Below are positions 1 through 58,522 of a DNA stretch of 58,522 nucleotides, piece after piece. The first letter of the stretch is position 1; every line of letters starts with the position of its first letter. Origin of the DNA: Verrucomicrobiales bacterium (lineage in GTDB: Bacteria; Verrucomicrobiota; Verrucomicrobiia; Limisphaerales; UBA9464); contig JAIYBC010000040.1 of the NCBI GenBank assembly GCA_027488845.1, positions 1-58,522 of the forward strand, read 5' to 3'. The notes below the pieces were generated by a model that did not search any database, was not told the origin of the DNA, and saw only the letters and a program-made list of their open reading frames with translations. A program made the translations under genes and the position numbers.

Positions 1-618
1 ACACCTCCCTTCCAAACCAACGGTCGCCTCCTTCACCGCCCCATCTCCCACTGCCGCTCCTCTCCGCTCCTACCACCAAACTCCAGCAGATCCCAAACGG
101 CCTCTGCTCTCCTTCGCCTTTACTTGGAAATCTCAGTCAATCGGACGGACAGCCGGATGAGGGGGTATCGATACAAATCAGGCGAAATACCCCCAAAAAG
201 TGCTCGATTTAGGCTTCGGGCGGTCGAGGTTCCGGAACCGAGGCGGCCAATCCTTTTTACACGTCACGACAAATCGATGGAACGCTTGTGCGCCGATCCG
301 TGAAAACTGCGTATGCAAGTAGCTTTGGATTAGGTGTTTCGAAATCTCATCCACAGACCTTGCAGACGGACACAGATCCGGAAGCGTGGGTAACTGACGA
401 AAACCTTCGGTCCGGTCCGACACGGCCGGCACCTTTGACTGTTCGGAGATCGACTCTTCCTGGTGAACGGTTTCTGCATCTCAGACGGCCTAGTTGCATC
501 CAAAAGGCTTCCGCAGATGGGCGTCGAGCCGGCGAGGGAGTCGTGAGGTGAGCCGGAGTTGATCGGCGGAAAGCCAATTCAGAAGTGTTGCTTGGCCTCC
601 TCTTTCGAAGGACCCGCG
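1..618. other. Region without a confident gene
   Basis: The stretch between the window edge and the end of kdgK holds only short open frames (under 90 codons) on both strands. None begins with a recognisable ribosome binding site or encodes a recognisable domain. It is less GC-rich than the flanking genes near its start. It lies downstream of the minus-strand kdgK, but I see no convincing terminator hairpin in it. A gene lying mainly outside the window cannot be excluded. Confidence 0.4.
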
Positions 619-1653
619 CTAACGGGCCATCGCCAGCGATTTACGGCTATTCGCCAGATCTTCGATCTCAGCCAGCGAGAACTGAGAAACATCGCCTCGC
701 GTGGTATGGACCAACGCTCCATGGGCGGCGCCGATTTCAACGGATTCCTGAAGCGACCGCCCTTGGATCAATCCCCAAAGGAGTCCGGCGCCGAAGGCAT
801 CCCCGGTCCCAACCCGGTCGATGACCTCCATTTGTGAGTAGATTCGGCTTTGTACGTGATTCACCCGATCTGCGGCAAAGCCATAGAAGTCCTGCCGGTT
901 GGCTTGATGCAGGGTCCGATCGGTGCCAGCGATCCAGCGTAGGTTCGGAAACTTTTCGAAGACGGAGTTCAGGAGCGGCTTACCTTGGAGTTTTGTGGAG
1001 GATTCATCCAACAGGGCCTGGAAACCCGCCTCGCTGCCGATCAGAAGGTCCGATTGGGCTACAAACTCCCTGTTGATCGCCGCCGCGGCAGCTGGAGTTG
1101 CAAGTGCAGCACGGAAGTTCAGGTCGTAGCTGATTTGAGTTCCATGTTCTCGTGCCTTTGAGATGGCGAATTGGAGGGTTCGACGGGAATTCTCCGACAG
1201 CACGGCGTAGATTCCGCCGGAGTGGAGCCACTTTGCTCCGGTGGATTGGAACAAGTGAGCCCAATTCACATCGGTGGGATCCAGTTCGGAGGCTGACGAA
1301 TGTCCCCGATCATACAGGGCCATGCCTCCCCGAACGCCGGTTCCGATCTCTGCGAAGTAGAGTCCGACACGGTTTTCGCGTCCGACACCGTCATAAGGAA
1401 CGCGGTGGACATAGGAGAGGTCCATGCCGACGGCTCTGGCGTGGTTGAGTATGATGTCAGCGACCGGGGACATTGGGAGTCGGCTGACGAAGCCGGTCTT
1501 CGCTCCCATGCGCGCCAAGGCGTAGGCCACATTGTATTCCCCGCCGCCGACGTCGACTTCGAGAGTTCGGGCAAACTCGATGCGGCCGGCACCAGGCGGG
1601 GAAAGGCGCACCATGCACTCTCCCAGCGCGACCAGATCCAAGTGGGCATCCAT
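619..1653 (-). CDS. kdgK: PfkB-family sugar kinase, probable 2-dehydro-3-deoxygluconokinase
   Basis: Cytoplasmic ribokinase-family kinase of 344 residues that probably phosphorylates 2-keto-3-deoxygluconate (KDG) to KDPG with ATP, the step that sends uronate carbon into the Entner-Doudoroff split. The N-terminal GGGEYN segment (about residues 36-41) corresponds to the substrate-side signature of the family. YDLNFR (176-181) resembles the YDxNxR element common in KDG kinases. RVGTGDAFGAG (280-290) is PfkB signature 2, with Asp285 the expected catalytic base. The length is usual for the family. It lies 46 bp downstream of the GntP-family permease on the same strand, so the two are probably co-transcribed. 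That neighbour and the divergent tagaturonate epimerase favour KDG over fructose or ribose as substrate. Family membership is secure; substrate is inferred. Confidence 0.85.
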   Translation of the reverse strand: MDAHLDLVALGECMVRLSPPGAGRIEFARTLEVDVGGGEYNVAYALARMGAKTGFVSRLPMSPVADIILNHARAVGMDLSYVHRVPYDGVGRENRVGLYFAEIGTGVRGGMALYDRGHSSASELDPTDVNWAHLFQSTGAKWLHSGGIYAVLSENSRRTLQFAISKAREHGTQISYDLNFRAALATPAAAAAINREFVAQSDLLIGSEAGFQALLDESSTKLQGKPLLNSVFEKFPNLRWIAGTDRTLHQANRQDFYGFAADRVNHVQSRIYSQMEVIDRVGTGDAFGAGLLWGLIQGRSLQESVEIGAAHGALVHTTRGDVSQFSLAEIEDLANSRKSLAMAR

Positions 1654-1699
1654 GGCCCTACGCTCCTTCCTGCTGCGGCGCTGTCCAGAAGGATCGCGG

Positions 1700-3139
1700 T
1701 CAAGACTTCATGAGGTGGAACGCGATCAGCGAAAAGACCATCCCCGCAATGCCGACGATGGTTTCGCACACCGTCCAGGTCTTCATCGTCTGCCCTACAC
1801 TGAGGCCCAGGCTGTCCTTCACCATCCAAAACCCGCTGTCATTCAGATGACTAAGGAACAGGGATCCGCAGCCAATGGCACAGATGATCAGTGCGACCTG
1901 ATGGGGATTGAGTTCCGGGTGTGCCGCCATGACTGGAACAAGCAGGCCTGATGCGGTGGTGATGGCGACCGTGGCGGATCCGGTGGCCACGCGGATGAAG
2001 GCTGAGACGAGCCAGCCGTACATGAGCGGGCTCAAATTCACTGCTGTTCCGGCTTTTCCGATGGCTTCGGCGACTCCGGAGTCGCGGAGCACCCGGGCAA
2101 ATCCGCCGCCGGCTCCGATCACCAAGATGGTCATTCCCACCGTGCCAATACAGACCTCGGTGAACTTCAACACTTGGGTGCGGGTGAATCCGCAGCGGGT
2201 ACCGATCGACCACATCGCGAAAAGCACGGCTACCAGCAGCGCCATGGTTGGATGACCGATGAACTGCGCCAATTCCCGGAGCTCGTGTCCTTTGGGCAGG
2301 GTCAACTCGGCGACAGTTGCGAAGAGCATCAGGACCACCGGGGACAGGATGCTGAAGAGGGTCAGGCCGAACCCGGGGAGGCGAAAACCTGGTTCCTTCG
2401 ACTCGGATTTCCGTGGGATGGGAGGTGGGTTGGCAGTGATTCGGTTCTCGATGAAGCGGGCGTAGATCGGCCCGGCTACCGCGGCGGTTGGGATTCCAAT
2501 GACAAATCCCCAGAAAAGGACCAAGCCCATGCTGGCCTTCAGGGCCTCAACCGCGACGACCGGGCCTGGGTGCGGAGGCATCACTCCGTGCATGACCGAG
2601 AGACAGGCGAGAAGGGGAAGAGTGAGGCGCAGGAAGGGTTGCTTGGTCTCGTGGGTCAGGGTGAGGAGGATCGGAAGAAGGAGGACGAGTCCCACCGCAA
2701 ACCACGTCGTGAGTCCCACCGCCAAGGCGAGGGCCATGATGCACCATTGGATGTGTTTCGGGCCGAAGAACGAAGCGAAGCGCTTCGCCAGCACTTCTGC
2801 GCCGCCGGATTCCGCGAGCAGCTTGCCCAGCATTGTTCCCAGCGCGATCACGGCCGCAGTTCCTCCCATTGTCGCTCCGAGTCCGTCACCGAACGACTTG
2901 ATCACGGCCAAGATGCTGTAGGTGGGCGTCTTGCCAGCGACTTCTGCGAGGACCTTGCCGGTGGTGTCCCGGGCGGGAACCCCCAGCAGGACCACGGCTC
3001 CGATCCCGACCACCAACGATGCCAGCAGCAGGGAGATGAATGCGTTCACCTTGGCCCGGGTGATGAGCAGCACGAGGATGCCGATGGAGAACAGGGCCAA
3101 TACGATGAGTTTCCAGTCCTGCGGGTTCATGGAATTCAT
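1700..3139 (-). CDS. GntP-family gluconate/uronate permease
   Basis: Inner-membrane H+ symporter of the GntP family, about 479 residues with roughly a dozen hydrophobic segments starting at residue 13. Family hallmarks seen are the GxxxGxLLAESGGAE stretch near residue 130, the VMPPHPGP loop near 200, and a C-terminal LSHLNDSGFW motif near 430. GntP-family members import gluconate, 2-keto-3-deoxygluconate or fructuronate. With kdgK downstream and uxaE divergent upstream, a hexuronate-derived acid is the likely cargo. Two ATGs three codons apart could start it (ending at 3139 or 3130). A GAGG lies 3 nt before the first and 12 nt before the second, so the choice is uncertain. The frame stays open upstream to 3751, but that extension is antisense to uxaE and lacks hydrophobic character. 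Confidence 0.88.
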   Translation of the reverse strand: MNSMNPQDWKLIVLALFSIGILVLLITRAKVNAFISLLLASLVVGIGAVVLLGVPARDTTGKVLAEVAGKTPTYSILAVIKSFGDGLGATMGGTAAVIALGTMLGKLLAESGGAEVLAKRFASFFGPKHIQWCIMALALAVGLTTWFAVGLVLLLPILLTLTHETKQPFLRLTLPLLACLSVMHGVMPPHPGPVVAVEALKASMGLVLFWGFVIGIPTAAVAGPIYARFIENRITANPPPIPRKSESKEPGFRLPGFGLTLFSILSPVVLMLFATVAELTLPKGHELRELAQFIGHPTMALLVAVLFAMWSIGTRCGFTRTQVLKFTEVCIGTVGMTILVIGAGGGFARVLRDSGVAEAIGKAGTAVNLSPLMYGWLVSAFIRVATGSATVAITTASGLLVPVMAAHPELNPHQVALIICAIGCGSLFLSHLNDSGFWMVKDSLGLSVGQTMKTWTVCETIVGIAGMVFSLIAFHLMKS

Positions 3140-3253
3140 GAACCTCACACGAAACGGATTCCGAAGGGAAGGGTTGTCGGGAGTGGGAGCCGAGGATCCT
3201 CGGCGCTTGGGCTGGAGTCCCACCTTCCTCCGGCGGTATCCTTTCTGGAAGTC
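3140..3253. promoter_or_regulatory. Divergent promoter region of the uronate genes
   Basis: The 114 bp between the divergent GntP-family permease and uxaE must carry the promoters for both directions. I could not pick out convincing -35/-10 pairs or an operator palindrome, so this entry rests on gene orientation only. Confidence 0.4.
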
Positions 3254-4513
3254 ATGAGCAGCCCTCTTCGTCTCGGTCGTTTCTCCATCGGCATCGGCGA
3301 CCGCTTCGCGCATCAGGCGCAGGCCCAGTTGCAGGCATTGGTGGAGATCGGCCGGCTTGGCCTCGCGGTGACGCCGGTTTGGAACAAGTCGAACCGCGAA
3401 CACACCATCATCGGTTCGGAACCGGCTTCGACCCGTGCTGCCGCTGACGCTGCGGTCGCGGCGTTGGGATGGAATGGCGGCTACTTCCTCGACGCCGACC
3501 ACATCCGCCTCGAGACGGTCGGCCGATTTCTTGCACCCTGCGATTTCTTCACCATCGACGTCGCCGACAGCATCGGCCAAGCCACCGCTCCCGAGGCGGT
3601 GGAAGCCTTTGTCGCCCGGCACCCGGAGTTGGTGGGTGAAGTCCGAATCCCGGGCATCCCCGAGCCGTTCCAGATCAGCCGTGCCCAAACCGAAGCGGTG
3701 TCGGCGAAGTACCTCGCGGCGACGGCGGAGGCGGGGCGCATCTATCGCCACATCCTCGCTGCCAAGGGTGCCGGGATGTTCGTCACGGAAGTCTCGATGG
3801 ACGAAACCGATCTACCGCAGACGCCTCCGGAGTTGCTGGTGATCCTCGTTGCCCTTGCGGACGAAGGGGTACCGGTTCAGACCATCGCCCCGAAATTCAC
3901 GGGACGATTCAACAAGGGCGTCGACTACGTCGGGGACATCGCCCAGTTCGAGAGGGAGTTCAACGACGACCTCGCGGTCATCGGCCATGCGGTTGCGAGA
4001 TACGGCCTGCCCTCGGACCTGAAGCTCAGCGTCCATTCCGGCAGCGACAAGTTCTCGATCTACGGCCCCATCCGCCGCGCCCTGCAACGAACCGGTTCGG
4101 GTGTCCATCTGAAGACCGCCGGGACCACCTGGCTGGAGGAGGTGATCGGCCTCGCCGAGGCCGGCGGCGACGGCCTGGAGTTGGCCAAGGAGATCTATCG
4201 CGAAGCCCTGGCACACCGGGAAGCCCTTTGCGCCCCGTACGCCACCGTGATCGACATCGATCCGAACCGGCTTCCCGCTGCGCTCGAGGTGGACGGCTGG
4301 ACCTCGGCGACGTTCGTCGCCGCACTGCGGCATGTGCCTTCGGATCCCGGATTCAACCCCAGTTTCCGTCAGCTCATCCACGTCGGCTTCAAGGTCGCTG
4401 CGAAGATGGGGCCCCGTTATCTCTCCAGTCTCGAGCGCCACCGTGAGGTTGTCTCCCGCAACGTGACCGCAAACCTTCTCGAACGTCATCTGAAGCCATT
4501 GCTGGTTGGTTGA
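3254..4513 (+). CDS. uxaE: Tagaturonate epimerase family protein
   Basis: Protein of 419 residues resembling the UxaE (D-tagaturonate 3-epimerase) family, which interconverts D-tagaturonate and D-fructuronate. This lets galacturonate be degraded through the fructuronate/mannonate branch to KDG, instead of through tagaturonate reductase and altronate. The N-terminus starts directly with an LGRFSIGIGDRFA segment. Further conserved-looking segments are SMDETD near residue 181, APKFTGRFNKGVDY near 213-226, and LSVHSGSDKFS near 258. The family is a metal-dependent TIM barrel; I could not assign metal ligands with certainty. The start is the first ATG that does not extend back across the divergent permease. 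The neighbours supply uptake and KDG phosphorylation; fructuronate reductase (UxuB) and mannonate dehydratase (UxuA) are not in this window. The assignment rests on remembered family resemblance plus context. Confidence 0.78.
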   Translation: MSSPLRLGRFSIGIGDRFAHQAQAQLQALVEIGRLGLAVTPVWNKSNREHTIIGSEPASTRAAADAAVAALGWNGGYFLDADHIRLETVGRFLAPCDFFTIDVADSIGQATAPEAVEAFVARHPELVGEVRIPGIPEPFQISRAQTEAVSAKYLAATAEAGRIYRHILAAKGAGMFVTEVSMDETDLPQTPPELLVILVALADEGVPVQTIAPKFTGRFNKGVDYVGDIAQFEREFNDDLAVIGHAVARYGLPSDLKLSVHSGSDKFSIYGPIRRALQRTGSGVHLKTAGTTWLEEVIGLAEAGGDGLELAKEIYREALAHREALCAPYATVIDIDPNRLPAALEVDGWTSATFVAALRHVPSDPGFNPSFRQLIHVGFKVAAKMGPRYLSSLERHREVVSRNVTANLLERHLKPLLVG

Positions 4514-4556
4514 ATCCCGTCCCTTTTCCCGAAGTCCTCCCTCCGCGAAGAAGCCC

Positions 4557-7500
4557 ATGATCCATCGAATCCGACTCCTGCCGATCCTGCTGGCCGCCCT
4601 GATGGCCCAGGCTGCCGAACTGCCCCCGCGGGCCCATGCCCCTCTGGTCGATCCGACGACGGCCACCACAGTGCGAACCCAAGGGGTTTCCGCTCCGGCG
4701 GACGGCGAACGGATCGTTCTCCTCGGGAACGGGTTGGCAGAACGGGATGTCTATTATGGGCGCCTTGAGGCGGAGCTGCACCTGCGGTTTCCCGACAGCA
4801 AGCTGGTGGTGCGCAACATGGGGCGACCGGGTGACACCCCTGGGTTCCGACCCCACCCGGCGCGTGTGTCGCAATGGGCGTTCCCGGGTGCGGAACGCTT
4901 CCACCCCGGGCTGAAGTCCCATTTCGGCAAGGGGTTCTTTCCGACGCCGGACCAGTGGCTGACCCATCTGAAGGCGGACACCATCCTGGCCTTCTTCGGA
5001 TACAACGAGTCGTTCGACGGACCTGGCGGTGTGGCCAACTTCGAAGCCGAGCTGGACGCCTGGGTTTCCCACACATTGACCAAAGCCTACAACGGCGTCG
5101 CGGCGCCCCGTCTGGTGTTGGTTTCGCCGATCGCCTTCGAGGACCTTTCGGGTGGCCGCGACCTTCCCGACGGAAAGAGAGAGAACGCGAACCTCGCCCT
5201 CTACACGGAGGCGATGCGCTCGGTGGCCAAGAAGCGGGGAATCGCCTTCGTCGACCTCTTCACGCCGACGCGTCTGCGCGGTACTCGACCTGGCCAAGCG
5301 CCGCTGACGATCAACGGTTTCGCGCCGACCGAGGCCGGATATGTCGAGATCGCCGGGCTCCTCTCGGAGGGGGCTTTCGGCAAGGCGCCGCGTCGCGCCA
5401 AGGGAAGCGCGGACAAGGTTCTCGCCGCGGTCCGTGAGAAGGATTGGTTCTGGAACAACGACTACAACCTGGTGAACGGCGTCCATACGCACGGCCAGCG
5501 CTACGATCCGTTTGGTCCGCAGAACTACCCGTTCGAGATCCTCAAGTCGCGCGCGATGACCGTCAGGCGGGATGCGCTGATCCATGAGGTCGCGGCCGGT
5601 CGCAAGACCGACCTGGCGGTGGACGATGCAGAAACCGGCGAGTTGCCTTCGGTTCCCACCAATTTCCGTCGGCCGATCGAGTATCTCGACGGCACAAAGG
5701 CGATCGAGAAGATGACGGTGATGCCCGGCTACAAGGTCGAGCTGTTCGCCTCCGAGAAGGAGTTCCCCGACCTGAAAAACCCGGTGCAGATGTCCTTCGA
5801 CAACCGGGGACGGCTTTGGGTGGCGGTGATGCCGTCCTATCCGCACTTCAAGCCGGGTGACCCGCGGCCGGACGACAAGCTGCTGATCCTCGAGGACACC
5901 GACAACGATGGTAAGGCCGACACGCAGAAGATCTTCGCCCGCGGACTCCATCTCCCGATCGGTTTCGAGTTGGCGCCGGAAGGCGTCTATCTTTCGCAGG
6001 AGCCGAACCTGTGCCTGCTGGTCGACGACAACCACGACGACGTCGCCGACCGGATGGAGATCCTGATGCACGGGTTCGACACCCATGACACGCACCATGC
6101 GATCTCGGCCTACAGCGCGGATGCTTCCGGCGCGTTCTATCTGCTGGAGGGACGTTTCCTCCACAGCCAAGTCGAGACCCCGTACGGGCCGAGGCGGGTG
6201 AACGACGGCGGAGCGTGGCGCTTCGATCCCAAGAACTTCCGGCTCGAGCGTTTCATCCAGTCGGACGTCAACAACCCCTGGGGCATCGCCTTCGACGACT
6301 GGGAGCAATGTGTGCTCTCCGATGCCTCGAGCGGGGAGAACTACTGGGCGTTGCCGATCTCGGCGAAGATGCCGTACGGGGTCGAGATCGACCGCGCGGG
6401 CGAATACGTTCCGAAGCGGTCGCGGCCGACCTCGGGATCCGAGTTCGTGTCTTCCCGTCATTTCCCGGAGGACCGGCAGGGTCAGTTCATGACCTGCAAC
6501 AGCATCGGGTTCCTTGGCATCAACTTCAGTTCGGTGCGGGAGGACGGATCAGGCTTCACCGGCGCCTTGGCCGGCGACCTGATCAGCTCGAGCGACCCGA
6601 ACTTCCGCCCCGTGGACCTCGAGTTCGCCCCGGACGGTTCGCTCTATTTCATCGACTGGCACAACGCCCTGATCGGTCACATGCAGCACAACGCCCGCGA
6701 TCCGAACCGGGATCACGACCATGGGCGCGTCTATCGGGTCACCTATCCCTCGCGGCCCCTGGTCAAGCCCACCCGCGTCGCCGGAGCCTCCGTCCCCGAA
6801 CTGCTCGAGGCCCTGAAGTCGCCGGAGTATCGGACGCGTTACCGTGCGCGTCGCGAATTGCGTGGGCGTCCCGCGGCCGAGGTGCTTCCGGCGGTGAAGG
6901 CCTGGGCTTCCAAGCTGGATCGCGCCGATGCGCGCCATGAACACCACCTGTGCGAGGCCCTCTGGGCGACGTGGTCGCAGAACCAGCCGGACGCCGGCAT
7001 CCTCCGGGCCTGTCTCAACGCGAAGTCCCATCAGGCACGCGCGGCGGCGGTCCAGGTGCTCCGGCATGCGGGCTATCGGTTGCCCGAAGTCGCCTCGTTC
7101 TACCGGCAGGCGGTCAACGATCCGCACCCGCGGGTCCGTCTTGAGGCCATGGTCGCTGCCTCGTGGCTGGACAACGAGCTTGGTGCGCGACTGATCCTGG
7201 ATGGCCTGCGTCAACCCCTCGACAAGTGGATGATCCCGGTCACCCGGCAGATGCTCCAGACGACGCTCAAAGACGACGTGGAGGCCTTGGTGAAGGCCTC
7301 GCCGTCTGTGGTCGCGGACAACCCGAATGCGCAGGAATACCTCGCCGGCCGGATGAAGCTTGGATCGCCGGTGCCGGCCGAGAAGAAGGAGTACGGACCG
7401 ACGAGGAAGCTCTCCGAGGGCGACCAGAAGCTCTATCTGCTCGGCAAGGAGGTCTTCCACCGCGACGCGCATTGCGCGACCTGCCACCAGTCGTCGGGTA

Positions 7501-7892
7501 CCGGCGTCCAGGGTGTCTATCCGCCGCTCAACGTGGCCGGGAACCCTTGGCTCGCGGACGAGGAGCGCCTGGTCAAGGTGGTCCTGAAGGGACTCTGGGG
7601 TCCGCTGGAGATCGGCGGGCAGCGGTTCGGTCCGACCAACGGAGTGCCCCCGATGCTGGGATTCGCGGGCATGCTGACCGACGAGGAGGCCGCCGGGGTC
7701 CTGACCTATGTGCGTCAATCCTTCGGGAACGACTTCGCCCCGGTGGCGCCGTCCTCGGTTGCCAGGGTCCGCGCGGCGACCAAAGGCCGTGCGGACTTCT
7801 ACATGGTGGAGGAGATCATGAAGGAGCATCCGATCTCCGGTTGGGAGAAGTGGGGACGCATGGCCCGGCCGGCCGGGGACATCTACGAGTAG
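4557..7892 (+). CDS. Secreted SGNH hydrolase / beta-propeller / cytochrome c fusion (PVC-type CxxCH protein)
   Basis: Exported protein of about 1111 residues. A signal peptide (1-20, ending AQA) is followed by an SGNH/GDSL-hydrolase-like domain (about 50-290) with a LLGNGL block near the N-terminus and a FGYNES block near residue 148. Next comes a sorbosone-dehydrogenase-like beta-propeller region (about 385-740) with the Asp-rich DTDNDGKAD calcium-type loop and a DSNPDFRP-like segment. A helical, HEAT-like region (about 750-930) follows, then a C-terminal cytochrome c domain with one CxxCH haem site (C973, C976, H977). A plausible axial Met lies in the PPMLGFAGM segment. This order matches the large PVC-type haem-binding CxxCH proteins. 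Substrate is unknown; periplasmic oxidation of a sugar or alcohol coupled to electron transfer is the usual guess. The ATG at 4557 is chosen because the signal peptide begins there. The Ccs genes near 46.6-49.7 kb could mature its haem. Confidence 0.85.
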   Translation: MIHRIRLLPILLAALMAQAAELPPRAHAPLVDPTTATTVRTQGVSAPADGERIVLLGNGLAERDVYYGRLEAELHLRFPDSKLVVRNMGRPGDTPGFRPHPARVSQWAFPGAERFHPGLKSHFGKGFFPTPDQWLTHLKADTILAFFGYNESFDGPGGVANFEAELDAWVSHTLTKAYNGVAAPRLVLVSPIAFEDLSGGRDLPDGKRENANLALYTEAMRSVAKKRGIAFVDLFTPTRLRGTRPGQAPLTINGFAPTEAGYVEIAGLLSEGAFGKAPRRAKGSADKVLAAVREKDWFWNNDYNLVNGVHTHGQRYDPFGPQNYPFEILKSRAMTVRRDALIHEVAAGRKTDLAVDDAETGELPSVPTNFRRPIEYLDGTKAIEKMTVMPGYKVELFASEKEFPDLKNPVQMSFDNRGRLWVAVMPSYPHFKPGDPRPDDKLLILEDTDNDGKADTQKIFARGLHLPIGFELAPEGVYLSQEPNLCLLVDDNHDDVADRMEILMHGFDTHDTHHAISAYSADASGAFYLLEGRFLHSQVETPYGPRRVNDGGAWRFDPKNFRLERFIQSDVNNPWGIAFDDWEQCVLSDASSGENYWALPISAKMPYGVEIDRAGEYVPKRSRPTSGSEFVSSRHFPEDRQGQFMTCNSIGFLGINFSSVREDGSGFTGALAGDLISSSDPNFRPVDLEFAPDGSLYFIDWHNALIGHMQHNARDPNRDHDHGRVYRVTYPSRPLVKPTRVAGASVPELLEALKSPEYRTRYRARRELRGRPAAEVLPAVKAWASKLDRADARHEHHLCEALWATWSQNQPDAGILRACLNAKSHQARAAAVQVLRHAGYRLPEVASFYRQAVNDPHPRVRLEAMVAASWLDNELGARLILDGLRQPLDKWMIPVTRQMLQTTLKDDVEALVKASPSVVADNPNAQEYLAGRMKLGSPVPAEKKEYGPTRKLSEGDQKLYLLGKEVFHRDAHCATCHQSSGTGVQGVYPPLNVAGNPWLADEERLVKVVLKGLWGPLEIGGQRFGPTNGVPPMLGFAGMLTDEEAAGVLTYVRQSFGNDFAPVAPSSVARVRAATKGRADFYMVEEIMKEHPISGWEKWGRMARPAGDIYE

Positions 7893-7917
7893 GACGCCTA
7901 TCGGCGAAACCTTCAGG

Positions 7918-7951
7918 CGGAGAGGCCTTGCCGCCCGGCGAGGCCCCTCCG
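7918..7951 (+). terminator. GC-rich hairpin after the cytochrome fusion gene
   Basis: A 15-bp stem with one mismatch and one G-T pair closes a GCCC loop, 26 bp after the stop codon of the fusion gene. There is no T-run, so it may only stabilise the 3' end or act with Rho. It ends just before the aldo/keto reductase start and could also hinder that gene's translation. Confidence 0.45.
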
Positions 7952-7962
7952 CATGATTCGGC

Positions 7963-8895
7963 ATGCAAACTCGACCGTTGGGGAAAACCGGCCTCCACCT
8001 GCCGGTGCTCGGATTCGGAGCCAGTTCGTTGGGACAGGAATTCCGTAGCGTGAGCCTCGACGAGGCCCTTAGGAGTGTTCGTGTCGCATTGGATTGCGGC
8101 CTGAACTTCATCGACACCTCCCCATTCTACGGCCGTGGCATGAGCGAAGTCCTTCTGGGCATCGCGTTGAAGGGGGTGCCGAGGGAGTCCTACACTCTTT
8201 GCACGAAGCTGGGTCGCTACGACCTAGGCCATTTCGACTTCTCCGCCAAACGGGTTGCCGAATCCATCGACGTTTCACTGCATCGCCTCGGCACCGACCA
8301 CCTGGACATCGTCCTCTGTCACGACATCGAGTTCGTCGAGATGCAGCAGATCGTGGACGAAACCTTGCCGGCGTTGCGGGAGGTGGTGGCCAAGGGGAAA
8401 GTCCGCTACGTCGGGTTCAGCGGCTATCCGCAGAAGATCTTCCGCTTCATTTGCGACCAGGCACCGGTGGACTGCGTGTTGAGCTACAACCAATACACGC
8501 TTCAGAACAGCCGTTTCCTCGACGAGACGGTGCCCTATCTGAAGGGGAAGGGGATTGGTGTCCTGAACGCGGGACCGTTCAGCGCCCGCCTGCTGACCAA
8601 TGCGCCTCTTCCAGCGTGGTTGAAGGAGCCCGAGGAGGTGAAGGCTGCGGCCCGTGCGTCCGCAGCACTGTGTGCCGGACGCGGTGAGGACATCGCAAAG
8701 CTCGCCCTTCAGTTCTCCTGTGCCCATCCGGACATCACCTCCACGGTCGCCGGCAGCGCCAATCCGGAGAACATCCGCAAGTGGGCCCGCTGGCTGGAGG
8801 AGCCGATCGACCAAGGTTTGCTGGCCGAGGTCCGTTCGATCTTCGAGCCGGTCCGGAACCTCGGGCACCTCGAGGGGTTGCCCAAGAACAACTGA
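7963..8895 (+). CDS. Aldo/keto reductase (sugar dehydrogenase-like)
   Basis: NAD(P)-dependent TIM-barrel oxidoreductase of 310 residues with no signal peptide. The AKR catalytic tetrad is visible as Asp51, Tyr56 (in FYGRGMSE), Lys82 and His120 (in LCHDIEF). The opening RPLGKTGLHLPVLGFGAS and the late VAGSANPENI cofactor-loop segment are typical of the family. The LGTDHLDIVLCHDIEF and LPALREVVAKGKVRYVGFSG segments resemble the L-galactose / D-threo-aldose 1-dehydrogenase subgroup, suggesting oxidation of a free aldose to a lactone. That substrate is inference. The gene lies 70 bp after the cytochrome fusion with a GC-rich hairpin between, and it converges on the DUF1501 gene. Confidence 0.9.
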   Translation: MQTRPLGKTGLHLPVLGFGASSLGQEFRSVSLDEALRSVRVALDCGLNFIDTSPFYGRGMSEVLLGIALKGVPRESYTLCTKLGRYDLGHFDFSAKRVAESIDVSLHRLGTDHLDIVLCHDIEFVEMQQIVDETLPALREVVAKGKVRYVGFSGYPQKIFRFICDQAPVDCVLSYNQYTLQNSRFLDETVPYLKGKGIGVLNAGPFSARLLTNAPLPAWLKEPEEVKAAARASAALCAGRGEDIAKLALQFSCAHPDITSTVAGSANPENIRKWARWLEEPIDQGLLAEVRSIFEPVRNLGHLEGLPKNN

Positions 8896-8903
8896 CGGCG
8901 GAA

Positions 8904-8934
8904 GTCGGCGCCGACGGGTTGCGTCGACGCCGAC
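8904..8934. terminator. Hairpin between convergent genes
   Basis: A 12-bp inverted repeat with one mismatch (arms 8904-8915 and 8923-8934, 7-nt loop) fills the gap between the aldo/keto reductase stop and the end of the convergent DUF1501 gene. It lacks a T-run on either strand. Its position suits a bidirectional transcription end. Confidence 0.45.
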
Positions 8935-8943
8935 ACTGTCGGT

Positions 8944-10566
8944 TCAAACCAAGGGCAGTTCGCCGGTGATCCGGACGCCATCCGCGGATTGGGTTCCGCC
9001 GGACTGCAGGCGTTCCCCGGCCACGGAATAGCCGGGGATGATCCGGTTGAGCTGTTCCTGCGTGGCTCCCAGATGGTCGCGGACCAGGGAGCCCATGACC
9101 GAGCGGAAGTCGGTCGCGCGTTGGAGGTAGCGTCCGGTGCTTTGGAACATGGTGCCGTTCATGCCGGTCTGCCATGCGACCGGGTCGCTTGGACCGCAGT
9201 TGAAAATGCCGCTGCGGGTCACCGCGCCCAATGCATTCGTCTGGAATCCCTTCACCCCGCCACCGGCGACGTACATCACGCTGGCCTCGGCATGGTCGGT
9301 TCCGTTGTCGGAGTTCTCGATGGTCGTCCGACCGAACTCGGAAAGCGTCACCACGACGAGGTCGTCCCAACGGCATTGGTCGCCGTGGTTCTTGAAGTAC
9401 TTCCTGAGCGCGTAGAGGGACCAACCGACGCGGCGGAGCAGGTTCGCGTGGGACCCGGTGACTCCGCCCTGGTTGCTGTGGGTGTCCCAGCCGTCGATCT
9501 GGGTTCCGGCGACGATGGCGTCGGTCTTGTTGAGGATCAGGGCCGCCGACTTGAGCTGGTTGAAGAAGCCGTAGGCGCTGGTCGGGACCACGTAGTTGGG
9601 ATTGCCGGTGCCACCGGGTCCGCCGCCGTTCTTGTCGTTGGTCGTCGGGAACAGGTGGTAGGGGCGTCTTCCGTCGGTGTTTTCGTCGTCGACGAACGTG
9701 TTTCCGGCTTCGCTGAAGTTCAGTCCGGCGAAGATGTCCAGGGTCTTCGACATGTTCGCGTACTGCTGCTGGAGCATGTCGCGGTTCTGCTTGGGCACGA
9801 ACCCGGCCGAATTCGCTGCGGCCAGCGCGTTGGCCATCTTGAGGTTGCCGTCGACGTTGTTGGGAACGCCGAGAAGGTCATAGCGGGTCGGATCGGTGAT
9901 GTTGGTCATCGCCGCCCGGGATCCGCGGAGCATCAGCGGAAGCGAACTCTGGAAGGAGACGCCGGTGAGTGAATTCACCTGGGTGCGTCCCGATTCGTAC
10001 ATCGCCCTGTAGAGGATGCCGTCCTTCACCATCGGGTCCCTCGGCGCACCGGTTTCCCAGTAGTTCTGTGAGTCGAAGTGGGACCTGGACTGACGCGGAT
10101 AGCCGACGCGGTGGATCATCGCGAGTTCCCCCGCGTTGTAGATCGGCGCGAGGAACTTCAGCGACGGATGCAATCCCGCGAACCCGTTCCCGAGCGGAAT
10201 GGAGAACGGGTAGTCGTAGGTGCCTCCGGTGGCGCCGGCTGTGGGGAACAACGCGCGACCCCGCACATTCCAGGTCTGGGCCGGATCGACCGGGATCTGG
10301 ATGTTGTCGCGGATGAGCGGTCCGTAGGCGTCGTCGCCGTGGGGGATCACGTTGTTGAGTCCGTCATTGGCGCCGCGCAGGAAGATGAAGAGCAGCTTCT
10401 TGACGCGACCATCGGGACCGGGCCGGCCGATCGTGCCGTCGGCGAGGGCCTTCTGGACGAACAGCGGGACGTTGGTGAGGCAGCCCAGGGCCGCCGTTGC
10501 GGCCATGCCGGTGGTGGTGCCGAGGAACGACCTGCGTGAGAGGATCTGGGGCGAGTTCATGTTCAT
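8944..10566 (-). CDS. DUF1501 domain-containing Tat-exported protein
   Basis: Exported protein of about 540 residues in the DUF1501 family, which belongs to the alkaline phosphatase/sulfatase-like superfamily and is abundant in Planctomycetes and Verrucomicrobia. The N-terminus has a twin-arginine signal (SRRSFLGTT) followed by an Ala-rich hydrophobic segment. The body contains the family segments LFIFLRGANDGLNNVIP (about 61), SHFDSQNYWE (about 159) and a WDTHSNQG block. A late LSEFGRT motif precedes NGTDHAEA, where the usual family form is HG. The biochemical role is unknown. The gene is 29 bp downstream of a DUF1800 gene on the same strand, the common two-gene arrangement, so the proteins probably act together outside the cytoplasm. 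The start is the first of two adjacent ATGs (MNMNS). Confidence 0.9.
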   Translation of the reverse strand: MNMNSPQILSRRSFLGTTTGMAATAALGCLTNVPLFVQKALADGTIGRPGPDGRVKKLLFIFLRGANDGLNNVIPHGDDAYGPLIRDNIQIPVDPAQTWNVRGRALFPTAGATGGTYDYPFSIPLGNGFAGLHPSLKFLAPIYNAGELAMIHRVGYPRQSRSHFDSQNYWETGAPRDPMVKDGILYRAMYESGRTQVNSLTGVSFQSSLPLMLRGSRAAMTNITDPTRYDLLGVPNNVDGNLKMANALAAANSAGFVPKQNRDMLQQQYANMSKTLDIFAGLNFSEAGNTFVDDENTDGRRPYHLFPTTNDKNGGGPGGTGNPNYVVPTSAYGFFNQLKSAALILNKTDAIVAGTQIDGWDTHSNQGGVTGSHANLLRRVGWSLYALRKYFKNHGDQCRWDDLVVVTLSEFGRTTIENSDNGTDHAEASVMYVAGGGVKGFQTNALGAVTRSGIFNCGPSDPVAWQTGMNGTMFQSTGRYLQRATDFRSVMGSLVRDHLGATQEQLNRIIPGYSVAGERLQSGGTQSADGVRITGELPLV

Positions 10567-10595
10567 GGTCTTTCGGTGGTGTTCCGTTTTTGAAC

Positions 10596-13151
10596 TCACT
10601 GCTCCTGGAAGCGGGGGGTTGAAAGGAGCAGCGCGGCAAGGCCACGGACGCGTCCGTCGTAGTTCCGTGATCCGGGCAACAAGGTGGAGAACGCGGAGGC
10701 GGTGGAGCCGTTGTCCGAGGTGTTGAGGAAGTCGATGGCCACCTTCCGGATCGTGGCAAGGTTGCCGGCTCCCTCGGTTGGATAGAGCAGCCCCATGAGG
10801 TAGTCGGCCACGGCCTCGGCCGAAGTCGCCGAGGAACCGAGCTTCAGCATGACGAGTCCGGCCGGATCGATGCGGCTGGAGCCCACGGAGTCCGATGCGC
10901 TGCGTGCCGCCGGGGTGGTGACGAGGTTGGCGCCGGCGAGGGACAGGGACTGGGCGAAGCGCAGTCGTTCCGCCAGGGTGCCGGCGCTGATCCAGCCGGA
11001 TCCGTCTTCCGGGTAGCCGTCGGGCTCGGCGCGGTCGAAAAGACGCATTCTTCCCGCACGATTCATCAAGCCGTCCGAGAGGTTCGCCGGATCGGCCACC
11101 GAGGTGAAGGTGCCATCCTCGCGCCGTGACCTGAAAGCCCTCAGCGTGGCCACGCCGAATTCCAGCGGCGTACGCACCTTGGATGAGGCGGTCAGGGAGG
11201 ACCTGAACAGGTCGGACTCGAGGATCACCCGCAGCACCTCGCGGACTTGTCCCTTCGGACCGCCGTTCCTCGGCGATTCCCACGCCATCATGCAGGCATG
11301 GACCAGATCTTCCTCGGGAGTGTGGACATCGTCGCTGAAGTCGTAACCGTGGTGGAATTCGTCGTGTACCAGCAGCCGGCAGAGCTTCACCGACAGGTAT
11401 TCCTGCGTGAAGGGTTGGTCGGCCATGTGGGCCAGCACCGCATAACCGTCCTGGATGTTGTTGGTGCCGCTCCCGTACGCGAGCCGGAGACCATAGTTCC
11501 TCCCGGCCCAAGGCGCTCCGAACCGGGCGGGGACCGTCTTGGGTGCGTTGGTGAGGATGGTCCCATTGGAGCCCTTCTCGTAGAAGATCCACTTCACCCG
11601 GGGATCATGGCGTTCCGTCCGGTAGCGGAAGGACCATTGTCCAACGAGGTTGGTCAGGCTGTTTCGTTCGGTGGCGTTGGTGAGGGACGCGTTGATGTAC
11701 CGGGTGCTCCGGACGGCGAAGGGGTTGGAGACCTGGTTCGTGTCCAGGTAGTCCACGGTCCAACCGGTCCACGCCCTGGAAATCTGGACGATGTCGCCCT
11801 GGTCGTAGCCGTTGTCCACGCCGAACGCGAACAGCTCGCACAGTTCCCGGGCGTAGTTCTCGTTGGCGATCCGGTTGGTCCGCGTGGCGGTGTTGATGTC
11901 ACCGCGGGAGCCCACCGTGTCGAGGTAGATGATCATCGCCGGGCTCTCGGCCGAGATCCGTAGCAGGTCGAGGAAGGTGCAGCGCGGGTTCAGGAAAGCC
12001 CTCCGCCAGGCCAGGTTCTCCCGGAACTCCAGCTTGGCCGCCTCGCCGGGGGCCAGTTCCGAGGGGAGTCCGATGTTGTCCAGATACTCGGAGGTCTTGC
12101 TGTACTGGGTGACGAAATGGTTCTCGAGGAACTGTCGGACGACTTCCGCCAGTTGACGCCGGGATTGGATGGCGTGGAGGAGGTGCCACGAGCGGAGAGT
12201 TCCGATTCCGCCGCTTCCCATGACCGGCGACGAAAGGTTCCTGAAGAAGGGAGCCGGGGATTCGATCCCGCCACTCAATGGTGTCGTCACCGAAACGCCG
12301 CTTCCCGAAAGTCGCACCACCAATCGGCTGTCTTCGCTGCTGGTCAGATACCAGAAGCTCAAGGTGTACGTCTGGGCGGCACTCAAGCTCGGTACGATGT
12401 CGAGGTAGACCGAATCGGTTCCGGTGCTGCCCGCGGCGATCATCTCGAGATGGAACGCAGCCTGACCCGACCGGACATAGTCGGCGGTTCGAGCGGAGTT
12501 GGCGGAATTGGCCGTGAGTCGCCAGTTGCTCGTCCCGAGCGGCGACTCGAAACCGCCGTTCGGCAACAGGTTCGCCGCCGTGCCGTTGTCCACGGAACCC
12601 GCCACCAGACGGAAGTCGTCCAAATAGGCGTCTCCGGGGCCGTCGAGGTACATGTACAGCCTCGACGAGGACCCGTTGCCGGTGACGGTCACCTTGCGCC
12701 AAATGGGACCGGTGTCCGCAGGTTGGTCGAGTTCCTCTGCAATTCCTTCCGGAGCCAGTTGTTCCGCGATGTAGGCCGACGTCCCGATCTGGCGTATCCG
12801 GTCCAGTTCGTCGGGGGTCGGTCCATACGCGATCCGGTTCAGGAGCGCACCGGCCAGGACGGTCTCACTGGGGAGGGGCGAGGCTTCGACCTGGTAGAAA
12901 CCGGAGGGACCGGAAGCGGCATTGGTCCCTGTCCAAACGCCTCCGGAAAGGATTCCCGATGCGTTCGACAAGGCTCCTCCCGGGCTCTCCGAATGTCGGA
13001 TCCGGTACTCCTGGACCGAGGGGGCGAGTTGGAAGCGAAGTTCGGGACGTCCGTTGGTGAGGCCAAACCAATGGATGTCCGGAGTGATCTGCTGGGCGGA
13101 AACCGCGAGGACTCCGATCAGGGTCGAAACGAGGGTCCGGGGAAGTTGCAT
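10596..13151 (-). CDS. DUF1800 domain-containing secreted protein with an inserted carbohydrate-binding-like domain
   Basis: Exported protein of about 851 residues with an N-terminal signal peptide (1-19, ending SAQQ). Residues 25-92 form a short domain of the kind seen before verrucomicrobial catalytic domains. The DUF1800 core opens at about 97 (NRIAYGPTPDELDRI) but breaks near 145. About 165 residues (150-310) then resemble a CBM4/9-type beta-sandwich, including LLPNGGFESPLGTSNW and YTLSFWYL. DUF1800 sequence resumes at about 318 (RSWHLLHAIQ) and continues through the NENYARELCELFAFGVDNGY block to the C-terminus. The start at 13151 is the only Met before the signal peptide. Function is unknown; the partner DUF1501 gene follows 29 bp downstream. 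Family membership is secure from the conserved blocks; the insert's carbohydrate binding is inference. Confidence 0.87.
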   Translation of the reverse strand: MQLPRTLVSTLIGVLAVSAQQITPDIHWFGLTNGRPELRFQLAPSVQEYRIRHSESPGGALSNASGILSGGVWTGTNAASGPSGFYQVEASPLPSETVLAGALLNRIAYGPTPDELDRIRQIGTSAYIAEQLAPEGIAEELDQPADTGPIWRKVTVTGNGSSSRLYMYLDGPGDAYLDDFRLVAGSVDNGTAANLLPNGGFESPLGTSNWRLTANSANSARTADYVRSGQAAFHLEMIAAGSTGTDSVYLDIVPSLSAAQTYTLSFWYLTSSEDSRLVVRLSGSGVSVTTPLSGGIESPAPFFRNLSSPVMGSGGIGTLRSWHLLHAIQSRRQLAEVVRQFLENHFVTQYSKTSEYLDNIGLPSELAPGEAAKLEFRENLAWRRAFLNPRCTFLDLLRISAESPAMIIYLDTVGSRGDINTATRTNRIANENYARELCELFAFGVDNGYDQGDIVQISRAWTGWTVDYLDTNQVSNPFAVRSTRYINASLTNATERNSLTNLVGQWSFRYRTERHDPRVKWIFYEKGSNGTILTNAPKTVPARFGAPWAGRNYGLRLAYGSGTNNIQDGYAVLAHMADQPFTQEYLSVKLCRLLVHDEFHHGYDFSDDVHTPEEDLVHACMMAWESPRNGGPKGQVREVLRVILESDLFRSSLTASSKVRTPLEFGVATLRAFRSRREDGTFTSVADPANLSDGLMNRAGRMRLFDRAEPDGYPEDGSGWISAGTLAERLRFAQSLSLAGANLVTTPAARSASDSVGSSRIDPAGLVMLKLGSSATSAEAVADYLMGLLYPTEGAGNLATIRKVAIDFLNTSDNGSTASAFSTLLPGSRNYDGRVRGLAALLLSTPRFQEQ

Positions 13152-13511
13152 CTGGGATATGGGGAAGGCGCTACCGGATACGGCCCGCGGAAGCAGAAAC
13201 AGGACCGCCACCGAGTCGAGGTTCAACGAGGCGGCACGACCTTGCACCTCCGTTTTTGCCCTAGAGTCGAACCCTCCTGATCCGCCCGCCACCCTATTCT
13301 CGCGGTTGTCTTCAGAACCTTCGATGCCGCATTGGCTTACATAGCCAGATTTCGGTTCGACCGTTGATTGGGGGACGGACGTCCGCCGCGGTCGATCCGG
13401 CCGTCGGAACGCCCCTTCCGTGTTCGAACCCCAAAGCAAGGGTGAGGCGCGAGTTCGTGCACGGCGTGGATTTCCGGGGAGTTGCGTGGGTTCTGCGCAC
13501 CGGACATCCGC
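13152..13511. other. Intergenic region upstream of the DUF1800/DUF1501 pair
   Basis: This gap of 360 bp separates two minus-strand genes. It must contain the end of the large peptidase-like gene's transcript and the promoter of the DUF1800/DUF1501 pair. The short open frames crossing it do not look coding. I see no clear hairpin terminator or sigma-70 promoter. Confidence 0.35.
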
Positions 13512-16500
13512 TCATTGGACAAAGGTCGGCGCCGACCGCTGTTGGAAGCTCCCGAAATTTCCCGTCCGGCGACCTACTGCGCGGATGCGGAAGACCCCAT
13601 GTCCTTGCGTCCGGCTGGAGACTGGGACGACAACTCCGGCGGTTCCGGGTTCCGCCGAAAGAAGGGGCTTCCAATGGGCTGAATTCCGGGAAGTCGCGCA
13701 ATCCACGAAGTATCCAACATCGGCGTCTGTGGATGGCTTCCACTCCAGTTGGATGGATTCGCCGACCCTTCGCATGCGGAAGTCCTCGGGAGGTCGGATT
13801 GCGGACTCGGGCAGTGTCGGGTCCCCCAACAGGAAGGCCAGTCGGGCGTTGACCCTTCCGTGGAACTCCGCGGAATCCGTCAGCAGGGCATGCAACGGGG
13901 CACCGGCATGTACCCGGTCGGAGATCCACGGAAGAAACCCCGCCGCGCAGCCGACGACCAAGACCGAGTCCCGCGAGGCAAGGCAGGTGCGGAGGACGTC
14001 CTCGCCGTAGCCGGAGTACCACTGGGCCTGGAAGGATCCGAAGCTGAACAGGAATGCCGCCCTCGGAACATCGCCTTCCCTCTGCCAAGCGATGTTCCGT
14101 GAGAAATGGGAATGGCCCGGTCGGGCCGCACCCGGGGCTCCGATCACCCCGAAGTGGGAATAGTCGGTGTGGAATCCCCAGCGGACGGCCCTTCCCGGCA
14201 GGAACAGGTCGTCCATCGGAGGATTGGCCCTGGTCCTTTCCGGCAATCCGAGTCGCCGGGATATTCGCCCTGCGTTCTGTTCGACGAGGGGGGCCAGTGC
14301 GCCAGCGTAGCCGTCCACCGATGGCTCGAACCGGAGGCTTCCGCGTCGGAAGCGGTGGATCTTCCCGAAGTACCTCTGGAGCAGCGCGATCTCGATCGAA
14401 CGCGCCTCCTTGGGAACCCCGGGAATCCCCGCATGCGGTTCGTCGAAGTTGTTGAGCCTGGCGAAGTCGATCCGGCCGACTGGGACCTCGATCTCTGCCG
14501 CCCGCCCCCCGGCCTCTGCGGGAAGCTCGTTCTGGTCCATGCGACCGTCGCCCGCGACGTTGCCGATCGTGCAGAAGGTGCACTGGCTCCTCGGACAGTC
14601 CGGACAGCCGGAAACATGGTTCGTGGTGTCGGACCAACCGTCGCTCATGTCGCCGTAGAACAGGTCCGCCGTCCACGCCCCTAGATGTTGGCCGGATGGG
14701 TCCTTGCATTCGCGGTGCCCATCCTCTGCCGCCCAGCCCGAGTACGGAACGGTGACATGTCCGATCAGCACCACCACGTTGGTCCGTCCCCGGTTGGTTT
14801 CGTATTCCCTCCGGATGAGCTCCTTGGTTGCGAGGAGGTTCCTACGGTTTTCTGGAAGCGACTTGGCGTCGTAGTCGGCGCAAGTCCAGTCGCCGGCCAC
14901 CCAATCCACATTCCGCGGAACCTCGTGGCGGACCACCTCCCAGCCGTCGGCGATGAGATCCCGCCGGTATCCCTCCAGTTCGGCCCCCAAGGCCGGCGCC
15001 ACTTCGCGATCCACGATCAGGATGGCGCGTCCGCGGTCCTCCGGCGGGGGGCTGTCAAATGCGGCCACACACTGGACGGCGGGCATCGAACCCCTCGGGA
15101 TCCGGTATCGGTAGGTGCGTCCGCGGACCGCGGTCGTGTCCAGGAAGTCGCCGCTCCTCCCGTCCAGGGGAAGTCGCATCCACGGACCCGGGGAAGGAAG
15201 GATCTCCTGACGTTCCACGGGGTATTCCGTCCCGGTGTCCCAGTCGCCGATCCAGTTGCGGTGGAAACGCAGGCGAATACCACCCGGTTGCGCCGAAATC
15301 GCGATCCGGTCGACATCGGCCTGGGATTCCCTCGGGTTTCCGGAAACGAAATGGTTTCGGACCACCAAACGGTCCAGACGTCCCTGCGCGGGAAGTCCCC
15401 CTGCGATGCGGTTGCCGATCGCGACGACCGGTTCCGGAGTCGCCGGGAACGGCCATCTCGGGGACTGCTTCGGGACCAGGTCGAAGTCCGACTCGCGCAG
15501 CGGGATCTCCAAGGTCCAGTTGGTACTTCCGGAGAAGCCGGCTGTCTCCGCCAGGGGACGTGGAAGCGGACGTTGGATCGTACGTTCCGAATACTCGTCG
15601 CAACGGGTGATCCACAGTTGCCGGCCGGTGGGATCGATGGAGATGCGCAGCGTGCCGGCATCGAAAAGCACGCACTCCATGCCCGGGGAGTCTTCGCGTC
15701 GGCCGTGGTACCAGGACGGGGAGTAGTCGAGGCGGAGGGTGCCGTGCGCCGTCAGGAAATTGGTGGCGGGCCCGTTTGCGGACCTCCAGACACGCGGGTA
15801 GCGCAGCACCTGTTCCGCCCGGCTGAATTCGCCCGCGGTCCGATCGAACGACTGAACCCGGGTCGCACCGCCCCCCGGAAGCGGCCGACAGCCCTCCTCG
15901 GTGGCGAAATCGTCGGAGTCGAAGCCGAAGACCGACAGGACGGCGGGTGAGGACGAAGCCGCATCGCCCGGATCGGTGCCGGTGGACAACTCCTGGTCGT
16001 CGGAGGCTCCGTCGCCATCCGAATCCTTCGTTCCGCCGTATTGGCGGCCCTTCGGTTCCGCGGGGTTCTCGGTCCGGATGCGGGCCTTTCCCAAAAGGGT
16101 CACCTGCCGGGACAATCCGCCGACCACAGCCCCAGGGCCCAGACTCAGGATGGCGTCGACGACCCGGCTGCCCTGGCTGAGATGGTCGACTGGCCAGTGG
16201 TGGAATCCGAGCTTGGTCCTGGGGCCGCCCATCACCTCCGGAAGATCCTCGTCACGGATCGGGCGCTTCGGCAGGAAGACGTTGGTGGACACCTCCGCAG
16301 GCAGCGGAACCGGGGGATGCACCGTCATGGTCGGAAGCAGGGCGGCCAACTCGGAGTCCAGCAACTCATGGCCGTTGCCGGCCCGGGCCCGTCGGCTGCC
16401 CACGGGCAGGTACAGCGAACCGAAGGCGGCCTGGAAGACATTGGTCCAGGGAGTCTGGAGCACGAGGTTGAGCGTTCCTTCGGCCTTCGGCACCACGAAC

Positions 16501-17162
16501 CCGGAGGTGTCGGCCACTTGGGAGACGATCGAACGAAGCCACTGGACTTCGGAGCGGATCGGACCGCGGTTCAGGGCTTGTGCCGCGGCGACGGTCGCCT
16601 GTTGCACGTCGCAGCGGGTATCGACCAGTCCGGAGAAGACCCCGCCGACCTCGAAGAAGAGCGCATTGCGGAGCCTGAGACGGCTTTGGATGGCCTGGAT
16701 ACCGTCACCGCACCCGATCCATTGGACGTGCCACAACGACAGGTTCGTATGGCCTTGGACGCGCAAGGCGGTGGGCAGGTTCTGGAACGCGAGGTTGTGC
16801 AGCCGCAGGGGAGGGGAGTCCTTGGAGCCGAGGATCTCGAGAGCGGGAAGATCGCCTTGGGGAGGCTTCGAGGTCTCCGAACGCGTTCCGCCTACGAACC
16901 GGACGGGGCGATACGGTTCGGCGCGCCAATCGATGCGGGTTCCGGGTGGGAATACGAGGCCTCCGCCGGGATCGATCCGGACCACGGCTTCGGGTTCGAA
17001 GACGGCGGTGCCCGTCAGCTCGATGCGCCTTGAGACCACGTTGGTGACCTCGGACCGGAAGACCGCATCCTTTCCCGAGTCGATGGCCCTTTCCAAGGCG
17101 ACGGCGTGTGAAATCCCGAACAGGAGCCATCCCAGGATGGTTCGTAGAATTGCCTTCATCAT
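13512..17162 (-). CDS. Large secreted protein with C25 (gingipain)-like peptidase features
   Basis: Exported protein of about 1216 residues with a signal peptide (1-23, ending SHAVA). The N-terminal third (to about 330) looks like a beta-rich, possibly beta-helix, region. Near residues 380-400 a DSDGDGASDDQE stretch matches a thrombospondin type-3-like calcium loop, often a flexible linker. The C-terminal half has the order seen in C25-like peptidases: a VVVLIGH segment near 800, ADLFYGDMSDGW near 834, VPVGRIDFARLN near 897, and VVGCAAGF near 1072. The His of LIGH and the Cys of VVGCAAG are candidate catalytic residues, but this is inferred by analogy. The final 100 residues resemble a fibronectin-like module. 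No type IX sorting domain is recognised. The start is MMKA, immediately before the signal peptide, and it is divergent from the Gfo/Idh/MocA gene. Confidence 0.72.
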   Translation of the reverse strand: MMKAILRTILGWLLFGISHAVALERAIDSGKDAVFRSEVTNVVSRRIELTGTAVFEPEAVVRIDPGGGLVFPPGTRIDWRAEPYRPVRFVGGTRSETSKPPQGDLPALEILGSKDSPPLRLHNLAFQNLPTALRVQGHTNLSLWHVQWIGCGDGIQAIQSRLRLRNALFFEVGGVFSGLVDTRCDVQQATVAAAQALNRGPIRSEVQWLRSIVSQVADTSGFVVPKAEGTLNLVLQTPWTNVFQAAFGSLYLPVGSRRARAGNGHELLDSELAALLPTMTVHPPVPLPAEVSTNVFLPKRPIRDEDLPEVMGGPRTKLGFHHWPVDHLSQGSRVVDAILSLGPGAVVGGLSRQVTLLGKARIRTENPAEPKGRQYGGTKDSDGDGASDDQELSTGTDPGDAASSSPAVLSVFGFDSDDFATEEGCRPLPGGGATRVQSFDRTAGEFSRAEQVLRYPRVWRSANGPATNFLTAHGTLRLDYSPSWYHGRREDSPGMECVLFDAGTLRISIDPTGRQLWITRCDEYSERTIQRPLPRPLAETAGFSGSTNWTLEIPLRESDFDLVPKQSPRWPFPATPEPVVAIGNRIAGGLPAQGRLDRLVVRNHFVSGNPRESQADVDRIAISAQPGGIRLRFHRNWIGDWDTGTEYPVERQEILPSPGPWMRLPLDGRSGDFLDTTAVRGRTYRYRIPRGSMPAVQCVAAFDSPPPEDRGRAILIVDREVAPALGAELEGYRRDLIADGWEVVRHEVPRNVDWVAGDWTCADYDAKSLPENRRNLLATKELIRREYETNRGRTNVVVLIGHVTVPYSGWAAEDGHRECKDPSGQHLGAWTADLFYGDMSDGWSDTTNHVSGCPDCPRSQCTFCTIGNVAGDGRMDQNELPAEAGGRAAEIEVPVGRIDFARLNNFDEPHAGIPGVPKEARSIEIALLQRYFGKIHRFRRGSLRFEPSVDGYAGALAPLVEQNAGRISRRLGLPERTRANPPMDDLFLPGRAVRWGFHTDYSHFGVIGAPGAARPGHSHFSRNIAWQREGDVPRAAFLFSFGSFQAQWYSGYGEDVLRTCLASRDSVLVVGCAAGFLPWISDRVHAGAPLHALLTDSAEFHGRVNARLAFLLGDPTLPESAIRPPEDFRMRRVGESIQLEWKPSTDADVGYFVDCATSRNSAHWKPLLSAEPGTAGVVVPVSSRTQGHGVFRIRAVGRRTGNFGSFQQRSAPTFVQ

Positions 17163-17309
17163 GGAACGACCGGCTTGGGTGAGGCTCGACGATTCGGCGG
17201 CGGGAGCAAGGAATCGGCGGCCGAACCGTGAGATTCTTGGAGGCGGCCGGCCCTCGGGCTTGACGTGGGAGAATGAATGCCGGACGAACTGGTTCGTCAC
17301 GCTCCCTCC

Positions 17310-18611
17310 ATGAACTCCGAACCCGCAAACCGCCGGACCTTCCTGAAGTCCGGTTCCACCGCCGCCGCCATCGCCATCGCCGCACCGGCCATCCTGGTCC
17401 GCGAGCGGGCCTTCGCGGCCAACACGGACACCCTCCGAATCGGCCTCGTCGGCTGTGGCGGCCGCGGCACCGGCGCCGCGGGCAATGCGATGGACGCGGA
17501 CAAGAACCTGATCCTGGTCGCGATGGGCGACGTCTTCGAGGACCAGCTCAACCAGAGCCATGCGGGCCTGGACAAGCAGTATCCGGGACGGGTTCAGGTC
17601 CCGCCGGAGAAGCGCTTCACCGGACTCGACGCCTTCCAGAAGGTGATCGATGCCGACGTCGATGTCGTCCTGCTCGCTTCGCCCCCGGGATTCCGCCCGC
17701 AGCACCTGCGCTATGCGGTCGAGAAGGGCAAACACGTGTTCTGCGAAAAGCCGATGGCCACCGACGGCCCCGGAATCCGTCACGTGATGGAATCCGTCCG
17801 GATCGCGAAGGAGAAGAAGCTCAACATCGTGGCCGGGTACTGCTGGCGCTACTCCTACCCGCAGATGGAGTTCTTCAAGCGGATCAACGAAGGGGAGCTC
17901 GGCGAGGTCCTCGCGATGTACGGCACCTACCTGACCGGTCCGGTGAAGCCGATGCAGTCGCCGGAGCAGCGCAAGGCCGGGATGACCGACCTCGAATGGC
18001 AGCTCCGCAACTGGATGAACTTCACCTGGCTCGCCGGCGACGGGTTCGTCGAGCAGTGCATCCACACCGTGGACAAGATGATGTGGACCTTCGGCGACAA
18101 GCCCCCCGCGAAGTGCGTCGCCAATGGCGGTCGGGTCCATCCGAACTACCAGGGCAACATCTTCGACCACGTCACCGCGACCTACGAATGGTCGAGTGGC
18201 GTCCGTGGCGTCGTCGCCCAGCGCCAGATCGCCAACTGCTACAACGACAACAGCGACTACGTCCTGGGTGCGAAGGGCAAGGGCTGGAACGGCTGGACCA
18301 ACTCGATGTTCAAGAACGCCGACGGCACGCCGGGTTGGCGCTATCGGGGCGAGAAGCCCGACATGTATGTCGTGGAGCACCAGTACCTCTACCGTGCGAT
18401 CCGCGCCGGTGAGGTCCACAACGACGGCGACCGCATGGTGACCAGCACGCTGGCCGGAATCATGGGCCGCCTCGCCGCCTACACCGGTCAGGAGGTCACT
18501 TGGGAACAGGCCTTGAATTCCAAGATCCAGCTCGTGCCCGAGAAGCTCAGCTGGGACATGACCCTGGGCATCGATCCGCTGCCGATGCCGGGCAAGACCA
18601 AGATGGCCTGA
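17310..18611 (+). CDS. Gfo/Idh/MocA-family oxidoreductase with Tat signal
   Basis: Predicted periplasmic NAD(P)-dependent sugar oxidoreductase of 433 residues. A Tat signal (NRRTFLKSG plus an Ala/Ile-rich stretch) covers residues 1-37. The Rossmann domain follows with LRIGLVGCGGRGTGA as the dinucleotide-binding loop. HVFCEKPMATDG holds the EKP signature whose Lys is the usual catalytic residue. The C-terminal alpha/beta domain includes GDGFVEQCIHTVDKM. In-frame ATGs occur at 17277 and 17310; the later is chosen because the twin-arginine signal follows it closely. The bound cofactor in exported members of this family is thought to be acquired before export. A strong terminator separates it from the downstream isomerase. 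The substrate cannot be read from sequence. Confidence 0.9.
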   Translation: MNSEPANRRTFLKSGSTAAAIAIAAPAILVRERAFAANTDTLRIGLVGCGGRGTGAAGNAMDADKNLILVAMGDVFEDQLNQSHAGLDKQYPGRVQVPPEKRFTGLDAFQKVIDADVDVVLLASPPGFRPQHLRYAVEKGKHVFCEKPMATDGPGIRHVMESVRIAKEKKLNIVAGYCWRYSYPQMEFFKRINEGELGEVLAMYGTYLTGPVKPMQSPEQRKAGMTDLEWQLRNWMNFTWLAGDGFVEQCIHTVDKMMWTFGDKPPAKCVANGGRVHPNYQGNIFDHVTATYEWSSGVRGVVAQRQIANCYNDNSDYVLGAKGKGWNGWTNSMFKNADGTPGWRYRGEKPDMYVVEHQYLYRAIRAGEVHNDGDRMVTSTLAGIMGRLAAYTGQEVTWEQALNSKIQLVPEKLSWDMTLGIDPLPMPGKTKMA

Positions 18612-18635
18612 AGCCCGTCCGTCCGAGCCCCAATC

Positions 18636-18680
18636 AGGCCGGATCCGTCGGCCCGCCCGCCGGATCCGGCCTTTTCCTTT
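18636..18680 (+). terminator. Rho-independent terminator after the Gfo/Idh/MocA gene
   Basis: A perfect 12-bp stem (arms 18636-18647 and 18661-18672) with a 13-nt loop is followed directly by TTTTCCTTT. It begins 24 bp after the stop codon and ends 56 bp before the next gene, so the isomerase gene likely has its own promoter or depends on read-through. Confidence 0.75.
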
Positions 18681-18735
18681 CCATTCCACACCCCCTGGTT
18701 CCGCGAATCCCGAAAACGTCCGCACGACTCCAATC

Positions 18736-19617
18736 ATGAACCGTCGATCGTTCCTGCGACTCTCCGCCACCGCTGGCGCCGCATTGCCCCTCCTCGCCCA
18801 GGACACGGCCCCCAAGCGTCGTATCCGCAAGGGCATCATGTGGGGTACGGTCGGCGTCCCGGGCTCCACCCTCGAGAAGATGCAGGCCATCAAGGAGGCC
18901 GGATTCGAGGGCGTCGAGCCGATGGGAGGCATGGACAACAAGGACGTGATTGCGGCCTTGGAAGCCACGGGCCTCAAGGCGGGGTCGGTCTGCTGCCACA
19001 CCCATTGGGCGAAGCCGCTTTCCAGTCCCAACCCCGCCGACCGCGAGGTCGGTGTGGAGGGGCTGAAGCTCTCGCTCCGCGACGCGAAGGCCTATGGCGC
19101 TCCAGCCGTGCTGCTGGTTCCGGCAGTGGTCAGCAAGGAGGTCAGCTACGCGGACGCCTACACCCGTTCGCAGACGGAAATCCGCAAGGTGATCCCGCTG
19201 GCGGAGGAACTCGGGGTGAAGATCGCCATCGAGAACGTCTGGAACAACTTCCTGCTCAGCCCGCTCGAGGCGGCCCGTTACGTCGACGAGTTCAAGTCGC
19301 CGATGGTCGGTTGGCATTTCGACGTCGGGAACATCATCCACTACGGATGGCCTGAACAGTGGGTGCGGATCCTGGGCAAGCGCATCGCCACCCTGCACAT
19401 CAAGGAGTACAACCGGGAAAAGGGCGACAAGCAGGGAAAGTGGGCTGGATTCGACGCCGGGTTCCTCACCAGCACCCCGAGCTATTGGCCGGCGGTCATG
19501 AAGGCCTTGGATGACATCGGATACCAAGGTTGGGGCATTGCCGAGCAGGGGGGCGCGGGATCGAAAGAAGGCCTGAAGAAGCTGTCGATGGAGATGGATC
19601 AGATCTTCGCGTCCTGA
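18736..19617 (+). CDS. Exported sugar phosphate isomerase/epimerase-like TIM-barrel protein
   Basis: Protein of 293 residues in the xylose isomerase-like TIM-barrel family. The N-terminus MNRRSFLRLSATAG is a twin-arginine export signal ending near LLAQ. Barrel features include GFEGVEPMGG (about 56), IAIENVWNNF (about 165, with the metal-liganding Glu), GWHFDVGNI (about 194, the Asp of the metal site) and LHIKEYN (about 220). Exported members are frequent beside Gfo/Idh/MocA oxidoreductases in this phylum and probably interconvert or cleave keto-sugars with them. Specificity is unknown. The gene ends 49 bp before a strong bidirectional terminator shared with the convergent LamG gene. Confidence 0.9.
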   Translation: MNRRSFLRLSATAGAALPLLAQDTAPKRRIRKGIMWGTVGVPGSTLEKMQAIKEAGFEGVEPMGGMDNKDVIAALEATGLKAGSVCCHTHWAKPLSSPNPADREVGVEGLKLSLRDAKAYGAPAVLLVPAVVSKEVSYADAYTRSQTEIRKVIPLAEELGVKIAIENVWNNFLLSPLEAARYVDEFKSPMVGWHFDVGNIIHYGWPEQWVRILGKRIATLHIKEYNREKGDKQGKWAGFDAGFLTSTPSYWPAVMKALDDIGYQGWGIAEQGGAGSKEGLKKLSMEMDQIFAS

Positions 19618-19659
19618 TCGAGCCACCTCCGGGGTAGGTCTCGGGGAGACGCTGGAGCA

Positions 19660-19698
19660 AAAACGAACGGGCCGGCCACGTGATGTGGCCGGCCCGTT
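19660..19698. terminator. Bidirectional terminator
   Basis: A perfect 14-bp inverted repeat (arms 19666-19679 and 19685-19698) with a 5-nt loop lies between convergent genes. Read on the minus strand it is followed by CGTTTTTG, a good T-run for ending the LamG transcript. Read on the plus strand the tail is GTGTTTCC, weaker but usable for the isomerase transcript. Confidence 0.85.
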
Positions 19699-19732
19699 GT
19701 GTTTCCGGATCCAGGTCGGATCCGGGTCTGCG

Positions 19733-22453
19733 TCAGCGACGGACGCGATAGAACTTCCCGCCGATGGCCGGTGTGACGTCGAGGGGCGACGCGGCTCCGG
19801 CCACGTCGGAGTAGGTGCCGTTGAGGGCATCCGCTTGCTGGAGCGTGCCGCCGGACCAGACGAGCCGGGCCGAGGCGCCGTTGCGGGCGATGCTGAGCGA
19901 GATCGGCTGGGTCGCACCCGAGACGGCCGTGGTGTAGAGAGCCTGGATGCGGGCCGGGGCGAGGGCGGTATCGTAGATGGCGACCTCGTCGATGGCTCCC
20001 TTGAACAGGCCTTCCCAACCGTTGCCGGTCGAGCCGATTGCCCAGTCGCCGGTGGAGGCGGCCAAGGCGTCCGCGGTGGCCGCGGCGGAGGCGATTTCGG
20101 CTCCGTTGCGGTAGAGGCGCCAGTGGGTGCCGTCGTAGACGCCGGTCAACTGGACCCAGGCGGAGCCGGAGAGGTCGCCGTTGGTGACCTCGGCGGTGGC
20201 TCCTTCGATCACCGTGCCCTCGACGGGCTTGGTGGAGATGGTTCCGACCGTGTAGCGGGTGACGCCCTCGACCGATTCCAGGCGGAGCGAGACCTCGGTG
20301 GTGTTGGTCTGGACGGCCAGGATCTCCTCACCCTGCTCGATGCGGGCGATGAAGCCGCTCGGGGTGAGCGGTCCGCGGGAGACGATCCGGACCGGACCGG
20401 CGTCGAAGTTCAACGACCCGGGACGGACCCAGGCGCTGAGAGTGATCCGGGAGGACGGGGCGAGTCCGATCGGGCTGTTGAGGGCGGCCCAAGACTTGGC
20501 GTTCGTGAGAGACAGCGCGCGGTTGTCGGCTTCGAAGCCGGCGAAGGCCGGAGGACGCGGACCCACGGCGGAAGTGTCGCCCAGGACGGCCTGGCCTTCG
20601 GCGTTGGCTCCGAGACGGCCGGAGTTGGCCAGCGGGGTGACGGCGCGCTCGTTGAAGCGCAGGTAGGTCGCCGGTCCCTTGCGTTCCGGTCCGGTGAACG
20701 GAGCGGTCAGCACGAGGTTCTCGTAGGGCGTGGCGGAGTGGGAGTTCGTCCCGGCCTGGTAGTGGGCGAGGACCTGTTCCGGGGTCAGGAGATGGTCCCC
20801 GTAGATGGCGACCTCGTCGATCTGGCCCTCGAAGGGATTGCTGCCGAGGCCCGACTTGGCGTTGTAGGCGCCGATGCCAAGGTCCGCGGCGGCGCCGTTG
20901 TCTTCGGGGATCTCGCGGTTCGCGGCGTACAGGGCCGCGGTGTTGGTGTTGACGGGGACGCCATTCACATAGGCGGTCAGCACGCCCTGCCACTGGTTGT
21001 TGCCGTTGCCACCGGGGTCGCCGTTGTCGATCTCAGGCTTCCAGGTGAAGGCGAGGTGCTGCCATTCACCGACCTTGTAGTCGGTGTCGGTGTTGACGTC
21101 GGCACCGCTGTTGCCGGCGCCGCGGAACATGCGGAAGTTCCAGCCGTGTCCCTCGGAGGCGGGGTAGCTGAGGTTCGGATTGCGCTGGAAGATCACCCAT
21201 CCGGTCCGTCCGGTGCCGCCGACCCAGCGGTTGTTGACCGGGCATTGGCCGCCTTGGTTGTCGCGACCGGGCTTCACCCACATCTCGAAGGAGAAGGGCT
21301 TGTCGGCGCCGGGGTTGTTGAGCGCGAGGAAGGGCAGGGTGGTCGTCGAGTTGCCGTTCCGGTTGTGGTAGACCACCGACTTGTCCGAGGTGCCACCGCC
21401 GATCGCGCCGGCGCCAGGATGACGGACTTCCGCGGTGTGGGTGCCATGGCCCAAGGCACGGGTCTCGCCGAGGTTGACCGCGATGTCGGCACCGGGCGTC
21501 TCCTCGTCCAGGTGGTGGTAGGCCACCGGGTTGTGCGACCGCACGAGCGACTCGTAGGAGACCGTGCGGTTGGCGTTGGTCGCGTTCTGGTAATGCGCGA
21601 GGATCTGCTCCGCGCTGAGTCGGTTGGTGTACAGGGCGAACTCGTCGACCCCGCCGAAGTAGGGGTTGAGGCTGGTGCCCGCCGTGTTGTTGTAGTTGCC
21701 GATGGCCAAGCCGGCGGGATCGCGGTCGTGGTCGTTGGTGTTCGCGGCGTAGCCCGGGATGGTGCCGTCCGAGCCGCCCGTCCAGGTCGTCTTCGCCGCC
21801 TCCTGGCCGTCGATGTACATCGTCACCGAGGCGTCCACGACGTTGGCCGGATCATAGGCCACGACGACGTGGGTCCATTTGCCGATCTTGTAGGGCACGC
21901 GGCTGACCACATCGAGGCCTGTGGATCCGCCGGAGCCGCGGAACATGCGGAAGTTCCAGCCCACCGGTTCGCTTCCCTCGTAGGTCTCGTCCGGCTTGCG
22001 CTGGAAAAACACCCATCCCTGACGGTCGACGCCGGACCAGGCATAGCGGTTGTTGATGGGGCACTGGCCGGTGGCCGTCTGGTCACTGGCCGGATAGAAC
22101 CAGGCTTCGATCGTGAAAGGCTGGTTGGCCGCGGGATTCAGCGCGGCGTTCCAAGGGATTTCGGTCCGCGAGGTGAAGTCGAAGAATGCCGCGCGCCCGG
22201 AGTCGCCCACGATGGCGCCCGGCATCGTGTGGACGCGGCCGAGGTTCTGCGTGGCGTTGGCCGCGGCTCCAGCGGAGCCGGAATTCACGTTGACCGTGCC
22301 CTTGGCATTGGAGTCACCGAGTCGGTAATAGGCCGCAGGGGAGTCGGCGAGGACCTCGTTGGAGTAGTCCGCCGCCCGGAGAAACCCGGGGCAACCTGCG
22401 GTGGCGGCCACGGCGACAAGGGTCGCCAAGGCGCGGGAGTTTGAATGTGTCAT
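19733..22453 (-). CDS. Secreted protein with three LamG-like domains
   Basis: Exported protein of about 906 residues. A signal peptide covers about 1-28 (ending FLRA). Three concanavalin A/LamG-like jelly-roll domains follow. The first (about 40-300) and second (about 310-590) are clear duplicates: both contain QCPxNNR, GWVxFQRxP and GWNFRMFRG, and both end in a DE(F/V)A-Y block followed by QxLAHYQ. The third (about 610-850) is more divergent but also ends in IDEVAIYDTALAPARIQALY. The last about 50 residues form the verrucomicrobial C-terminal module with LVWSGGTLQQAD and a final FYRVR. Such proteins usually bind carbohydrate or adhere at the cell surface. No catalytic domain is visible. The start is the ATG just before the signal peptide; the upstream open frame lacks features. 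Confidence 0.85.
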   Translation of the reverse strand: MTHSNSRALATLVAVAATAGCPGFLRAADYSNEVLADSPAAYYRLGDSNAKGTVNVNSGSAGAAANATQNLGRVHTMPGAIVGDSGRAAFFDFTSRTEIPWNAALNPAANQPFTIEAWFYPASDQTATGQCPINNRYAWSGVDRQGWVFFQRKPDETYEGSEPVGWNFRMFRGSGGSTGLDVVSRVPYKIGKWTHVVVAYDPANVVDASVTMYIDGQEAAKTTWTGGSDGTIPGYAANTNDHDRDPAGLAIGNYNNTAGTSLNPYFGGVDEFALYTNRLSAEQILAHYQNATNANRTVSYESLVRSHNPVAYHHLDEETPGADIAVNLGETRALGHGTHTAEVRHPGAGAIGGGTSDKSVVYHNRNGNSTTTLPFLALNNPGADKPFSFEMWVKPGRDNQGGQCPVNNRWVGGTGRTGWVIFQRNPNLSYPASEGHGWNFRMFRGAGNSGADVNTDTDYKVGEWQHLAFTWKPEIDNGDPGGNGNNQWQGVLTAYVNGVPVNTNTAALYAANREIPEDNGAAADLGIGAYNAKSGLGSNPFEGQIDEVAIYGDHLLTPEQVLAHYQAGTNSHSATPYENLVLTAPFTGPERKGPATYLRFNERAVTPLANSGRLGANAEGQAVLGDTSAVGPRPPAFAGFEADNRALSLTNAKSWAALNSPIGLAPSSRITLSAWVRPGSLNFDAGPVRIVSRGPLTPSGFIARIEQGEEILAVQTNTTEVSLRLESVEGVTRYTVGTISTKPVEGTVIEGATAEVTNGDLSGSAWVQLTGVYDGTHWRLYRNGAEIASAAATADALAASTGDWAIGSTGNGWEGLFKGAIDEVAIYDTALAPARIQALYTTAVSGATQPISLSIARNGASARLVWSGGTLQQADALNGTYSDVAGAASPLDVTPAIGGKFYRVRR

Positions 22454-22695
22454 GTATATCCGGTGGTTTTGAGGAACACCTTGTGTTACGGGGGCGTTCT
22501 GGAGCGTACAAGCCGAAATCCCCGTTTGACGGAAACGTTCCGGGTTCCGCACGGATCCGTGACGTTTACGGCTGCGATTTTGAACGGTGTCCGCCACGCC
22601 ATCGGGGTCTCATTTCATTTTCGTCGACAGCCGCGCCCGATGAGACAGCTTCTTGAGGGCGCTCCAACCCGGCGCCGCAACGCAACCGAACCGCC

Positions 22696-25600
22696 ATGGC
22701 CATCCACGTCGCCCTCCGTCACGTCACCCATTACACCTACGACCAGCCGGTCGGGCATGGGCCGCACGTCGTCCGGCTTCGCCCGGCGCCGCATTGCCGG
22801 ACCCCGGTCCTGAGCTACTCCCAAAAGGTCACCGGAGGGGAGCACTTCATCAATTGGCAGCAGGACCCGTTCTCCAACTGGAACGCGCGCCTCGTGTTCC
22901 CCGAGCCCATGGCCGAGTTGAAGATCGAGGTGGAGCTCGTGGCCGAGATGGCGGTCTACAACCCGTTCGACTTCTTCCTCGAGGAGTCCGCGACCTACTT
23001 CCCGTTCCAGTACGATCCGGTCTTGGGCAAGGACCTCGCTCCGTTCATGGAGAAGTCGGCGCCGACGCCGCTGCTGAAGGCCTTCGTCGACGAGTTGAGG
23101 CGGGAAGTGCTGGGGCAACCGGAGAACGTCGGCCACGCCCCGGTTCCCGCCGCCGTCGCGCATCTGGACACCCACCATGGCGGCGGCCACCTGCCCGGAG
23201 TTCCCTCCTCCGCCAAGGCCGGATCCACGGTGGAACCGAAGCAGGTCCGCACCATCGATTTCATCGTGGCCGCCAACCAGAAGGTCCAACAGCGGATCCG
23301 TTACCTGATCCGCTTGGAACCCGGCGTGCAGGCCCCGGAGGAGACCTTGGAGAAGGCAAGCGGCTCCTGCCGCGATTCCGGTTGGCTCCTCGTCCAGGCG
23401 TTCCGGCAGATGGGACTCGCCGCTCGGTTCGTGAGCGGTTACCTGATCCAGCTCGCCCCGGACCTCAAGTCCCTGGACGGACCCAGCGGCACGGAAGTGG
23501 ATTTCACCGACCTCCACGCCTGGTGCGAGGTGTACCTGCCCGGGGCCGGTTGGATCGGCTTGGATCCCACTTCCGGCCTCCTCGCGGGGGAGGGGCACAT
23601 CCCGCTCAGCTGCACGCCGGAGCCGTCCACAGCCGCTCCGGTCACCGGGGCCATCGGCGAATGCAAGTCGACGCTGCACCACGCGATGTCGGTGACCCGC
23701 ATCCACGAATCGCCGCGTGTCACCAAGCCGTACACCGAGGAGCAATGGCAACGCATCGACGCGCTTGGCCGTGCGATCGACTCGGATCTCGTGGCCGGTG
23801 ACGTCCGGCTCACCATGGGCGGTGAGCCCACGTTCGTCTCGGTCGACGACCCGGACGGTCCCGAGTGGAACTTCACTGCGGTTTCCCACAAGAAACGGGT
23901 GCTTTCCGGCACGTTGATCAAGCGGCTGCGGTCGCGTTTCGCACCGGGATCCCTGCTGCACTACGGACAGGGGAAATGGTATCCGGGCGAACCCCTGCCG
24001 CGTTGGGCCTTGGCGGCCTACTGGCGCAAGGACGGCGTGCCGATCTGGAAGGACGACTCGCTGATCGCCGACGAGTCCCGCGACTACGGCCACGGGGCGC
24101 GGGAGGCGCTGGAACTCTCGCGCCGGTTGGCCGGGATGCTCGGCGCGGATCCGAAGTGGATCCTGCCGGGCTACGAGGACGCCTTCTACTACACGTGGAA
24201 GGAGCGCCGGTTGCCGTCGAACGTCTCGCCCGAGAAGTCGGAGCTGAAGGACAAGCAGGAACGCGAGCGTATCGCCCGCATTTTCCAGAAGGGGCTGGGC
24301 GAAGTCGTGGGCTACGCCTTGCCCTTGAAGCGGTCCTCCGGGTCGAGCGGCACGGGTTGGGTGAGTGGACCGTGGTTTCTGCGGGACGACGAGACGCTTT
24401 GGCTGATTCCCGGCGATTCGCCGATGGGATTCCGCCTGCCGCTGGATTCTATCCCGTGGGTGGCCGACAAGGAGTATCCTTGGAACTGGCCCCAGGATCC
24501 TTCCGCAACGTTGCCGCCGTTGCCCAGGGAGTTTCCCTACAGCGGTCCCGCCGCCGCGGCAGGACAGCGGTTTGTCCGGGGATCCGCCGGAGCTACCGCA
24601 CCGGGATACGGTCCTGGGCAAAGGGCCCAGCGACTCGACGGCCCGATTCCGGAACCCGAGCTTCCGCCGCTGCCCGATTCGCCCGATCCGACACGCCGGC
24701 CCAGGCTCCAGCAGAGCGCCCCGTGGATCATCCGCACCGCGTTGTGCGTGGAACCGCGGAACGGCCGCCTGCACATCTTCCTGCCGCCGGTCTCGACCAC
24801 GGAGGACTACCTCGACCTGGTCTCCGGCATCGAGAGCACCGTGTCCGCGATGGGCGTGCCGGTCATCCTCGAGGGCGAGGCCCCGCCGAAGGATCCGCGG
24901 CTCAACAAGCTGGCGGTCACGCCCGACCCCGGGGTGATCGAGGTGAACCTGCATCCGAGCCGCAGCTGGGACGAGTTGGCGGAGCGGACGACCGTGCTCT
25001 ATGAGGAGGCGCGCCAAACCCGCCTTGGAACCGAGAAGTTCATGGTCGACGGCCGGCATACCGGCACCGGCGGCGGCAACCACATCATCCTCGGCGGCGA
25101 GACCCCCGCCGATTCCCCGGTCCTGCGTCGTCCCGACCTGCTTCGGTCGCTGATCGCCTACTGGCAGAATCATCCCTCCTTGAGCTGGCTGTTCAGCGGC
25201 CTGTTCATCGGGCCGACCAGCCAGGCGCCGCGCATCGACGAAGCCCGCAACGACTCCCTGTACGAGCTCGACATCGCCTTCCGAGAGATGGACCGGCAGC
25301 TGTCCCGCGGTAACGTCCCGCCTTGGTTGGTGGACCGGCTCTTCCGGAACCTGTTGATCGATGCCAGCGGCAACACCCACCGCTCCGAGTTCAGCATCGA
25401 CAAGCTCTTCGCGCCCGAAAGCTCATCCGGACGCCTCGGCTTGGTCGAGATGCGCGCCTTCGAGATGCCACCGCACGCGCGGATGAGCCTGGCCCAGCAC
25501 CTCCTGCTGCGCGGACTCGTGTCCCGGTTCTGGCGCGAGCCCTACACCAACGGACTTGTCCGCTGGGGCACCGACATCCACGACCGTTGGATGCTTCCGC

Positions 25601-26235
25601 ACTTCTGCGAGACCGACTTCAATGATGTCCTGCGCGACCTGGGCTCCGCCGGCTATCCGTTCGAGTCCGAGTGGTTCGCCCCGCATTTCGAATTCCGCTT
25701 CCCACGGATCGGCGACTTCGCGCAACGGGACATCCAGGTGGAGATCCGCACCGCGCTTGAGCCTTGGCATGTCCTTGGCGAGGAACCCGGCGGCGGCGGC
25801 ACGGTGCGTTACGTGGACAGTTCGTTGGAGCGGGTCCAGGTGAAGGCTAAGGGATTGACTGGCGACCGGTTCGTCGTGACCTGCAACGGCCGCCGGGTTC
25901 CCCTGCATCCTACCGGGACCAACGGCGAGGGCGTTGCCGGCGTGCGGTACCGCGCCTGGCAGCCTCCGGAATGCCTCCAGCCGACCATCGGCGTCCAGAC
26001 GCCACTGGTGTTCGACCTCTTCGACACTTGGAACCGTCGCTCGATCGGCGGTTGTACCTACCACGTCGCTCATCCCGGCGGACGCAGCTACGGGACGTTC
26101 CCGGTCAACGCCTATGAGGCCGAAAGCCGTCGACTTGCCCGGTTCTTCACAACCGGGGCGAGCCAGGGTGCGTTCACGCCGCCGGCTGAAAGTGTGAACG
26201 GCGAGTTCCCGTTCACCCTCGACCTGCGCCGCTGA
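22696..26235 (+). CDS. Transglutaminase-like / DUF2126 fusion protein
   Basis: Protein of 1179 residues, no signal peptide, built from two parts. Residues 1-300 are a bacterial transglutaminase-like domain: the N-terminal beta region (HYTYDQPV...VVRLRP) leads to the cysteine-protease core with the full triad Cys225 (in GSCRDSG), His274 (in DLHAWCEVY) and Asp290 (in GLDPTSG). Between them lies a His/Gly-rich insert (HHGGGH, about 159-165). From about 360 to the end is DUF2126, opening with LTMGGEPTFVS and containing FMVDGRHTGTGGGNH and MPPHARMSLAQ. This fusion is widespread beside circularly permuted ATP-grasp and alpha-E proteins, a set proposed to make and process a peptide or amide-linked product. 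Those partners are absent here. The catalytic residues are intact; the substrate is unknown. Confidence 0.92.
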   Translation: MAIHVALRHVTHYTYDQPVGHGPHVVRLRPAPHCRTPVLSYSQKVTGGEHFINWQQDPFSNWNARLVFPEPMAELKIEVELVAEMAVYNPFDFFLEESATYFPFQYDPVLGKDLAPFMEKSAPTPLLKAFVDELRREVLGQPENVGHAPVPAAVAHLDTHHGGGHLPGVPSSAKAGSTVEPKQVRTIDFIVAANQKVQQRIRYLIRLEPGVQAPEETLEKASGSCRDSGWLLVQAFRQMGLAARFVSGYLIQLAPDLKSLDGPSGTEVDFTDLHAWCEVYLPGAGWIGLDPTSGLLAGEGHIPLSCTPEPSTAAPVTGAIGECKSTLHHAMSVTRIHESPRVTKPYTEEQWQRIDALGRAIDSDLVAGDVRLTMGGEPTFVSVDDPDGPEWNFTAVSHKKRVLSGTLIKRLRSRFAPGSLLHYGQGKWYPGEPLPRWALAAYWRKDGVPIWKDDSLIADESRDYGHGAREALELSRRLAGMLGADPKWILPGYEDAFYYTWKERRLPSNVSPEKSELKDKQERERIARIFQKGLGEVVGYALPLKRSSGSSGTGWVSGPWFLRDDETLWLIPGDSPMGFRLPLDSIPWVADKEYPWNWPQDPSATLPPLPREFPYSGPAAAAGQRFVRGSAGATAPGYGPGQRAQRLDGPIPEPELPPLPDSPDPTRRPRLQQSAPWIIRTALCVEPRNGRLHIFLPPVSTTEDYLDLVSGIESTVSAMGVPVILEGEAPPKDPRLNKLAVTPDPGVIEVNLHPSRSWDELAERTTVLYEEARQTRLGTEKFMVDGRHTGTGGGNHIILGGETPADSPVLRRPDLLRSLIAYWQNHPSLSWLFSGLFIGPTSQAPRIDEARNDSLYELDIAFREMDRQLSRGNVPPWLVDRLFRNLLIDASGNTHRSEFSIDKLFAPESSSGRLGLVEMRAFEMPPHARMSLAQHLLLRGLVSRFWREPYTNGLVRWGTDIHDRWMLPHFCETDFNDVLRDLGSAGYPFESEWFAPHFEFRFPRIGDFAQRDIQVEIRTALEPWHVLGEEPGGGGTVRYVDSSLERVQVKAKGLTGDRFVVTCNGRRVPLHPTGTNGEGVAGVRYRAWQPPECLQPTIGVQTPLVFDLFDTWNRRSIGGCTYHVAHPGGRSYGTFPVNAYEAESRRLARFFTTGASQGAFTPPAESVNGEFPFTLDLRR

Positions 26236-26263
26236 CCCAAGACCTTCCACAGCATCGTCTGAC

Positions 26264-26653
26264 ATGGCGGAATCCGTGTCCAAACCAGCTGCGTTTGAGG
26301 TTGTGCACCTCGGTGACCAGCCTTGGTACACAGCCGAAGACCTTGCGGAAGCGAGGGAGATCGCCAGTCCGCGCAATTCGCGCGCCCGCAACTTGAGCAT
26401 CGCGGACATCCGGATCCCTCCGGGTGTCGCGGTCCGGGCCCATCGTCACGAGGTGGTTGAGGAGATCTATCATGTCGTCGCCGGCACTGGCCGGATGACG
26501 GTCGCTGGATCCACGCGGGAGGTAGGTCCCGGAGACACGGTGGTGATCCTTCCGGGCGAACGACACGACATCCGGAACCTCGGCACCACGGAACTGCGGT
26601 TGTTGGTCACCTGCACGCCTCCTTGGACACCGGAATGTCTCGTGTTCGACTGA
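26264..26653 (+). CDS. Small cupin-domain protein
   Basis: Single-domain cupin of 129 residues. Cupin motif 1 is complete, with Gly54, His60, His62, Glu66 and the trailing Gly (VRAHRHEVVEEIYHVVAG). Motif 2 is complete around LPGERHDIRN, with His101 as the fourth metal ligand. It therefore probably binds Fe, Mn or Zn. Small stand-alone cupins act as sugar isomerases, dioxygenases or binding proteins, and sequence alone does not decide between these. It starts 28 bp after the transglutaminase/DUF2126 stop on the same strand and may be co-transcribed. It is the last typical high-GC gene before the low-GC stretch. Confidence 0.88.
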   Translation: MAESVSKPAAFEVVHLGDQPWYTAEDLAEAREIASPRNSRARNLSIADIRIPPGVAVRAHRHEVVEEIYHVVAGTGRMTVAGSTREVGPGDTVVILPGERHDIRNLGTTELRLLVTCTPPWTPECLVFD

Positions 26654-27425
26654 CATGCCGGTACCGGGTTGTGGCCACTGACTTGGCGGCCTGTCGAGAT
26701 TCTGGGTGTGGCTTCCCAAACCCGCCTCGACGACTCCGGGAGAACAGTTCGTCGTCGGTTTCGCACGTGATGGCTCGATGTGTCGGCCCCGCAAGTGCGG
26801 AGTAGGTCAGGGCGGAAGTGGTGTTTCTACCTCCTGATATCCAAATCCTTAGGCGAATCCTCAGCAGTTGAAATCCGCATGGCTGTGGATCAGGGCAGGA
26901 GGATGAAATCCACCTCAGGTTCCCCTCGGTTCCCTATTGAGGGAATGGCTGCTGGTCGCCATTCGAAGTCCTTCTGCCCAAGGAGCTTTCTTCGGATTTC
27001 GCTGCGCTGGAGGCGCGTCCGGTTAGCTCCGATGAGTTGCTCTGCTCGAAAGATCCTCTCCGCCGCGAGGGAAAATCCGATTCGAACCTTCATCGGAAAC
27101 GAGGGCCAAACGAGGAGTTGGCGACATTCTGATTTGGTCCGACTCCCTATCGGAACATTCCTGTGATGCAAGCGATTAGCGCGAATCAGAGGGATGGCTA
27201 GACCGGACCCTAGACGGCTTCTGTTGCTAGATTGCGAATCACTATCCATCACGGGCGTGCTTTGCCCGTGGTAGTCCATATCCAACGATTCCAGTATGGT
27301 CCATACCAACAACCAAACGATCACCAACGGCTGAGTTAACTCAGGTAGGGCTAAGCTCAGGCACCCATTGGGATGGTCGGTCCGCTGCGTCTCTTCCGTA
27401 AATCAACAATCGAACCTATACGGAT
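26654..27425. other. Long low-GC intergenic region
   Basis: This gap of 772 bp is noticeably less GC-rich than the flanking genes. The longest frame in it is a 145-codon minus-strand open frame (26890-27327), which lacks a recognisable domain, signal or ribosome binding site. I treat it as unproven and leave it uncalled. The 3' half must hold the promoter of the 1281-residue beta-helix gene, and a perfect 14-bp palindrome sits there. The region may be a remnant of older, decayed genes, which would fit a recombination boundary. Confidence 0.4.
27331..27344. promoter_or_regulatory. Perfect 14-bp palindrome, possible operator
   Basis: CTGAGTTAACTCAG is its own reverse complement. It lies 81 bp before the ATG of the beta-helix gene in an AT-richer stretch. 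A dimeric helix-turn-helix regulator could bind such a site. No regulator gene is adjacent and no second copy was noticed nearby, so this is tentative. Confidence 0.35.
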
Positions 27426-30400
27426 ATGAATCGTCCATCTAGTGCGTTCTTGCCACGCCAGATTGGCAACCTTCCTGAGTCTACGTTCGGGTCAATCCTG
27501 TTATTGATGATGACGTTGTTCTTCGGGTTGTCAGCACAAACTCATGCTTCAACCGTGCATCGCTGGTATTCGCCAACGGGAACGGGTGATGGTTCCTCAA
27601 AATCCAGTCCGACCGTGTTCGATTACAAAAAGTTTGCCACATGGACGCAATGGAGTGTTCCGGTAACCGCGACCAACATCGTTCTCCATTTCCTCCCAGG
27701 TACACACAGTAATGTTCGAATTCAGGTTGGAACCGGAAATCGGCCATATCGGAACGGAGTGGCGGACCCAGATTGGAACATCAACAAGATGAATGTCTAC
27801 ATTCAGGGTGGAAATCCTGATGCGACTTTGCCCAGCAATCCTGAAGAAACGGTTTTGGTCTTTCCGGACAATTACAACGAAGGTAGCAGCGAATCAGGTC
27901 ATGGCGGTGCCGGAATGATCAATGTGCAAGACGGTTCTCACGCCACTGGGCTGTTTACGGATGTTGGTGGTGGGAGACTTTATCAGGCACGGCGTGTTGT
28001 TGTGGAGAATCTGGTGCTCGACTGCAACTGGAGGAATCAAAAAGCGTTTACGAGCCTCGGATCGCCCAGCACCTACAAGATGTATGGCATTAACGTGATT
28101 GCCGCTACTGGACGGTTCCGAAATGTCATCGTCCGCGACCTCGGATCTCACGGCCTGATCTGCGCCTCTCAGTTTGATAGCAGAGCCGGTGTCGAAGCAT
28201 TTCCCTTGATGGCTCAAGCCGTTGACGATGGTCAAGAACCGGTTGTCGACTGCAACTCCTGCGATCTGCAGTTGATACCTTACGCCAATTATTCAGATCC
28301 GCGGCCGTGGCTGATAGAAGGCTGTGAAGTCCACGGTTTCAACAATATCTGGGGAGGATACAATACAGCGATCATGGTTAATGTGGTCACCCACGATCCA
28401 ACCCGTACGGAAGAGGCGACGTACATTAACCATCATCCCCCGGCCGCGTTTCTAAGGGATAAAGATCGGCGATTTGCATTGGTGCGAAACTGCCAAGTTC
28501 GCGGTGGTGCATATGCTTTCGGTCAGGCGGGGCCAGGCTATTGCATAGGATCTACCTTTACTGGCAATGCTGTTGTTGGTTCAACCGGCGGATACAATGC
28601 AGATACACATGCTGTGCTCTCAGGTGATATCACTAACTCGGCCATCCTGGATGTGCATGTTGGGGTTCGTCAAATTACGGATGGACACGGGGCACCCGAT
28701 TCGATCAATTATCATACTGTTGCTGGAAACCTGCTGCGGATTTCCTCGCGCGAAACCTATCGGAGGTATCAGGATTATAAGGTGATTAGTGTATTGGGTG
28801 CAACGCCTTTGACTACCTTTGTCAGTGATGCCTCACTTGTGCTTGGGTACAACTTTACCAATACGGTATCCTGCTTTCATGTCAGCGGAATTACACTTGG
28901 TCCTGTCTTTCGCGACAATTGGATCACTACTCGAGCAGTAGATGGATTCTACAAACCCAATCCTGAGGACCTCTCTTCGGCGGTTTTCCGGCCGATCTGG
29001 TGGCAAACACCGACCGAAGTCTTTCCGCCCTATGAATCGGGCTCCATTGTTCGACTCAATGCTCAGAATGTCAGCCTTTCCAACAACAGGATTTCGGCTT
29101 TGGCGGACAACTTTGTTGGTTTAGGAGACTCTCTGGGTGACGCGGTTTATTCTTCCTTCAACGATACGTCCCTACCGGCATACACGTCGAATCGATCGGC
29201 TCTGGCCGGCGATCCGGAGTTCCAGGTGGCAAGCAGGACGGAGCGGGTGGTCTTGTTCCATGATGAATCGGAATCAGTGACCTATTCTTGGAAAAAGCTT
29301 TTGCCAACTGGGACCACCACCACGGTCACGGATACACGGATAGAGCCGCGCCTGACCCGTGTTCGTGAGGTGCAGATCCAGAAACCATGGCGCTACAGTT
29401 CGGATTTCATGAAGGTTAATGTGCGGTTGGTCGATCACTGGCTGCCGTCGTCAGGTGGACCCGTTGGATCCGAGATCGTCCAGGAAGAATACGTTGCACT
29501 TCGGGTGGTTGGTCCGGGCGTAGACCAGACCCTGAGCCAGGTAACCGGAGAGGTGGCTCAATTCACCCTGCCAATCCAATCGGGGACCTCCGGCTCCTAT
29601 TCGATCACGGCTTGGTGGCTGGAACCGGGCCAAACCGACTACAGTTATCATGGCTCCTATTCGACGGCCCAGCATGTGGAAGGAACCGTCGTCACGGTCA
29701 CCGTTTCTCCGGATGTCGCCAACGACCGAAACACATCGTTTGTCGCACAACGGCCAGTTTTCACGGTGAGGCGATCTGGTCCCACTACCGAACCGCTCAC
29801 CGTCAATTTGGAACTCCCATCCTATAACGTTCCCCGCTTCAAGTCCTCGGAAGAGCTTGTCTCGCCAACGCCGGACGTCGCTGGCAGCTATGGCACTGGC
29901 ACTGGGCAGGATTATGTCCTGAAACGGGGAACGACCACGATCACACCAGGGGCGCTGCCGAACCGCGCCTTCGATGTGACGATAGCTGCTGGGGATTCGT
30001 TCACCAACCTCACGCTCTATCCCACCTACGACGATCTCACCGAGAACGAGGTGGCTTACCTGAGAGTTGCCTCTGGAACCGGCTACGCTGTCGGTCTCGA
30101 TAGTACCGCACTTGCCTTCATTTACGACGGACCCGAGTTCGTGGTTAAGGAACTCACGGATCCACTGGCTTATTATGGAACCAGTACCGCCACTGCAATC
30201 AACGGGGATGCGTCCCCGGCGATCGCAGGCAGTATCTACATCTACTCCGGGGGATACAGCGGGTATCGAGGGGGGAGATGGGCCTACCCCAACCTCCAAG
30301 GCTACTTCTGGGACATGCGATCCACCGACTATCCCGGCTATACACCGGAACCCTTGGGTGTCGCAGACACCCTTGGTGGTCAGACCTGGTTCGTGGGTAG

Positions 30401-31271
30401 CCGATGGTCCGGTTCAAAACGAGTGCCCTGGCGTGGTTGGCCGAATTCCATCACCGACCTAGGGACCCTAAAAAGCGGTGGATCCGGCGAAGCATTGGCA
30501 ATTGCCAATCACTCTGTAGATGGACGTAGAATCGTGGGTTGGTCTGAAAAGCTGTTCAATGGGAATACTTACCGACGTCCTGTAGTGTGGTTGGGTACAA
30601 ACACTACGCCTACGGATCTCGGTTCGCTAACGACCGGTGGAAATGATTGGGTTGAGGGAGCTGCACTCGCAGTGAACTCGCTCGGCAGTATCGGCGGTTG
30701 GTCTAAGAAGATGCTATTGAATCCAAATTCGCTAGCATCGCGCGGTTTTCTGATAAATAGCAATCGGAGTTCAATAGTTTATGAATCTGATATTAGGTAT
30801 CCACTTGGAGTTGGGTTAAGTCTGGAGGACGCTGCGCTTCATTCAATTGTTTACGGAATTGAAGGTGTGACAAATGTTTGTGGCGTTTCTTATGAATCTA
30901 TACCCGCTAGTGAGCGGTCAACAAACGCGGTGGTTTGGAGGGGCTCTACTATTGCCACTGCGCTTGCAAAGCCAAAGCAGCCTACCGGAACACTTGTTCA
31001 TTCGGATGCTCTTCTCTTTGCGAAACCGCAATACACAGGTGGCCACATGAGACCGGTGGGGCGAGTGTGGACGAACAACATCGCATCTGCAGTTGCTGTA
31101 GTGTGGAACAGCGATGCGGTTGCACCTTCATTGTTGAATGATCCCCACTTTACCCAGGGTTCAGGATGGATACTGAGAAAACCTCGGGGCGCAAATCCCG
31201 CCGGTTGGATAGTTGGTGAAGGGACATACAATGGAAATTCACGTGGTTTTGTAATGATTCGTCGCAACTAG
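27426..31271 (+). CDS. Giant secreted beta-helix protein with Calx-beta-like and HAF-repeat regions
   Basis: Predicted secreted protein of 1281 residues. A long N-terminus (1-23) precedes a hydrophobic signal segment (24-42, ending THAS). Residues about 60-600 look like a right-handed parallel beta-helix, with repeated short V/I-rich rungs such as VVVENLVLDCNW and FRNVIVRDLGSHGL, and an SPTG opening common in pectate-lyase-fold surface proteins. About 640-760 is an Ig-like region. About 790-910 resembles a Calx-beta module (DLTENEVAYLRV near its end). From about 1000 a series of HAF-type repeats appears (ITDLGTLKSGGSGEALAIAN, then TDLGSLTTGG and GGWS). No PEP-CTERM or catalytic motif is evident. 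GC is lower than in neighbouring genes and varies along the gene. Likely an adhesin or polysaccharide-binding surface protein; function unproven. Confidence 0.8.
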   Translation: MNRPSSAFLPRQIGNLPESTFGSILLLMMTLFFGLSAQTHASTVHRWYSPTGTGDGSSKSSPTVFDYKKFATWTQWSVPVTATNIVLHFLPGTHSNVRIQVGTGNRPYRNGVADPDWNINKMNVYIQGGNPDATLPSNPEETVLVFPDNYNEGSSESGHGGAGMINVQDGSHATGLFTDVGGGRLYQARRVVVENLVLDCNWRNQKAFTSLGSPSTYKMYGINVIAATGRFRNVIVRDLGSHGLICASQFDSRAGVEAFPLMAQAVDDGQEPVVDCNSCDLQLIPYANYSDPRPWLIEGCEVHGFNNIWGGYNTAIMVNVVTHDPTRTEEATYINHHPPAAFLRDKDRRFALVRNCQVRGGAYAFGQAGPGYCIGSTFTGNAVVGSTGGYNADTHAVLSGDITNSAILDVHVGVRQITDGHGAPDSINYHTVAGNLLRISSRETYRRYQDYKVISVLGATPLTTFVSDASLVLGYNFTNTVSCFHVSGITLGPVFRDNWITTRAVDGFYKPNPEDLSSAVFRPIWWQTPTEVFPPYESGSIVRLNAQNVSLSNNRISALADNFVGLGDSLGDAVYSSFNDTSLPAYTSNRSALAGDPEFQVASRTERVVLFHDESESVTYSWKKLLPTGTTTTVTDTRIEPRLTRVREVQIQKPWRYSSDFMKVNVRLVDHWLPSSGGPVGSEIVQEEYVALRVVGPGVDQTLSQVTGEVAQFTLPIQSGTSGSYSITAWWLEPGQTDYSYHGSYSTAQHVEGTVVTVTVSPDVANDRNTSFVAQRPVFTVRRSGPTTEPLTVNLELPSYNVPRFKSSEELVSPTPDVAGSYGTGTGQDYVLKRGTTTITPGALPNRAFDVTIAAGDSFTNLTLYPTYDDLTENEVAYLRVASGTGYAVGLDSTALAFIYDGPEFVVKELTDPLAYYGTSTATAINGDASPAIAGSIYIYSGGYSGYRGGRWAYPNLQGYFWDMRSTDYPGYTPEPLGVADTLGGQTWFVGSRWSGSKRVPWRGWPNSITDLGTLKSGGSGEALAIANHSVDGRRIVGWSEKLFNGNTYRRPVVWLGTNTTPTDLGSLTTGGNDWVEGAALAVNSLGSIGGWSKKMLLNPNSLASRGFLINSNRSSIVYESDIRYPLGVGLSLEDAALHSIVYGIEGVTNVCGVSYESIPASERSTNAVVWRGSTIATALAKPKQPTGTLVHSDALLFAKPQYTGGHMRPVGRVWTNNIASAVAVVWNSDAVAPSLLNDPHFTQGSGWILRKPRGANPAGWIVGEGTYNGNSRGFVMIRRN

Positions 31272-31280
31272 AGAAATGAT

Positions 31281-32096
31281 ATGAGAACAATAGTTTCAAT
31301 TCTTCTGTTGGGGGTGCGTCTTGTGTTGGCTCAAGATTGGCCTCAAATTCGAACAAATACTCCATTTGAAACCTTAAGAATTGGTATTCAGTTGGGTGCT
31401 CGAGTCTCTTTGGAAAGAACTGGTGTTGAGGAAAACTATAACAAATCATATTCGGTGGATCAGTATATTGGGATGAATTACAATTCGGGAAGGTGGCTTG
31501 GTATTGATGCGTCGCGTCCAACGGGATCGGTTTTTTCTGATGAGGCATTGATTGATGGTCGTAGTGTGGAAGTAGGCTTTGGAACGAGTCCGTTTCTTGG
31601 TGGTTATTTAGTTGGTGTGTCCGGATTTATCTGGGGATACGATGTTATCTTTCAACAGGTGCAGCCGGCGGTAATACCTAGTACAAGACGGTTCGACATA
31701 GCCCCTGGCCGAACCAATCTGCTTTTCGGCTTCAAGCTGTTTGAGGATGGGAACCCTGACATTGCCTATTATGGCTGGGTGGAGTTGTTGCGTGATCGGG
31801 GCGATGCGGTTTCCAAGTTCCGCTTTGGTCGGCATGCGGTGGACTACCTACCGAATCGCGGGATCCGTGCAGGGAGGGAGCCGGAACGGCCGGCCTTGGT
31901 TTCGGTGGTGACTCCCGAATCCACCACGCTCTCATGGGATCCGCTGTATGCTGCCCATGGTTTCGTCCTGGAACGCACTGGGTCCCTGACACCGCCCGTC
32001 GTTTGGGAGCCGGTCGAAACTCCGCCCGGAGCCACAAACGTTGTCATCTCCAACACGCCCTACTCGAGCGCCCTCTTCCGCCTTGCCCGACCATGA
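31281..32096 (+). CDS. Secreted protein of unknown function
   Basis: I do not recognise a family. The 271 residues begin with a signal peptide ([17 protein letters not shown]) and lack further membrane segments. The middle (about 20-190) is beta-rich and contains [13 protein letters not shown], a pattern seen in verrucomicrobial PEP-CTERM-like surface proteins. The last 70 residues (from PALVSVV) form a fibronectin-like module ending FRLARP, a common C-terminal tail in this phylum. The gene starts 9 bp after the beta-helix gene, and its stop overlaps the ATG of the pseudopilin-like gene (ATGA), so the three look like one operon. Composition changes sharply inside it: a counted 60-base line in the first half is 40% GC and one in the second half is 67%. 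Confidence 0.7.
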
Positions 32097-32950
32097 AGCG
32101 GTTGGACAGTCGAAGGGCCTTCACCCTCATCGAACTGCTGGTGGTGGTGGCCATCATTGGCGTACTTGCTGCGCTCCTGTTGCCGGCCCTCGGCCGGGCG
32201 CGGGCCAGCGCCCAGACCACGGTTTGTGTCGGCAACCAACGCCAGCTCAACCTCGCTTGGCGGCTCTACACCGAGGACAACCGGAGTTTTTTCCCATGGT
32301 CGACGACGCTCAATTTCTTTGACGACGCGTTGCCCGCCGTCGAGCTACAGCCCGCTTGGTGCCGCGGTTCGATGAGCTACATCGGTGTTCGGCCTGCTGA
32401 GGAGCGCACCAATATCGACCTCATCCTCGGTCCGTGGCCGGGAAGCATCGGTGCCTATAGCCGTGTGGCCGGAATCTACAGGTGTCCTTCGGATCTCAGC
32501 CGATGGCGGCCCGAGCGAACCCGGGAACGTATCCTGCGGGTTCGGAGCTACTCCATGAACCGAAACTTCGGTTTTCCGGAGTCCCGGGTGTTTCAATTGA
32601 GCGTCTTCAACAAGGACGCGGACCTACGCCGTCACGCCGCGGGCCCGTCAGGGCTGTCGGTGTTCTGGGATGAATCGGAAGCGACGTTGGCCGGCACCGA
32701 CTTCGGTGATCCGACCCTTCATTTCGGCGAATGGGTGTTGGGCGCCTTGCCCTCCACACGCCATCGGAACGCCGGATCGGTCTCCTTCGCCGACGGGCAT
32801 GTCGAGGTTCACCGTTGGAGTGATCCGAACCTGCTCGCCAACAGTCGAAGACTCGACCTCAACATGGGCATTTCGACCGCGCCCGGGAGTCCTGATTTCC
32901 GCTGGATCGAGGCCGCGATGCGGACCCTGGGCCCCGGCACGACCGACTGA
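32093..32950 (+). CDS. Pseudopilin-like protein (prepilin N-terminus, ADGH-type C-terminus)
   Basis: Protein of 285 residues with a textbook type IV prepilin N-terminus: a short basic leader (MKRLDSRRA), then [24 protein letters not shown], with the cleavage site before Phe and Glu at mature position 5. Behind the helix is a globular domain ending with an [18 protein letters not shown] motif, the H-X9-DG type C-terminus very common in planctomycete and verrucomicrobial DUF1559-like proteins. Such proteins are thought to be surface or periplasmic fibres, or parts of a type II-like secretion apparatus; no assembly genes are nearby. The start codon overlaps the preceding stop by 4 bp, implying translational coupling. 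Confidence 0.87.
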
Positions 32951-33123
32951 GGTGAAGTCTGTCGTGCAAGCGTCCCTCTCCCGTGCATGAAGCCGGAGCC
33001 CGGTCCGCTTCCCAGCTGTTTGAAGCTTCGTCGGGAAAGGCACTTGGGCCGGTCGCTGGGACCTGGATGTGAAGCCCTGGATCCCCGGGGCATCGGTGGC
33101 TCAAGCGACTGGGACAAACTGCA

Positions 33124-35223
33124 TCAGGAGGGCAGGGCGCTGCGTAGGAAGTCGCGGACCACCGCGCCATCCCGAGTCGGGGGTTGACAGGCGTTGCCGG
33201 TGCAAGGGTAGGCGAGGGAAAACTCCTCGTTCTCCGGAAGGGTCCGGGCGAACGGATCCACCGGCCCGCGGTTGCCCAGAACAACGCGGTTGGGCTCGTG
33301 GACCGCGTGAACGTGGCCCAGCAGTGCGCGTGTCGAGCCGCAAAGCGGGTCGCCGACGATGACGACCCGTTTCGGTTCCTGGAGGGAAAAGTCGAGCGCC
33401 GCCAGCAGGTGGGGAACTCCCTGGGGATGTTGATGCAGCTTCTGGGCGAACAGCCGGAGAGTCCTTTCCGCGGCTTCCCTCCATTCGGGCCGTCCGCAGA
33501 TCGCCGCGAGCCGGAGAAGCGCGAGACAGGCGACCGAATTCCCCGAGGGTTCGGCCCCGTCGTAGTCCTCCTTCCATCGGACCAGCAGGTGAGGCGTGTC
33601 GGACGAACTCTGCCAAAAGCCTCCGGCGACAGGGTCATGGAACCGCGCCATGAGGCCCTCGGCCAGATCCACGGCGAACCGAAGCATCTCCGGATCGAGC
33701 GTGGCTTCGTAGAGTTCGATCGTGCCGGTGAGCACATGGGCGTAGGCGTCGAGGAGCTGGACCTGATCCCGTTCTCCTTCCCGCCAACGGTGGAACAGCG
33801 TTCCCGGTCGACCCGCGGACGGTTCCACCCACAGGGCCCGTTTCAGGAAGGCCAGGTTCCGAAGGGCCATCTCCAGGAACTCCTCGTCGCCGAGGACGGC
33901 GTAGGCGCGTGCGCAGGCGCCAAGCATCATCCCATTCCAGGAGGCAAGGACCTTGTCGTCCCGGAGCGGACGCACCCTCAGCGCGCGGGCCTCTCGCATC
34001 TTGGCTGTCGCGGATTCCAGCAGCGGGATGTCGGTCTCGGGGAGCTCGGGTTCGACGATGGCCAGGACGTTCAGGCCAGGCAGGGGCTCGGGGTGGCTGT
34101 GGTCGATGAAGTTGCCCTCGCGGGTCACACCGAAATAACGCGTGGCGACGTTGAACTCCTCCGGGGTCAACAACGCGGAAAGCTCGGCGTGGGTCCAGCA
34201 GTAGAAGGTGCCTTCGCGGCCTTCGGAATCGGCGTCTTCCGCGGAACAGAAGCCGCCCTCCGGAAGCGTCATCTCCCGCGCGACGTAGCGCAGGATGTCC
34301 CTCGCCACCGCGGCATGGGTTTCCACGCGCGAGACGAGATACGCCTCGAGGTAGAGCGAAACCAGCTGGGCGTTGTCGTACAGCATCTTCTCGAAGTGCG
34401 GCACGCGCCAGGCTTCGTCCACGCCGTAGCGGGCGAAGCCGCCGCCGAGGTGGTCGTAGATGCCGCCTGCCGCCATCCGATCACAGGTGTGCAGTACGGC
34501 CTGCACGCCCTCGGCGTCGCCAAACCGACGGGAATAGCGCAACAGGAACAGCGGCTGCGTGGGGCGCGGGAACTTCGGGGCGCCACCGAATCCTCCATGA
34601 ACCGGGTCGAATTCGGAGAGAAGTGATTGTCCACCGCCATGGAGTTCGCGGGGACCGGTGGGAAACGCGTTGTCAGGATCCTGATGGGCGAGTTCCGCCA
34701 GCTTCGTGGCGAGGTCCGCGGCGGAGCCGAGGAGGTCCTCGCGTCGGGTGGTCCAGAGTTCGACGACCCTTTCCAGGAGGGCGCGGAACCCGGGGCGATT
34801 GTGACGGGCTTCCGGCGGGAAATAGGTGCCGCCGTAGAAGGGCTTGAGGTCCGGGGTCAGGAAGACGTTGAGCGGCCAACCGCCGGTGCCCGAGGTCATC
34901 TGGACGAACGACATGTAGATCTTGTCGATGTCCGGGCGCTCCTCGCGGTCCACTTTGATGCAGACGAAATGCTCGCGCAGGTAGTCGCCGATCGAGGCGC
35001 TGGCAAAGGACTCACGTTCCATGACGTGGCACCAATGGCAGGTGGAGTAGCCGATGCTGAGAAGGATGGGCTTGCCGGAGGAACTGGCAGCCGCAAAGGC
35101 CTCGTCGCCCCAAGGGAACCAATCGACGGGATTGTGGGCGTGCTGCTGGAGATAGGGCGACTTCTCGACGGCGAGGCGATTGGTTGGTGAATGGCCTTTC
35201 GGGCTGTCGGCGGTGTTGCTCAC
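33124..35223 (-). CDS. YyaL-type thioredoxin-domain / glycoside-hydrolase-like protein (DUF255)
   Basis: Large cytoplasmic protein of about 699 residues. The N-terminal thioredoxin-like domain opens with [21 protein letters not shown] and has the CHWCH redox motif (Cys62 and Cys65 with this start). The rest is an (alpha/alpha)6-barrel like those of N-acylglucosamine 2-epimerases and unsaturated glucuronyl hydrolases, with [23 protein letters not shown] and [12 protein letters not shown] blocks. Its function is not settled (human SSP411/SPATA20 family). The start is uncertain: the frame runs back through the tRNA-Gly gene. The only ATG after the tRNA (35301) lies inside the tRNA's terminator hairpin without a ribosome site, so I prefer the GTG at 35223, still without a strong Shine-Dalgarno. 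Confidence 0.85.
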
Positions 35224-35283
35224 GTCGATCGAAGTTACGGGGTCGCCCGGGGCGAACAAGACCAACGGCGGCAGGGACCGGTG

Positions 35284-35320
35284 GAAAACAAAAACCGCCA
35301 TCCGAAAGGACGGCGGTTTT
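35284..35320 (-). terminator. Rho-independent terminator of tRNA-Gly
   Basis: On the minus strand a 13-bp stem with one G-T pair (arms 35308-35320 and 35291-35303, TTTC loop) is followed by TGTTTT. It starts 6 bp after the tRNA 3' CCA. Its second arm contains an in-frame ATG of the YyaL gene, which argues against that codon as the true start. Confidence 0.88.
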
Positions 35321-35325
35321 AAAAC

Positions 35326-35402
35326 TGGAGCGAGTGAAGGGATTCGAACCCTCGACATTCACCTTGGCAAGGTGACGCTCTACCAGACTGAGCTACACTC
35401 GC
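35326..35402 (-). tRNA. tRNA-Gly (GCC)
   Basis: A 77-nt tRNA including an encoded 3' CCA. The acceptor stem pairs GCGAGTG with CACTCGC. The D-arm contains TAGCTCAGTCTGGTAGAGC, and the anticodon stem CACCT/AGGTG holds the loop TTGCCAA with anticodon GCC. The T-arm has the invariant GGTTCGAATCC. Anticodon GCC reads GGC and GGU glycine codons, which dominate in this GC-rich genome. It has its own promoter-like sequence upstream and terminator downstream. Confidence 0.97.
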
Positions 35403-35422
35403 GTGTCGTTGTGACGGAAAAG

Positions 35423-35451
35423 AAAATGTGGAAAGGCGGGCTCCAATGCAA
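35423..35451 (-). promoter_or_regulatory. Possible sigma-70 promoter of tRNA-Gly
   Basis: On the minus strand TTGCAT (35451-35446) is followed after 17 nt by CATTTT (35428-35423). The tRNA begins 20 nt further on. Spacing is ideal and the -35 is good, but the -10 is weak against the consensus. Confidence 0.35.
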
Positions 35452-35494
35452 GAGTCCTTTTTTGGAAGTCGCTTGGGGATTGGAGCCGGGCTGC

Positions 35495-36478
35495 TCAGGA
35501 GGCGCGGTTTTGGCGCCATTTGTCGAGGCCGACGGCCATCACGATCACCATGCCGATGATGATTTCCTGGATGTAGGAATCCCATCCGAGCTGGTTGGTG
35601 CCGTTGCGGAGGACGGCCATGAGCAGGGCACCCATGAGGGAACCTCCGATGCCGCCGATGCCACCGTTGAGGCTGGCGCCGCCGATGACGACCGCGGCGA
35701 TGATGTCGAGTTCGAGTCCGACGGCGACGGTGGGATCACCTTGGGTGAGGCGAGATTGCTGCATGAGTCCGGCGAGGCCGAAGAAGGCGCCGGCCAGCGT
35801 GTAGAGCCAGAGCTTGGTGGTCTGCACCCGGACCCCGCAAAGTCGGGCTGCGGCCTCGTTGGAACCGATGGCGTACACGTGGCGTCCGAAGATGCTGCGG
35901 CGCATGACGAAGCTGGCGACGACCGCGAGGCCGAGGGTGATCCAGACCCCGGGGGGCAGGGGGAGGAAACCTTGGGGATTGGTGCGTTCCATCAGGGCGT
36001 TCAAGCCTGAATCCTCCGGGTTGTAGACCGCCTGCTTGCCGCTGATCCATTTCGCGCCACCCCGGACGACGCCCATCATTCCGAGGGTGATGATGAAGGG
36101 CGGCAACCGGAGGCCGGCGATGAGCGCGCCGTTGGCGGCCCCGATCATCGCACCGGTGGCGACCACGGCCACGGCGGCAGGCCATGAGGACCAGCCGGAG
36201 GACAGCATCTTGGCCCCCACGACGGAGGCGAACGCAACCGCGGCGCCCACGCTGAGGTCGATGCCGCCGCCGACGATGATCATGGTCATCCCGAGGGCGC
36301 CGAGGGCGACGATGACGGTCTGGGTCAACACGATCGCCGCGTTGCGTCCGGTGAAGACCGTGGGACGGGCCTCGTCGCTGAGGGCGAGGAGGCCCAGCAC
36401 GAACAGGAGACCGAGGACTGGGCCTGCCGACTGCAGGAGGCGACGCCAGGCGGCGGGTTGGCTGGAAGAGGCGGACAT
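35495..36478 (-). CDS. Sugar ABC transporter permease (RbsC-like)
   Basis: Inner-membrane permease of 327 residues in the ribose/xylose/galactose (RbsC/XylH) branch of the BPD_transp_2 family, with 8-10 hydrophobic segments. Recognisable segments are MTMIIVGGGIDLSVGA (about 64-79), the IITLGMMGVVRG segment near 130, GRHVYAIGSNEAAARLCGV (about 195-213) with the cytoplasmic coupling motif region, and ASLNGGIGGIGGSLMGAL near 270. It should import a monosaccharide with an ATPase (RbsA-like) and a binding protein (RbsB-like), but neither lies nearby: the neighbours are the tRNA and a metal ATPase. It may work with partners encoded elsewhere. Confidence 0.92.
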   Translation of the reverse strand: MSASSSQPAAWRRLLQSAGPVLGLLFVLGLLALSDEARPTVFTGRNAAIVLTQTVIVALGALGMTMIIVGGGIDLSVGAAVAFASVVGAKMLSSGWSSWPAAVAVVATGAMIGAANGALIAGLRLPPFIITLGMMGVVRGGAKWISGKQAVYNPEDSGLNALMERTNPQGFLPLPPGVWITLGLAVVASFVMRRSIFGRHVYAIGSNEAAARLCGVRVQTTKLWLYTLAGAFFGLAGLMQQSRLTQGDPTVAVGLELDIIAAVVIGGASLNGGIGGIGGSLMGALLMAVLRNGTNQLGWDSYIQEIIIGMVIVMAVGLDKWRQNRAS

Positions 36479-36587
36479 CGTACCGGGGCTTTTCCAAGAA
36501 CGTGGCCGTTTCTTGCCCCATCTGCCAACAACCGAAAACCAACCCCGAGGGCCAAGTCAGCGGCCTGGGTTCGGATCGGGACGGGAA

Positions 36588-38546
36588 TCAGCGCGGTTGA
36601 AACGTGGAGGACGGCTGTGTCCCGCCGGTATGGCGCCGTGCGAAGAGCAGTCGGAGGCTGTTGAGCACCACCAGCACCGTGCTCCCCTCGTGGGCGGCCA
36701 CACCCAGGGACAGCGGCACCCTTGGCAGGGCCAGCGTGAGCATCGTCATGATCCCGATGGTGCCGAGCGACACCGCGATGTTCTGGCGGATGATCCGGCG
36801 AGCCCTTTCGCTGAGCTCCCTTGCATGGAGGAAGTTTTCCAACCTGTCGTGCATCAGGACGACCTCGGCCTGCTCGATCGCTGCGTCGGAGCCGCGGGAA
36901 CCCATCGCCACACCGACATCGGCGGCCACCAGGCACGGAGCGTCGTTCACGCCGTCCCCGATCATGGCCACTCGGTGCCCCTTCTCCTGGTACTTCCGAA
37001 TGGCGGTCACCTTGTCCTCGGGTTTCAGGCCGGATCGCGCCTCGTCGATGCCGGACTCCTCATGGATGCGTTGGGCGGCTTCTTCGCGGTCCCCGGTCAA
37101 CATCACCGTATGCAATCCGTGGCTGCGCAGTCGGGAAACGACGTCCTTTGCCGAGGATCTGAGCGTGTCCTGGAGCAGAATGCGTCCGCGCAGGCCGGGT
37201 CCCGCGAGCCAGGTCTCGGTGGTCGTTCCAGGGGGATTGGGGAGCGGCGTGGAGTATTCCTGGGAGGTCTGGGCGAGGAAGGCGCGGTTCCCGAGGTGGT
37301 GGCGTGCACCCCGCCAAAGTCCATGAACTCCACGACCCGCGACCGTGCCGGAGTCGGTGACCGGTTCGACGGGAACGCCGCGTTGGTCCGCCTCCCGCGC
37401 CAGGGATCTGGACACCGGATGGTTGGAGATCCGTGCGAGCGAGGCGGCGGCTGCAAACAGATCGGTTTCGGATCCCTCGATGGGTTCCACGGCGACCACC
37501 CGCAGCTCTCCCTCGGTCAGGGTGCCGGTCTTGTCCATGGCCACGACGGTGATCCCGGCGAGGTTCTCGATGGCGGCGCCTCCGCGGAAAAGGATTCCCG
37601 ACCTCGCCCCGGCGGCGATCGCGGAGAGGATCGCCGAAGGCACGGAGAGCACGAGGGCGCATGGCGAGAGGACGACCAGCAGGGTCATGGCCCGGTAGAA
37701 CGCGCTGGGCCGGATCGCCTCCGAGAAGAAGGGGGGAAGTCCTTGGACCTGCCATCCGAAGAGGAACACGGCGAGGCAGAGCGCGAGGACCACCGCCGTG
37801 TATCCCGAGCCGAATCGGTCCGTGAACCGTTCCGACGGAGCCTTCAGGTGCTGGGCGGAATCGATGAGCCGGAGGATGCGCTGAAGGGCGGAGTCGGCGG
37901 CGGGCCGCAGAACCCGGCCCTCGACGACGCCCCAGAGGTTGAGGGTGCCTCCCAGGGCATCGTCTCCCGGCGCCTTGGGGACCGAGTCGGACTCGCCGGT
38001 GAGCATCGACTCGTCACAAGCGCTTTGTCCGGACACGAGTTTGAGATCCACGGGAACCAGCTCCCCGGCGGTCACCCTCACGGTGTCTCCCGCCTTGAGT
38101 GCGTCCACGGGCACGACCGACTCACTCCCGTCGACGAGCAGGCGTGCCGACTTGGGGGCGCGCCGGAGAAGCGCGTCGATTTCCCTGCGGGTGCGGCCGG
38201 AGGCGTAGTGTTCCATCGCGGCGGAGGCGGAGAACAGGAACAGGAGCAGCGCGGCCTCGCCGAAGGCTCCCACCGCGACCGATCCCGGGACCACCAGGAG
38301 CATCAGGAAGTGGGTGTCGAAACGCAGACGCAGGAGGTCGGTCCAGACCTCGCGTGCGAGGTCCCAGGCTCCGGCGAGGTAGGCGACCATGTAGGCGGCC
38401 GTCGAAACCGTGGGCCATCGGGATGCGACGGCCCAACCGGTGAGGCCGGCCGCCAGGCAGACGCCGGAGCGGACGGCCATGGACTTCCAGTCGGTCTTTT
38501 CGGTTTTGGTCATGTCAGGTTCGGCGTCTCGCGGTTGCTGGGGCAT
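36588..38546 (-). CDS. P1B-type heavy-metal translocating ATPase (SPC/HEG type)
   Basis: Membrane metal-efflux ATPase of 652 residues. The actuator domain TGES motif (LTGES at about 182-186), the membrane metal site SPC (294-296) and the phosphorylation site DKTGT (Asp338) are present. The nucleotide-binding His-Pro of the N-domain (SNHPVSR), GDGVNDAPCL in the hinge, and a HEGST motif in a late membrane helix are also visible. SPC together with HEGxT is the signature of the P1B-4 subgroup (CoaT/CtpD), usually exporting Co, Fe or Zn. As in that subgroup there is no N-terminal CxxC metal-binding domain and few N-terminal helices. The gene precedes the sugar permease by 109 bp on the same strand with no evident functional link. 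Metal specificity is inferred. Confidence 0.92.
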   Translation of the reverse strand: MPQQPRDAEPDMTKTEKTDWKSMAVRSGVCLAAGLTGWAVASRWPTVSTAAYMVAYLAGAWDLAREVWTDLLRLRFDTHFLMLLVVPGSVAVGAFGEAALLLFLFSASAAMEHYASGRTRREIDALLRRAPKSARLLVDGSESVVPVDALKAGDTVRVTAGELVPVDLKLVSGQSACDESMLTGESDSVPKAPGDDALGGTLNLWGVVEGRVLRPAADSALQRILRLIDSAQHLKAPSERFTDRFGSGYTAVVLALCLAVFLFGWQVQGLPPFFSEAIRPSAFYRAMTLLVVLSPCALVLSVPSAILSAIAAGARSGILFRGGAAIENLAGITVVAMDKTGTLTEGELRVVAVEPIEGSETDLFAAAASLARISNHPVSRSLAREADQRGVPVEPVTDSGTVAGRGVHGLWRGARHHLGNRAFLAQTSQEYSTPLPNPPGTTTETWLAGPGLRGRILLQDTLRSSAKDVVSRLRSHGLHTVMLTGDREEAAQRIHEESGIDEARSGLKPEDKVTAIRKYQEKGHRVAMIGDGVNDAPCLVAADVGVAMGSRGSDAAIEQAEVVLMHDRLENFLHARELSERARRIIRQNIAVSLGTIGIMTMLTLALPRVPLSLGVAAHEGSTVLVVLNSLRLLFARRHTGGTQPSSTFQPR

Positions 38547-38824
38547 TTCATTCCAGGCGTCCCCGCGTCGCCTTTGCCGTGGATCGGCTCGGTGGAAGCC
38601 TCGATCCTCAAATTACCTGTTGCCTGACGGTTCTTGCCCGATAGTCTCCGCCTTCCCGTGTTCCGTAAGGAATCCGGGGAAACGGCCTCAATTCCGGCGC
38701 GGATGCGTCGGGCGGCCACAACAACATCGAACTGGAATCCGGTACTTCCGCCGGATGGGACCTCCGCCGCCCTGGGCGTGCGTTGGGACCGAAACCATGG
38801 GAAGCGTAGAGAAGAAAAAGCTGC

Positions 38825-39610
38825 ATGAGCACGATCGGCGTCAAGGAACTCCTCGAGGCAGGCGTTCATTTCGGACATCAGACCCGTCGCTGGAACCCGA
38901 AGATGAAGCGGTTCATCTTCGAGGCCCGCAACGGCATCCACGTCATCGACCTCTCGAAGACGGTGGTCCAGCTGCAGGAAGCCTGCGATTTCCTGTCCGC
39001 CACGGCGGCCAAGGGCGGAAACATCCTCTTCGTCGGAACCAAGAAGCAGGCGCAGGAAGCGGTGAAGGAATCGGCGAAGGCCTGCGGCCAGCCGTTCGTC
39101 ACCGAGCGTTGGCTGGGTGGCACCCTGACCAATCTGAAGACCATCAAGCGTTCCATGAAGCGCATGAAGGAAATCGAGAAGATGGAGCAGGACGGTTCCA
39201 TCAACCAGTACGTGAAGCAGGAGCAGTCGATGATCCGTCGTGAGCATCAGCGCCTGTTCAAGAACCTGGACGGTCTGCGGGCCATCGACGCCGCGCCCGA
39301 CGTCATGTTCGTGATCGACCTCAAGCGCGAGCACAACGCCGTTGCCGAGGCCCGTCGCCTGCGTATCCCGCTGGTGGCGATCGTCGACACGAACGCCGAT
39401 CCCGACCTGGTCGACTACCCGATCGCCGGCAACGACGACGCGATCCGCTCCGTGAAGGTGATCCTTCAGGCGGTGACCGAGGCGATCTCGAAGGGCAAGG
39501 CCGAGGCCGACGCCAAGAAGAGCCGCCGCATCAACCGTGAGGACGAGGCCCCGGCCCCGGCTCCGGCCCCCGTTGTCGCCGCCGAGCCCGCCGCGGCTCC
39601 GGCAGCCTGA
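38825..39610 (+). CDS. rpsB: 30S ribosomal protein S2
   Basis: Component of the small ribosomal subunit, 261 residues, slightly longer than usual because of a C-terminal Ala/Pro-rich tail (from about 235, EDEAPAPAPAPV). Diagnostic segments are LLEAGVHFGHQTRRWNPKM (about 10-28), FVGTKKQAQEA (about 67-77), RWLGGTLTNLKTI (about 98-110) and IPLVAIVDTNADPD (about 180-193). The gene starts the conserved rpsB-tsf operon, with 93 bp and a hairpin before tsf. Strongly biased, GC-ending codons fit high expression. Confidence 0.98.
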   Translation: MSTIGVKELLEAGVHFGHQTRRWNPKMKRFIFEARNGIHVIDLSKTVVQLQEACDFLSATAAKGGNILFVGTKKQAQEAVKESAKACGQPFVTERWLGGTLTNLKTIKRSMKRMKEIEKMEQDGSINQYVKQEQSMIRREHQRLFKNLDGLRAIDAAPDVMFVIDLKREHNAVAEARRLRIPLVAIVDTNADPDLVDYPIAGNDDAIRSVKVILQAVTEAISKGKAEADAKKSRRINREDEAPAPAPAPVVAAEPAAAPAA

Positions 39611-39633
39611 TCCGCAACGACTTCCAAACTTCT

Positions 39634-39669
39634 GTGCCGGGCGTCGTCCGCGACCCCGGCACGTTGTCT
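39634..39669 (+). terminator. Attenuator-like hairpin between rpsB and tsf
   Basis: A 12-bp stem with one bulged C (arms 39634-39646 and 39651-39662, TCCG loop) is followed by GTTGTCTTT. It sits in the rpsB-tsf gap, so partial termination here could set more S2 than EF-Ts or the reverse. The T-run is imperfect. Confidence 0.6.
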
Positions 39670-39703
39670 TTCGCAACCCGGAAAATTCAGCCCCTTTTGA
39701 TCC

Positions 39704-40543
39704 ATGCCTGAAATCACTCCCGCACTCGTCGGACAGCTTCGCGCCATGACCGGCGCCGGCCTGATGGCCTGCAAGAAGGCCCTTGATGAAACCAAGGGCG
39801 ACCTCAACGCCGCAGTCGACCTCCTGCGCAAGCAGGGTGCCGCCGCCGCGGTCAAGAAGGCCGACCGCGCCGCCAACGAAGGCCTCATCGGCCAAGCCGT
39901 TGTCGCCGGCGGCCGCGTGGGCACGCTCATCGAGGTCAACTGCGAGACCGACTTCGTCGCCCGCAACGACTCCTTCAAGGCGTTCGTCTCGGAACTCGCC
40001 ACGAAGGTCGCCAGCCAGCCCGGCGCCGACCTTGAGTCCGACCGCGTGGCCGCCGTGGCCCGCATCGGCGAGAACATCCAGATCCGGCGCACCCAGCGCA
40101 TCGAGGTCGAGGGCGTCGGCGGCGTCGCCGCCTACATCCACACCGGCGGCAAGGTCGGCGTTCTCGTCGAGCTCGGCGCCACGAAGGAATCCGCCGTGGC
40201 CACCGAGGAGTTCAAGCAGCTCCTCCGGGACATCGCCCTCCAGATCGCCGCGGCCAGCCCGGTCTCGGTGAGCCGCAACGAGGTCCCGCAGTCGATCATC
40301 GACAAGGAACGCGAGATCGCCGCCCAGTCCGACGCCCTCAAGGGCAAGCCTGTGGCCGCGATGGAGAACATCCTCAAGGGCAAGCTGAACAAGTATTTCG
40401 AGACGAACTGCCTGCTCGAGCAGGGCTTCGTCAAGAATCCCGACCTCAAGGTCGAGGCCCACCTCGGCGCGATCGGCAAGCAGCTCGGTGACACCCTCAC
40501 CGTCCGACGCTTCCTCCGCTTCCAGGTCGGCGAAGCGATCTGA
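39704..40543 (+). CDS. tsf: Elongation factor Ts
   Basis: Guanine-nucleotide exchange factor for EF-Tu, 279 residues. The N-terminal UBA-like domain contains LRAMTGAGLMACKKALDET (about 12-30). The exchange-core motif TDFVARND is at 82-89. The C-terminal coiled-coil region contains KGKLNKYFETNCLLEQ (about 226-241). Length and organisation match bacterial EF-Ts. It is the second gene of the rpsB-tsf operon and ends 26 bp before a strong terminator. Confidence 0.98.
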   Translation: MPEITPALVGQLRAMTGAGLMACKKALDETKGDLNAAVDLLRKQGAAAAVKKADRAANEGLIGQAVVAGGRVGTLIEVNCETDFVARNDSFKAFVSELATKVASQPGADLESDRVAAVARIGENIQIRRTQRIEVEGVGGVAAYIHTGGKVGVLVELGATKESAVATEEFKQLLRDIALQIAAASPVSVSRNEVPQSIIDKEREIAAQSDALKGKPVAAMENILKGKLNKYFETNCLLEQGFVKNPDLKVEAHLGAIGKQLGDTLTVRRFLRFQVGEAI

Positions 40544-40569
40544 TCGCGGCCGCAGGATTTACCCATTCA

Positions 40570-40602
40570 AGGCGCCCCGTTCGCGGAGCGCCTTTTTCTT
40601 TT
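40570..40602 (+). terminator. Rho-independent terminator of rpsB-tsf
   Basis: A 10-bp stem with one mismatch (arms 40570-40579 and 40584-40593) closes a TTCG tetraloop and is followed by TTTTTCTTTT. It lies 26 bp after the tsf stop codon. Confidence 0.92.
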
Positions 40603-40650
40603 GGGACTCAGGGGCCCCATAGGACTTATGGGTACCATGGGACTTATGGC
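40601..40650. repeat. Short palindrome-rich intergenic repeat
   Basis: Between the tsf terminator and the end of the convergent pseudopilin gene lies a run of related decamers. GGACTTATGG occurs at 40622-40631 and again at 40640-40649, an 18-bp period, with a related GGGACTCAGG just before. CCCATA (40616-40621) can pair with TATGGG (40627-40632), and a GGTACC palindrome lies between the copies. The sequence differs clearly from coding DNA around it and resembles short palindromic repeats scattered between genes in some verrucomicrobial genomes; that comparison is from memory. Confidence 0.5.
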
Positions 40651-40651
40651 A

Positions 40652-41488
40652 CTAGTTCCGCACGCTGGTGCGTTCCGCCAGCCAGATCATGTCCGCGTTG
40701 TTTGCGGACGCCACATTGAGAGGCATGTCGTAGAACCTCACCGGCTGCACGGTCCGGGAATCGACCCACTTCCGGATCTCGGCATGTCCGTCGGCGAAGG
40801 TGATGCCGCCCGCCCGGTTGTGGTAGCTGGCCGGGTAGTCGATGATCCGCGCCGCTCCCGGGCTTTCCACCATCTGGTTGGCGAAGCCACCGGCGTTGAT
40901 GCTGTCGGGATGCTCGTCCAGCAGGACGTACATCTGGGAAGCACCGACGTTCGCGATGTCCGCGGACTTCTTGAAGATCCGGTAGCGGGTCTGGCCGTCC
41001 TGGTAGCCCGAGCCGGGCGGCAACCATCCGCCGGGACCGCCCATGGCCTGGCTCATGCCCATGCTCCGAACGCGGGAGAATTTGCGTCCGCCGAGGGTGA
41101 TCTGGCTGACGTCGGCCGGGCACTTGAAGATCGCCGCCGATCCCAGGTACGGCGCCAGCCAGGAATTGGACGGATTGAGCAGCATGGCGGTGTTGGTGTT
41201 GTCGCCCGGGAACGGCCCCGGCCAACCCAGCCAGCCTCCGACCCATTGGAAGCGTTCGTCGCGGGAGTTGCCCGGCTGGGTGAGGCGATCCTCGTTGTCC
41301 AGAGGGTACATGAGATGCGCCAGCTGGATCTGCTTGAGGTTGTTCATGCACCCGGTGCCCATGGCCTTGGTCTTGGCCTTGGCCAGGGCGGGAAGGAGCA
41401 TCCCGGCCAGGATCGCGATGATGGCGATGACCACCAGGAGTTCGATCAGGGTGAATGCCGCCCGGGAGAAACGTCGCTCTTGAGCCAT
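40652..41488 (-). CDS. Pseudopilin-like protein (prepilin N-terminus, ADGH-type C-terminus)
   Basis: Protein of about 278 residues with a prepilin leader ([11 protein letters not shown]), then [20 protein letters not shown], with cleavage expected before Phe and Glu at mature position 5. Following the helix is [17 protein letters not shown], a common segment in these proteins. The C-terminal globular part has a [17 protein letters not shown] motif of the H-X9-DG type. It shares its architecture with the gene at 32.1 kb but is not a close duplicate. The ATG at 41488 is chosen because the leader starts there; the frame is open 21 codons further back. Its function is probably structural, in a fibre or secretion apparatus. 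It converges on tsf. Confidence 0.88.
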
Positions 41489-41558
41489 GTGCGGATGCTT
41501 CCCGAAGCCGCGAAGTCCGGGCAACGCCGGAGTTGCGGGTCGCCGAAACAATCGGAAC

Positions 41559-42305
41559 TCAATGCCAGAGCAGGCGGAGTGCGGCGACGAAGGCGAAGCC
41601 GATGATGAGGGTGTCGAAGAGGCGTTGGGGCAACCTCGACATGGTGGCCTTTCCCAGGAAAAGCCCGACGACGATCGCGGGGATGAGGATGAGGTTGAGG
41701 CGCAGGGAATCCCCTTGGATGAGGCCCAACTGGGCGCTGAAGGGCACCTTGGAGACGTTCAGGATCAGGAAGAACCAGGCACTGGTGCCGACAAAGGCGT
41801 CCTTCGGGAGTCCGACGGCGAGCAGATAGAGTCCCATGACGGGGCCTGCCGCATTGGCCAGCATGGTGACCACGCCGGCGAGGAACCCGATTCCCCAGGC
41901 AAAGGCGAGCGTATGGGGAGCCCGCTGATAGAGGTCCGGACGCCAATTCCGCACCAATTGGACCACGGCGAGCCCCAGGACGACGCCGCCGATCACCGGA
42001 TGGAAACGCATCTCCCGGAAGTGTCCCATGAGCCACCATCCTCCGACCACCCCCAGCAACGCCGGGGGAAGCGTCCTCCACACCTGGTGCCAGTCCGCGT
42101 GCCGGCGGAAGAGCAGCACCGCGCCGACGTCGCCGACGATCAGCATGGGCAGCACCACGCCCGTGGAGAGCATGGGCGGGAAGAGTTGGGCGAACACGAC
42201 CACGTGCAGCAGGCTGATGCCGGGAAGGCCGCTCTTGGAGACCCCGATGCCGACGGCCGCCAGGGTGGCGAGCATCCATTGGGAGGTGGAGAGGTCGGGA
42301 GTCAA
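41559..42305 (-). CDS. TauE/SafE-family membrane transporter
   Basis: Inner-membrane protein of 248 residues with about 8 hydrophobic segments. The N-terminal [23 protein letters not shown] and the second-half [23 protein letters not shown] carry the paired half-repeat pattern of the TauE/SafE (DUF81) family. The family includes exporters of sulfite, sulfoacetate and related organic anions, but most members are uncharacterised. The ATG is followed directly by the first helix. It starts divergently from the small unknown gene at 42419. No sulfur-metabolism gene is adjacent, so substrate cannot be inferred. Confidence 0.9.
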
Positions 42306-42418
42306 CGCGGACCGAGGCTCCCATCCGCGGGCGGTTGGGACAAGCGGCGCCGGAAACCGACATGCGGCAGGGATGCCGGGCTCGACGTCGGCCCGCGATT
42401 CCCGGCAATCTCCGCCGA

Positions 42419-42766
42419 ATGCATAACTCCATCCTCAATCCCGGTGAGAAGATCCATGTGATCCACCGTCGTCACTTCGAACACGAGCCGCACCGGCATT
42501 TCGTGGGACTGGTGAACGAATATGAGGACGGCGTTTTGCGGATGACCGGCCACGTGTTCGCCGTGGATTCGGCGACCTTCCAATTCGTGCGCCGGCCCGA
42601 GGTCCGCACCCGCGTGGTGTCGGTGGTGAGCGGCGAGGTGATCATCAACGTGCTGCCCGCCTCGGTCGACCTGGCGAAGGTGGCCTACCGGCTGGAAGGG
42701 GCGTCGGTCCGGGTCACCGACGGCAGCGAATGGCACCTCGACATCAGCGAGGTCGGCTGGCGTTGA
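42419..42766 (+). CDS. Small conserved-looking protein of unknown function
   Basis: I do not recognise a family. The 115-residue product has no signal peptide or membrane segment. It is rich in short beta strands, with an N-terminal IHVIHRRHFEHEPHRHFVG stretch holding five His in 14 residues, which could bind metal. The rest (about 30-115) reads as a small beta-sheet domain with VRTRVVSVVSGEVIINVLP. The frame is open 28 codons upstream, but the ATG at 42419 is the first to give a compact protein. It is divergent from the TauE/SafE gene and 223 bp upstream of rpsU. Codon use is typical of the genome, which supports it being real. Confidence 0.7.
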   Translation: MHNSILNPGEKIHVIHRRHFEHEPHRHFVGLVNEYEDGVLRMTGHVFAVDSATFQFVRRPEVRTRVVSVVSGEVIINVLPASVDLAKVAYRLEGASVRVTDGSEWHLDISEVGWR

Positions 42767-42989
42767 CCGCGGCCGGAGGGGTTTCTGGAGCCTTCTGTTC
42801 CGAAGTCTTTTCCTGAGAAACCCATTGCGGAGGCGGGCTGAATGCGGGTTCCATCTGCGTCCCGTTCGTCTGGACCCTGTCCCGAACGGTCCGGTGTCCC
42901 GTTCTGCGGGATCCGGTGAGCAGCCTGAAAGTCACGTCCGTGATGGAGACATCCGGCCGTACCAGGTGCGGGAAGGAGCTGAACGTGAA

Positions 42990-43187
42990 GTGAGCGAAGT
43001 CAAACTGAAGAAGGGCGAGCCCGTGGATCGCGCCTTGCGCCGCCTGAAGAAGAAGGTGGACCGCGAGAACACCCTGCGTGACGTCCGCATGAAGCGGACC
43101 TACGAGAAGCCCAGCGAGAAGAAGCGCCGCAAGCTCAAGGTCTCGCGGTTTTCCGCGATGCTGGCCGCCCGGTACGCCGACCAGTAA
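42990..43187 (+). CDS. rpsU: 30S ribosomal protein S21
   Basis: Small-subunit ribosomal protein of 65 residues, a normal length for S21. The sequence SEVKLKKGEPVDRALRRLKKK followed by an Arg/Lys-rich helix (KRTYEKPSEKKRRKLK) is diagnostic. It begins with GTG; GGAAGGAG at 42971-42978 provides a good ribosome binding site 11 nt upstream. The frame continues open upstream to 42825, but that part is not S21-like. A hairpin terminator follows 25 bp after the stop. Confidence 0.95.
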   Translation: MSEVKLKKGEPVDRALRRLKKKVDRENTLRDVRMKRTYEKPSEKKRRKLKVSRFSAMLAARYADQ

Positions 43188-43212
43188 CCGCAACCGCACG
43201 TTGCCTTCACCG

Positions 43213-43257
43213 GGGCCGGATGCTTTCCTTGTCGAACGCATCCGGCCCTTGGCTTTC
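43213..43257 (+). terminator. Hairpin terminator after rpsU
   Basis: A perfect 11-bp inverted repeat (arms 43213-43223 and 43238-43248, 14-nt loop) follows rpsU and is trailed by TTGGCTTTCC. The T-run is broken, so efficiency may be modest. Confidence 0.6.
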
Positions 43258-43288
43258 CAGGTCCGGACTCTGTCCAGAAATACCGCCC

Positions 43289-44227
43289 ATGTATTCGTTA
43301 TCCAGTTGCTGGAACTCAGGCCGCCATCAGGACGGCGGCGACATGCTCCGCGAGATCCGGGACCTCGGATTCCAATACGCCGAGCTGAGCCATGGGATCC
43401 GGGTGAGTCTGGTTCCCGGCATCATCGCCGCCGTGGAGGAGGGGGTCATCCGGATCAGCACGCTGCACAACTTCTGTCCGCTGCCGATGGGCGTGAACCA
43501 TCCGGCGCCGAACCTCTTCAAGTTCTCGGCCGTCGACAAACGTGAGCGGGACCTCGCCTGGAAGCACTCGATCAAGACCCTCGAAACCGCCGAGAGGCTG
43601 GGTGCGCGCCTGGTGGTGCTCCACAGCGGCGAGGCCAACCTCGCAGGGTTCTTCGGGGATCCCAACTACCAGGACAAGCTGGAGGCCATGGCTGCGTTGG
43701 GGCAGCAGGATTCCCCGAAGTACCGGAAGCTGATGGGCGAGCTCGAGCAGCGGCGGGAGTCCCGCAAGGAGCAGCCCATGATGCTGGCGCTCGAATTCAT
43801 CCGCCGGCTCGCCGACGTGGCCGCCGAGAAGAAGCTCCTCCTGGGCATCGAGAACCGTGAGGCGGTGGAGGAGATCCCCTTCGACCACGATCTCCGCTTC
43901 TTCCTCTCCCAGCTGCCGGACAACGTCCGCTACTGGCACGACTGCGGACACGCCCAGATCAAGCACCACCTCGGCTTCCTGGACCACCGCATGCACCTCG
44001 AGACGATGTCCGAGCGCCTGGCGGGCCTGCACGTCCACGATGTCGTGATCACCCCGGAAGGCGCCCATGACCATGCCCCGCCGGGAATGGGTGTCATCGA
44101 CTACGAGGCCCTGAAGCCCTTCGTCCGCCCGGACCACATCAAGGTGCTCGAACTCAACCCCGGCGTGGCCCCCGAAGACGTGGGCCGCGGCTTCGAGTAC
44201 ATCCGCTCCGTGTGGGGAGCGGAGTGA
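43289..44227 (+). CDS. Cytoplasmic sugar phosphate isomerase/epimerase-like protein
   Basis: TIM-barrel protein of 312 residues of the xylose isomerase-like family. The N-terminal strand contains MLREIRDLGFQYAELSHG (about 19-36). Metal-site regions are LVVLHSGE (about 109-116), LLLGIENRE (about 188-196), YWHDCGHAQIKHHLG (about 219-233) and LAGLHVHDV (about 248-256). No export signal is present, unlike the isomerase at 18.7 kb. The ATG at 43289 is preferred over the upstream in-frame one (43220) because the family's first strand begins there. It is followed after 19 bp by the flippase-like gene. Reaction unknown; epimerisation of a keto-sugar is typical of the fold. Confidence 0.88.
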   Translation: MYSLSSCWNSGRHQDGGDMLREIRDLGFQYAELSHGIRVSLVPGIIAAVEEGVIRISTLHNFCPLPMGVNHPAPNLFKFSAVDKRERDLAWKHSIKTLETAERLGARLVVLHSGEANLAGFFGDPNYQDKLEAMAALGQQDSPKYRKLMGELEQRRESRKEQPMMLALEFIRRLADVAAEKKLLLGIENREAVEEIPFDHDLRFFLSQLPDNVRYWHDCGHAQIKHHLGFLDHRMHLETMSERLAGLHVHDVVITPEGAHDHAPPGMGVIDYEALKPFVRPDHIKVLELNPGVAPEDVGRGFEYIRSVWGAE

Positions 44228-44246
44228 ATCCGTCCCGCTGCACACG

Positions 44247-45359
44247 GTGAAGGCCTCCAAGGGCACTCTCGGGCAACTGGTCCGACTGGCCGTCTGCGGT
44301 CTGCTGCTGGCGGCGATCTTCCACGCGATCTTCTGCAACGAGGCACAGCTGTCGCTCCTCGCGGAAGGCCGACCGGACGCCTGGGCCGGCATGTCGCCTT
44401 GGGAACAGCGTCGTTACGCCTGGACCCACAGTCCGGCGCAGCTGCTGGAGACGGCGCGTCGCCTGGACGTCCGGAGCGTATCCGTGGCGTTCGGACTGTG
44501 TGGGCTGCTGATCTTCCTCGGCGGGCTCCGTTGGCAGGAGGCCCTTCGGGTTCAGGGGCTGGGACTGCCGGTCGCGGAAGTGACCCGCATCTCGTTCGTG
44601 GCCCACTTCTTCAACGCCTTCCTCCTCGGTTCCACGGGCGGCGACGTCTGGAAGGCCTATGCCGCGGCCCGGGCCACCCATCACCGGAAGGCCGAAGCGG
44701 CACTGACGGTCTTCGTGGACCGCCTGATCGGCATCTTCGCGCTCCTGCTCTTCGCGGTGGCCTTTGCGGTCCCGAACGCGGCGCTCTTCGTGAAGTTCAA
44801 GCGCTACGACGGCGTGGGCCTCGCCATCCTCGGGATGCTGTGCGTGGCCACCGCGGCCATCGGGGCCGGTCTGTTCACCGACCTGTTCACCCCGGAAGGC
44901 CGGCTGGGACGTCTCCTTTCCCGATTCCGCTTCCTGCATGGCACCGTGAGGGCGCTCGCGGCGTGTCGGCTCTTCGGCAGGAGCCCCCGGTTCCTGCTCC
45001 GTTCGGCCGTGCTTTCCCTCGCCATCAACCTCGCCATCGTCGGCACGTTCGCCGCGTTGGCCGATGGCATGCACCTCCGGCTGCCCTCGGCGACCCTTTG
45101 GTTCGTGGTCCCGGCGGTGGTCTGCCTCGCGGCGTTGCCGATCACCCCCAGCGGACTCGGCGTCCGGGAAAACCTCTTCGTCGTCCTGCTCGCCGTCGAT
45201 TTCCCCGGCTTCGGCGTGAAGCCCGCCGAGGCCCTTTCGCTTTCGTTGCTCGGCTACTCGATGAACCTCGCCTGGAGCGCCATCGGAGGACTGGTCTACC
45301 TGACCGTCCGGAAGTTCGATCCGGACGGGAAGGCCGTGGAACCGCCGGAATCCGCATGA
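44247..45359 (+). CDS. Flippase-like membrane protein (MprF/AglD transmembrane family)
   Basis: Integral membrane protein of 370 residues resembling the lysylphosphatidylglycerol synthase transmembrane region (UPF0104/DUF92-like flippase domain). It has about 8 hydrophobic segments. Characteristic elements are FFNAFLLGSTGGDVWKAYAAAR (residues about 116-137, with the family's PGxxGGDxxR-like motif), FVDRLIGIFALLL (about 154-166) and LPITPSGLGVRENLFV (about 294-309, with the SGxGxRE motif). Such proteins flip lipids or lipid-linked sugars. There is no C-terminal aminoacyl-transferase domain, so lysine transfer is not expected. It starts with GTG, 19 bp after the isomerase stop. The next gene's alternative ATG overlaps its stop. 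Confidence 0.87.
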   Translation: MKASKGTLGQLVRLAVCGLLLAAIFHAIFCNEAQLSLLAEGRPDAWAGMSPWEQRRYAWTHSPAQLLETARRLDVRSVSVAFGLCGLLIFLGGLRWQEALRVQGLGLPVAEVTRISFVAHFFNAFLLGSTGGDVWKAYAAARATHHRKAEAALTVFVDRLIGIFALLLFAVAFAVPNAALFVKFKRYDGVGLAILGMLCVATAAIGAGLFTDLFTPEGRLGRLLSRFRFLHGTVRALAACRLFGRSPRFLLRSAVLSLAINLAIVGTFAALADGMHLRLPSATLWFVVPAVVCLAALPITPSGLGVRENLFVVLLAVDFPGFGVKPAEALSLSLLGYSMNLAWSAIGGLVYLTVRKFDPDGKAVEPPESA

Positions 45360-45400
45360 ACGGCGCTTGCGGGTTGTTCCGCTGCCGACAAACTCGGGGT

Positions 45401-46474
45401 ATGCGTCGTCCGTCCACCCCGGCCCCTGCCGTGTTCCTGCTCGCCGGCCTTGTCTTCGCCGGCTGCCGTCAGGAGGAGGTCCGGGTCTACCAGGCTCCCC
45501 GTGAGGAGGAGGCCTTGGCATCCTCGGGGGCCAGCGCGCCTTCCGCCTCGGCATCCCGGGAATCCGCGTCCGCACGTCCTGCCGCCCCATGGACGGTTCC
45601 GGAGGGCTGGGTCGAGCAACCGGCCAGCGGCATGCGGGTCGCCAGCTATCGGGTGTCTGCCGCCGACGGCCGTTCCGCCGACATCTCGGTGGTCGCCCTC
45701 CAAGGGGAGTCCGGAGGCGAGTTGGCCAACGTGAACCGCTGGCGCAACCAGGCCGGCCTCGACGCCCTGACCGAGGCCCAGCTGGACGGGGCCCGTACTC
45801 CCGCCGTGGCGGGACGTCGTCCGGTGACGCTCTACGAAATCGTGGGGGAGAAGCCCCTTCTGGAGGACAAGTACCGCGTGCGCACCCTCGCCGCGATCCT
45901 TCCGGCCGGCGAGATGACGGTCTTCTTCAAGATGACCGGCGAGGACGCCCTGGTGGCCGCGGAGAAGCCGAAGTTCCTCGCGTGGCTCCGCTCCGTGGAG
46001 ACCGGCGAACGGGAGGAGTCCTCTTCGGCGGCCTCCGCCTCTGCCGCGGAATCCGATGCCACCGAAGGCGGATTGCCCCGCTGGGAAGTGCCTTCCGGAT
46101 GGCGTGCCGCCGGTCCGCGGCCGATGCGGCTGGCTTCGTTCGAGATCCCCGATGCCGCCGGGGCAGGGGACGTCTCGATCTCGAGCCTCGCCGGCGACGG
46201 CGGAGGCCTTCTGGCCAACGTGAACCGCTGGCGCGGACAGGTGGGGCTCCCGGCGCAGGACGAGGCCACGGTCCGCAAGGAATCCAAGACGCTCGAGACG
46301 GCGGGCGGCGACCCGGCACTGCTGGTCGACCTGGCCGGTTCCGAGAGCCGGATCCTCGGGGCCATCGTCGTGCGCGGCGGCCAGTCCTGGTTCTTCAAGC
46401 TGACGGCCAAGCCGCAGTTGGCCGAAAGGGAACGGGCGGCCTTCGAGGGTTTCGTCCGGTCCTTGAAGTTCTGA
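45401..46474 (+). CDS. Lipoprotein with an internally duplicated domain
   Basis: Predicted lipoprotein of 357 residues: the signal MRRPSTPAPAVFLLAGLVFAGC has a lipobox with the lipidated Cys at 22. A Ser/Ala-rich linker (about 45-68) leads to two copies of a domain of about 140 residues. Each opens with PxGW, then M-R-(V/L)-AS, D(I/V)S-(V/I)-x-L, LANVNRWR-x-Q-x-GL, and ends with a FFK(M/L)T block (copy 1 about 69-205, copy 2 about 227-357). A second Ser/Ala-rich linker (about 207-222) joins them. I do not recognise the domain by name. It is co-directional with and 84 bp upstream of resB and ccsA, which suggests a possible role near cytochrome c maturation. An in-frame ATG at 45356 is possible, but the lipoprotein signal supports 45401. 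Confidence 0.8.
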   Translation: MRRPSTPAPAVFLLAGLVFAGCRQEEVRVYQAPREEEALASSGASAPSASASRESASARPAAPWTVPEGWVEQPASGMRVASYRVSAADGRSADISVVALQGESGGELANVNRWRNQAGLDALTEAQLDGARTPAVAGRRPVTLYEIVGEKPLLEDKYRVRTLAAILPAGEMTVFFKMTGEDALVAAEKPKFLAWLRSVETGEREESSSAASASAAESDATEGGLPRWEVPSGWRAAGPRPMRLASFEIPDAAGAGDVSISSLAGDGGGLLANVNRWRGQVGLPAQDEATVRKESKTLETAGGDPALLVDLAGSESRILGAIVVRGGQSWFFKLTAKPQLAERERAAFEGFVRSLKF

Positions 46475-46558
46475 GGCCTCCGTTCCGCCCCTGAATTCCG
46501 TGCGGTCCCGCAGATCCGTGGAATTCTTCGGCCACCCTTTACGTCACCTTTTGCTCCG

Positions 46559-47743
46559 ATGTCCAAGAAAGCGCTCCAGTTCCTCTCTTCGCTGAAGCTG
46601 ACCGTGGTCCTGCTCGCCCTGGCGATCGCCGTGGTTTTTTTCGGCACCCTGGGCCAGACCAGCGACGGCCTCTATGTCGCCCAGGAACGCTATTTCCGCA
46701 GCTGGTTCACCTACTGGACCCCGCACGGTTCGTCGTTCCCCTGGGTGCCGCTTCCGGGCGGCTACCTCGTCGGGTCTCTCCTGCTTTTGAACCTGATCGT
46801 GGCCCACATCACCCGCTTCAAGTGGGGTTGGGACAAGAGCGGCATCTTCATGACCCACGCCGGCATCATCCTGCTGCTCGTGGGGCAGTTGCTCACCGAC
46901 ATGATGGCCCGCGAGAGCGTCATGAGCTTCCGCGAAGGCGACAGCCGCAACTACTCCGAGTCTTCGATGGACTTCGAGCTGGCGCTGCTGACCGACGCCG
47001 GTAGCAACACCTTGGACCAGGTGGTGGCCTTCCCCGCTTCGCTGGTGAAGCCCGGTGCGGAACTCGCGCATGGGCTGCTGCCCTACCGGCTCCGGGTCCG
47101 CGAGGCCTGGGAGAACGCCGAGATCCGCGCGCGGGCGCCCATGATGGACTCGAACCGTCCTCCCGCCGCCACCCAAGGCGTGGGCGCACGCGCGGTGATC
47201 GAACCCCGTGCGGCGATGCGCACCATGGACGACCGGAACGTGCCGGCCGCCGTGGTCGAGATCCTCGAGGGGGCGAACTCGCTCGGGACCTGGGCGGCTT
47301 CGGGCGGGCTGCGTCCCCAGGCCTTCCAATCCGGCGGCCGTGAATGGCGGCTCGAGTACCGTCCCGTGCGTGAATACAAGCCGTTCGCCCTGACCCTGCT
47401 GAAGACCACCCACGAGGTGTATCCCGGCACCGATATCCCGAGGAACTTCCAGAGCCGCGTCCGGATCCAGAACCCGGATGCCCGCGAGGACCGCGAGGTG
47501 GACATCTACATGAACAACCCGCTGCGCTACGGCGGATACACCTTCTTCCAGTACCAGATGGGCCGCGAGCAGCTGAACCAGGGCGGACGCGGCACCAGTG
47601 CGCTCCAGGTGGTCCAGAACCCGTCCTGGCTCGCGCCGTACCTCGGATGCGTCATCGTCGGACTCGGCCTGCTGGTCCAGTTCGGCATCCACCTCGGCAA
47701 GTTCCTCACCCGCCGTCCCGCGCCGCGCCCGGTCGCGGCCTGA
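46559..47743 (+). CDS. resB: Cytochrome c biogenesis protein ResB (Ccs1)
   Basis: Membrane protein of 394 residues of the ResB/Ccs1 family, partner of CcsA in system II cytochrome c maturation. It presents reduced apocytochrome and helps haem attachment at the outer face of the inner membrane. Visible features are the N-terminal LSSLKLTVVLLALAIAVVFFGTL helix, a second helix pair around 63-115 with HITRFKWGW and FMTHAGIILLLVGQ, a long periplasmic domain (about 117-345) including YMNNPLRYGGYTFFQ, and the C-terminal helix (about 360-380). It starts at the ATG at 46559 and is followed 31 bp later by ccsA. The family assignment is from the order of helices and the NPLRYxxYTFFQ segment. Confidence 0.92.
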   Translation: MSKKALQFLSSLKLTVVLLALAIAVVFFGTLGQTSDGLYVAQERYFRSWFTYWTPHGSSFPWVPLPGGYLVGSLLLLNLIVAHITRFKWGWDKSGIFMTHAGIILLLVGQLLTDMMARESVMSFREGDSRNYSESSMDFELALLTDAGSNTLDQVVAFPASLVKPGAELAHGLLPYRLRVREAWENAEIRARAPMMDSNRPPAATQGVGARAVIEPRAAMRTMDDRNVPAAVVEILEGANSLGTWAASGGLRPQAFQSGGREWRLEYRPVREYKPFALTLLKTTHEVYPGTDIPRNFQSRVRIQNPDAREDREVDIYMNNPLRYGGYTFFQYQMGREQLNQGGRGTSALQVVQNPSWLAPYLGCVIVGLGLLVQFGIHLGKFLTRRPAPRPVAA

Positions 47744-47774
47744 ATCCCGTTCCCGAACCCCATTTCCTGATCCC

Positions 47775-49748
47775 ATGACACGTTGGCTTCCCACCGCCCT
47801 CACCGCGGTCTTCGCCCTGTGGCTCGCCGGGTCCCTCGTCCCCCGCCGGGACCGCGACTTCGCGCTGTCCGAGCTCGGCCGCATCCCGGTCGTCCACAAC
47901 GGACGGGTCCAGCCGTTCGATTCGCTCGCCCGGAACTCGCTCACCCAGATCCGGGAGAAGGACAAGGCCAACCTCGAGCCGGCCAAGTCCTGGTACGAGA
48001 AGCCGAAGATCCTCTCGGCCACCGAGTGGCTGCTCACCACGATGACCCGTCCTGAGGTCTCCGACGGCTTCAAGGTCTTCCGGGTGGACCATCCGGAGTT
48101 GAAGGCGCTGCTGAAGCTCCCCGAGCCCGATCCCGCGAAGGGCGAGGACGGGAAGCACTACTCCTGGAACCAGTTCGGTCCGGAGGGACTCCGCCTCGTG
48201 GAGGAGAGCGCACGGAACATCGCGCGCACCAAGAAGGAGAACACCCAGCGCAACGCCTTCGACAACGCCGTCGTCGGGTTGCACGAGTCGCTGGTGCTGT
48301 ACCACCGGCTCAAGAACACCCTGATGCCGGAGGACACCGCCGGGTTGGTCCAGGAGATCGAGGCCTACAAGGCGAGCATCCCGGCCGGTGTGGCCGCGTT
48401 CCGAAGCCGGATGTCCGGCGGCCCCATCGACACCAACGCGCTGACTGCGATGTTCGGCCATTCCGAACGCTACTTCGACACCGTGCGGCAGGACACGCCG
48501 CTGCTCGTGCCGCCGGCCGAGGGCGGAACCTCGGACGCCTGGATGCGGATGGGTGACGCGCTGCTCGATGCCGGTGTGAGCGCGCCGCTGCTGCGCCATC
48601 TCATGAAGTCCGGTCCGCAGGACGAACTGCCGCCGGATCGGGTCGCCGCCGAGATGCGTGCGGCCGGCACGAAGACGCTGCATCCCTCGGTGACGTCCTG
48701 GGCTCGCATCGGTGACGCCTTCCGGGCCGGCAAGGTCGAGGAGTTCAACGCGACGGTGAAGGAGCACCTGGCCTACGTGGCTTCGCTGCGCATGGAGAAG
48801 GCGTTGACCAAGACCCGCGCCGAACAGGCCTTCAACGCCTTCGCTCCGTTCTCCAAGTCGGCGGCGATCTACATCGTGGCGTTCCTCTTCGGATGCGGCT
48901 TCTGGTTCGACTTCGCCGAATGGAGCCGGAAGTCCTCGCTCAACCTCGTCCGTCTGGCCTTCGTGGTGCACACGGTGGGACTCCTTTTCCGCATGTGGCT
49001 CGAGGGCCGTCCGCCCGTGACCAACCTCTACAGCTCGGCGATCTTCATCGGCTGGGGTTCCGTCGGGCTGGGACTGCTCCTGGAAGGCTTCTGGAAGAAC
49101 GCGGTGGGCCTGGCCGTGGCCACGGTCATCGGATTCGCCACCCAGATCATCGCCCACAACCTCGCCCTCTCGGGCGACACGATGGTCATGATGCGCGCGG
49201 TGCTGGACACCAACTTCTGGCTCGCGACCCACGTGGTCATCGTGACCTTGGGCTATGCCTCGACCTTCGTCGCCGGCTTCCTCGCCATCCTCTACGTGGT
49301 GCTCGGCGTCGCCACCCGCGTGCTGACCCCGGACATGGGACGCAGCCTTTCGCGGATGGTCTACGGCATCATCTGCTTCGCCACCCTCTTCAGCTTCGTC
49401 GGCACGGTCCTCGGCGGCATCTGGGCCGACCAGTCCTGGGGTCGTTTCTGGGGCTGGGATCCCAAGGAGAACGGCGCGCTGATCATCGTCCTCTGGAACG
49501 CCCTCATCCTGCATGCCCGCTGGGGCGGCCTGGTGAAGGAGCGCGGCCTGATGAACCTCGCGATCGTGGGCAACGTGGTCACCTGCTGGTCGTGGTTCGG
49601 CACGAACCTGCTCGGGATCGGCCTGCACAGCTACGGCTTCATGAGCGGCGCCTTCACGGCCCTGCTGATCTTCATCGCCACCCAGGCGGCCCTGATCGCT
49701 GCCGGCCTCCTTCCTCAGCGGATGTGGCGCAGCTTCCGGGCCGGCTGA
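47775..49748 (+). CDS. ccsA: Cytochrome c biogenesis protein CcsA (ResC) with N-terminal extension
   Basis: Membrane protein of 657 residues. The C-terminal half (about 375-650) is the haem-handling CcsA domain with the WWD signature (W555 to D562, WGRFWGWD, followed by PKENGAL). His-bearing helices include FVVHTVGLLFR (about 396) and IAHNLALSGD (about 461). Together with ResB it exports and attaches haem to CxxCH proteins. The N-terminal 370 residues are a long extension: a signal-anchor helix, then GRIPVVHNGRVQPFDSLA and a mainly helical domain. Extensions with a GR-x-x-P-x-DSLA element occur in Bacteroidota and PVC CcsA proteins. Its start overlaps nothing; ccsA follows resB by 31 bp as an operon. 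It converges on folC with only 18 bp between. Confidence 0.93.
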   Translation: MTRWLPTALTAVFALWLAGSLVPRRDRDFALSELGRIPVVHNGRVQPFDSLARNSLTQIREKDKANLEPAKSWYEKPKILSATEWLLTTMTRPEVSDGFKVFRVDHPELKALLKLPEPDPAKGEDGKHYSWNQFGPEGLRLVEESARNIARTKKENTQRNAFDNAVVGLHESLVLYHRLKNTLMPEDTAGLVQEIEAYKASIPAGVAAFRSRMSGGPIDTNALTAMFGHSERYFDTVRQDTPLLVPPAEGGTSDAWMRMGDALLDAGVSAPLLRHLMKSGPQDELPPDRVAAEMRAAGTKTLHPSVTSWARIGDAFRAGKVEEFNATVKEHLAYVASLRMEKALTKTRAEQAFNAFAPFSKSAAIYIVAFLFGCGFWFDFAEWSRKSSLNLVRLAFVVHTVGLLFRMWLEGRPPVTNLYSSAIFIGWGSVGLGLLLEGFWKNAVGLAVATVIGFATQIIAHNLALSGDTMVMMRAVLDTNFWLATHVVIVTLGYASTFVAGFLAILYVVLGVATRVLTPDMGRSLSRMVYGIICFATLFSFVGTVLGGIWADQSWGRFWGWDPKENGALIIVLWNALILHARWGGLVKERGLMNLAIVGNVVTCWSWFGTNLLGIGLHSYGFMSGAFTALLIFIATQAALIAAGLLPQRMWRSFRAG

Positions 49749-49766
49749 CCGGAGTCCGTCATCGGT

Positions 49767-51041
49767 TCAACGGGCGGGCCGGTTGCCACCGCCCCACTCG
49801 TTCAGGCCCCGCTCGTCTCCGGAGGTCCCGGGTTCGATGCCCAGGCCTTCCATCACCTCGCCGATGAAGTAGAGGGAGCCGGTCACCGCGACGAAGGGAT
49901 CGGCCGAGGCGGCCTTCACGGCCTCGGCCGCCGAGCCGACGACCCGGACCGGGCGGTTGCAGCGGAGTTCCTTCAGCGCGTCCCGCAGTTCCTCCGCACC
50001 GACCGTCCTGGTGCTCGCCACCGGGCTGACCACGAACCGGCCGGCGACCTTCGCCAACTCCGCGAGCATCTCCTTCCACGCCTTGTCCCGCAGCATGCCG
50101 ACCACCAGCGTCGGATGGCTTCCCGGAAACTCCTCGCCCAAGGTCCGACGGAACGCCGCGATGCCGTCGGGATTGTGTGCCCCGTCCAGCAGCCAGGTGC
50201 CGGACCCGCGTTCCAGACGCTGCATCCGGCCGGCCCAGACCGTCCGGGCGAGCCCGCCGGCGATCTGTTCGTCCGAGACCGGCAGGAAGGTCCGGAGCAG
50301 CCGGCAGGTGGCGGCGGCGGTGGCGGCGTTGAGCCGCTGATGTGGTCCCGCGAGCGAAACCGGCGTCGAAAGCCGTCCGACCGCCGACGTGCCCACGACC
50401 ACGCAGTGGCAGTCGAGCTCCTTCGCCCGGTGACCGATCACCGCGAGCGCATCCGGCGCGTCGGCCGAGGTGACCACCGGGACGCCGGGCTTGATGATGC
50501 CCGCCTTCTCGGCGGCGATTGCACCGATCGTGCCGCCCAGGACCTGCTGGTGGTCGAGGCCGACGGAAGTGATCACCGACGCGAGCGGCTCCACGATGTT
50601 GGTCGCATCGAGGCGGCCGCCGAGTCCGGTCTCCCAGACCACCACGTCCACCGCCTGCTCGGCGAACCACATCAGGGCCACGACGGTCGTGAACTCGAAG
50701 AACGTGGGTTCCAAGCCCGCCGGGGTGGCCGAACGGAGCCGCGCGACCAGCCGGGCCAGATCCGCGTCCGGAATCGGCTGCCGATCGACCTGGATCCGCT
50801 CGCCAAACCGGACCAGGTGCGGCGAGGTGTAGAGCCCGGTTCGCCGTCCCGCCGCCCGTTGGATCGCCTCGATGAAGGCGCAGGTGGATCCCTTGCCGTT
50901 GGTCCCGGCCACGTGGATGAAGCGGAGTCCGTCTTGCGGTGCTCCAACGGCCGCAGCCAGTCGACGGGTCGTCTCCAGCCCCGGTTGGAAGCCGAATTGT
51001 CTCAGCGATTGCAGATGGGCCAGCGCCTCGGCGTAGGTCAC
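49767..51041 (-). CDS. folC: Bifunctional folylpolyglutamate synthase / dihydrofolate synthase
   Basis: Cytoplasmic Mur-ligase-family enzyme of 424 residues that adds glutamate to dihydropteroate and to tetrahydrofolates. The P-loop GTNGKGST is at 46-53, and YTSPHL (71-76) and the GLGGRLDATN block (about 139-148) are diagnostic. A GLDHQQVLGGTIGAIAAEKAGI segment (about 163-184) carries the central-domain His and the Lys of the family. The C-terminal domain includes LLDGAHNPDG (about 287-296). No isolated-family deviation is seen. It is transcribed alone, converging on ccsA and divergent from the second DUF1800 gene. Confidence 0.97.
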   Translation of the reverse strand: MTYAEALAHLQSLRQFGFQPGLETTRRLAAAVGAPQDGLRFIHVAGTNGKGSTCAFIEAIQRAAGRRTGLYTSPHLVRFGERIQVDRQPIPDADLARLVARLRSATPAGLEPTFFEFTTVVALMWFAEQAVDVVVWETGLGGRLDATNIVEPLASVITSVGLDHQQVLGGTIGAIAAEKAGIIKPGVPVVTSADAPDALAVIGHRAKELDCHCVVVGTSAVGRLSTPVSLAGPHQRLNAATAAATCRLLRTFLPVSDEQIAGGLARTVWAGRMQRLERGSGTWLLDGAHNPDGIAAFRRTLGEEFPGSHPTLVVGMLRDKAWKEMLAELAKVAGRFVVSPVASTRTVGAEELRDALKELRCNRPVRVVGSAAEAVKAASADPFVAVTGSLYFIGEVMEGLGIEPGTSGDERGLNEWGGGNRPAR

Positions 51042-51189
51042 GCGCGCATCCTACCCCGGGTTCCTGTCAGGGCCAACGACCCTCCGAATCCGCCGTTCGA
51101 CGAATGGTGGGCGCGGGATGCCCACGGGTAGGAATAGGACCGCGCCGCGGTGGGCTCCGTGTTGGGGCCACGAGCGTCGCCAGCAAACC

Positions 51190-54078
51190 ATGAATCCCTC
51201 CGACTCCCTCCGGCCAATGCGTTGGCCGGCCTTCCAAGGATGGTGGCTTCGAGCGCCATCATTCCTCCTGTTCCTCGCGGCCGCCATGTTCTGGCTGCCC
51301 GTTTCCCAGGTCCGTGCCCAGGTCTATGGCGCCATCGACGTCTGGCCCGCCAACAACTCCGTCGAGGTGAAGGGCAGCCGCCAGTTCGGTGCGTACGTGC
51401 CGATCTCGCCCTCGACCATCGTCTGGTCGGTCAACGACATCCCCGGCGGCGACACGAACGTCGGCACCATCAGCGCCACCGGTTCCTACAAGGCTCCCGC
51501 GGTGCCGCCCAATCCCAGCGTGGTCATCATCAAGGCCCAGAGCACCGCCTTTCCCTCCGCCTTCAAGACCACGTCGCTGACGGTCACCCGGCCCTACCCT
51601 TGGCTGTGGAGCGTCTCTCCTTCCTCGCTCCAGGTGGGCGCCTACTCGGTCTCCCTCAGCGGCTCCAACTTCGCCCCGGATTCCGTCGTCCAGGCCAACG
51701 GCGTGGATGTCCCGACCGTCTTCGTGTCCTCCACGAAGGTCATCGCCAACGGCGTCGCCGCCGCGGTCGGGACGCTCCAGTTCACGGTGCGTCATCCGGC
51801 TCCCGGAGCGGTTTCCGGCAACAAGGTCTCCGCCACCGTCGCCGCCCCCACGGTCTCCGTGGCCGTCAGTCCTTCGGCTCCGACCGTCACCCTTGGGACG
51901 ACCGTGGCCTTCTCCGCATCCGTCGCCGGCGCCGCGAACACCGCGGTGACCTGGTCGGTCCCGGGTGGTGCGACGCAGGGCTCGATCAACAGCCAGGGTC
52001 TCTATACCGCCCCGAACGTCCTTCCTTCCCCGGCCACGGTGAAGGTCCGCGCCACCTCGGCCGCCGCGCCTTCCGTCCATTCCGAGGCGACCCTCACGCT
52101 GGTGGCCCCGCCGGCGGTCTCGCTCGCGGTGTCGCCTTCCACTGTCACGGTCCCGCAGGGCACCACCCGGCAGTTCGCTTCGACGCTCACCGGTTCCGCC
52201 AACACCACGGTGGTCTGGTCCGTGGTCGGGGGAGTCGCCAACGGTTCCATCGGCGCCAGCGGACTCTTCACGCCTCCGGCGGTGCTCCCGGCCTCCGCGG
52301 TGGTGCTCGTCCGCGCCACCTCGGTCGTCAATCCGCTCGTCTCCGCCGACGCCGTGGTCACGCTGACGCCGCCGCCGGTCGTGGTGTCGGTGAACCCGCC
52401 CGCCGCCACGGTCCAGGTCGGCACCCCGAAGTCCTTTGCCGCCACCGTGTCCGGCTCGCCGAATTCCGCGGTCGTCTGGTCCGTCCCGGGTGGCCCTTCC
52501 AACGGTACCGTCTCCGCCTCCGGCGTGTACTTGCCGCCTGCCGCCGTTCCGGCGAACCCGACCGTGTCCGTGCGCGCCACCTCGGTTGCCGACCCGTCCT
52601 CCTTCGCCGAGGCGCTGGTCACGTTGTCCCCGGCCCCCGACTACGCGGCGCTGCTGCAGGATGCCCGGTTCCTGGAGCAGTCGACGTTCGGTCCGAGTCC
52701 GGCGGACCTCGCCCTGATCCAGCAGGTCGGCATCGACGCCTGGCTCCAGCAGCAGTTCGCCCTCCCGGCCTCGGCGATCCCGGTGCCGGCCAACAACTCC
52801 GTCCAGGATCTCCAGCGTTGGATCCTCCACCACTACACCGTCGCCCCCGACCAGCTCCGCCAGCGTGTGGTCTATTCCCTGAGCCAGATCGTCGTGGTCT
52901 CGGCCGACAAGCAGGTCTACGCCGACGCCATGTTGCCGTGGATGAACCTGCTCTCCACCCACGCCTTCGGCAGCTACCGCGACCTGTTGCTCGAGGTGTC
53001 GAAGAGTTCGTCCATGGGCAAGTACCTCGACCTGGCCAATTCCACCAAGCCCGGGATGAACGGGGGCGGCGCCAACGAGAACTTCGCCCGCGAACTGATG
53101 CAGCTGTTCACCATCGGGCTGTGGCAGTTGAAGCCGGACGGTTCGCAGCTGCTCGACACCAACAACCTGCCGATCCCCACCTACTCCCAGGCCGACGTCG
53201 CCCAGCTGTCCCTCGCCCTGACCGGCTGGACCTACGCGACGCCCCCGGGGGGCACCGCGTATTCCCTCAACAACGAGTACCACGGTGCGCCGATGGAAGT
53301 CCGTCCAGGGAACCACGACACCGGCGCCAAGAGCTTCGTGGGCATCCAGATCCCCGCGGGACAGACCGTCGAACAGGACCTCGTCTCCGTCATCGACGGC
53401 CTGATGGCCCATCCGAACACCGCGCCGTTCATCGCCACGCGCCTGATCCGCAGCCTGGTGAAGAGCAATCCGAGCGGCGCGTACATCCAGCGGGTCGCCC
53501 AGGTCTTCGCGGACACCGACGGCGACCTCAAGGCGACCGTCACCGCGGTCCTCAAGGACGCCGAGGCGCGCGACGACGTGGCCTCCGCGAACTCCGGCCG
53601 GCTCAAGGAGCCGATCCTGCAGGTCTGCGGGTTCCTGCGGGCGCTCGGCGGCCAGTTCCAGCCGGGACAGCAGCTCACCTACCTCTTCGGCTACCTCGCG
53701 CAGTCCCCGTTGAATCCGCCCTCGGTCTTCAGCTGGTACTCGCCGACGTACCGCGTGCCCAAGAGCCCGCTCTTCGGACCCGAGTTCCAGATCTACACGC
53801 CGACCGAGGCCACCCTGCGCGGGAACCTCTTCCACCACATCCTCGGCAACGCCGGGGGCGGCGACGTCACCCTCGACCTGGCCCAGTTCCAGCCCTTGGG
53901 GAACGACATGCCGGCGCTGGTGGAGAAGGTGAACGAGAAGCTGCTCTACGGCCGCATGCCGGCCGCGATGAAGCAGGTGCTCATCGACGCCGCATCGCCG
54001 GGCTACGACGCGAAGACGCGCATCGAGACCGTCCTCTACCTCACGGCCCTGAGCGGCCTCTACGCCGTCCAGCACTGA
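51190..54078 (+). CDS. DUF1800 domain-containing secreted protein with tandem Ig-like repeats
   Basis: Exported protein of about 962 residues. A long N-terminus with a signal peptide (about 1-43, ending VRAQ) is followed by an Ig-like region and an IPT-like segment (about 44-220). Three further tandem Ig-like repeats follow (about 224-478), each about 85 residues with the pattern V(A/S)V(S/N)P, TVTLGTT-like, VVWSVPGG, GLYTAP and VRATS. The DUF1800 domain (about 480-962) opens with LEQSTFGPSPADLALIQQVG and contains NENFARELMQLFTIGLW and SLALTGWTY. Here the domain is contiguous, unlike its paralogue at 10.6 kb. It is 35 bp upstream of a DUF1501 gene, the usual operon. ATG at 51190 is preferred over the frame's upstream start because the signal peptide follows it. 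Confidence 0.9.
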   Translation: MNPSDSLRPMRWPAFQGWWLRAPSFLLFLAAAMFWLPVSQVRAQVYGAIDVWPANNSVEVKGSRQFGAYVPISPSTIVWSVNDIPGGDTNVGTISATGSYKAPAVPPNPSVVIIKAQSTAFPSAFKTTSLTVTRPYPWLWSVSPSSLQVGAYSVSLSGSNFAPDSVVQANGVDVPTVFVSSTKVIANGVAAAVGTLQFTVRHPAPGAVSGNKVSATVAAPTVSVAVSPSAPTVTLGTTVAFSASVAGAANTAVTWSVPGGATQGSINSQGLYTAPNVLPSPATVKVRATSAAAPSVHSEATLTLVAPPAVSLAVSPSTVTVPQGTTRQFASTLTGSANTTVVWSVVGGVANGSIGASGLFTPPAVLPASAVVLVRATSVVNPLVSADAVVTLTPPPVVVSVNPPAATVQVGTPKSFAATVSGSPNSAVVWSVPGGPSNGTVSASGVYLPPAAVPANPTVSVRATSVADPSSFAEALVTLSPAPDYAALLQDARFLEQSTFGPSPADLALIQQVGIDAWLQQQFALPASAIPVPANNSVQDLQRWILHHYTVAPDQLRQRVVYSLSQIVVVSADKQVYADAMLPWMNLLSTHAFGSYRDLLLEVSKSSSMGKYLDLANSTKPGMNGGGANENFARELMQLFTIGLWQLKPDGSQLLDTNNLPIPTYSQADVAQLSLALTGWTYATPPGGTAYSLNNEYHGAPMEVRPGNHDTGAKSFVGIQIPAGQTVEQDLVSVIDGLMAHPNTAPFIATRLIRSLVKSNPSGAYIQRVAQVFADTDGDLKATVTAVLKDAEARDDVASANSGRLKEPILQVCGFLRALGGQFQPGQQLTYLFGYLAQSPLNPPSVFSWYSPTYRVPKSPLFGPEFQIYTPTEATLRGNLFHHILGNAGGGDVTLDLAQFQPLGNDMPALVEKVNEKLLYGRMPAAMKQVLIDAASPGYDAKTRIETVLYLTALSGLYAVQH
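51861..52625 (+). repeat. Tandem Ig-like domain repeats inside the DUF1800 gene
   Basis: Three consecutive repeats of about 255 bp encode Ig-like (BIG2-type) modules. Shared DNA-level blocks include stretches encoding VVWSVPGG and VRATSV. They are similar enough to recombine, so repeat number may vary between strains. This lies inside the coding region and is listed for its structure. Confidence 0.7.
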
Positions 54079-54113
54079 TCCCACCGCCTTCCAGAACCTT
54101 TACCAGTCCTTCC

Positions 54114-55478
54114 ATGAATTCCTCCCTCATCACCGCCCGAATGAACCGCCGGAGCGCGCTCCGCGGCCTTGGGGCCTCCGCGCTGCTCTCCCGCCTCGGC
54201 TGGATGAACGCGCTCGCGCAGTCACAGGGCACGCCGGACGACTACCGGGCCCTCGTCTGCATCTTCCTGGTCGGCGGCAACGACGGCCACAACACCGTCG
54301 TCCCGCTGGGCCAGGCGCAGTTCGACGCCTACGTGGCCGCGCGGGGATCGCTCGCGTTGCCCGACAACAACGGTCCGCTCCTTCCGGTCGAGACCCCGGA
54401 CGGCACGCCGTTCGGGCTCAACAACGGCCTGGCGAAGCTCCATCCCTATTGGGCCCAGGGGCGCCTCGCCGTGCTCGCCAACACCGGCATGCTCGTCCAG
54501 CCGGTCACCCGCCCCGAATTCCTCGCCAACACCAAGAAGGTCCCGACCAACCTCTTCTCGCACTCCGACCAGATCCAGCAGATGCAGACGGCGATCCCGT
54601 CGGCGTCGGGTGGCACCGGCTGGGGCGCGCGGGCGATGGACCTGCTGAATCCGCTGAACGGCGGCTCGACCTTCCCGGCGGCGATCTCCACCGCGGGACC
54701 GGCGCTCTTCTGCACCGGCAGCGTCGTCCAGTCGGCGAGCCTGCTCCCCGGATTCGACCTCGACCCGGGCGGGCTCGGCCTCTGGCCGCAGTCGGCCGCG
54801 CTGGCCCGCAGGAACGGGATGCAGCAGGTCCTGGAATTCGACAGCGGACTCGCCCTCGTGCAGTCCGCGAACAAGGTCCGCAAGGACGCCTTCGACCTGA
54901 ACGCCCTGCTCAAGGGCGGCTCGGCCAACATCACCACCGCGTTCCCCGGCACCAGCCTCGGCAACCAGCTCCGGCAGGTCGCCAAGATCGTCAAGCTGCG
55001 CGGCACCACCGGGATGAAGCGGCAGGTCTTCCTCTGTTCCATCGGCGGCTTCGACACCCACGGCTCGCAGGCCTGGCAGCACTGGAACCTGCTCAGCGAA
55101 GTGGCGGACGCCATGGACGCCTTCCAGAAGTCCATGGAGCTCGAGCTCCAGATCCCCGACAAGGTCACCGCCTTCACCCTCTCCGACTTCGGACGTTCCC
55201 TCCAACCCTCGGGCACCGGCACCGACCACGGCTGGGGCAACCACCACCTCATCCTCGGCGGCGCCGTCCAAGGCGGACAGGTCTACGGAACATTCCCGGA
55301 CTTGGCCCTGGGCGGGCCCGACGACTGCGGCACCCGCGGCGTGCTCATCCCGAGCACCTCCACCGAACAGTACGCCGCAACGCTGGCCCGCTGGCTCGGT
55401 GTGCCCGACGCCCAGCTTGGGTCGTTGTTCGGTAACCTCGGGAACTTCGGCAGCAGCCACCTCGGATTCCTGGGCTGA
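54114..55478 (+). CDS. DUF1501 domain-containing Tat-exported protein
   Basis: Exported protein of about 454 residues of the DUF1501 family. The N-terminus MNSSLITARMNRRSALRGLG holds a twin-arginine signal followed by a short hydrophobic stretch ending ALAQ. Family blocks are VCIFLVGGNDGHNTVVPL (about 48-65), IGGFDTHGSQ (about 306), LSDFGRS (about 357) and GTDHGWGNHH (about 368-377), here with the canonical DHGWG that is altered in its paralogue at 8.9 kb. The exact activity is unknown; the fold is alkaline-phosphatase-like. The pair with the upstream DUF1800 gene suggests a two-protein system outside the cytoplasm. A strong terminator follows the gene. Confidence 0.92.
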   Translation: MNSSLITARMNRRSALRGLGASALLSRLGWMNALAQSQGTPDDYRALVCIFLVGGNDGHNTVVPLGQAQFDAYVAARGSLALPDNNGPLLPVETPDGTPFGLNNGLAKLHPYWAQGRLAVLANTGMLVQPVTRPEFLANTKKVPTNLFSHSDQIQQMQTAIPSASGGTGWGARAMDLLNPLNGGSTFPAAISTAGPALFCTGSVVQSASLLPGFDLDPGGLGLWPQSAALARRNGMQQVLEFDSGLALVQSANKVRKDAFDLNALLKGGSANITTAFPGTSLGNQLRQVAKIVKLRGTTGMKRQVFLCSIGGFDTHGSQAWQHWNLLSEVADAMDAFQKSMELELQIPDKVTAFTLSDFGRSLQPSGTGTDHGWGNHHLILGGAVQGGQVYGTFPDLALGGPDDCGTRGVLIPSTSTEQYAATLARWLGVPDAQLGSLFGNLGNFGSSHLGFLG

Positions 55479-55512
55479 GTCCGTCCGGGGCCGCGGCCCC
55501 ATTCCTGCCAAG

Positions 55513-55556
55513 GGCCGGTCTGGAGAGTCTTCTCCGGACCGGCCTTCTCCTTTTCC
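55513..55556 (+). terminator. Rho-independent terminator after the second DUF1800/DUF1501 pair
   Basis: A 14-bp stem with one G-T pair (arms 55513-55526 and 55531-55544, GTCT loop) is followed by TTCTCCTTTTCC. It starts 35 bp after the DUF1501 stop codon. Confidence 0.8.
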
Positions 55557-55951
55557 GGCAACCGGCTTCGACACCGACGGCCGGGTTCCAAGGGTCCGAT
55601 CGGCATGCCGGTCCAGGCAGGGGCGGTACGATTTACGGTTCCGGTGGACATTTTCTTCCCGTCGCGTCCCGTCCACGACATGGTCCCGGGCACTCCCCAG
55701 AATCCGTAGGACCTCCAAGTCCGCGAAGCCGAGGAGTGCCACCATGCCTGCACTCGATTCGAATCAGGCCACCGCGCTTCCGGCGTGGGATGGGAAAGCC
55801 GGTTTCCGGCAAGGAAGGGGAGGATCCGTCGATCCGTCCCGGGGATGCTGGGGTCGTTGTAACCCGCGCGGCAAGGCGGTCGCGAGCTTGGATCAACCGC
55901 CATTTCGGCCGGGAAGCACGCCCTAGACCGATCGGACCTTGGATTCGCCCC
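55557..55951. other. Intergenic region before the sensor gene
   Basis: This gap of 395 bp follows the terminator and precedes the sensor gene. I see no coding frame with typical codon use, and no RNA gene or clear promoter. It must contain the promoter of the sensor gene. Confidence 0.35.
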
Positions 55952-58522
55952 ATGAACACGCCCCGCGCATGGAACGAGGAACGGAGACTCGAGTTGCTCC
56001 GTGGTTTCGGGTTGCTCGACAGCCCGCCGGAGCGGGAGTTCGACGAGATCGCAGAGTTGGCGGCGACCCTGTGCGAGGCGCCGGTCGCCGTGATCTCGCT
56101 CATCGACGGAGGACGTCAGTGGTTCAAGAGCCGCATCGGGATCGGCCACGCTGAGACGCCTCGGGACGAGGCCTTCTGCGCCCACCTGCTCGGACGTGAC
56201 GACCTGCTCGAGGTCCCCGACGCCACCTTGGATCCCTGCTTTTCCGGGCTTCCGTTGGTCACCGGACCGGAATCCATCCGCTTCTATTGCGGCATGCCGC
56301 TCACCACGGAGGACGGCGAGGTGCTGGGCGCGCTGGCGGTGCTCGACCGGGTTCCCCGCAGTCTCGACGCGCGGCAACGCCAGTCGCTGAGGGTCCTGGG
56401 ACGCCAGGTGATGGCGCAGATCCGGTTGCGGAACGAGCTCCGCGAGACCCGTCGGCGCGAGGACGCTCTCCGCGAGAGCCGTGAGGCCCTGGGATTCAGC
56501 GAGCAACGGTGGCAGTTCGCCCTCGAGGGCAGCGACATCGGCGTCTGGGACTGGAACATCGAGACCGGAGCCGTGTTCCGGTCCGAACGCTGGCACCGGA
56601 TCGTCGGGCTCGACCCGGCCTCCGACGAGCCTTCGCCGGATTTCTGGACCCGCCGGCTTCATCCGGACGACCGGCAGTGGGTGCTCGGTCGGATCGGGGA
56701 ACATCTCGACGGCCGTTCCGAGGTGTATGCCTGCGAGTACCGCATCCGGATGGAGTCGGGACGCTACAAATGGATCCTGGATCGGGGCCGGGTCCTCGCA
56801 CGGACCGCGGACGGCAAGCCCCGCCGTCTGGTCGGCACGATGACCGACATCGACCGTCGCAAGCGGCTGGAGCAGGTCCAGGCCGTCGAGGCCGCCGTCT
56901 TCGAGAGCATCTCCAGCGGGGATGCCTTGCCCGAGATCCTCTGCGAGGTGACCAGCGGGGTGGAGGGAGTCCTGGATGGCGCCATCGCCTCGGTGCTGCG
57001 GGTCGAGGCCTTCGAAGGTGGCTTCCGCCTGCGGGACGGGGCTGCGCCGCACCTGCCGATGGAGTATCGCAGGGCGGTGGACGGTCTGTGCGCCGGTCCC
57101 GCGGTCGGTTCGTGCGGCACGGCGGTCCATCGTCGCGAGCCGGTGGTGGTCTCGGACGTCCGCACCGATCCTTTGTGGGCCCCATTCCGCGAACTGCCCA
57201 TGGGTTTCGGGCTCATCGCCTGTTGGTCGGTGCCGGTGTTGGATTCCCAGGGCCTGCCGGTCGCCACCTTCGCCCTGTACTTCCGGGAAGTCCGGGAAGC
57301 CACGCCGGAGGAGCTCGCCGTGCTCGGAAGGATGGCCCACGTCGTCCGCATCGCGTTCGAGCGGGACCGCGCCGAGATGGCGCTTCGACGCTCGGAGGAC
57401 CGCTTCGCCACCCTCTTCCGCAACAGCCCAGCCGCCATCGGCATCTCCACCGTACGCGAAGGCCGCATCCTCGAAGTCAACCAACGTTACTGCGAGCTCC
57501 TCGGGTATGAGCGGGGGGAACTGATCGGGAAGACGGCGGACCAGGTGCGTATGCATCCCGATGGAAGCCGGCGGGACCAGGTGGTCGAGGCCCTCCTCGC
57601 GAAGGGACGGCTTGCCGGGGGCGAAACCCGTCTCCGGGGCAAGGACGGCCGTCTCCGGGACGTGGTGGTCAGCCTGGAACTGCTGGAACTGGCGGGGGAT
57701 ACCGCACCCGTGATGGTGGCGCAGATCGTCGACATCACCGATCGGAAGGCGGCCGAACAGCGGCTGATCCAGAGCCAGGCCCTCATGCGCATGGCATCGC
57801 GGGTCAGCCGCCTCGGGGCGTGGCAGATCGAGTTCCCCTCGCTGGAGGTGACCTGGTCCGAAGAGGTGCGCGAGATCCACGGCGTCCCTCCCGACTACCA
57901 GGCCACCGCCGAGGGTTCCGTCGCCTTCTACGTGCCGGAATGCCGCCCGCTCATCCGCAACGCCGTCCGCGAGTGCGCGCGGCTCGGCACCCCGTTCGAC
58001 CTGGAGCTGCGCATCCGGTCCCAGTCCGGCCAGGAGGTCTGGGTCCGGTCGATCGGCGAGGCGGTCCGTGACGACGCCGGCCGCGTCCACCGCGTCCAGG
58101 GAACCTGCCAGGACATCTCCCAGATCAAGAGGAACGAGGAACGCATCGCGGAGCAGGCCGCGCTGATCGACGAATCGCGCGACGCCATCATCGTGCGCGG
58201 GCTCGACGACCGGATCCTCTTCTGGAGCAAGGGGGCCGAGCGACTGTACGGATGGAGCGCCACGGAGGTCGTCGACCGTTCGCTGCCGGACCTCCTGAAG
58301 ACCGATCCCGTACGGTTCCAGCTCGCCGACCGTGCCGTGCGCGGCTCGGGTGCCTGGAACGGAGAGCTGGCCGTTTCGTCGCGCAACGGCACGACCCTGA
58401 CCTTGGACAGCCGTTGGACGCTGCTGCGGGACGGGGAAGGGCGTCCGAAGTCGATCCTGGCGATCGACACCGACGTGACGGAGCGGAAGAAGCTGGAGCA
58501 GCAGTTCCTGAGGGCGCAGCGG
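55952..58522 (+). CDS. Multidomain GAF/PAS sensor protein, truncated by the window end
   Basis: The first 857 residues of a soluble sensory protein; the reading frame runs off the window with no stop. Order: a GAF domain (about 12-160) with the RRLELLRGFGLLDSPPEREF opening and ISLIDGGRQWFKSR; a PAS domain (about 186-300) with ALEGSDIGVWDWN and the RRLHPDDR segment; a second GAF (about 312-470); then three PAS domains (about 476-590, 600-716, 720-850) with LILEVNQRYCELLGY-type and WSKGAERLYGWSATEV cores. Each PAS ends in a DITxRK-type linker. The last visible residues (KKLEQQFLRAQR) are the usual lead into a histidine kinase dimerisation helix, but no kinase domain is seen here. No transmembrane segment is present, so the signal is probably cytoplasmic. 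The output module is inferred. Confidence 0.88.
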   Translation, partial: MNTPRAWNEERRLELLRGFGLLDSPPEREFDEIAELAATLCEAPVAVISLIDGGRQWFKSRIGIGHAETPRDEAFCAHLLGRDDLLEVPDATLDPCFSGLPLVTGPESIRFYCGMPLTTEDGEVLGALAVLDRVPRSLDARQRQSLRVLGRQVMAQIRLRNELRETRRREDALRESREALGFSEQRWQFALEGSDIGVWDWNIETGAVFRSERWHRIVGLDPASDEPSPDFWTRRLHPDDRQWVLGRIGEHLDGRSEVYACEYRIRMESGRYKWILDRGRVLARTADGKPRRLVGTMTDIDRRKRLEQVQAVEAAVFESISSGDALPEILCEVTSGVEGVLDGAIASVLRVEAFEGGFRLRDGAAPHLPMEYRRAVDGLCAGPAVGSCGTAVHRREPVVVSDVRTDPLWAPFRELPMGFGLIACWSVPVLDSQGLPVATFALYFREVREATPEELAVLGRMAHVVRIAFERDRAEMALRRSEDRFATLFRNSPAAIGISTVREGRILEVNQRYCELLGYERGELIGKTADQVRMHPDGSRRDQVVEALLAKGRLAGGETRLRGKDGRLRDVVVSLELLELAGDTAPVMVAQIVDITDRKAAEQRLIQSQALMRMASRVSRLGAWQIEFPSLEVTWSEEVREIHGVPPDYQATAEGSVAFYVPECRPLIRNAVRECARLGTPFDLELRIRSQSGQEVWVRSIGEAVRDDAGRVHRVQGTCQDISQIKRNEERIAEQAALIDESRDAIIVRGLDDRILFWSKGAERLYGWSATEVVDRSLPDLLKTDPVRFQLADRAVRGSGAWNGELAVSSRNGTTLTLDSRWTLLRDGEGRPKSILAIDTDVTERKKLEQQFLRAQR

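Follow-up and report, generated by a model that had tools for sequence, protein, structure and literature searches.

Among described systems, the orphan modules of CDI/Rhs loci are one of those closest to the locus reported here. According to the excerpted text of PMC3150448, these modules hold 5′-truncated fragments from the 3′ end of a large gene, each with an open small gene, and stand in tandem; their variable segment runs from the end of the large gene into the small one, between conserved anchors. Both traits recur in our locus, a module of a large gene (g1), a smaller gene (g2) and a pseudopilin gene (g3). Unlike the CDI/Rhs systems of that excerpt, its variable segments stay homologous, g2 is a chimera that combines a signal-peptide-like start with a C-terminal half that is constant, and the last gene of the operon encodes a pseudopilin; no CdiB, Rhs or VENN part was noticed in it. 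For the T6SS immunity arrays of Vibrio cholerae, homologous exchange together with homology-facilitated illegitimate insertion has been proposed (PMC5361080, in its excerpted form). As there, small genes are retained in our arrays behind displaced large genes; unlike in the arrays of the excerpt, the illegitimate joint lies in the start of the downstream pilin gene. No T6SS part or known toxin was found in the module.

Localized hypervariability within a protein-coding gene, as in our locus, is also known from diversity-generating retroelements. Unlike the variation that they produce, that of our locus extends over more than 1 kb, affects all four bases and includes indels. Pseudopilins of type II secretion and type IV pilus systems carry an N-terminal cleavage/methylation motif like that of g3, whereas g3 adjoins two cargo-like genes and belongs to a large paralogous set. 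As for the g1 family, the model of the HAF-repeat proteins (TIGR02913) matches 7 of 13 g1 homologues at E up to 0.1 and gives 0 matches in the g1 studied here. This model has no assigned function. Literature searches returned nothing on Verrucomicrobia prepilin hypervariability, Verrucomicrobi HAF repeats or DUF1559 with pseudopilin, and, going by titles and abstract openings, the module is described nowhere among the matches listed on surface-protein hypervariability, pseudopilin expansion, polymorphic toxins/orphans and HAF.

Insertion and synteny

The window, by which we mean the whole stretch of DNA analysed (58,522 nucleotides), comes from a Verrucomicrobiota bacterium known from metagenomes (genome G000). 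The architecture of its module (Table 1), with a large, apparently secreted g1, a smaller g2 and the pseudopilin g3, is, as sequence comparison shows, shared by several genera of one GTDB family. The gene packing reported by the first-pass annotation is exact: g1 and g2 stand 9 bp apart (31271/31281), and g2 and g3 overlap by ATGA (32093-32096). The start of g3 is most likely at 32093 (285 aa) rather than at 31934 (338 aa).

Table 1. Coordinates of the module, its parts and its neighbours in the window.
Feature	Position	Strand	Description
Left flank, cupin gene	26264..26653	+	PF07883 E 3.9e-16; present in G005 too
Inserted segment, ~6.49 kb	26654..33142		cupin gene stop to 3′ end of convergent YyaL/DUF255 gene
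Module leader, non-coding, GC 0.556	26654..27425		200-bp windows 0.91-0.98 identical to G013/G012
g1, 1281-aa protein	27426..31271	+	N-terminal hydrophobic signal (by eye)
Minor exchange patch in g1 (putative), ~codons 505-590	28938..29195	+	borders by eye; G000 vs agreeing G013/G012
Hypervariable cassette, ~1.17 kb	30540..31707	+	last ~240 g1 codons, 9-bp gap, first ~142 g2 codons
Conserved g1 tail, last ~44 codons	31134..31265	+	profile search; remnant upstream of orphan g2 copies
g2, 271-aa protein	31281..32096	+	GC 0.44 in variable N-terminal half, 0.61 in conserved C-terminal half
g3, 285-aa pseudopilin-like protein	32093..32950	+	PF07963 N_methyl E 1.3e-7, TIGR02532 E 2.9e-7
Right flank, YyaL-like gene	33124..35358	-	Thioredox_DsbH, DUF255

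Genome G005 carries an empty site: 41 bp stand where the window has the island, and blastn against G005:C167 aligns positions 22531-26653 at 88% and 33143-33684 at 86%, with no match between. Matches to the cupin gene occur in 4 of 19 genus genomes and matches to the YyaL-like gene in 18 of 19, our genome being included in both counts. The module is absent from 14 of 14 congeners examined, within 0.4-8.2 kb past the YyaL 3′ end. All three genes are syntenic in 2 of 18 congeners, with g1, g2 and g3 being 89, 72 and 98% identical to the window in G013 and 88, 69 and 96% in G012. Together, this synteny and the empty site show that the ancestor shared by the three sampled species acquired some 6.5 kb, the module having been inserted where two convergent genes face each other.

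The first-pass annotation had read the locus as recombined or transferred, with a native 3′ end and with its limit at 32950. Insertion agrees with the empty site in G005, and recombination with a GC break that falls at a sharp identity border; a recent event in this strain is not supported, as all three genes stand in synteny in G013 and G012, an outcome that the annotation had itself named as refuting its reading and that here applies to the whole locus. Nor is the 3′ end native: g3, like the half of g2 that has normal GC, is missing from the empty site and lies within the insert, which ends at about 33142 instead.

The marks of an integrative element or a tRNA-anchored island were not seen. 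No integrase or recombinase is present among the five flanking proteins scanned, the repeats in 26200-33300 (imperfect, 16-24 nt long, grouped in 3 direct and 5 inverted families) do not pair the insert edges, and the edges of two insertions compared have no motif in common. A tRNA-Gly at 35326-35402 (-) lies 2.2 kb outside the right edge and thus marks no border of the insert.

Composition

The GC dip claimed for the island is real. Against 229 1-kb control windows, taken from five other parts of this genome (mean GC 0.669, sd 0.028), the island windows with starts at 26501-31501 have a GC of 0.466-0.589, and their tetranucleotide distances are 0.38-0.78 compared with 0.30 in the controls (sd 0.04, max 0.51). 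GC falls below 0.56 in 1 of the 229 control windows, and that window contains the orphan copy of the module at G000:C28. The GC values counted by hand in the 60-base lines at 30721, 31441, 29401 and 31861 were reproduced exactly (0.40, 0.40, 0.55 and 0.67). GC3 is 0.54 in g1, 0.50 in g2 and 0.76 in g3, and 0.86 and 0.72 in the upstream transglutaminase and cupin genes. Within g2, GC3 changes from 0.36 before residue 144 to 0.67 beyond, which bears out the reported compositional shift inside this gene. The split sits at one shared place, with the 5′ half AT-richer, in 22 of 22 g2 homologues, which represent five genera within the family, and recurs in 14 of 14 members of a second, partly overlapping homologue set (three genera). 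A single GC-poor foreign donor is therefore not supported as the source of the g2 break; low GC appears to be a family-wide property of the variable segments and not the mark of one recent donor.

The hypervariable cassette

Alignments show that a cassette formed by the 3′ end of g1 and the 5′ half of g2 is deeply divergent between species that have near-identical flanks. In the three species pairs (G000, G013, G012), cassette identity is 0.631, 0.609 and 0.712, while on either side within the insert it is 0.917-0.966. Control windows (n = 182) average 0.944 (sd 0.054); 8 of 182 lie below 0.85, including three (13201-13800) with values of 0.65-0.70, so low identity is not unique to the cassette. 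Silent sites are near saturation in the cassette and rise to ~90% identity within a few codons at its border. Summed over bins of the g1 and g2 alignments, fourfold sites of G000 and G013 agree at 32 of 88 in g1 columns 1051-1286, at 205 of 238 in columns 601-1000 and at 69 of 74 in g2 columns 151-271.

The change-point falls at g2 residue 139-143 in the three species pairs, where it coincides with the gene-internal GC break noted earlier. In 9 of 9 tested pairs, which come from four genera, it lies -8 to +12 residues from where the conserved half begins; in one of them, G024:C31/C57, it is weak (0.55 to 0.74). All 11 g2 pairs with a conserved-half identity of at least 0.85, which are not independent of each other, show lower fourfold identity for the N-terminal half. 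Hardly any break is seen between the second copy of G027:C207 and C300 (N-terminal half 0.83, C-terminal half 0.92). The left borders vary between species pairs, which indicates mosaicism, and over part of the cassette G013 and G012 agree against G000.

Both frames are open through the cassette in G000 and G013, and G012 is open within it; upstream of the variable block, the g1 of G012 has one in-frame TGA. Between G000 and G013, the bases changed in g1 codons 1040-1281 are A 69/177, C 64/153, G 59/200 and T 83/193, a spectrum that rules out retroelement-type (adenine-specific) mutagenesis. Searches for a donor allele were negative, both across the genomes covered and, at the protein level, elsewhere in the own genome, so the evidence for exchange comes from the saturation and the borders. 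Many of the genomes compared are metagenome assemblies, within whose bins alleles may be mixed.

Orphan and tandem copies

Orphan and tandem units consist of a g1 tail remnant, an open g2 and a pilin. An open g2 behind a 3′ remnant of g1 was found in the orphans G000:C45/C28, G005:C96, G025:C232 (second copy), G024:C43 and G024:C72; as in CDI/Rhs orphans, the large-gene fragments are 5′-truncated and an open small gene follows each. Tandem joints of one design occur in two genera; two joints that lie inside the start of the pilin are independent of each other. The orphan array has empty sites in G013, G012 and G005, and tblastn detected no g2 or pilin remains at those of G013:C365 and G012:C103.

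Origin and function

The locus is probably a non-autonomous mobile secretion/surface module whose cassette recombines and which evolves in the manner of the effector-immunity arrays of CDI, Rhs and T6SS systems; its biochemical function is one that we infer. Homologous recombination with DNA of other strains would replace the cassette, the anchors presumably being the upstream part of g1, which is conserved, and the likewise conserved C-terminal half of g2 or the pilin. Occasional illegitimate joining of one end, inside the pilin start, would add a second unit of g1 tail and g2 in tandem, after which g1 would decay and g2 remain open. The adjacent pseudopilin may assist the export of both g1 and g2, which would then function on the cell surface. 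Their variable halves could be the parts exposed to recognition, whether by phage, predator, competitor or kin, and novel alleles would therefore be favoured. We suggest with considerable reserve that this is a previously undescribed polymorphic recognition system of two secreted partners with dedicated pseudopilin export, in which the cassette, extending from the last part of one partner through the first half of the other, is swapped between species, orphan partner genes pile up behind large-gene remnants as in immunity arrays, and g2 is a secreted, half-constant recognition/immunity protein of a new kind.

Alternatively, g1 and g2 might form a polymorphic effector-immunity-like pair, the C-terminal part of g1 being antagonistic or signalling, g2 its cognate partner or immunity protein, and the orphan g2 arrays the kept immunity genes of displaced effectors. 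Insofar as the two excerpts describe them, CDI orphans have the same architecture of an open g2-like gene behind a mere 3′ remnant (PMC3150448), and the Vibrio T6SS immunity arrays are similar to the orphan g2 arrays (PMC5361080). We nevertheless regard such a pair as unlikely: the alleles of the three species are still homologous (41-53% amino acid identity in the g2 N-terminal half, 50-61% in the lowest G000-G013 g1 bins) rather than toxin domains unrelated to one another, g1, g2 and the homologues scanned matched no family of toxins or immunity proteins, and g2 has a constant half and a signal-peptide-like start. Over all pairs, distances in the g1 C-terminal part correlate with those of the g2 C-terminal half at 0.87, of the pilin at 0.91 and of the g2 N-terminal half at 0.72; with triad pairs excluded, the values (r 0.77, 0.85 and 0.46) also speak against a cognate pair. 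Matched-pair evolution of the g1 C-terminal part and the g2 N-terminal half left no sign in this distance test, which is weak, the g2 N-terminal distances being near saturation.

That there was no exchange, and that the cassette is fast-evolving, weakly constrained sequence or a target of local hypermutation, seems improbable to us. Identity drops in the low control windows of the same contig too, but silent-site identity jumps from near saturation to its flanking level in few codons, G013 and G012 side against G000 over part of the cassette with pair-specific borders, reading frames stay open throughout, and changes fall on all four bases. Least credible is a recent arrival of the island, or of its AT-rich parts, from a low-GC organism, with the GC-rich 3′ part native. 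It would suit the strong GC and tetranucleotide deviation and the insertion relative to G005; against it, strong g2 matches in a phylum sample of 288 genomes (8 candidates scored each) occur in the own genome only, the family members tested share the GC split, and g3 is missing from the empty site.

Read as a mobile surface module, a vague low-GC island becomes a defined, recurring unit, with borders that can be tested, in a phylum that has been little studied. It exemplifies arrays of large-gene remnants and small genes whose two products both look secreted and in which the searches revealed no known toxin. Should the variable halves serve as recognition surfaces, their alleles would probe the drivers of surface-protein diversity in uncultured Verrucomicrobiota, and also the role of the many pseudopilin copies that adjoin secreted proteins.

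Gene products

The prepilin cleavage/methylation motif of g3 scores above the curated cut-offs (PF07963, 31.4 bits vs 21.2; TIGR02532, 30.0 vs 16.3), while DUF1559/SBP_bac_10 reaches 12.0 bits, below its cut-off of 23.3. Paralogues of g3 are numerous in the own genome: among 83 first-look candidates 41 were scored, and 41 of 41 match. By eye, g2 has a signal-peptide-like start; its C-terminal half carries a YGW...AG..P motif and a Fn3-like end. The g2 of the window belongs to no Pfam or NCBIfam family, and FG-GAP models each match 1 of 18 homologues. Weak g2 matches in the phylum sample come from 12 other genomes, the best at E 1.0e-10; among them, that in G325:C55 (E 2.4e-9) is nearly full length and covers model positions 35-265.

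For g1, inspection by eye suggests a beta-helix-like N-terminal half, a Calx-beta-like middle and a HAF-repeat-like C-terminal part; the g1 of the window has no Pfam or NCBIfam match, and a PDB sequence search returned 0 sequences at E up to 1. Among the 13 homologues, further matches are to DUF3466 (4) and an AraC-type HTH (1), and single members match NCBIfam models (TIGR03442 and delta_60_rpt, E 0.0049-0.041; the others are AraC-family regulators). AlphaFold predictions from three-sequence alignments have a mean pLDDT of 28.4 for g1 residues 905-1281 and 29.2 for g2. At the minor patch in g1, the 200-bp window 29001 is 0.81 and 0.80 identical between G000 and G013/G012 and 0.97 between G013 and G012, and 12 of 27 fourfold sites agree in g1 columns 501-550.

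Insertion of a three-gene module

The island holds three genes, g1, g2 and the pseudopilin-like g3, which occur in the same order and place in two of the 18 other genomes of the genus (G013 and G012, both metagenome-assembled by their record titles). Identity of g1, g2 and g3 to the window's own genome, G000, is 89, 72 and 98% in G013 and 88, 69 and 96% in G012. In the congener G005 the site is empty: 41 bp separate the left flank from the right, and the cupin gene sits between the transglutaminase and YyaL genes. None of the three genes was present at the YyaL locus in any of 14 congeners (G005 and 13 others, the latter compared over 0.4 to 8.2 kb past the YyaL 3′ end). Transglutaminase directly adjoins YyaL in five of the 14, and the remaining eight have no transglutaminase match within the stretch compared. 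Synteny in G013 and G012, the empty site and these loci together argue that the module entered in the common ancestor of G000, G013 and G012, with the cupin gene already in place. As the first-pass annotation had noted, no transposase or tRNA boundary is evident: the insert edges carry no tRNA and only short imperfect repeats, and no recombinase was found among the five flanking proteins scanned. The G012 copy of g1 (L063, contig C156) has one in-frame TGA and is otherwise open over 1285 codons.

Features of the window
Feature	Coordinates	Strand	Remark
Two long ORFs	10596-13439; 13512-19031	-	junction at 13201-13800
Insert	26654-33142		
g1	27426-31271	+	
Hypervariable block	30540-31707		g1 3′ end, 9-bp gap, first half of g2
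g2	31281-32096	+	
g3	32093-32950	+	285 aa from most likely start; ATGA overlap with g2
YyaL/DUF255 gene	33124-35358	-	as listed
tRNA-Gly (gcc)	35326-35402	-	
Pilin-like ORF	40679-41476	-	matches g3 profile

The fall in GC reported in that annotation is real and strong when 1-kb windows are set against 229 windows elsewhere in the genome (five stretches; mean 0.669, sd 0.028), and its four 60-base line counts were exact on recount. A single outside window lies below 0.56, at the start of contig C28, where another, orphan copy of this module sits. A 338-aa version of g3 starting at 31934 is less likely, being just the longest frame; the genome yielded 83 first-look candidates for g3. Because the tRNA-Gly overlaps the 5′ end of the listed YyaL ORF, the true start of that gene is probably further downstream.

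A hypervariable block across g1 and g2

Within the insert, divergence is concentrated in one block, with identities of 0.631 (G000-G013), 0.609 (G000-G012) and 0.712 (G013-G012). The corresponding values are 0.945, 0.917 and 0.933 to its left and 0.966, 0.935 and 0.942 to its right, and flanks outside the insert are 0.935-0.967 identical. Control identity between G000 and G013 averages 0.944 (sd 0.054; 182 windows of 200 bp, 37.9 kb), and the seven windows at 30401-31601 give 0.83, 0.59, 0.57, 0.70, 0.70, 0.56 and 0.84. Eight control windows fall below 0.85, including three at the ORF junction (0.65-0.70) and a minor patch at 29001. Low identity to G013 (0.74-0.84, surroundings about 94%) also occurs at 12201-12600, 14201-14400 and 22401-22600. 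Fourfold sites, summed over alignment bins, agree between G000 and G013 at 32 of 88 in g1 columns 1051-1286; the figures are 205/238 for g1 columns 601-1000 and 69/74 for g2 columns 151-271. By eye, the left border depends on the pair: G000 departs near column 1040, and G013 and G012 agree to about 1134. From these alignments, the block is best read as a mosaic of exchanged alleles spanning the end of g1 and the start of g2. No donor alleles were found in the genomes searched.

Homologues of g2 begin with a stretch resembling a signal peptide, followed by an N-terminal half that varies and a C-terminal half that is conserved. GC is lower in the N-terminal half in all 22 homologues having both halves, from five genera (four rows were dropped, two fragments and two with a misplaced start). 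The same holds for 14/14 in another set, in which the N-terminal part was fixed at 125 codons; this set overlaps the first and takes in two dropped rows, and one member differs by only 0.61 versus 0.62. All 11 pairs whose conserved halves are at least 0.85 identical show less fourfold identity N-terminally than C-terminally, most mildly in the second copy of G027:C207 against C300 (43/58 versus 57/68). A single change-point fit, on nine of 14 pairs (four genera, not independent), placed the break -8 to +12 residues from the start of the conserved half in every pair, G024:C31/C57 being a weak case; the profile setting that half took its seed from the window family, starting at residue 141. The break inside g2 is a property of the family. 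In g1, GC3 is lower in the 250 codons before the tail than in the preceding 250 in 10/10 homologues, in some cases by a narrow margin (0.57 versus 0.59).

Orphan copies and tandem arrays

Elsewhere in G000, the end of C45 and the start of C28, which have 99 bp in common, carry a g1 tail remnant, g2A, a second g1 tail remnant, g2B and a pilin gene. Their adjacency is supported because the same flanks (C45 to 17401, C28 from about 2204) abut each other in the empty sites G013:C365 and G012:C103. G005:C85 is likewise empty; a related single unit in G005:C96 has flanks without a match to this place. An intrinsic-terminator-like hairpin (by eye; L080 about 2206, L112 about 17401) follows the array directly and is also found where the site is empty, in G013, G012 and G005.

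At the C28 joint, the g2A end continues into the first ~8 pilin codons before switching to the g1 tail (match to the intact pilin start, 60 bp at 100%). In a joint from another genus (G025:C232), the g2 end and pilin start make up 220 bp (96%) and are followed by a g1 tail identical to the intact g1 end at 21/21 bp; a third tandem pair, G027:C207, has no such pilin-start joint. Built alike, the first two joints suggest that g1 tail-g2 units were inserted, apparently by homology on one side and not on the other. A short frame ending in the g1 tail precedes an open g2 in G024:C43 (an N-terminal piece joined to the tail), G024:C72 (pilin frame broken), G359:C140 and G019:C13. In G025:C285 (L073 5539-7419), an AraC-type HTH sequence and a truncated g1 C-terminal part share one open frame. 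Both L076 (G019:C13) and L188 (G019:C27) begin with a g2 end and a pilin at matching positions; G019:C13 also finishes in a g2 whose final residues are found again at the contig's own beginning, the pattern expected of a tandem module array.

At another locus, G005 has g1 (C933) and pilin (C378), G013 pilin only (C18) and G000 a 5′-deleted pilin (C36). Modules are thus gained and lost at several places.

Possible function and distribution

By motif, g3 is a pseudopilin. The window's g1 and g2 matched no protein family; of 13 g1 homologues, 7 contain HAF repeats, which suggests an extracellular propeller-like end for the g1 family. Beta-helix, Calx-beta, Fn3-like and signal-peptide labels were read from the sequence by eye. 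The likeliest mechanism is that g1 and g2 would be exported with help from the adjacent pseudopilin, their variable halves forming putative exposed recognition surfaces. The arrays are built much like the orphan modules of CDI systems (PMC3150448) and the T6SS immunity arrays of Vibrio (PMC5361080), so the module is likened to these in mode of evolution. Membership is not claimed, because the module yielded no toxin or immunity domain and 15 modules showed no specific co-variation of the g1 C-terminal and g2 N-terminal parts. Among those modules, g1 C-terminal distances correlate with g2 N-terminal, g2 C-terminal and pilin distances at 0.72, 0.87 and 0.91 over all pairs, and at r = 0.46, 0.77 and 0.85 without pairs within G000, G013 and G012.

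Of 50 genomes from the GTDB family, 13 (counting G000) have a g2 match at E ≤ 1e-20. Across the phylum, 13/288 genomes including our own match at E ≤ 1e-6 (eight candidates scored per genome); the 12 others are weak (best E 1.0e-10), mostly covering one part of the model, with one near full-length (G325:C55, positions 35-265, E 2.4e-9). CAMASJ010000156.1 (L126), titled Akkermansia muciniphila, is syntenic with the window's genus and is probably a mislabelled MAG.
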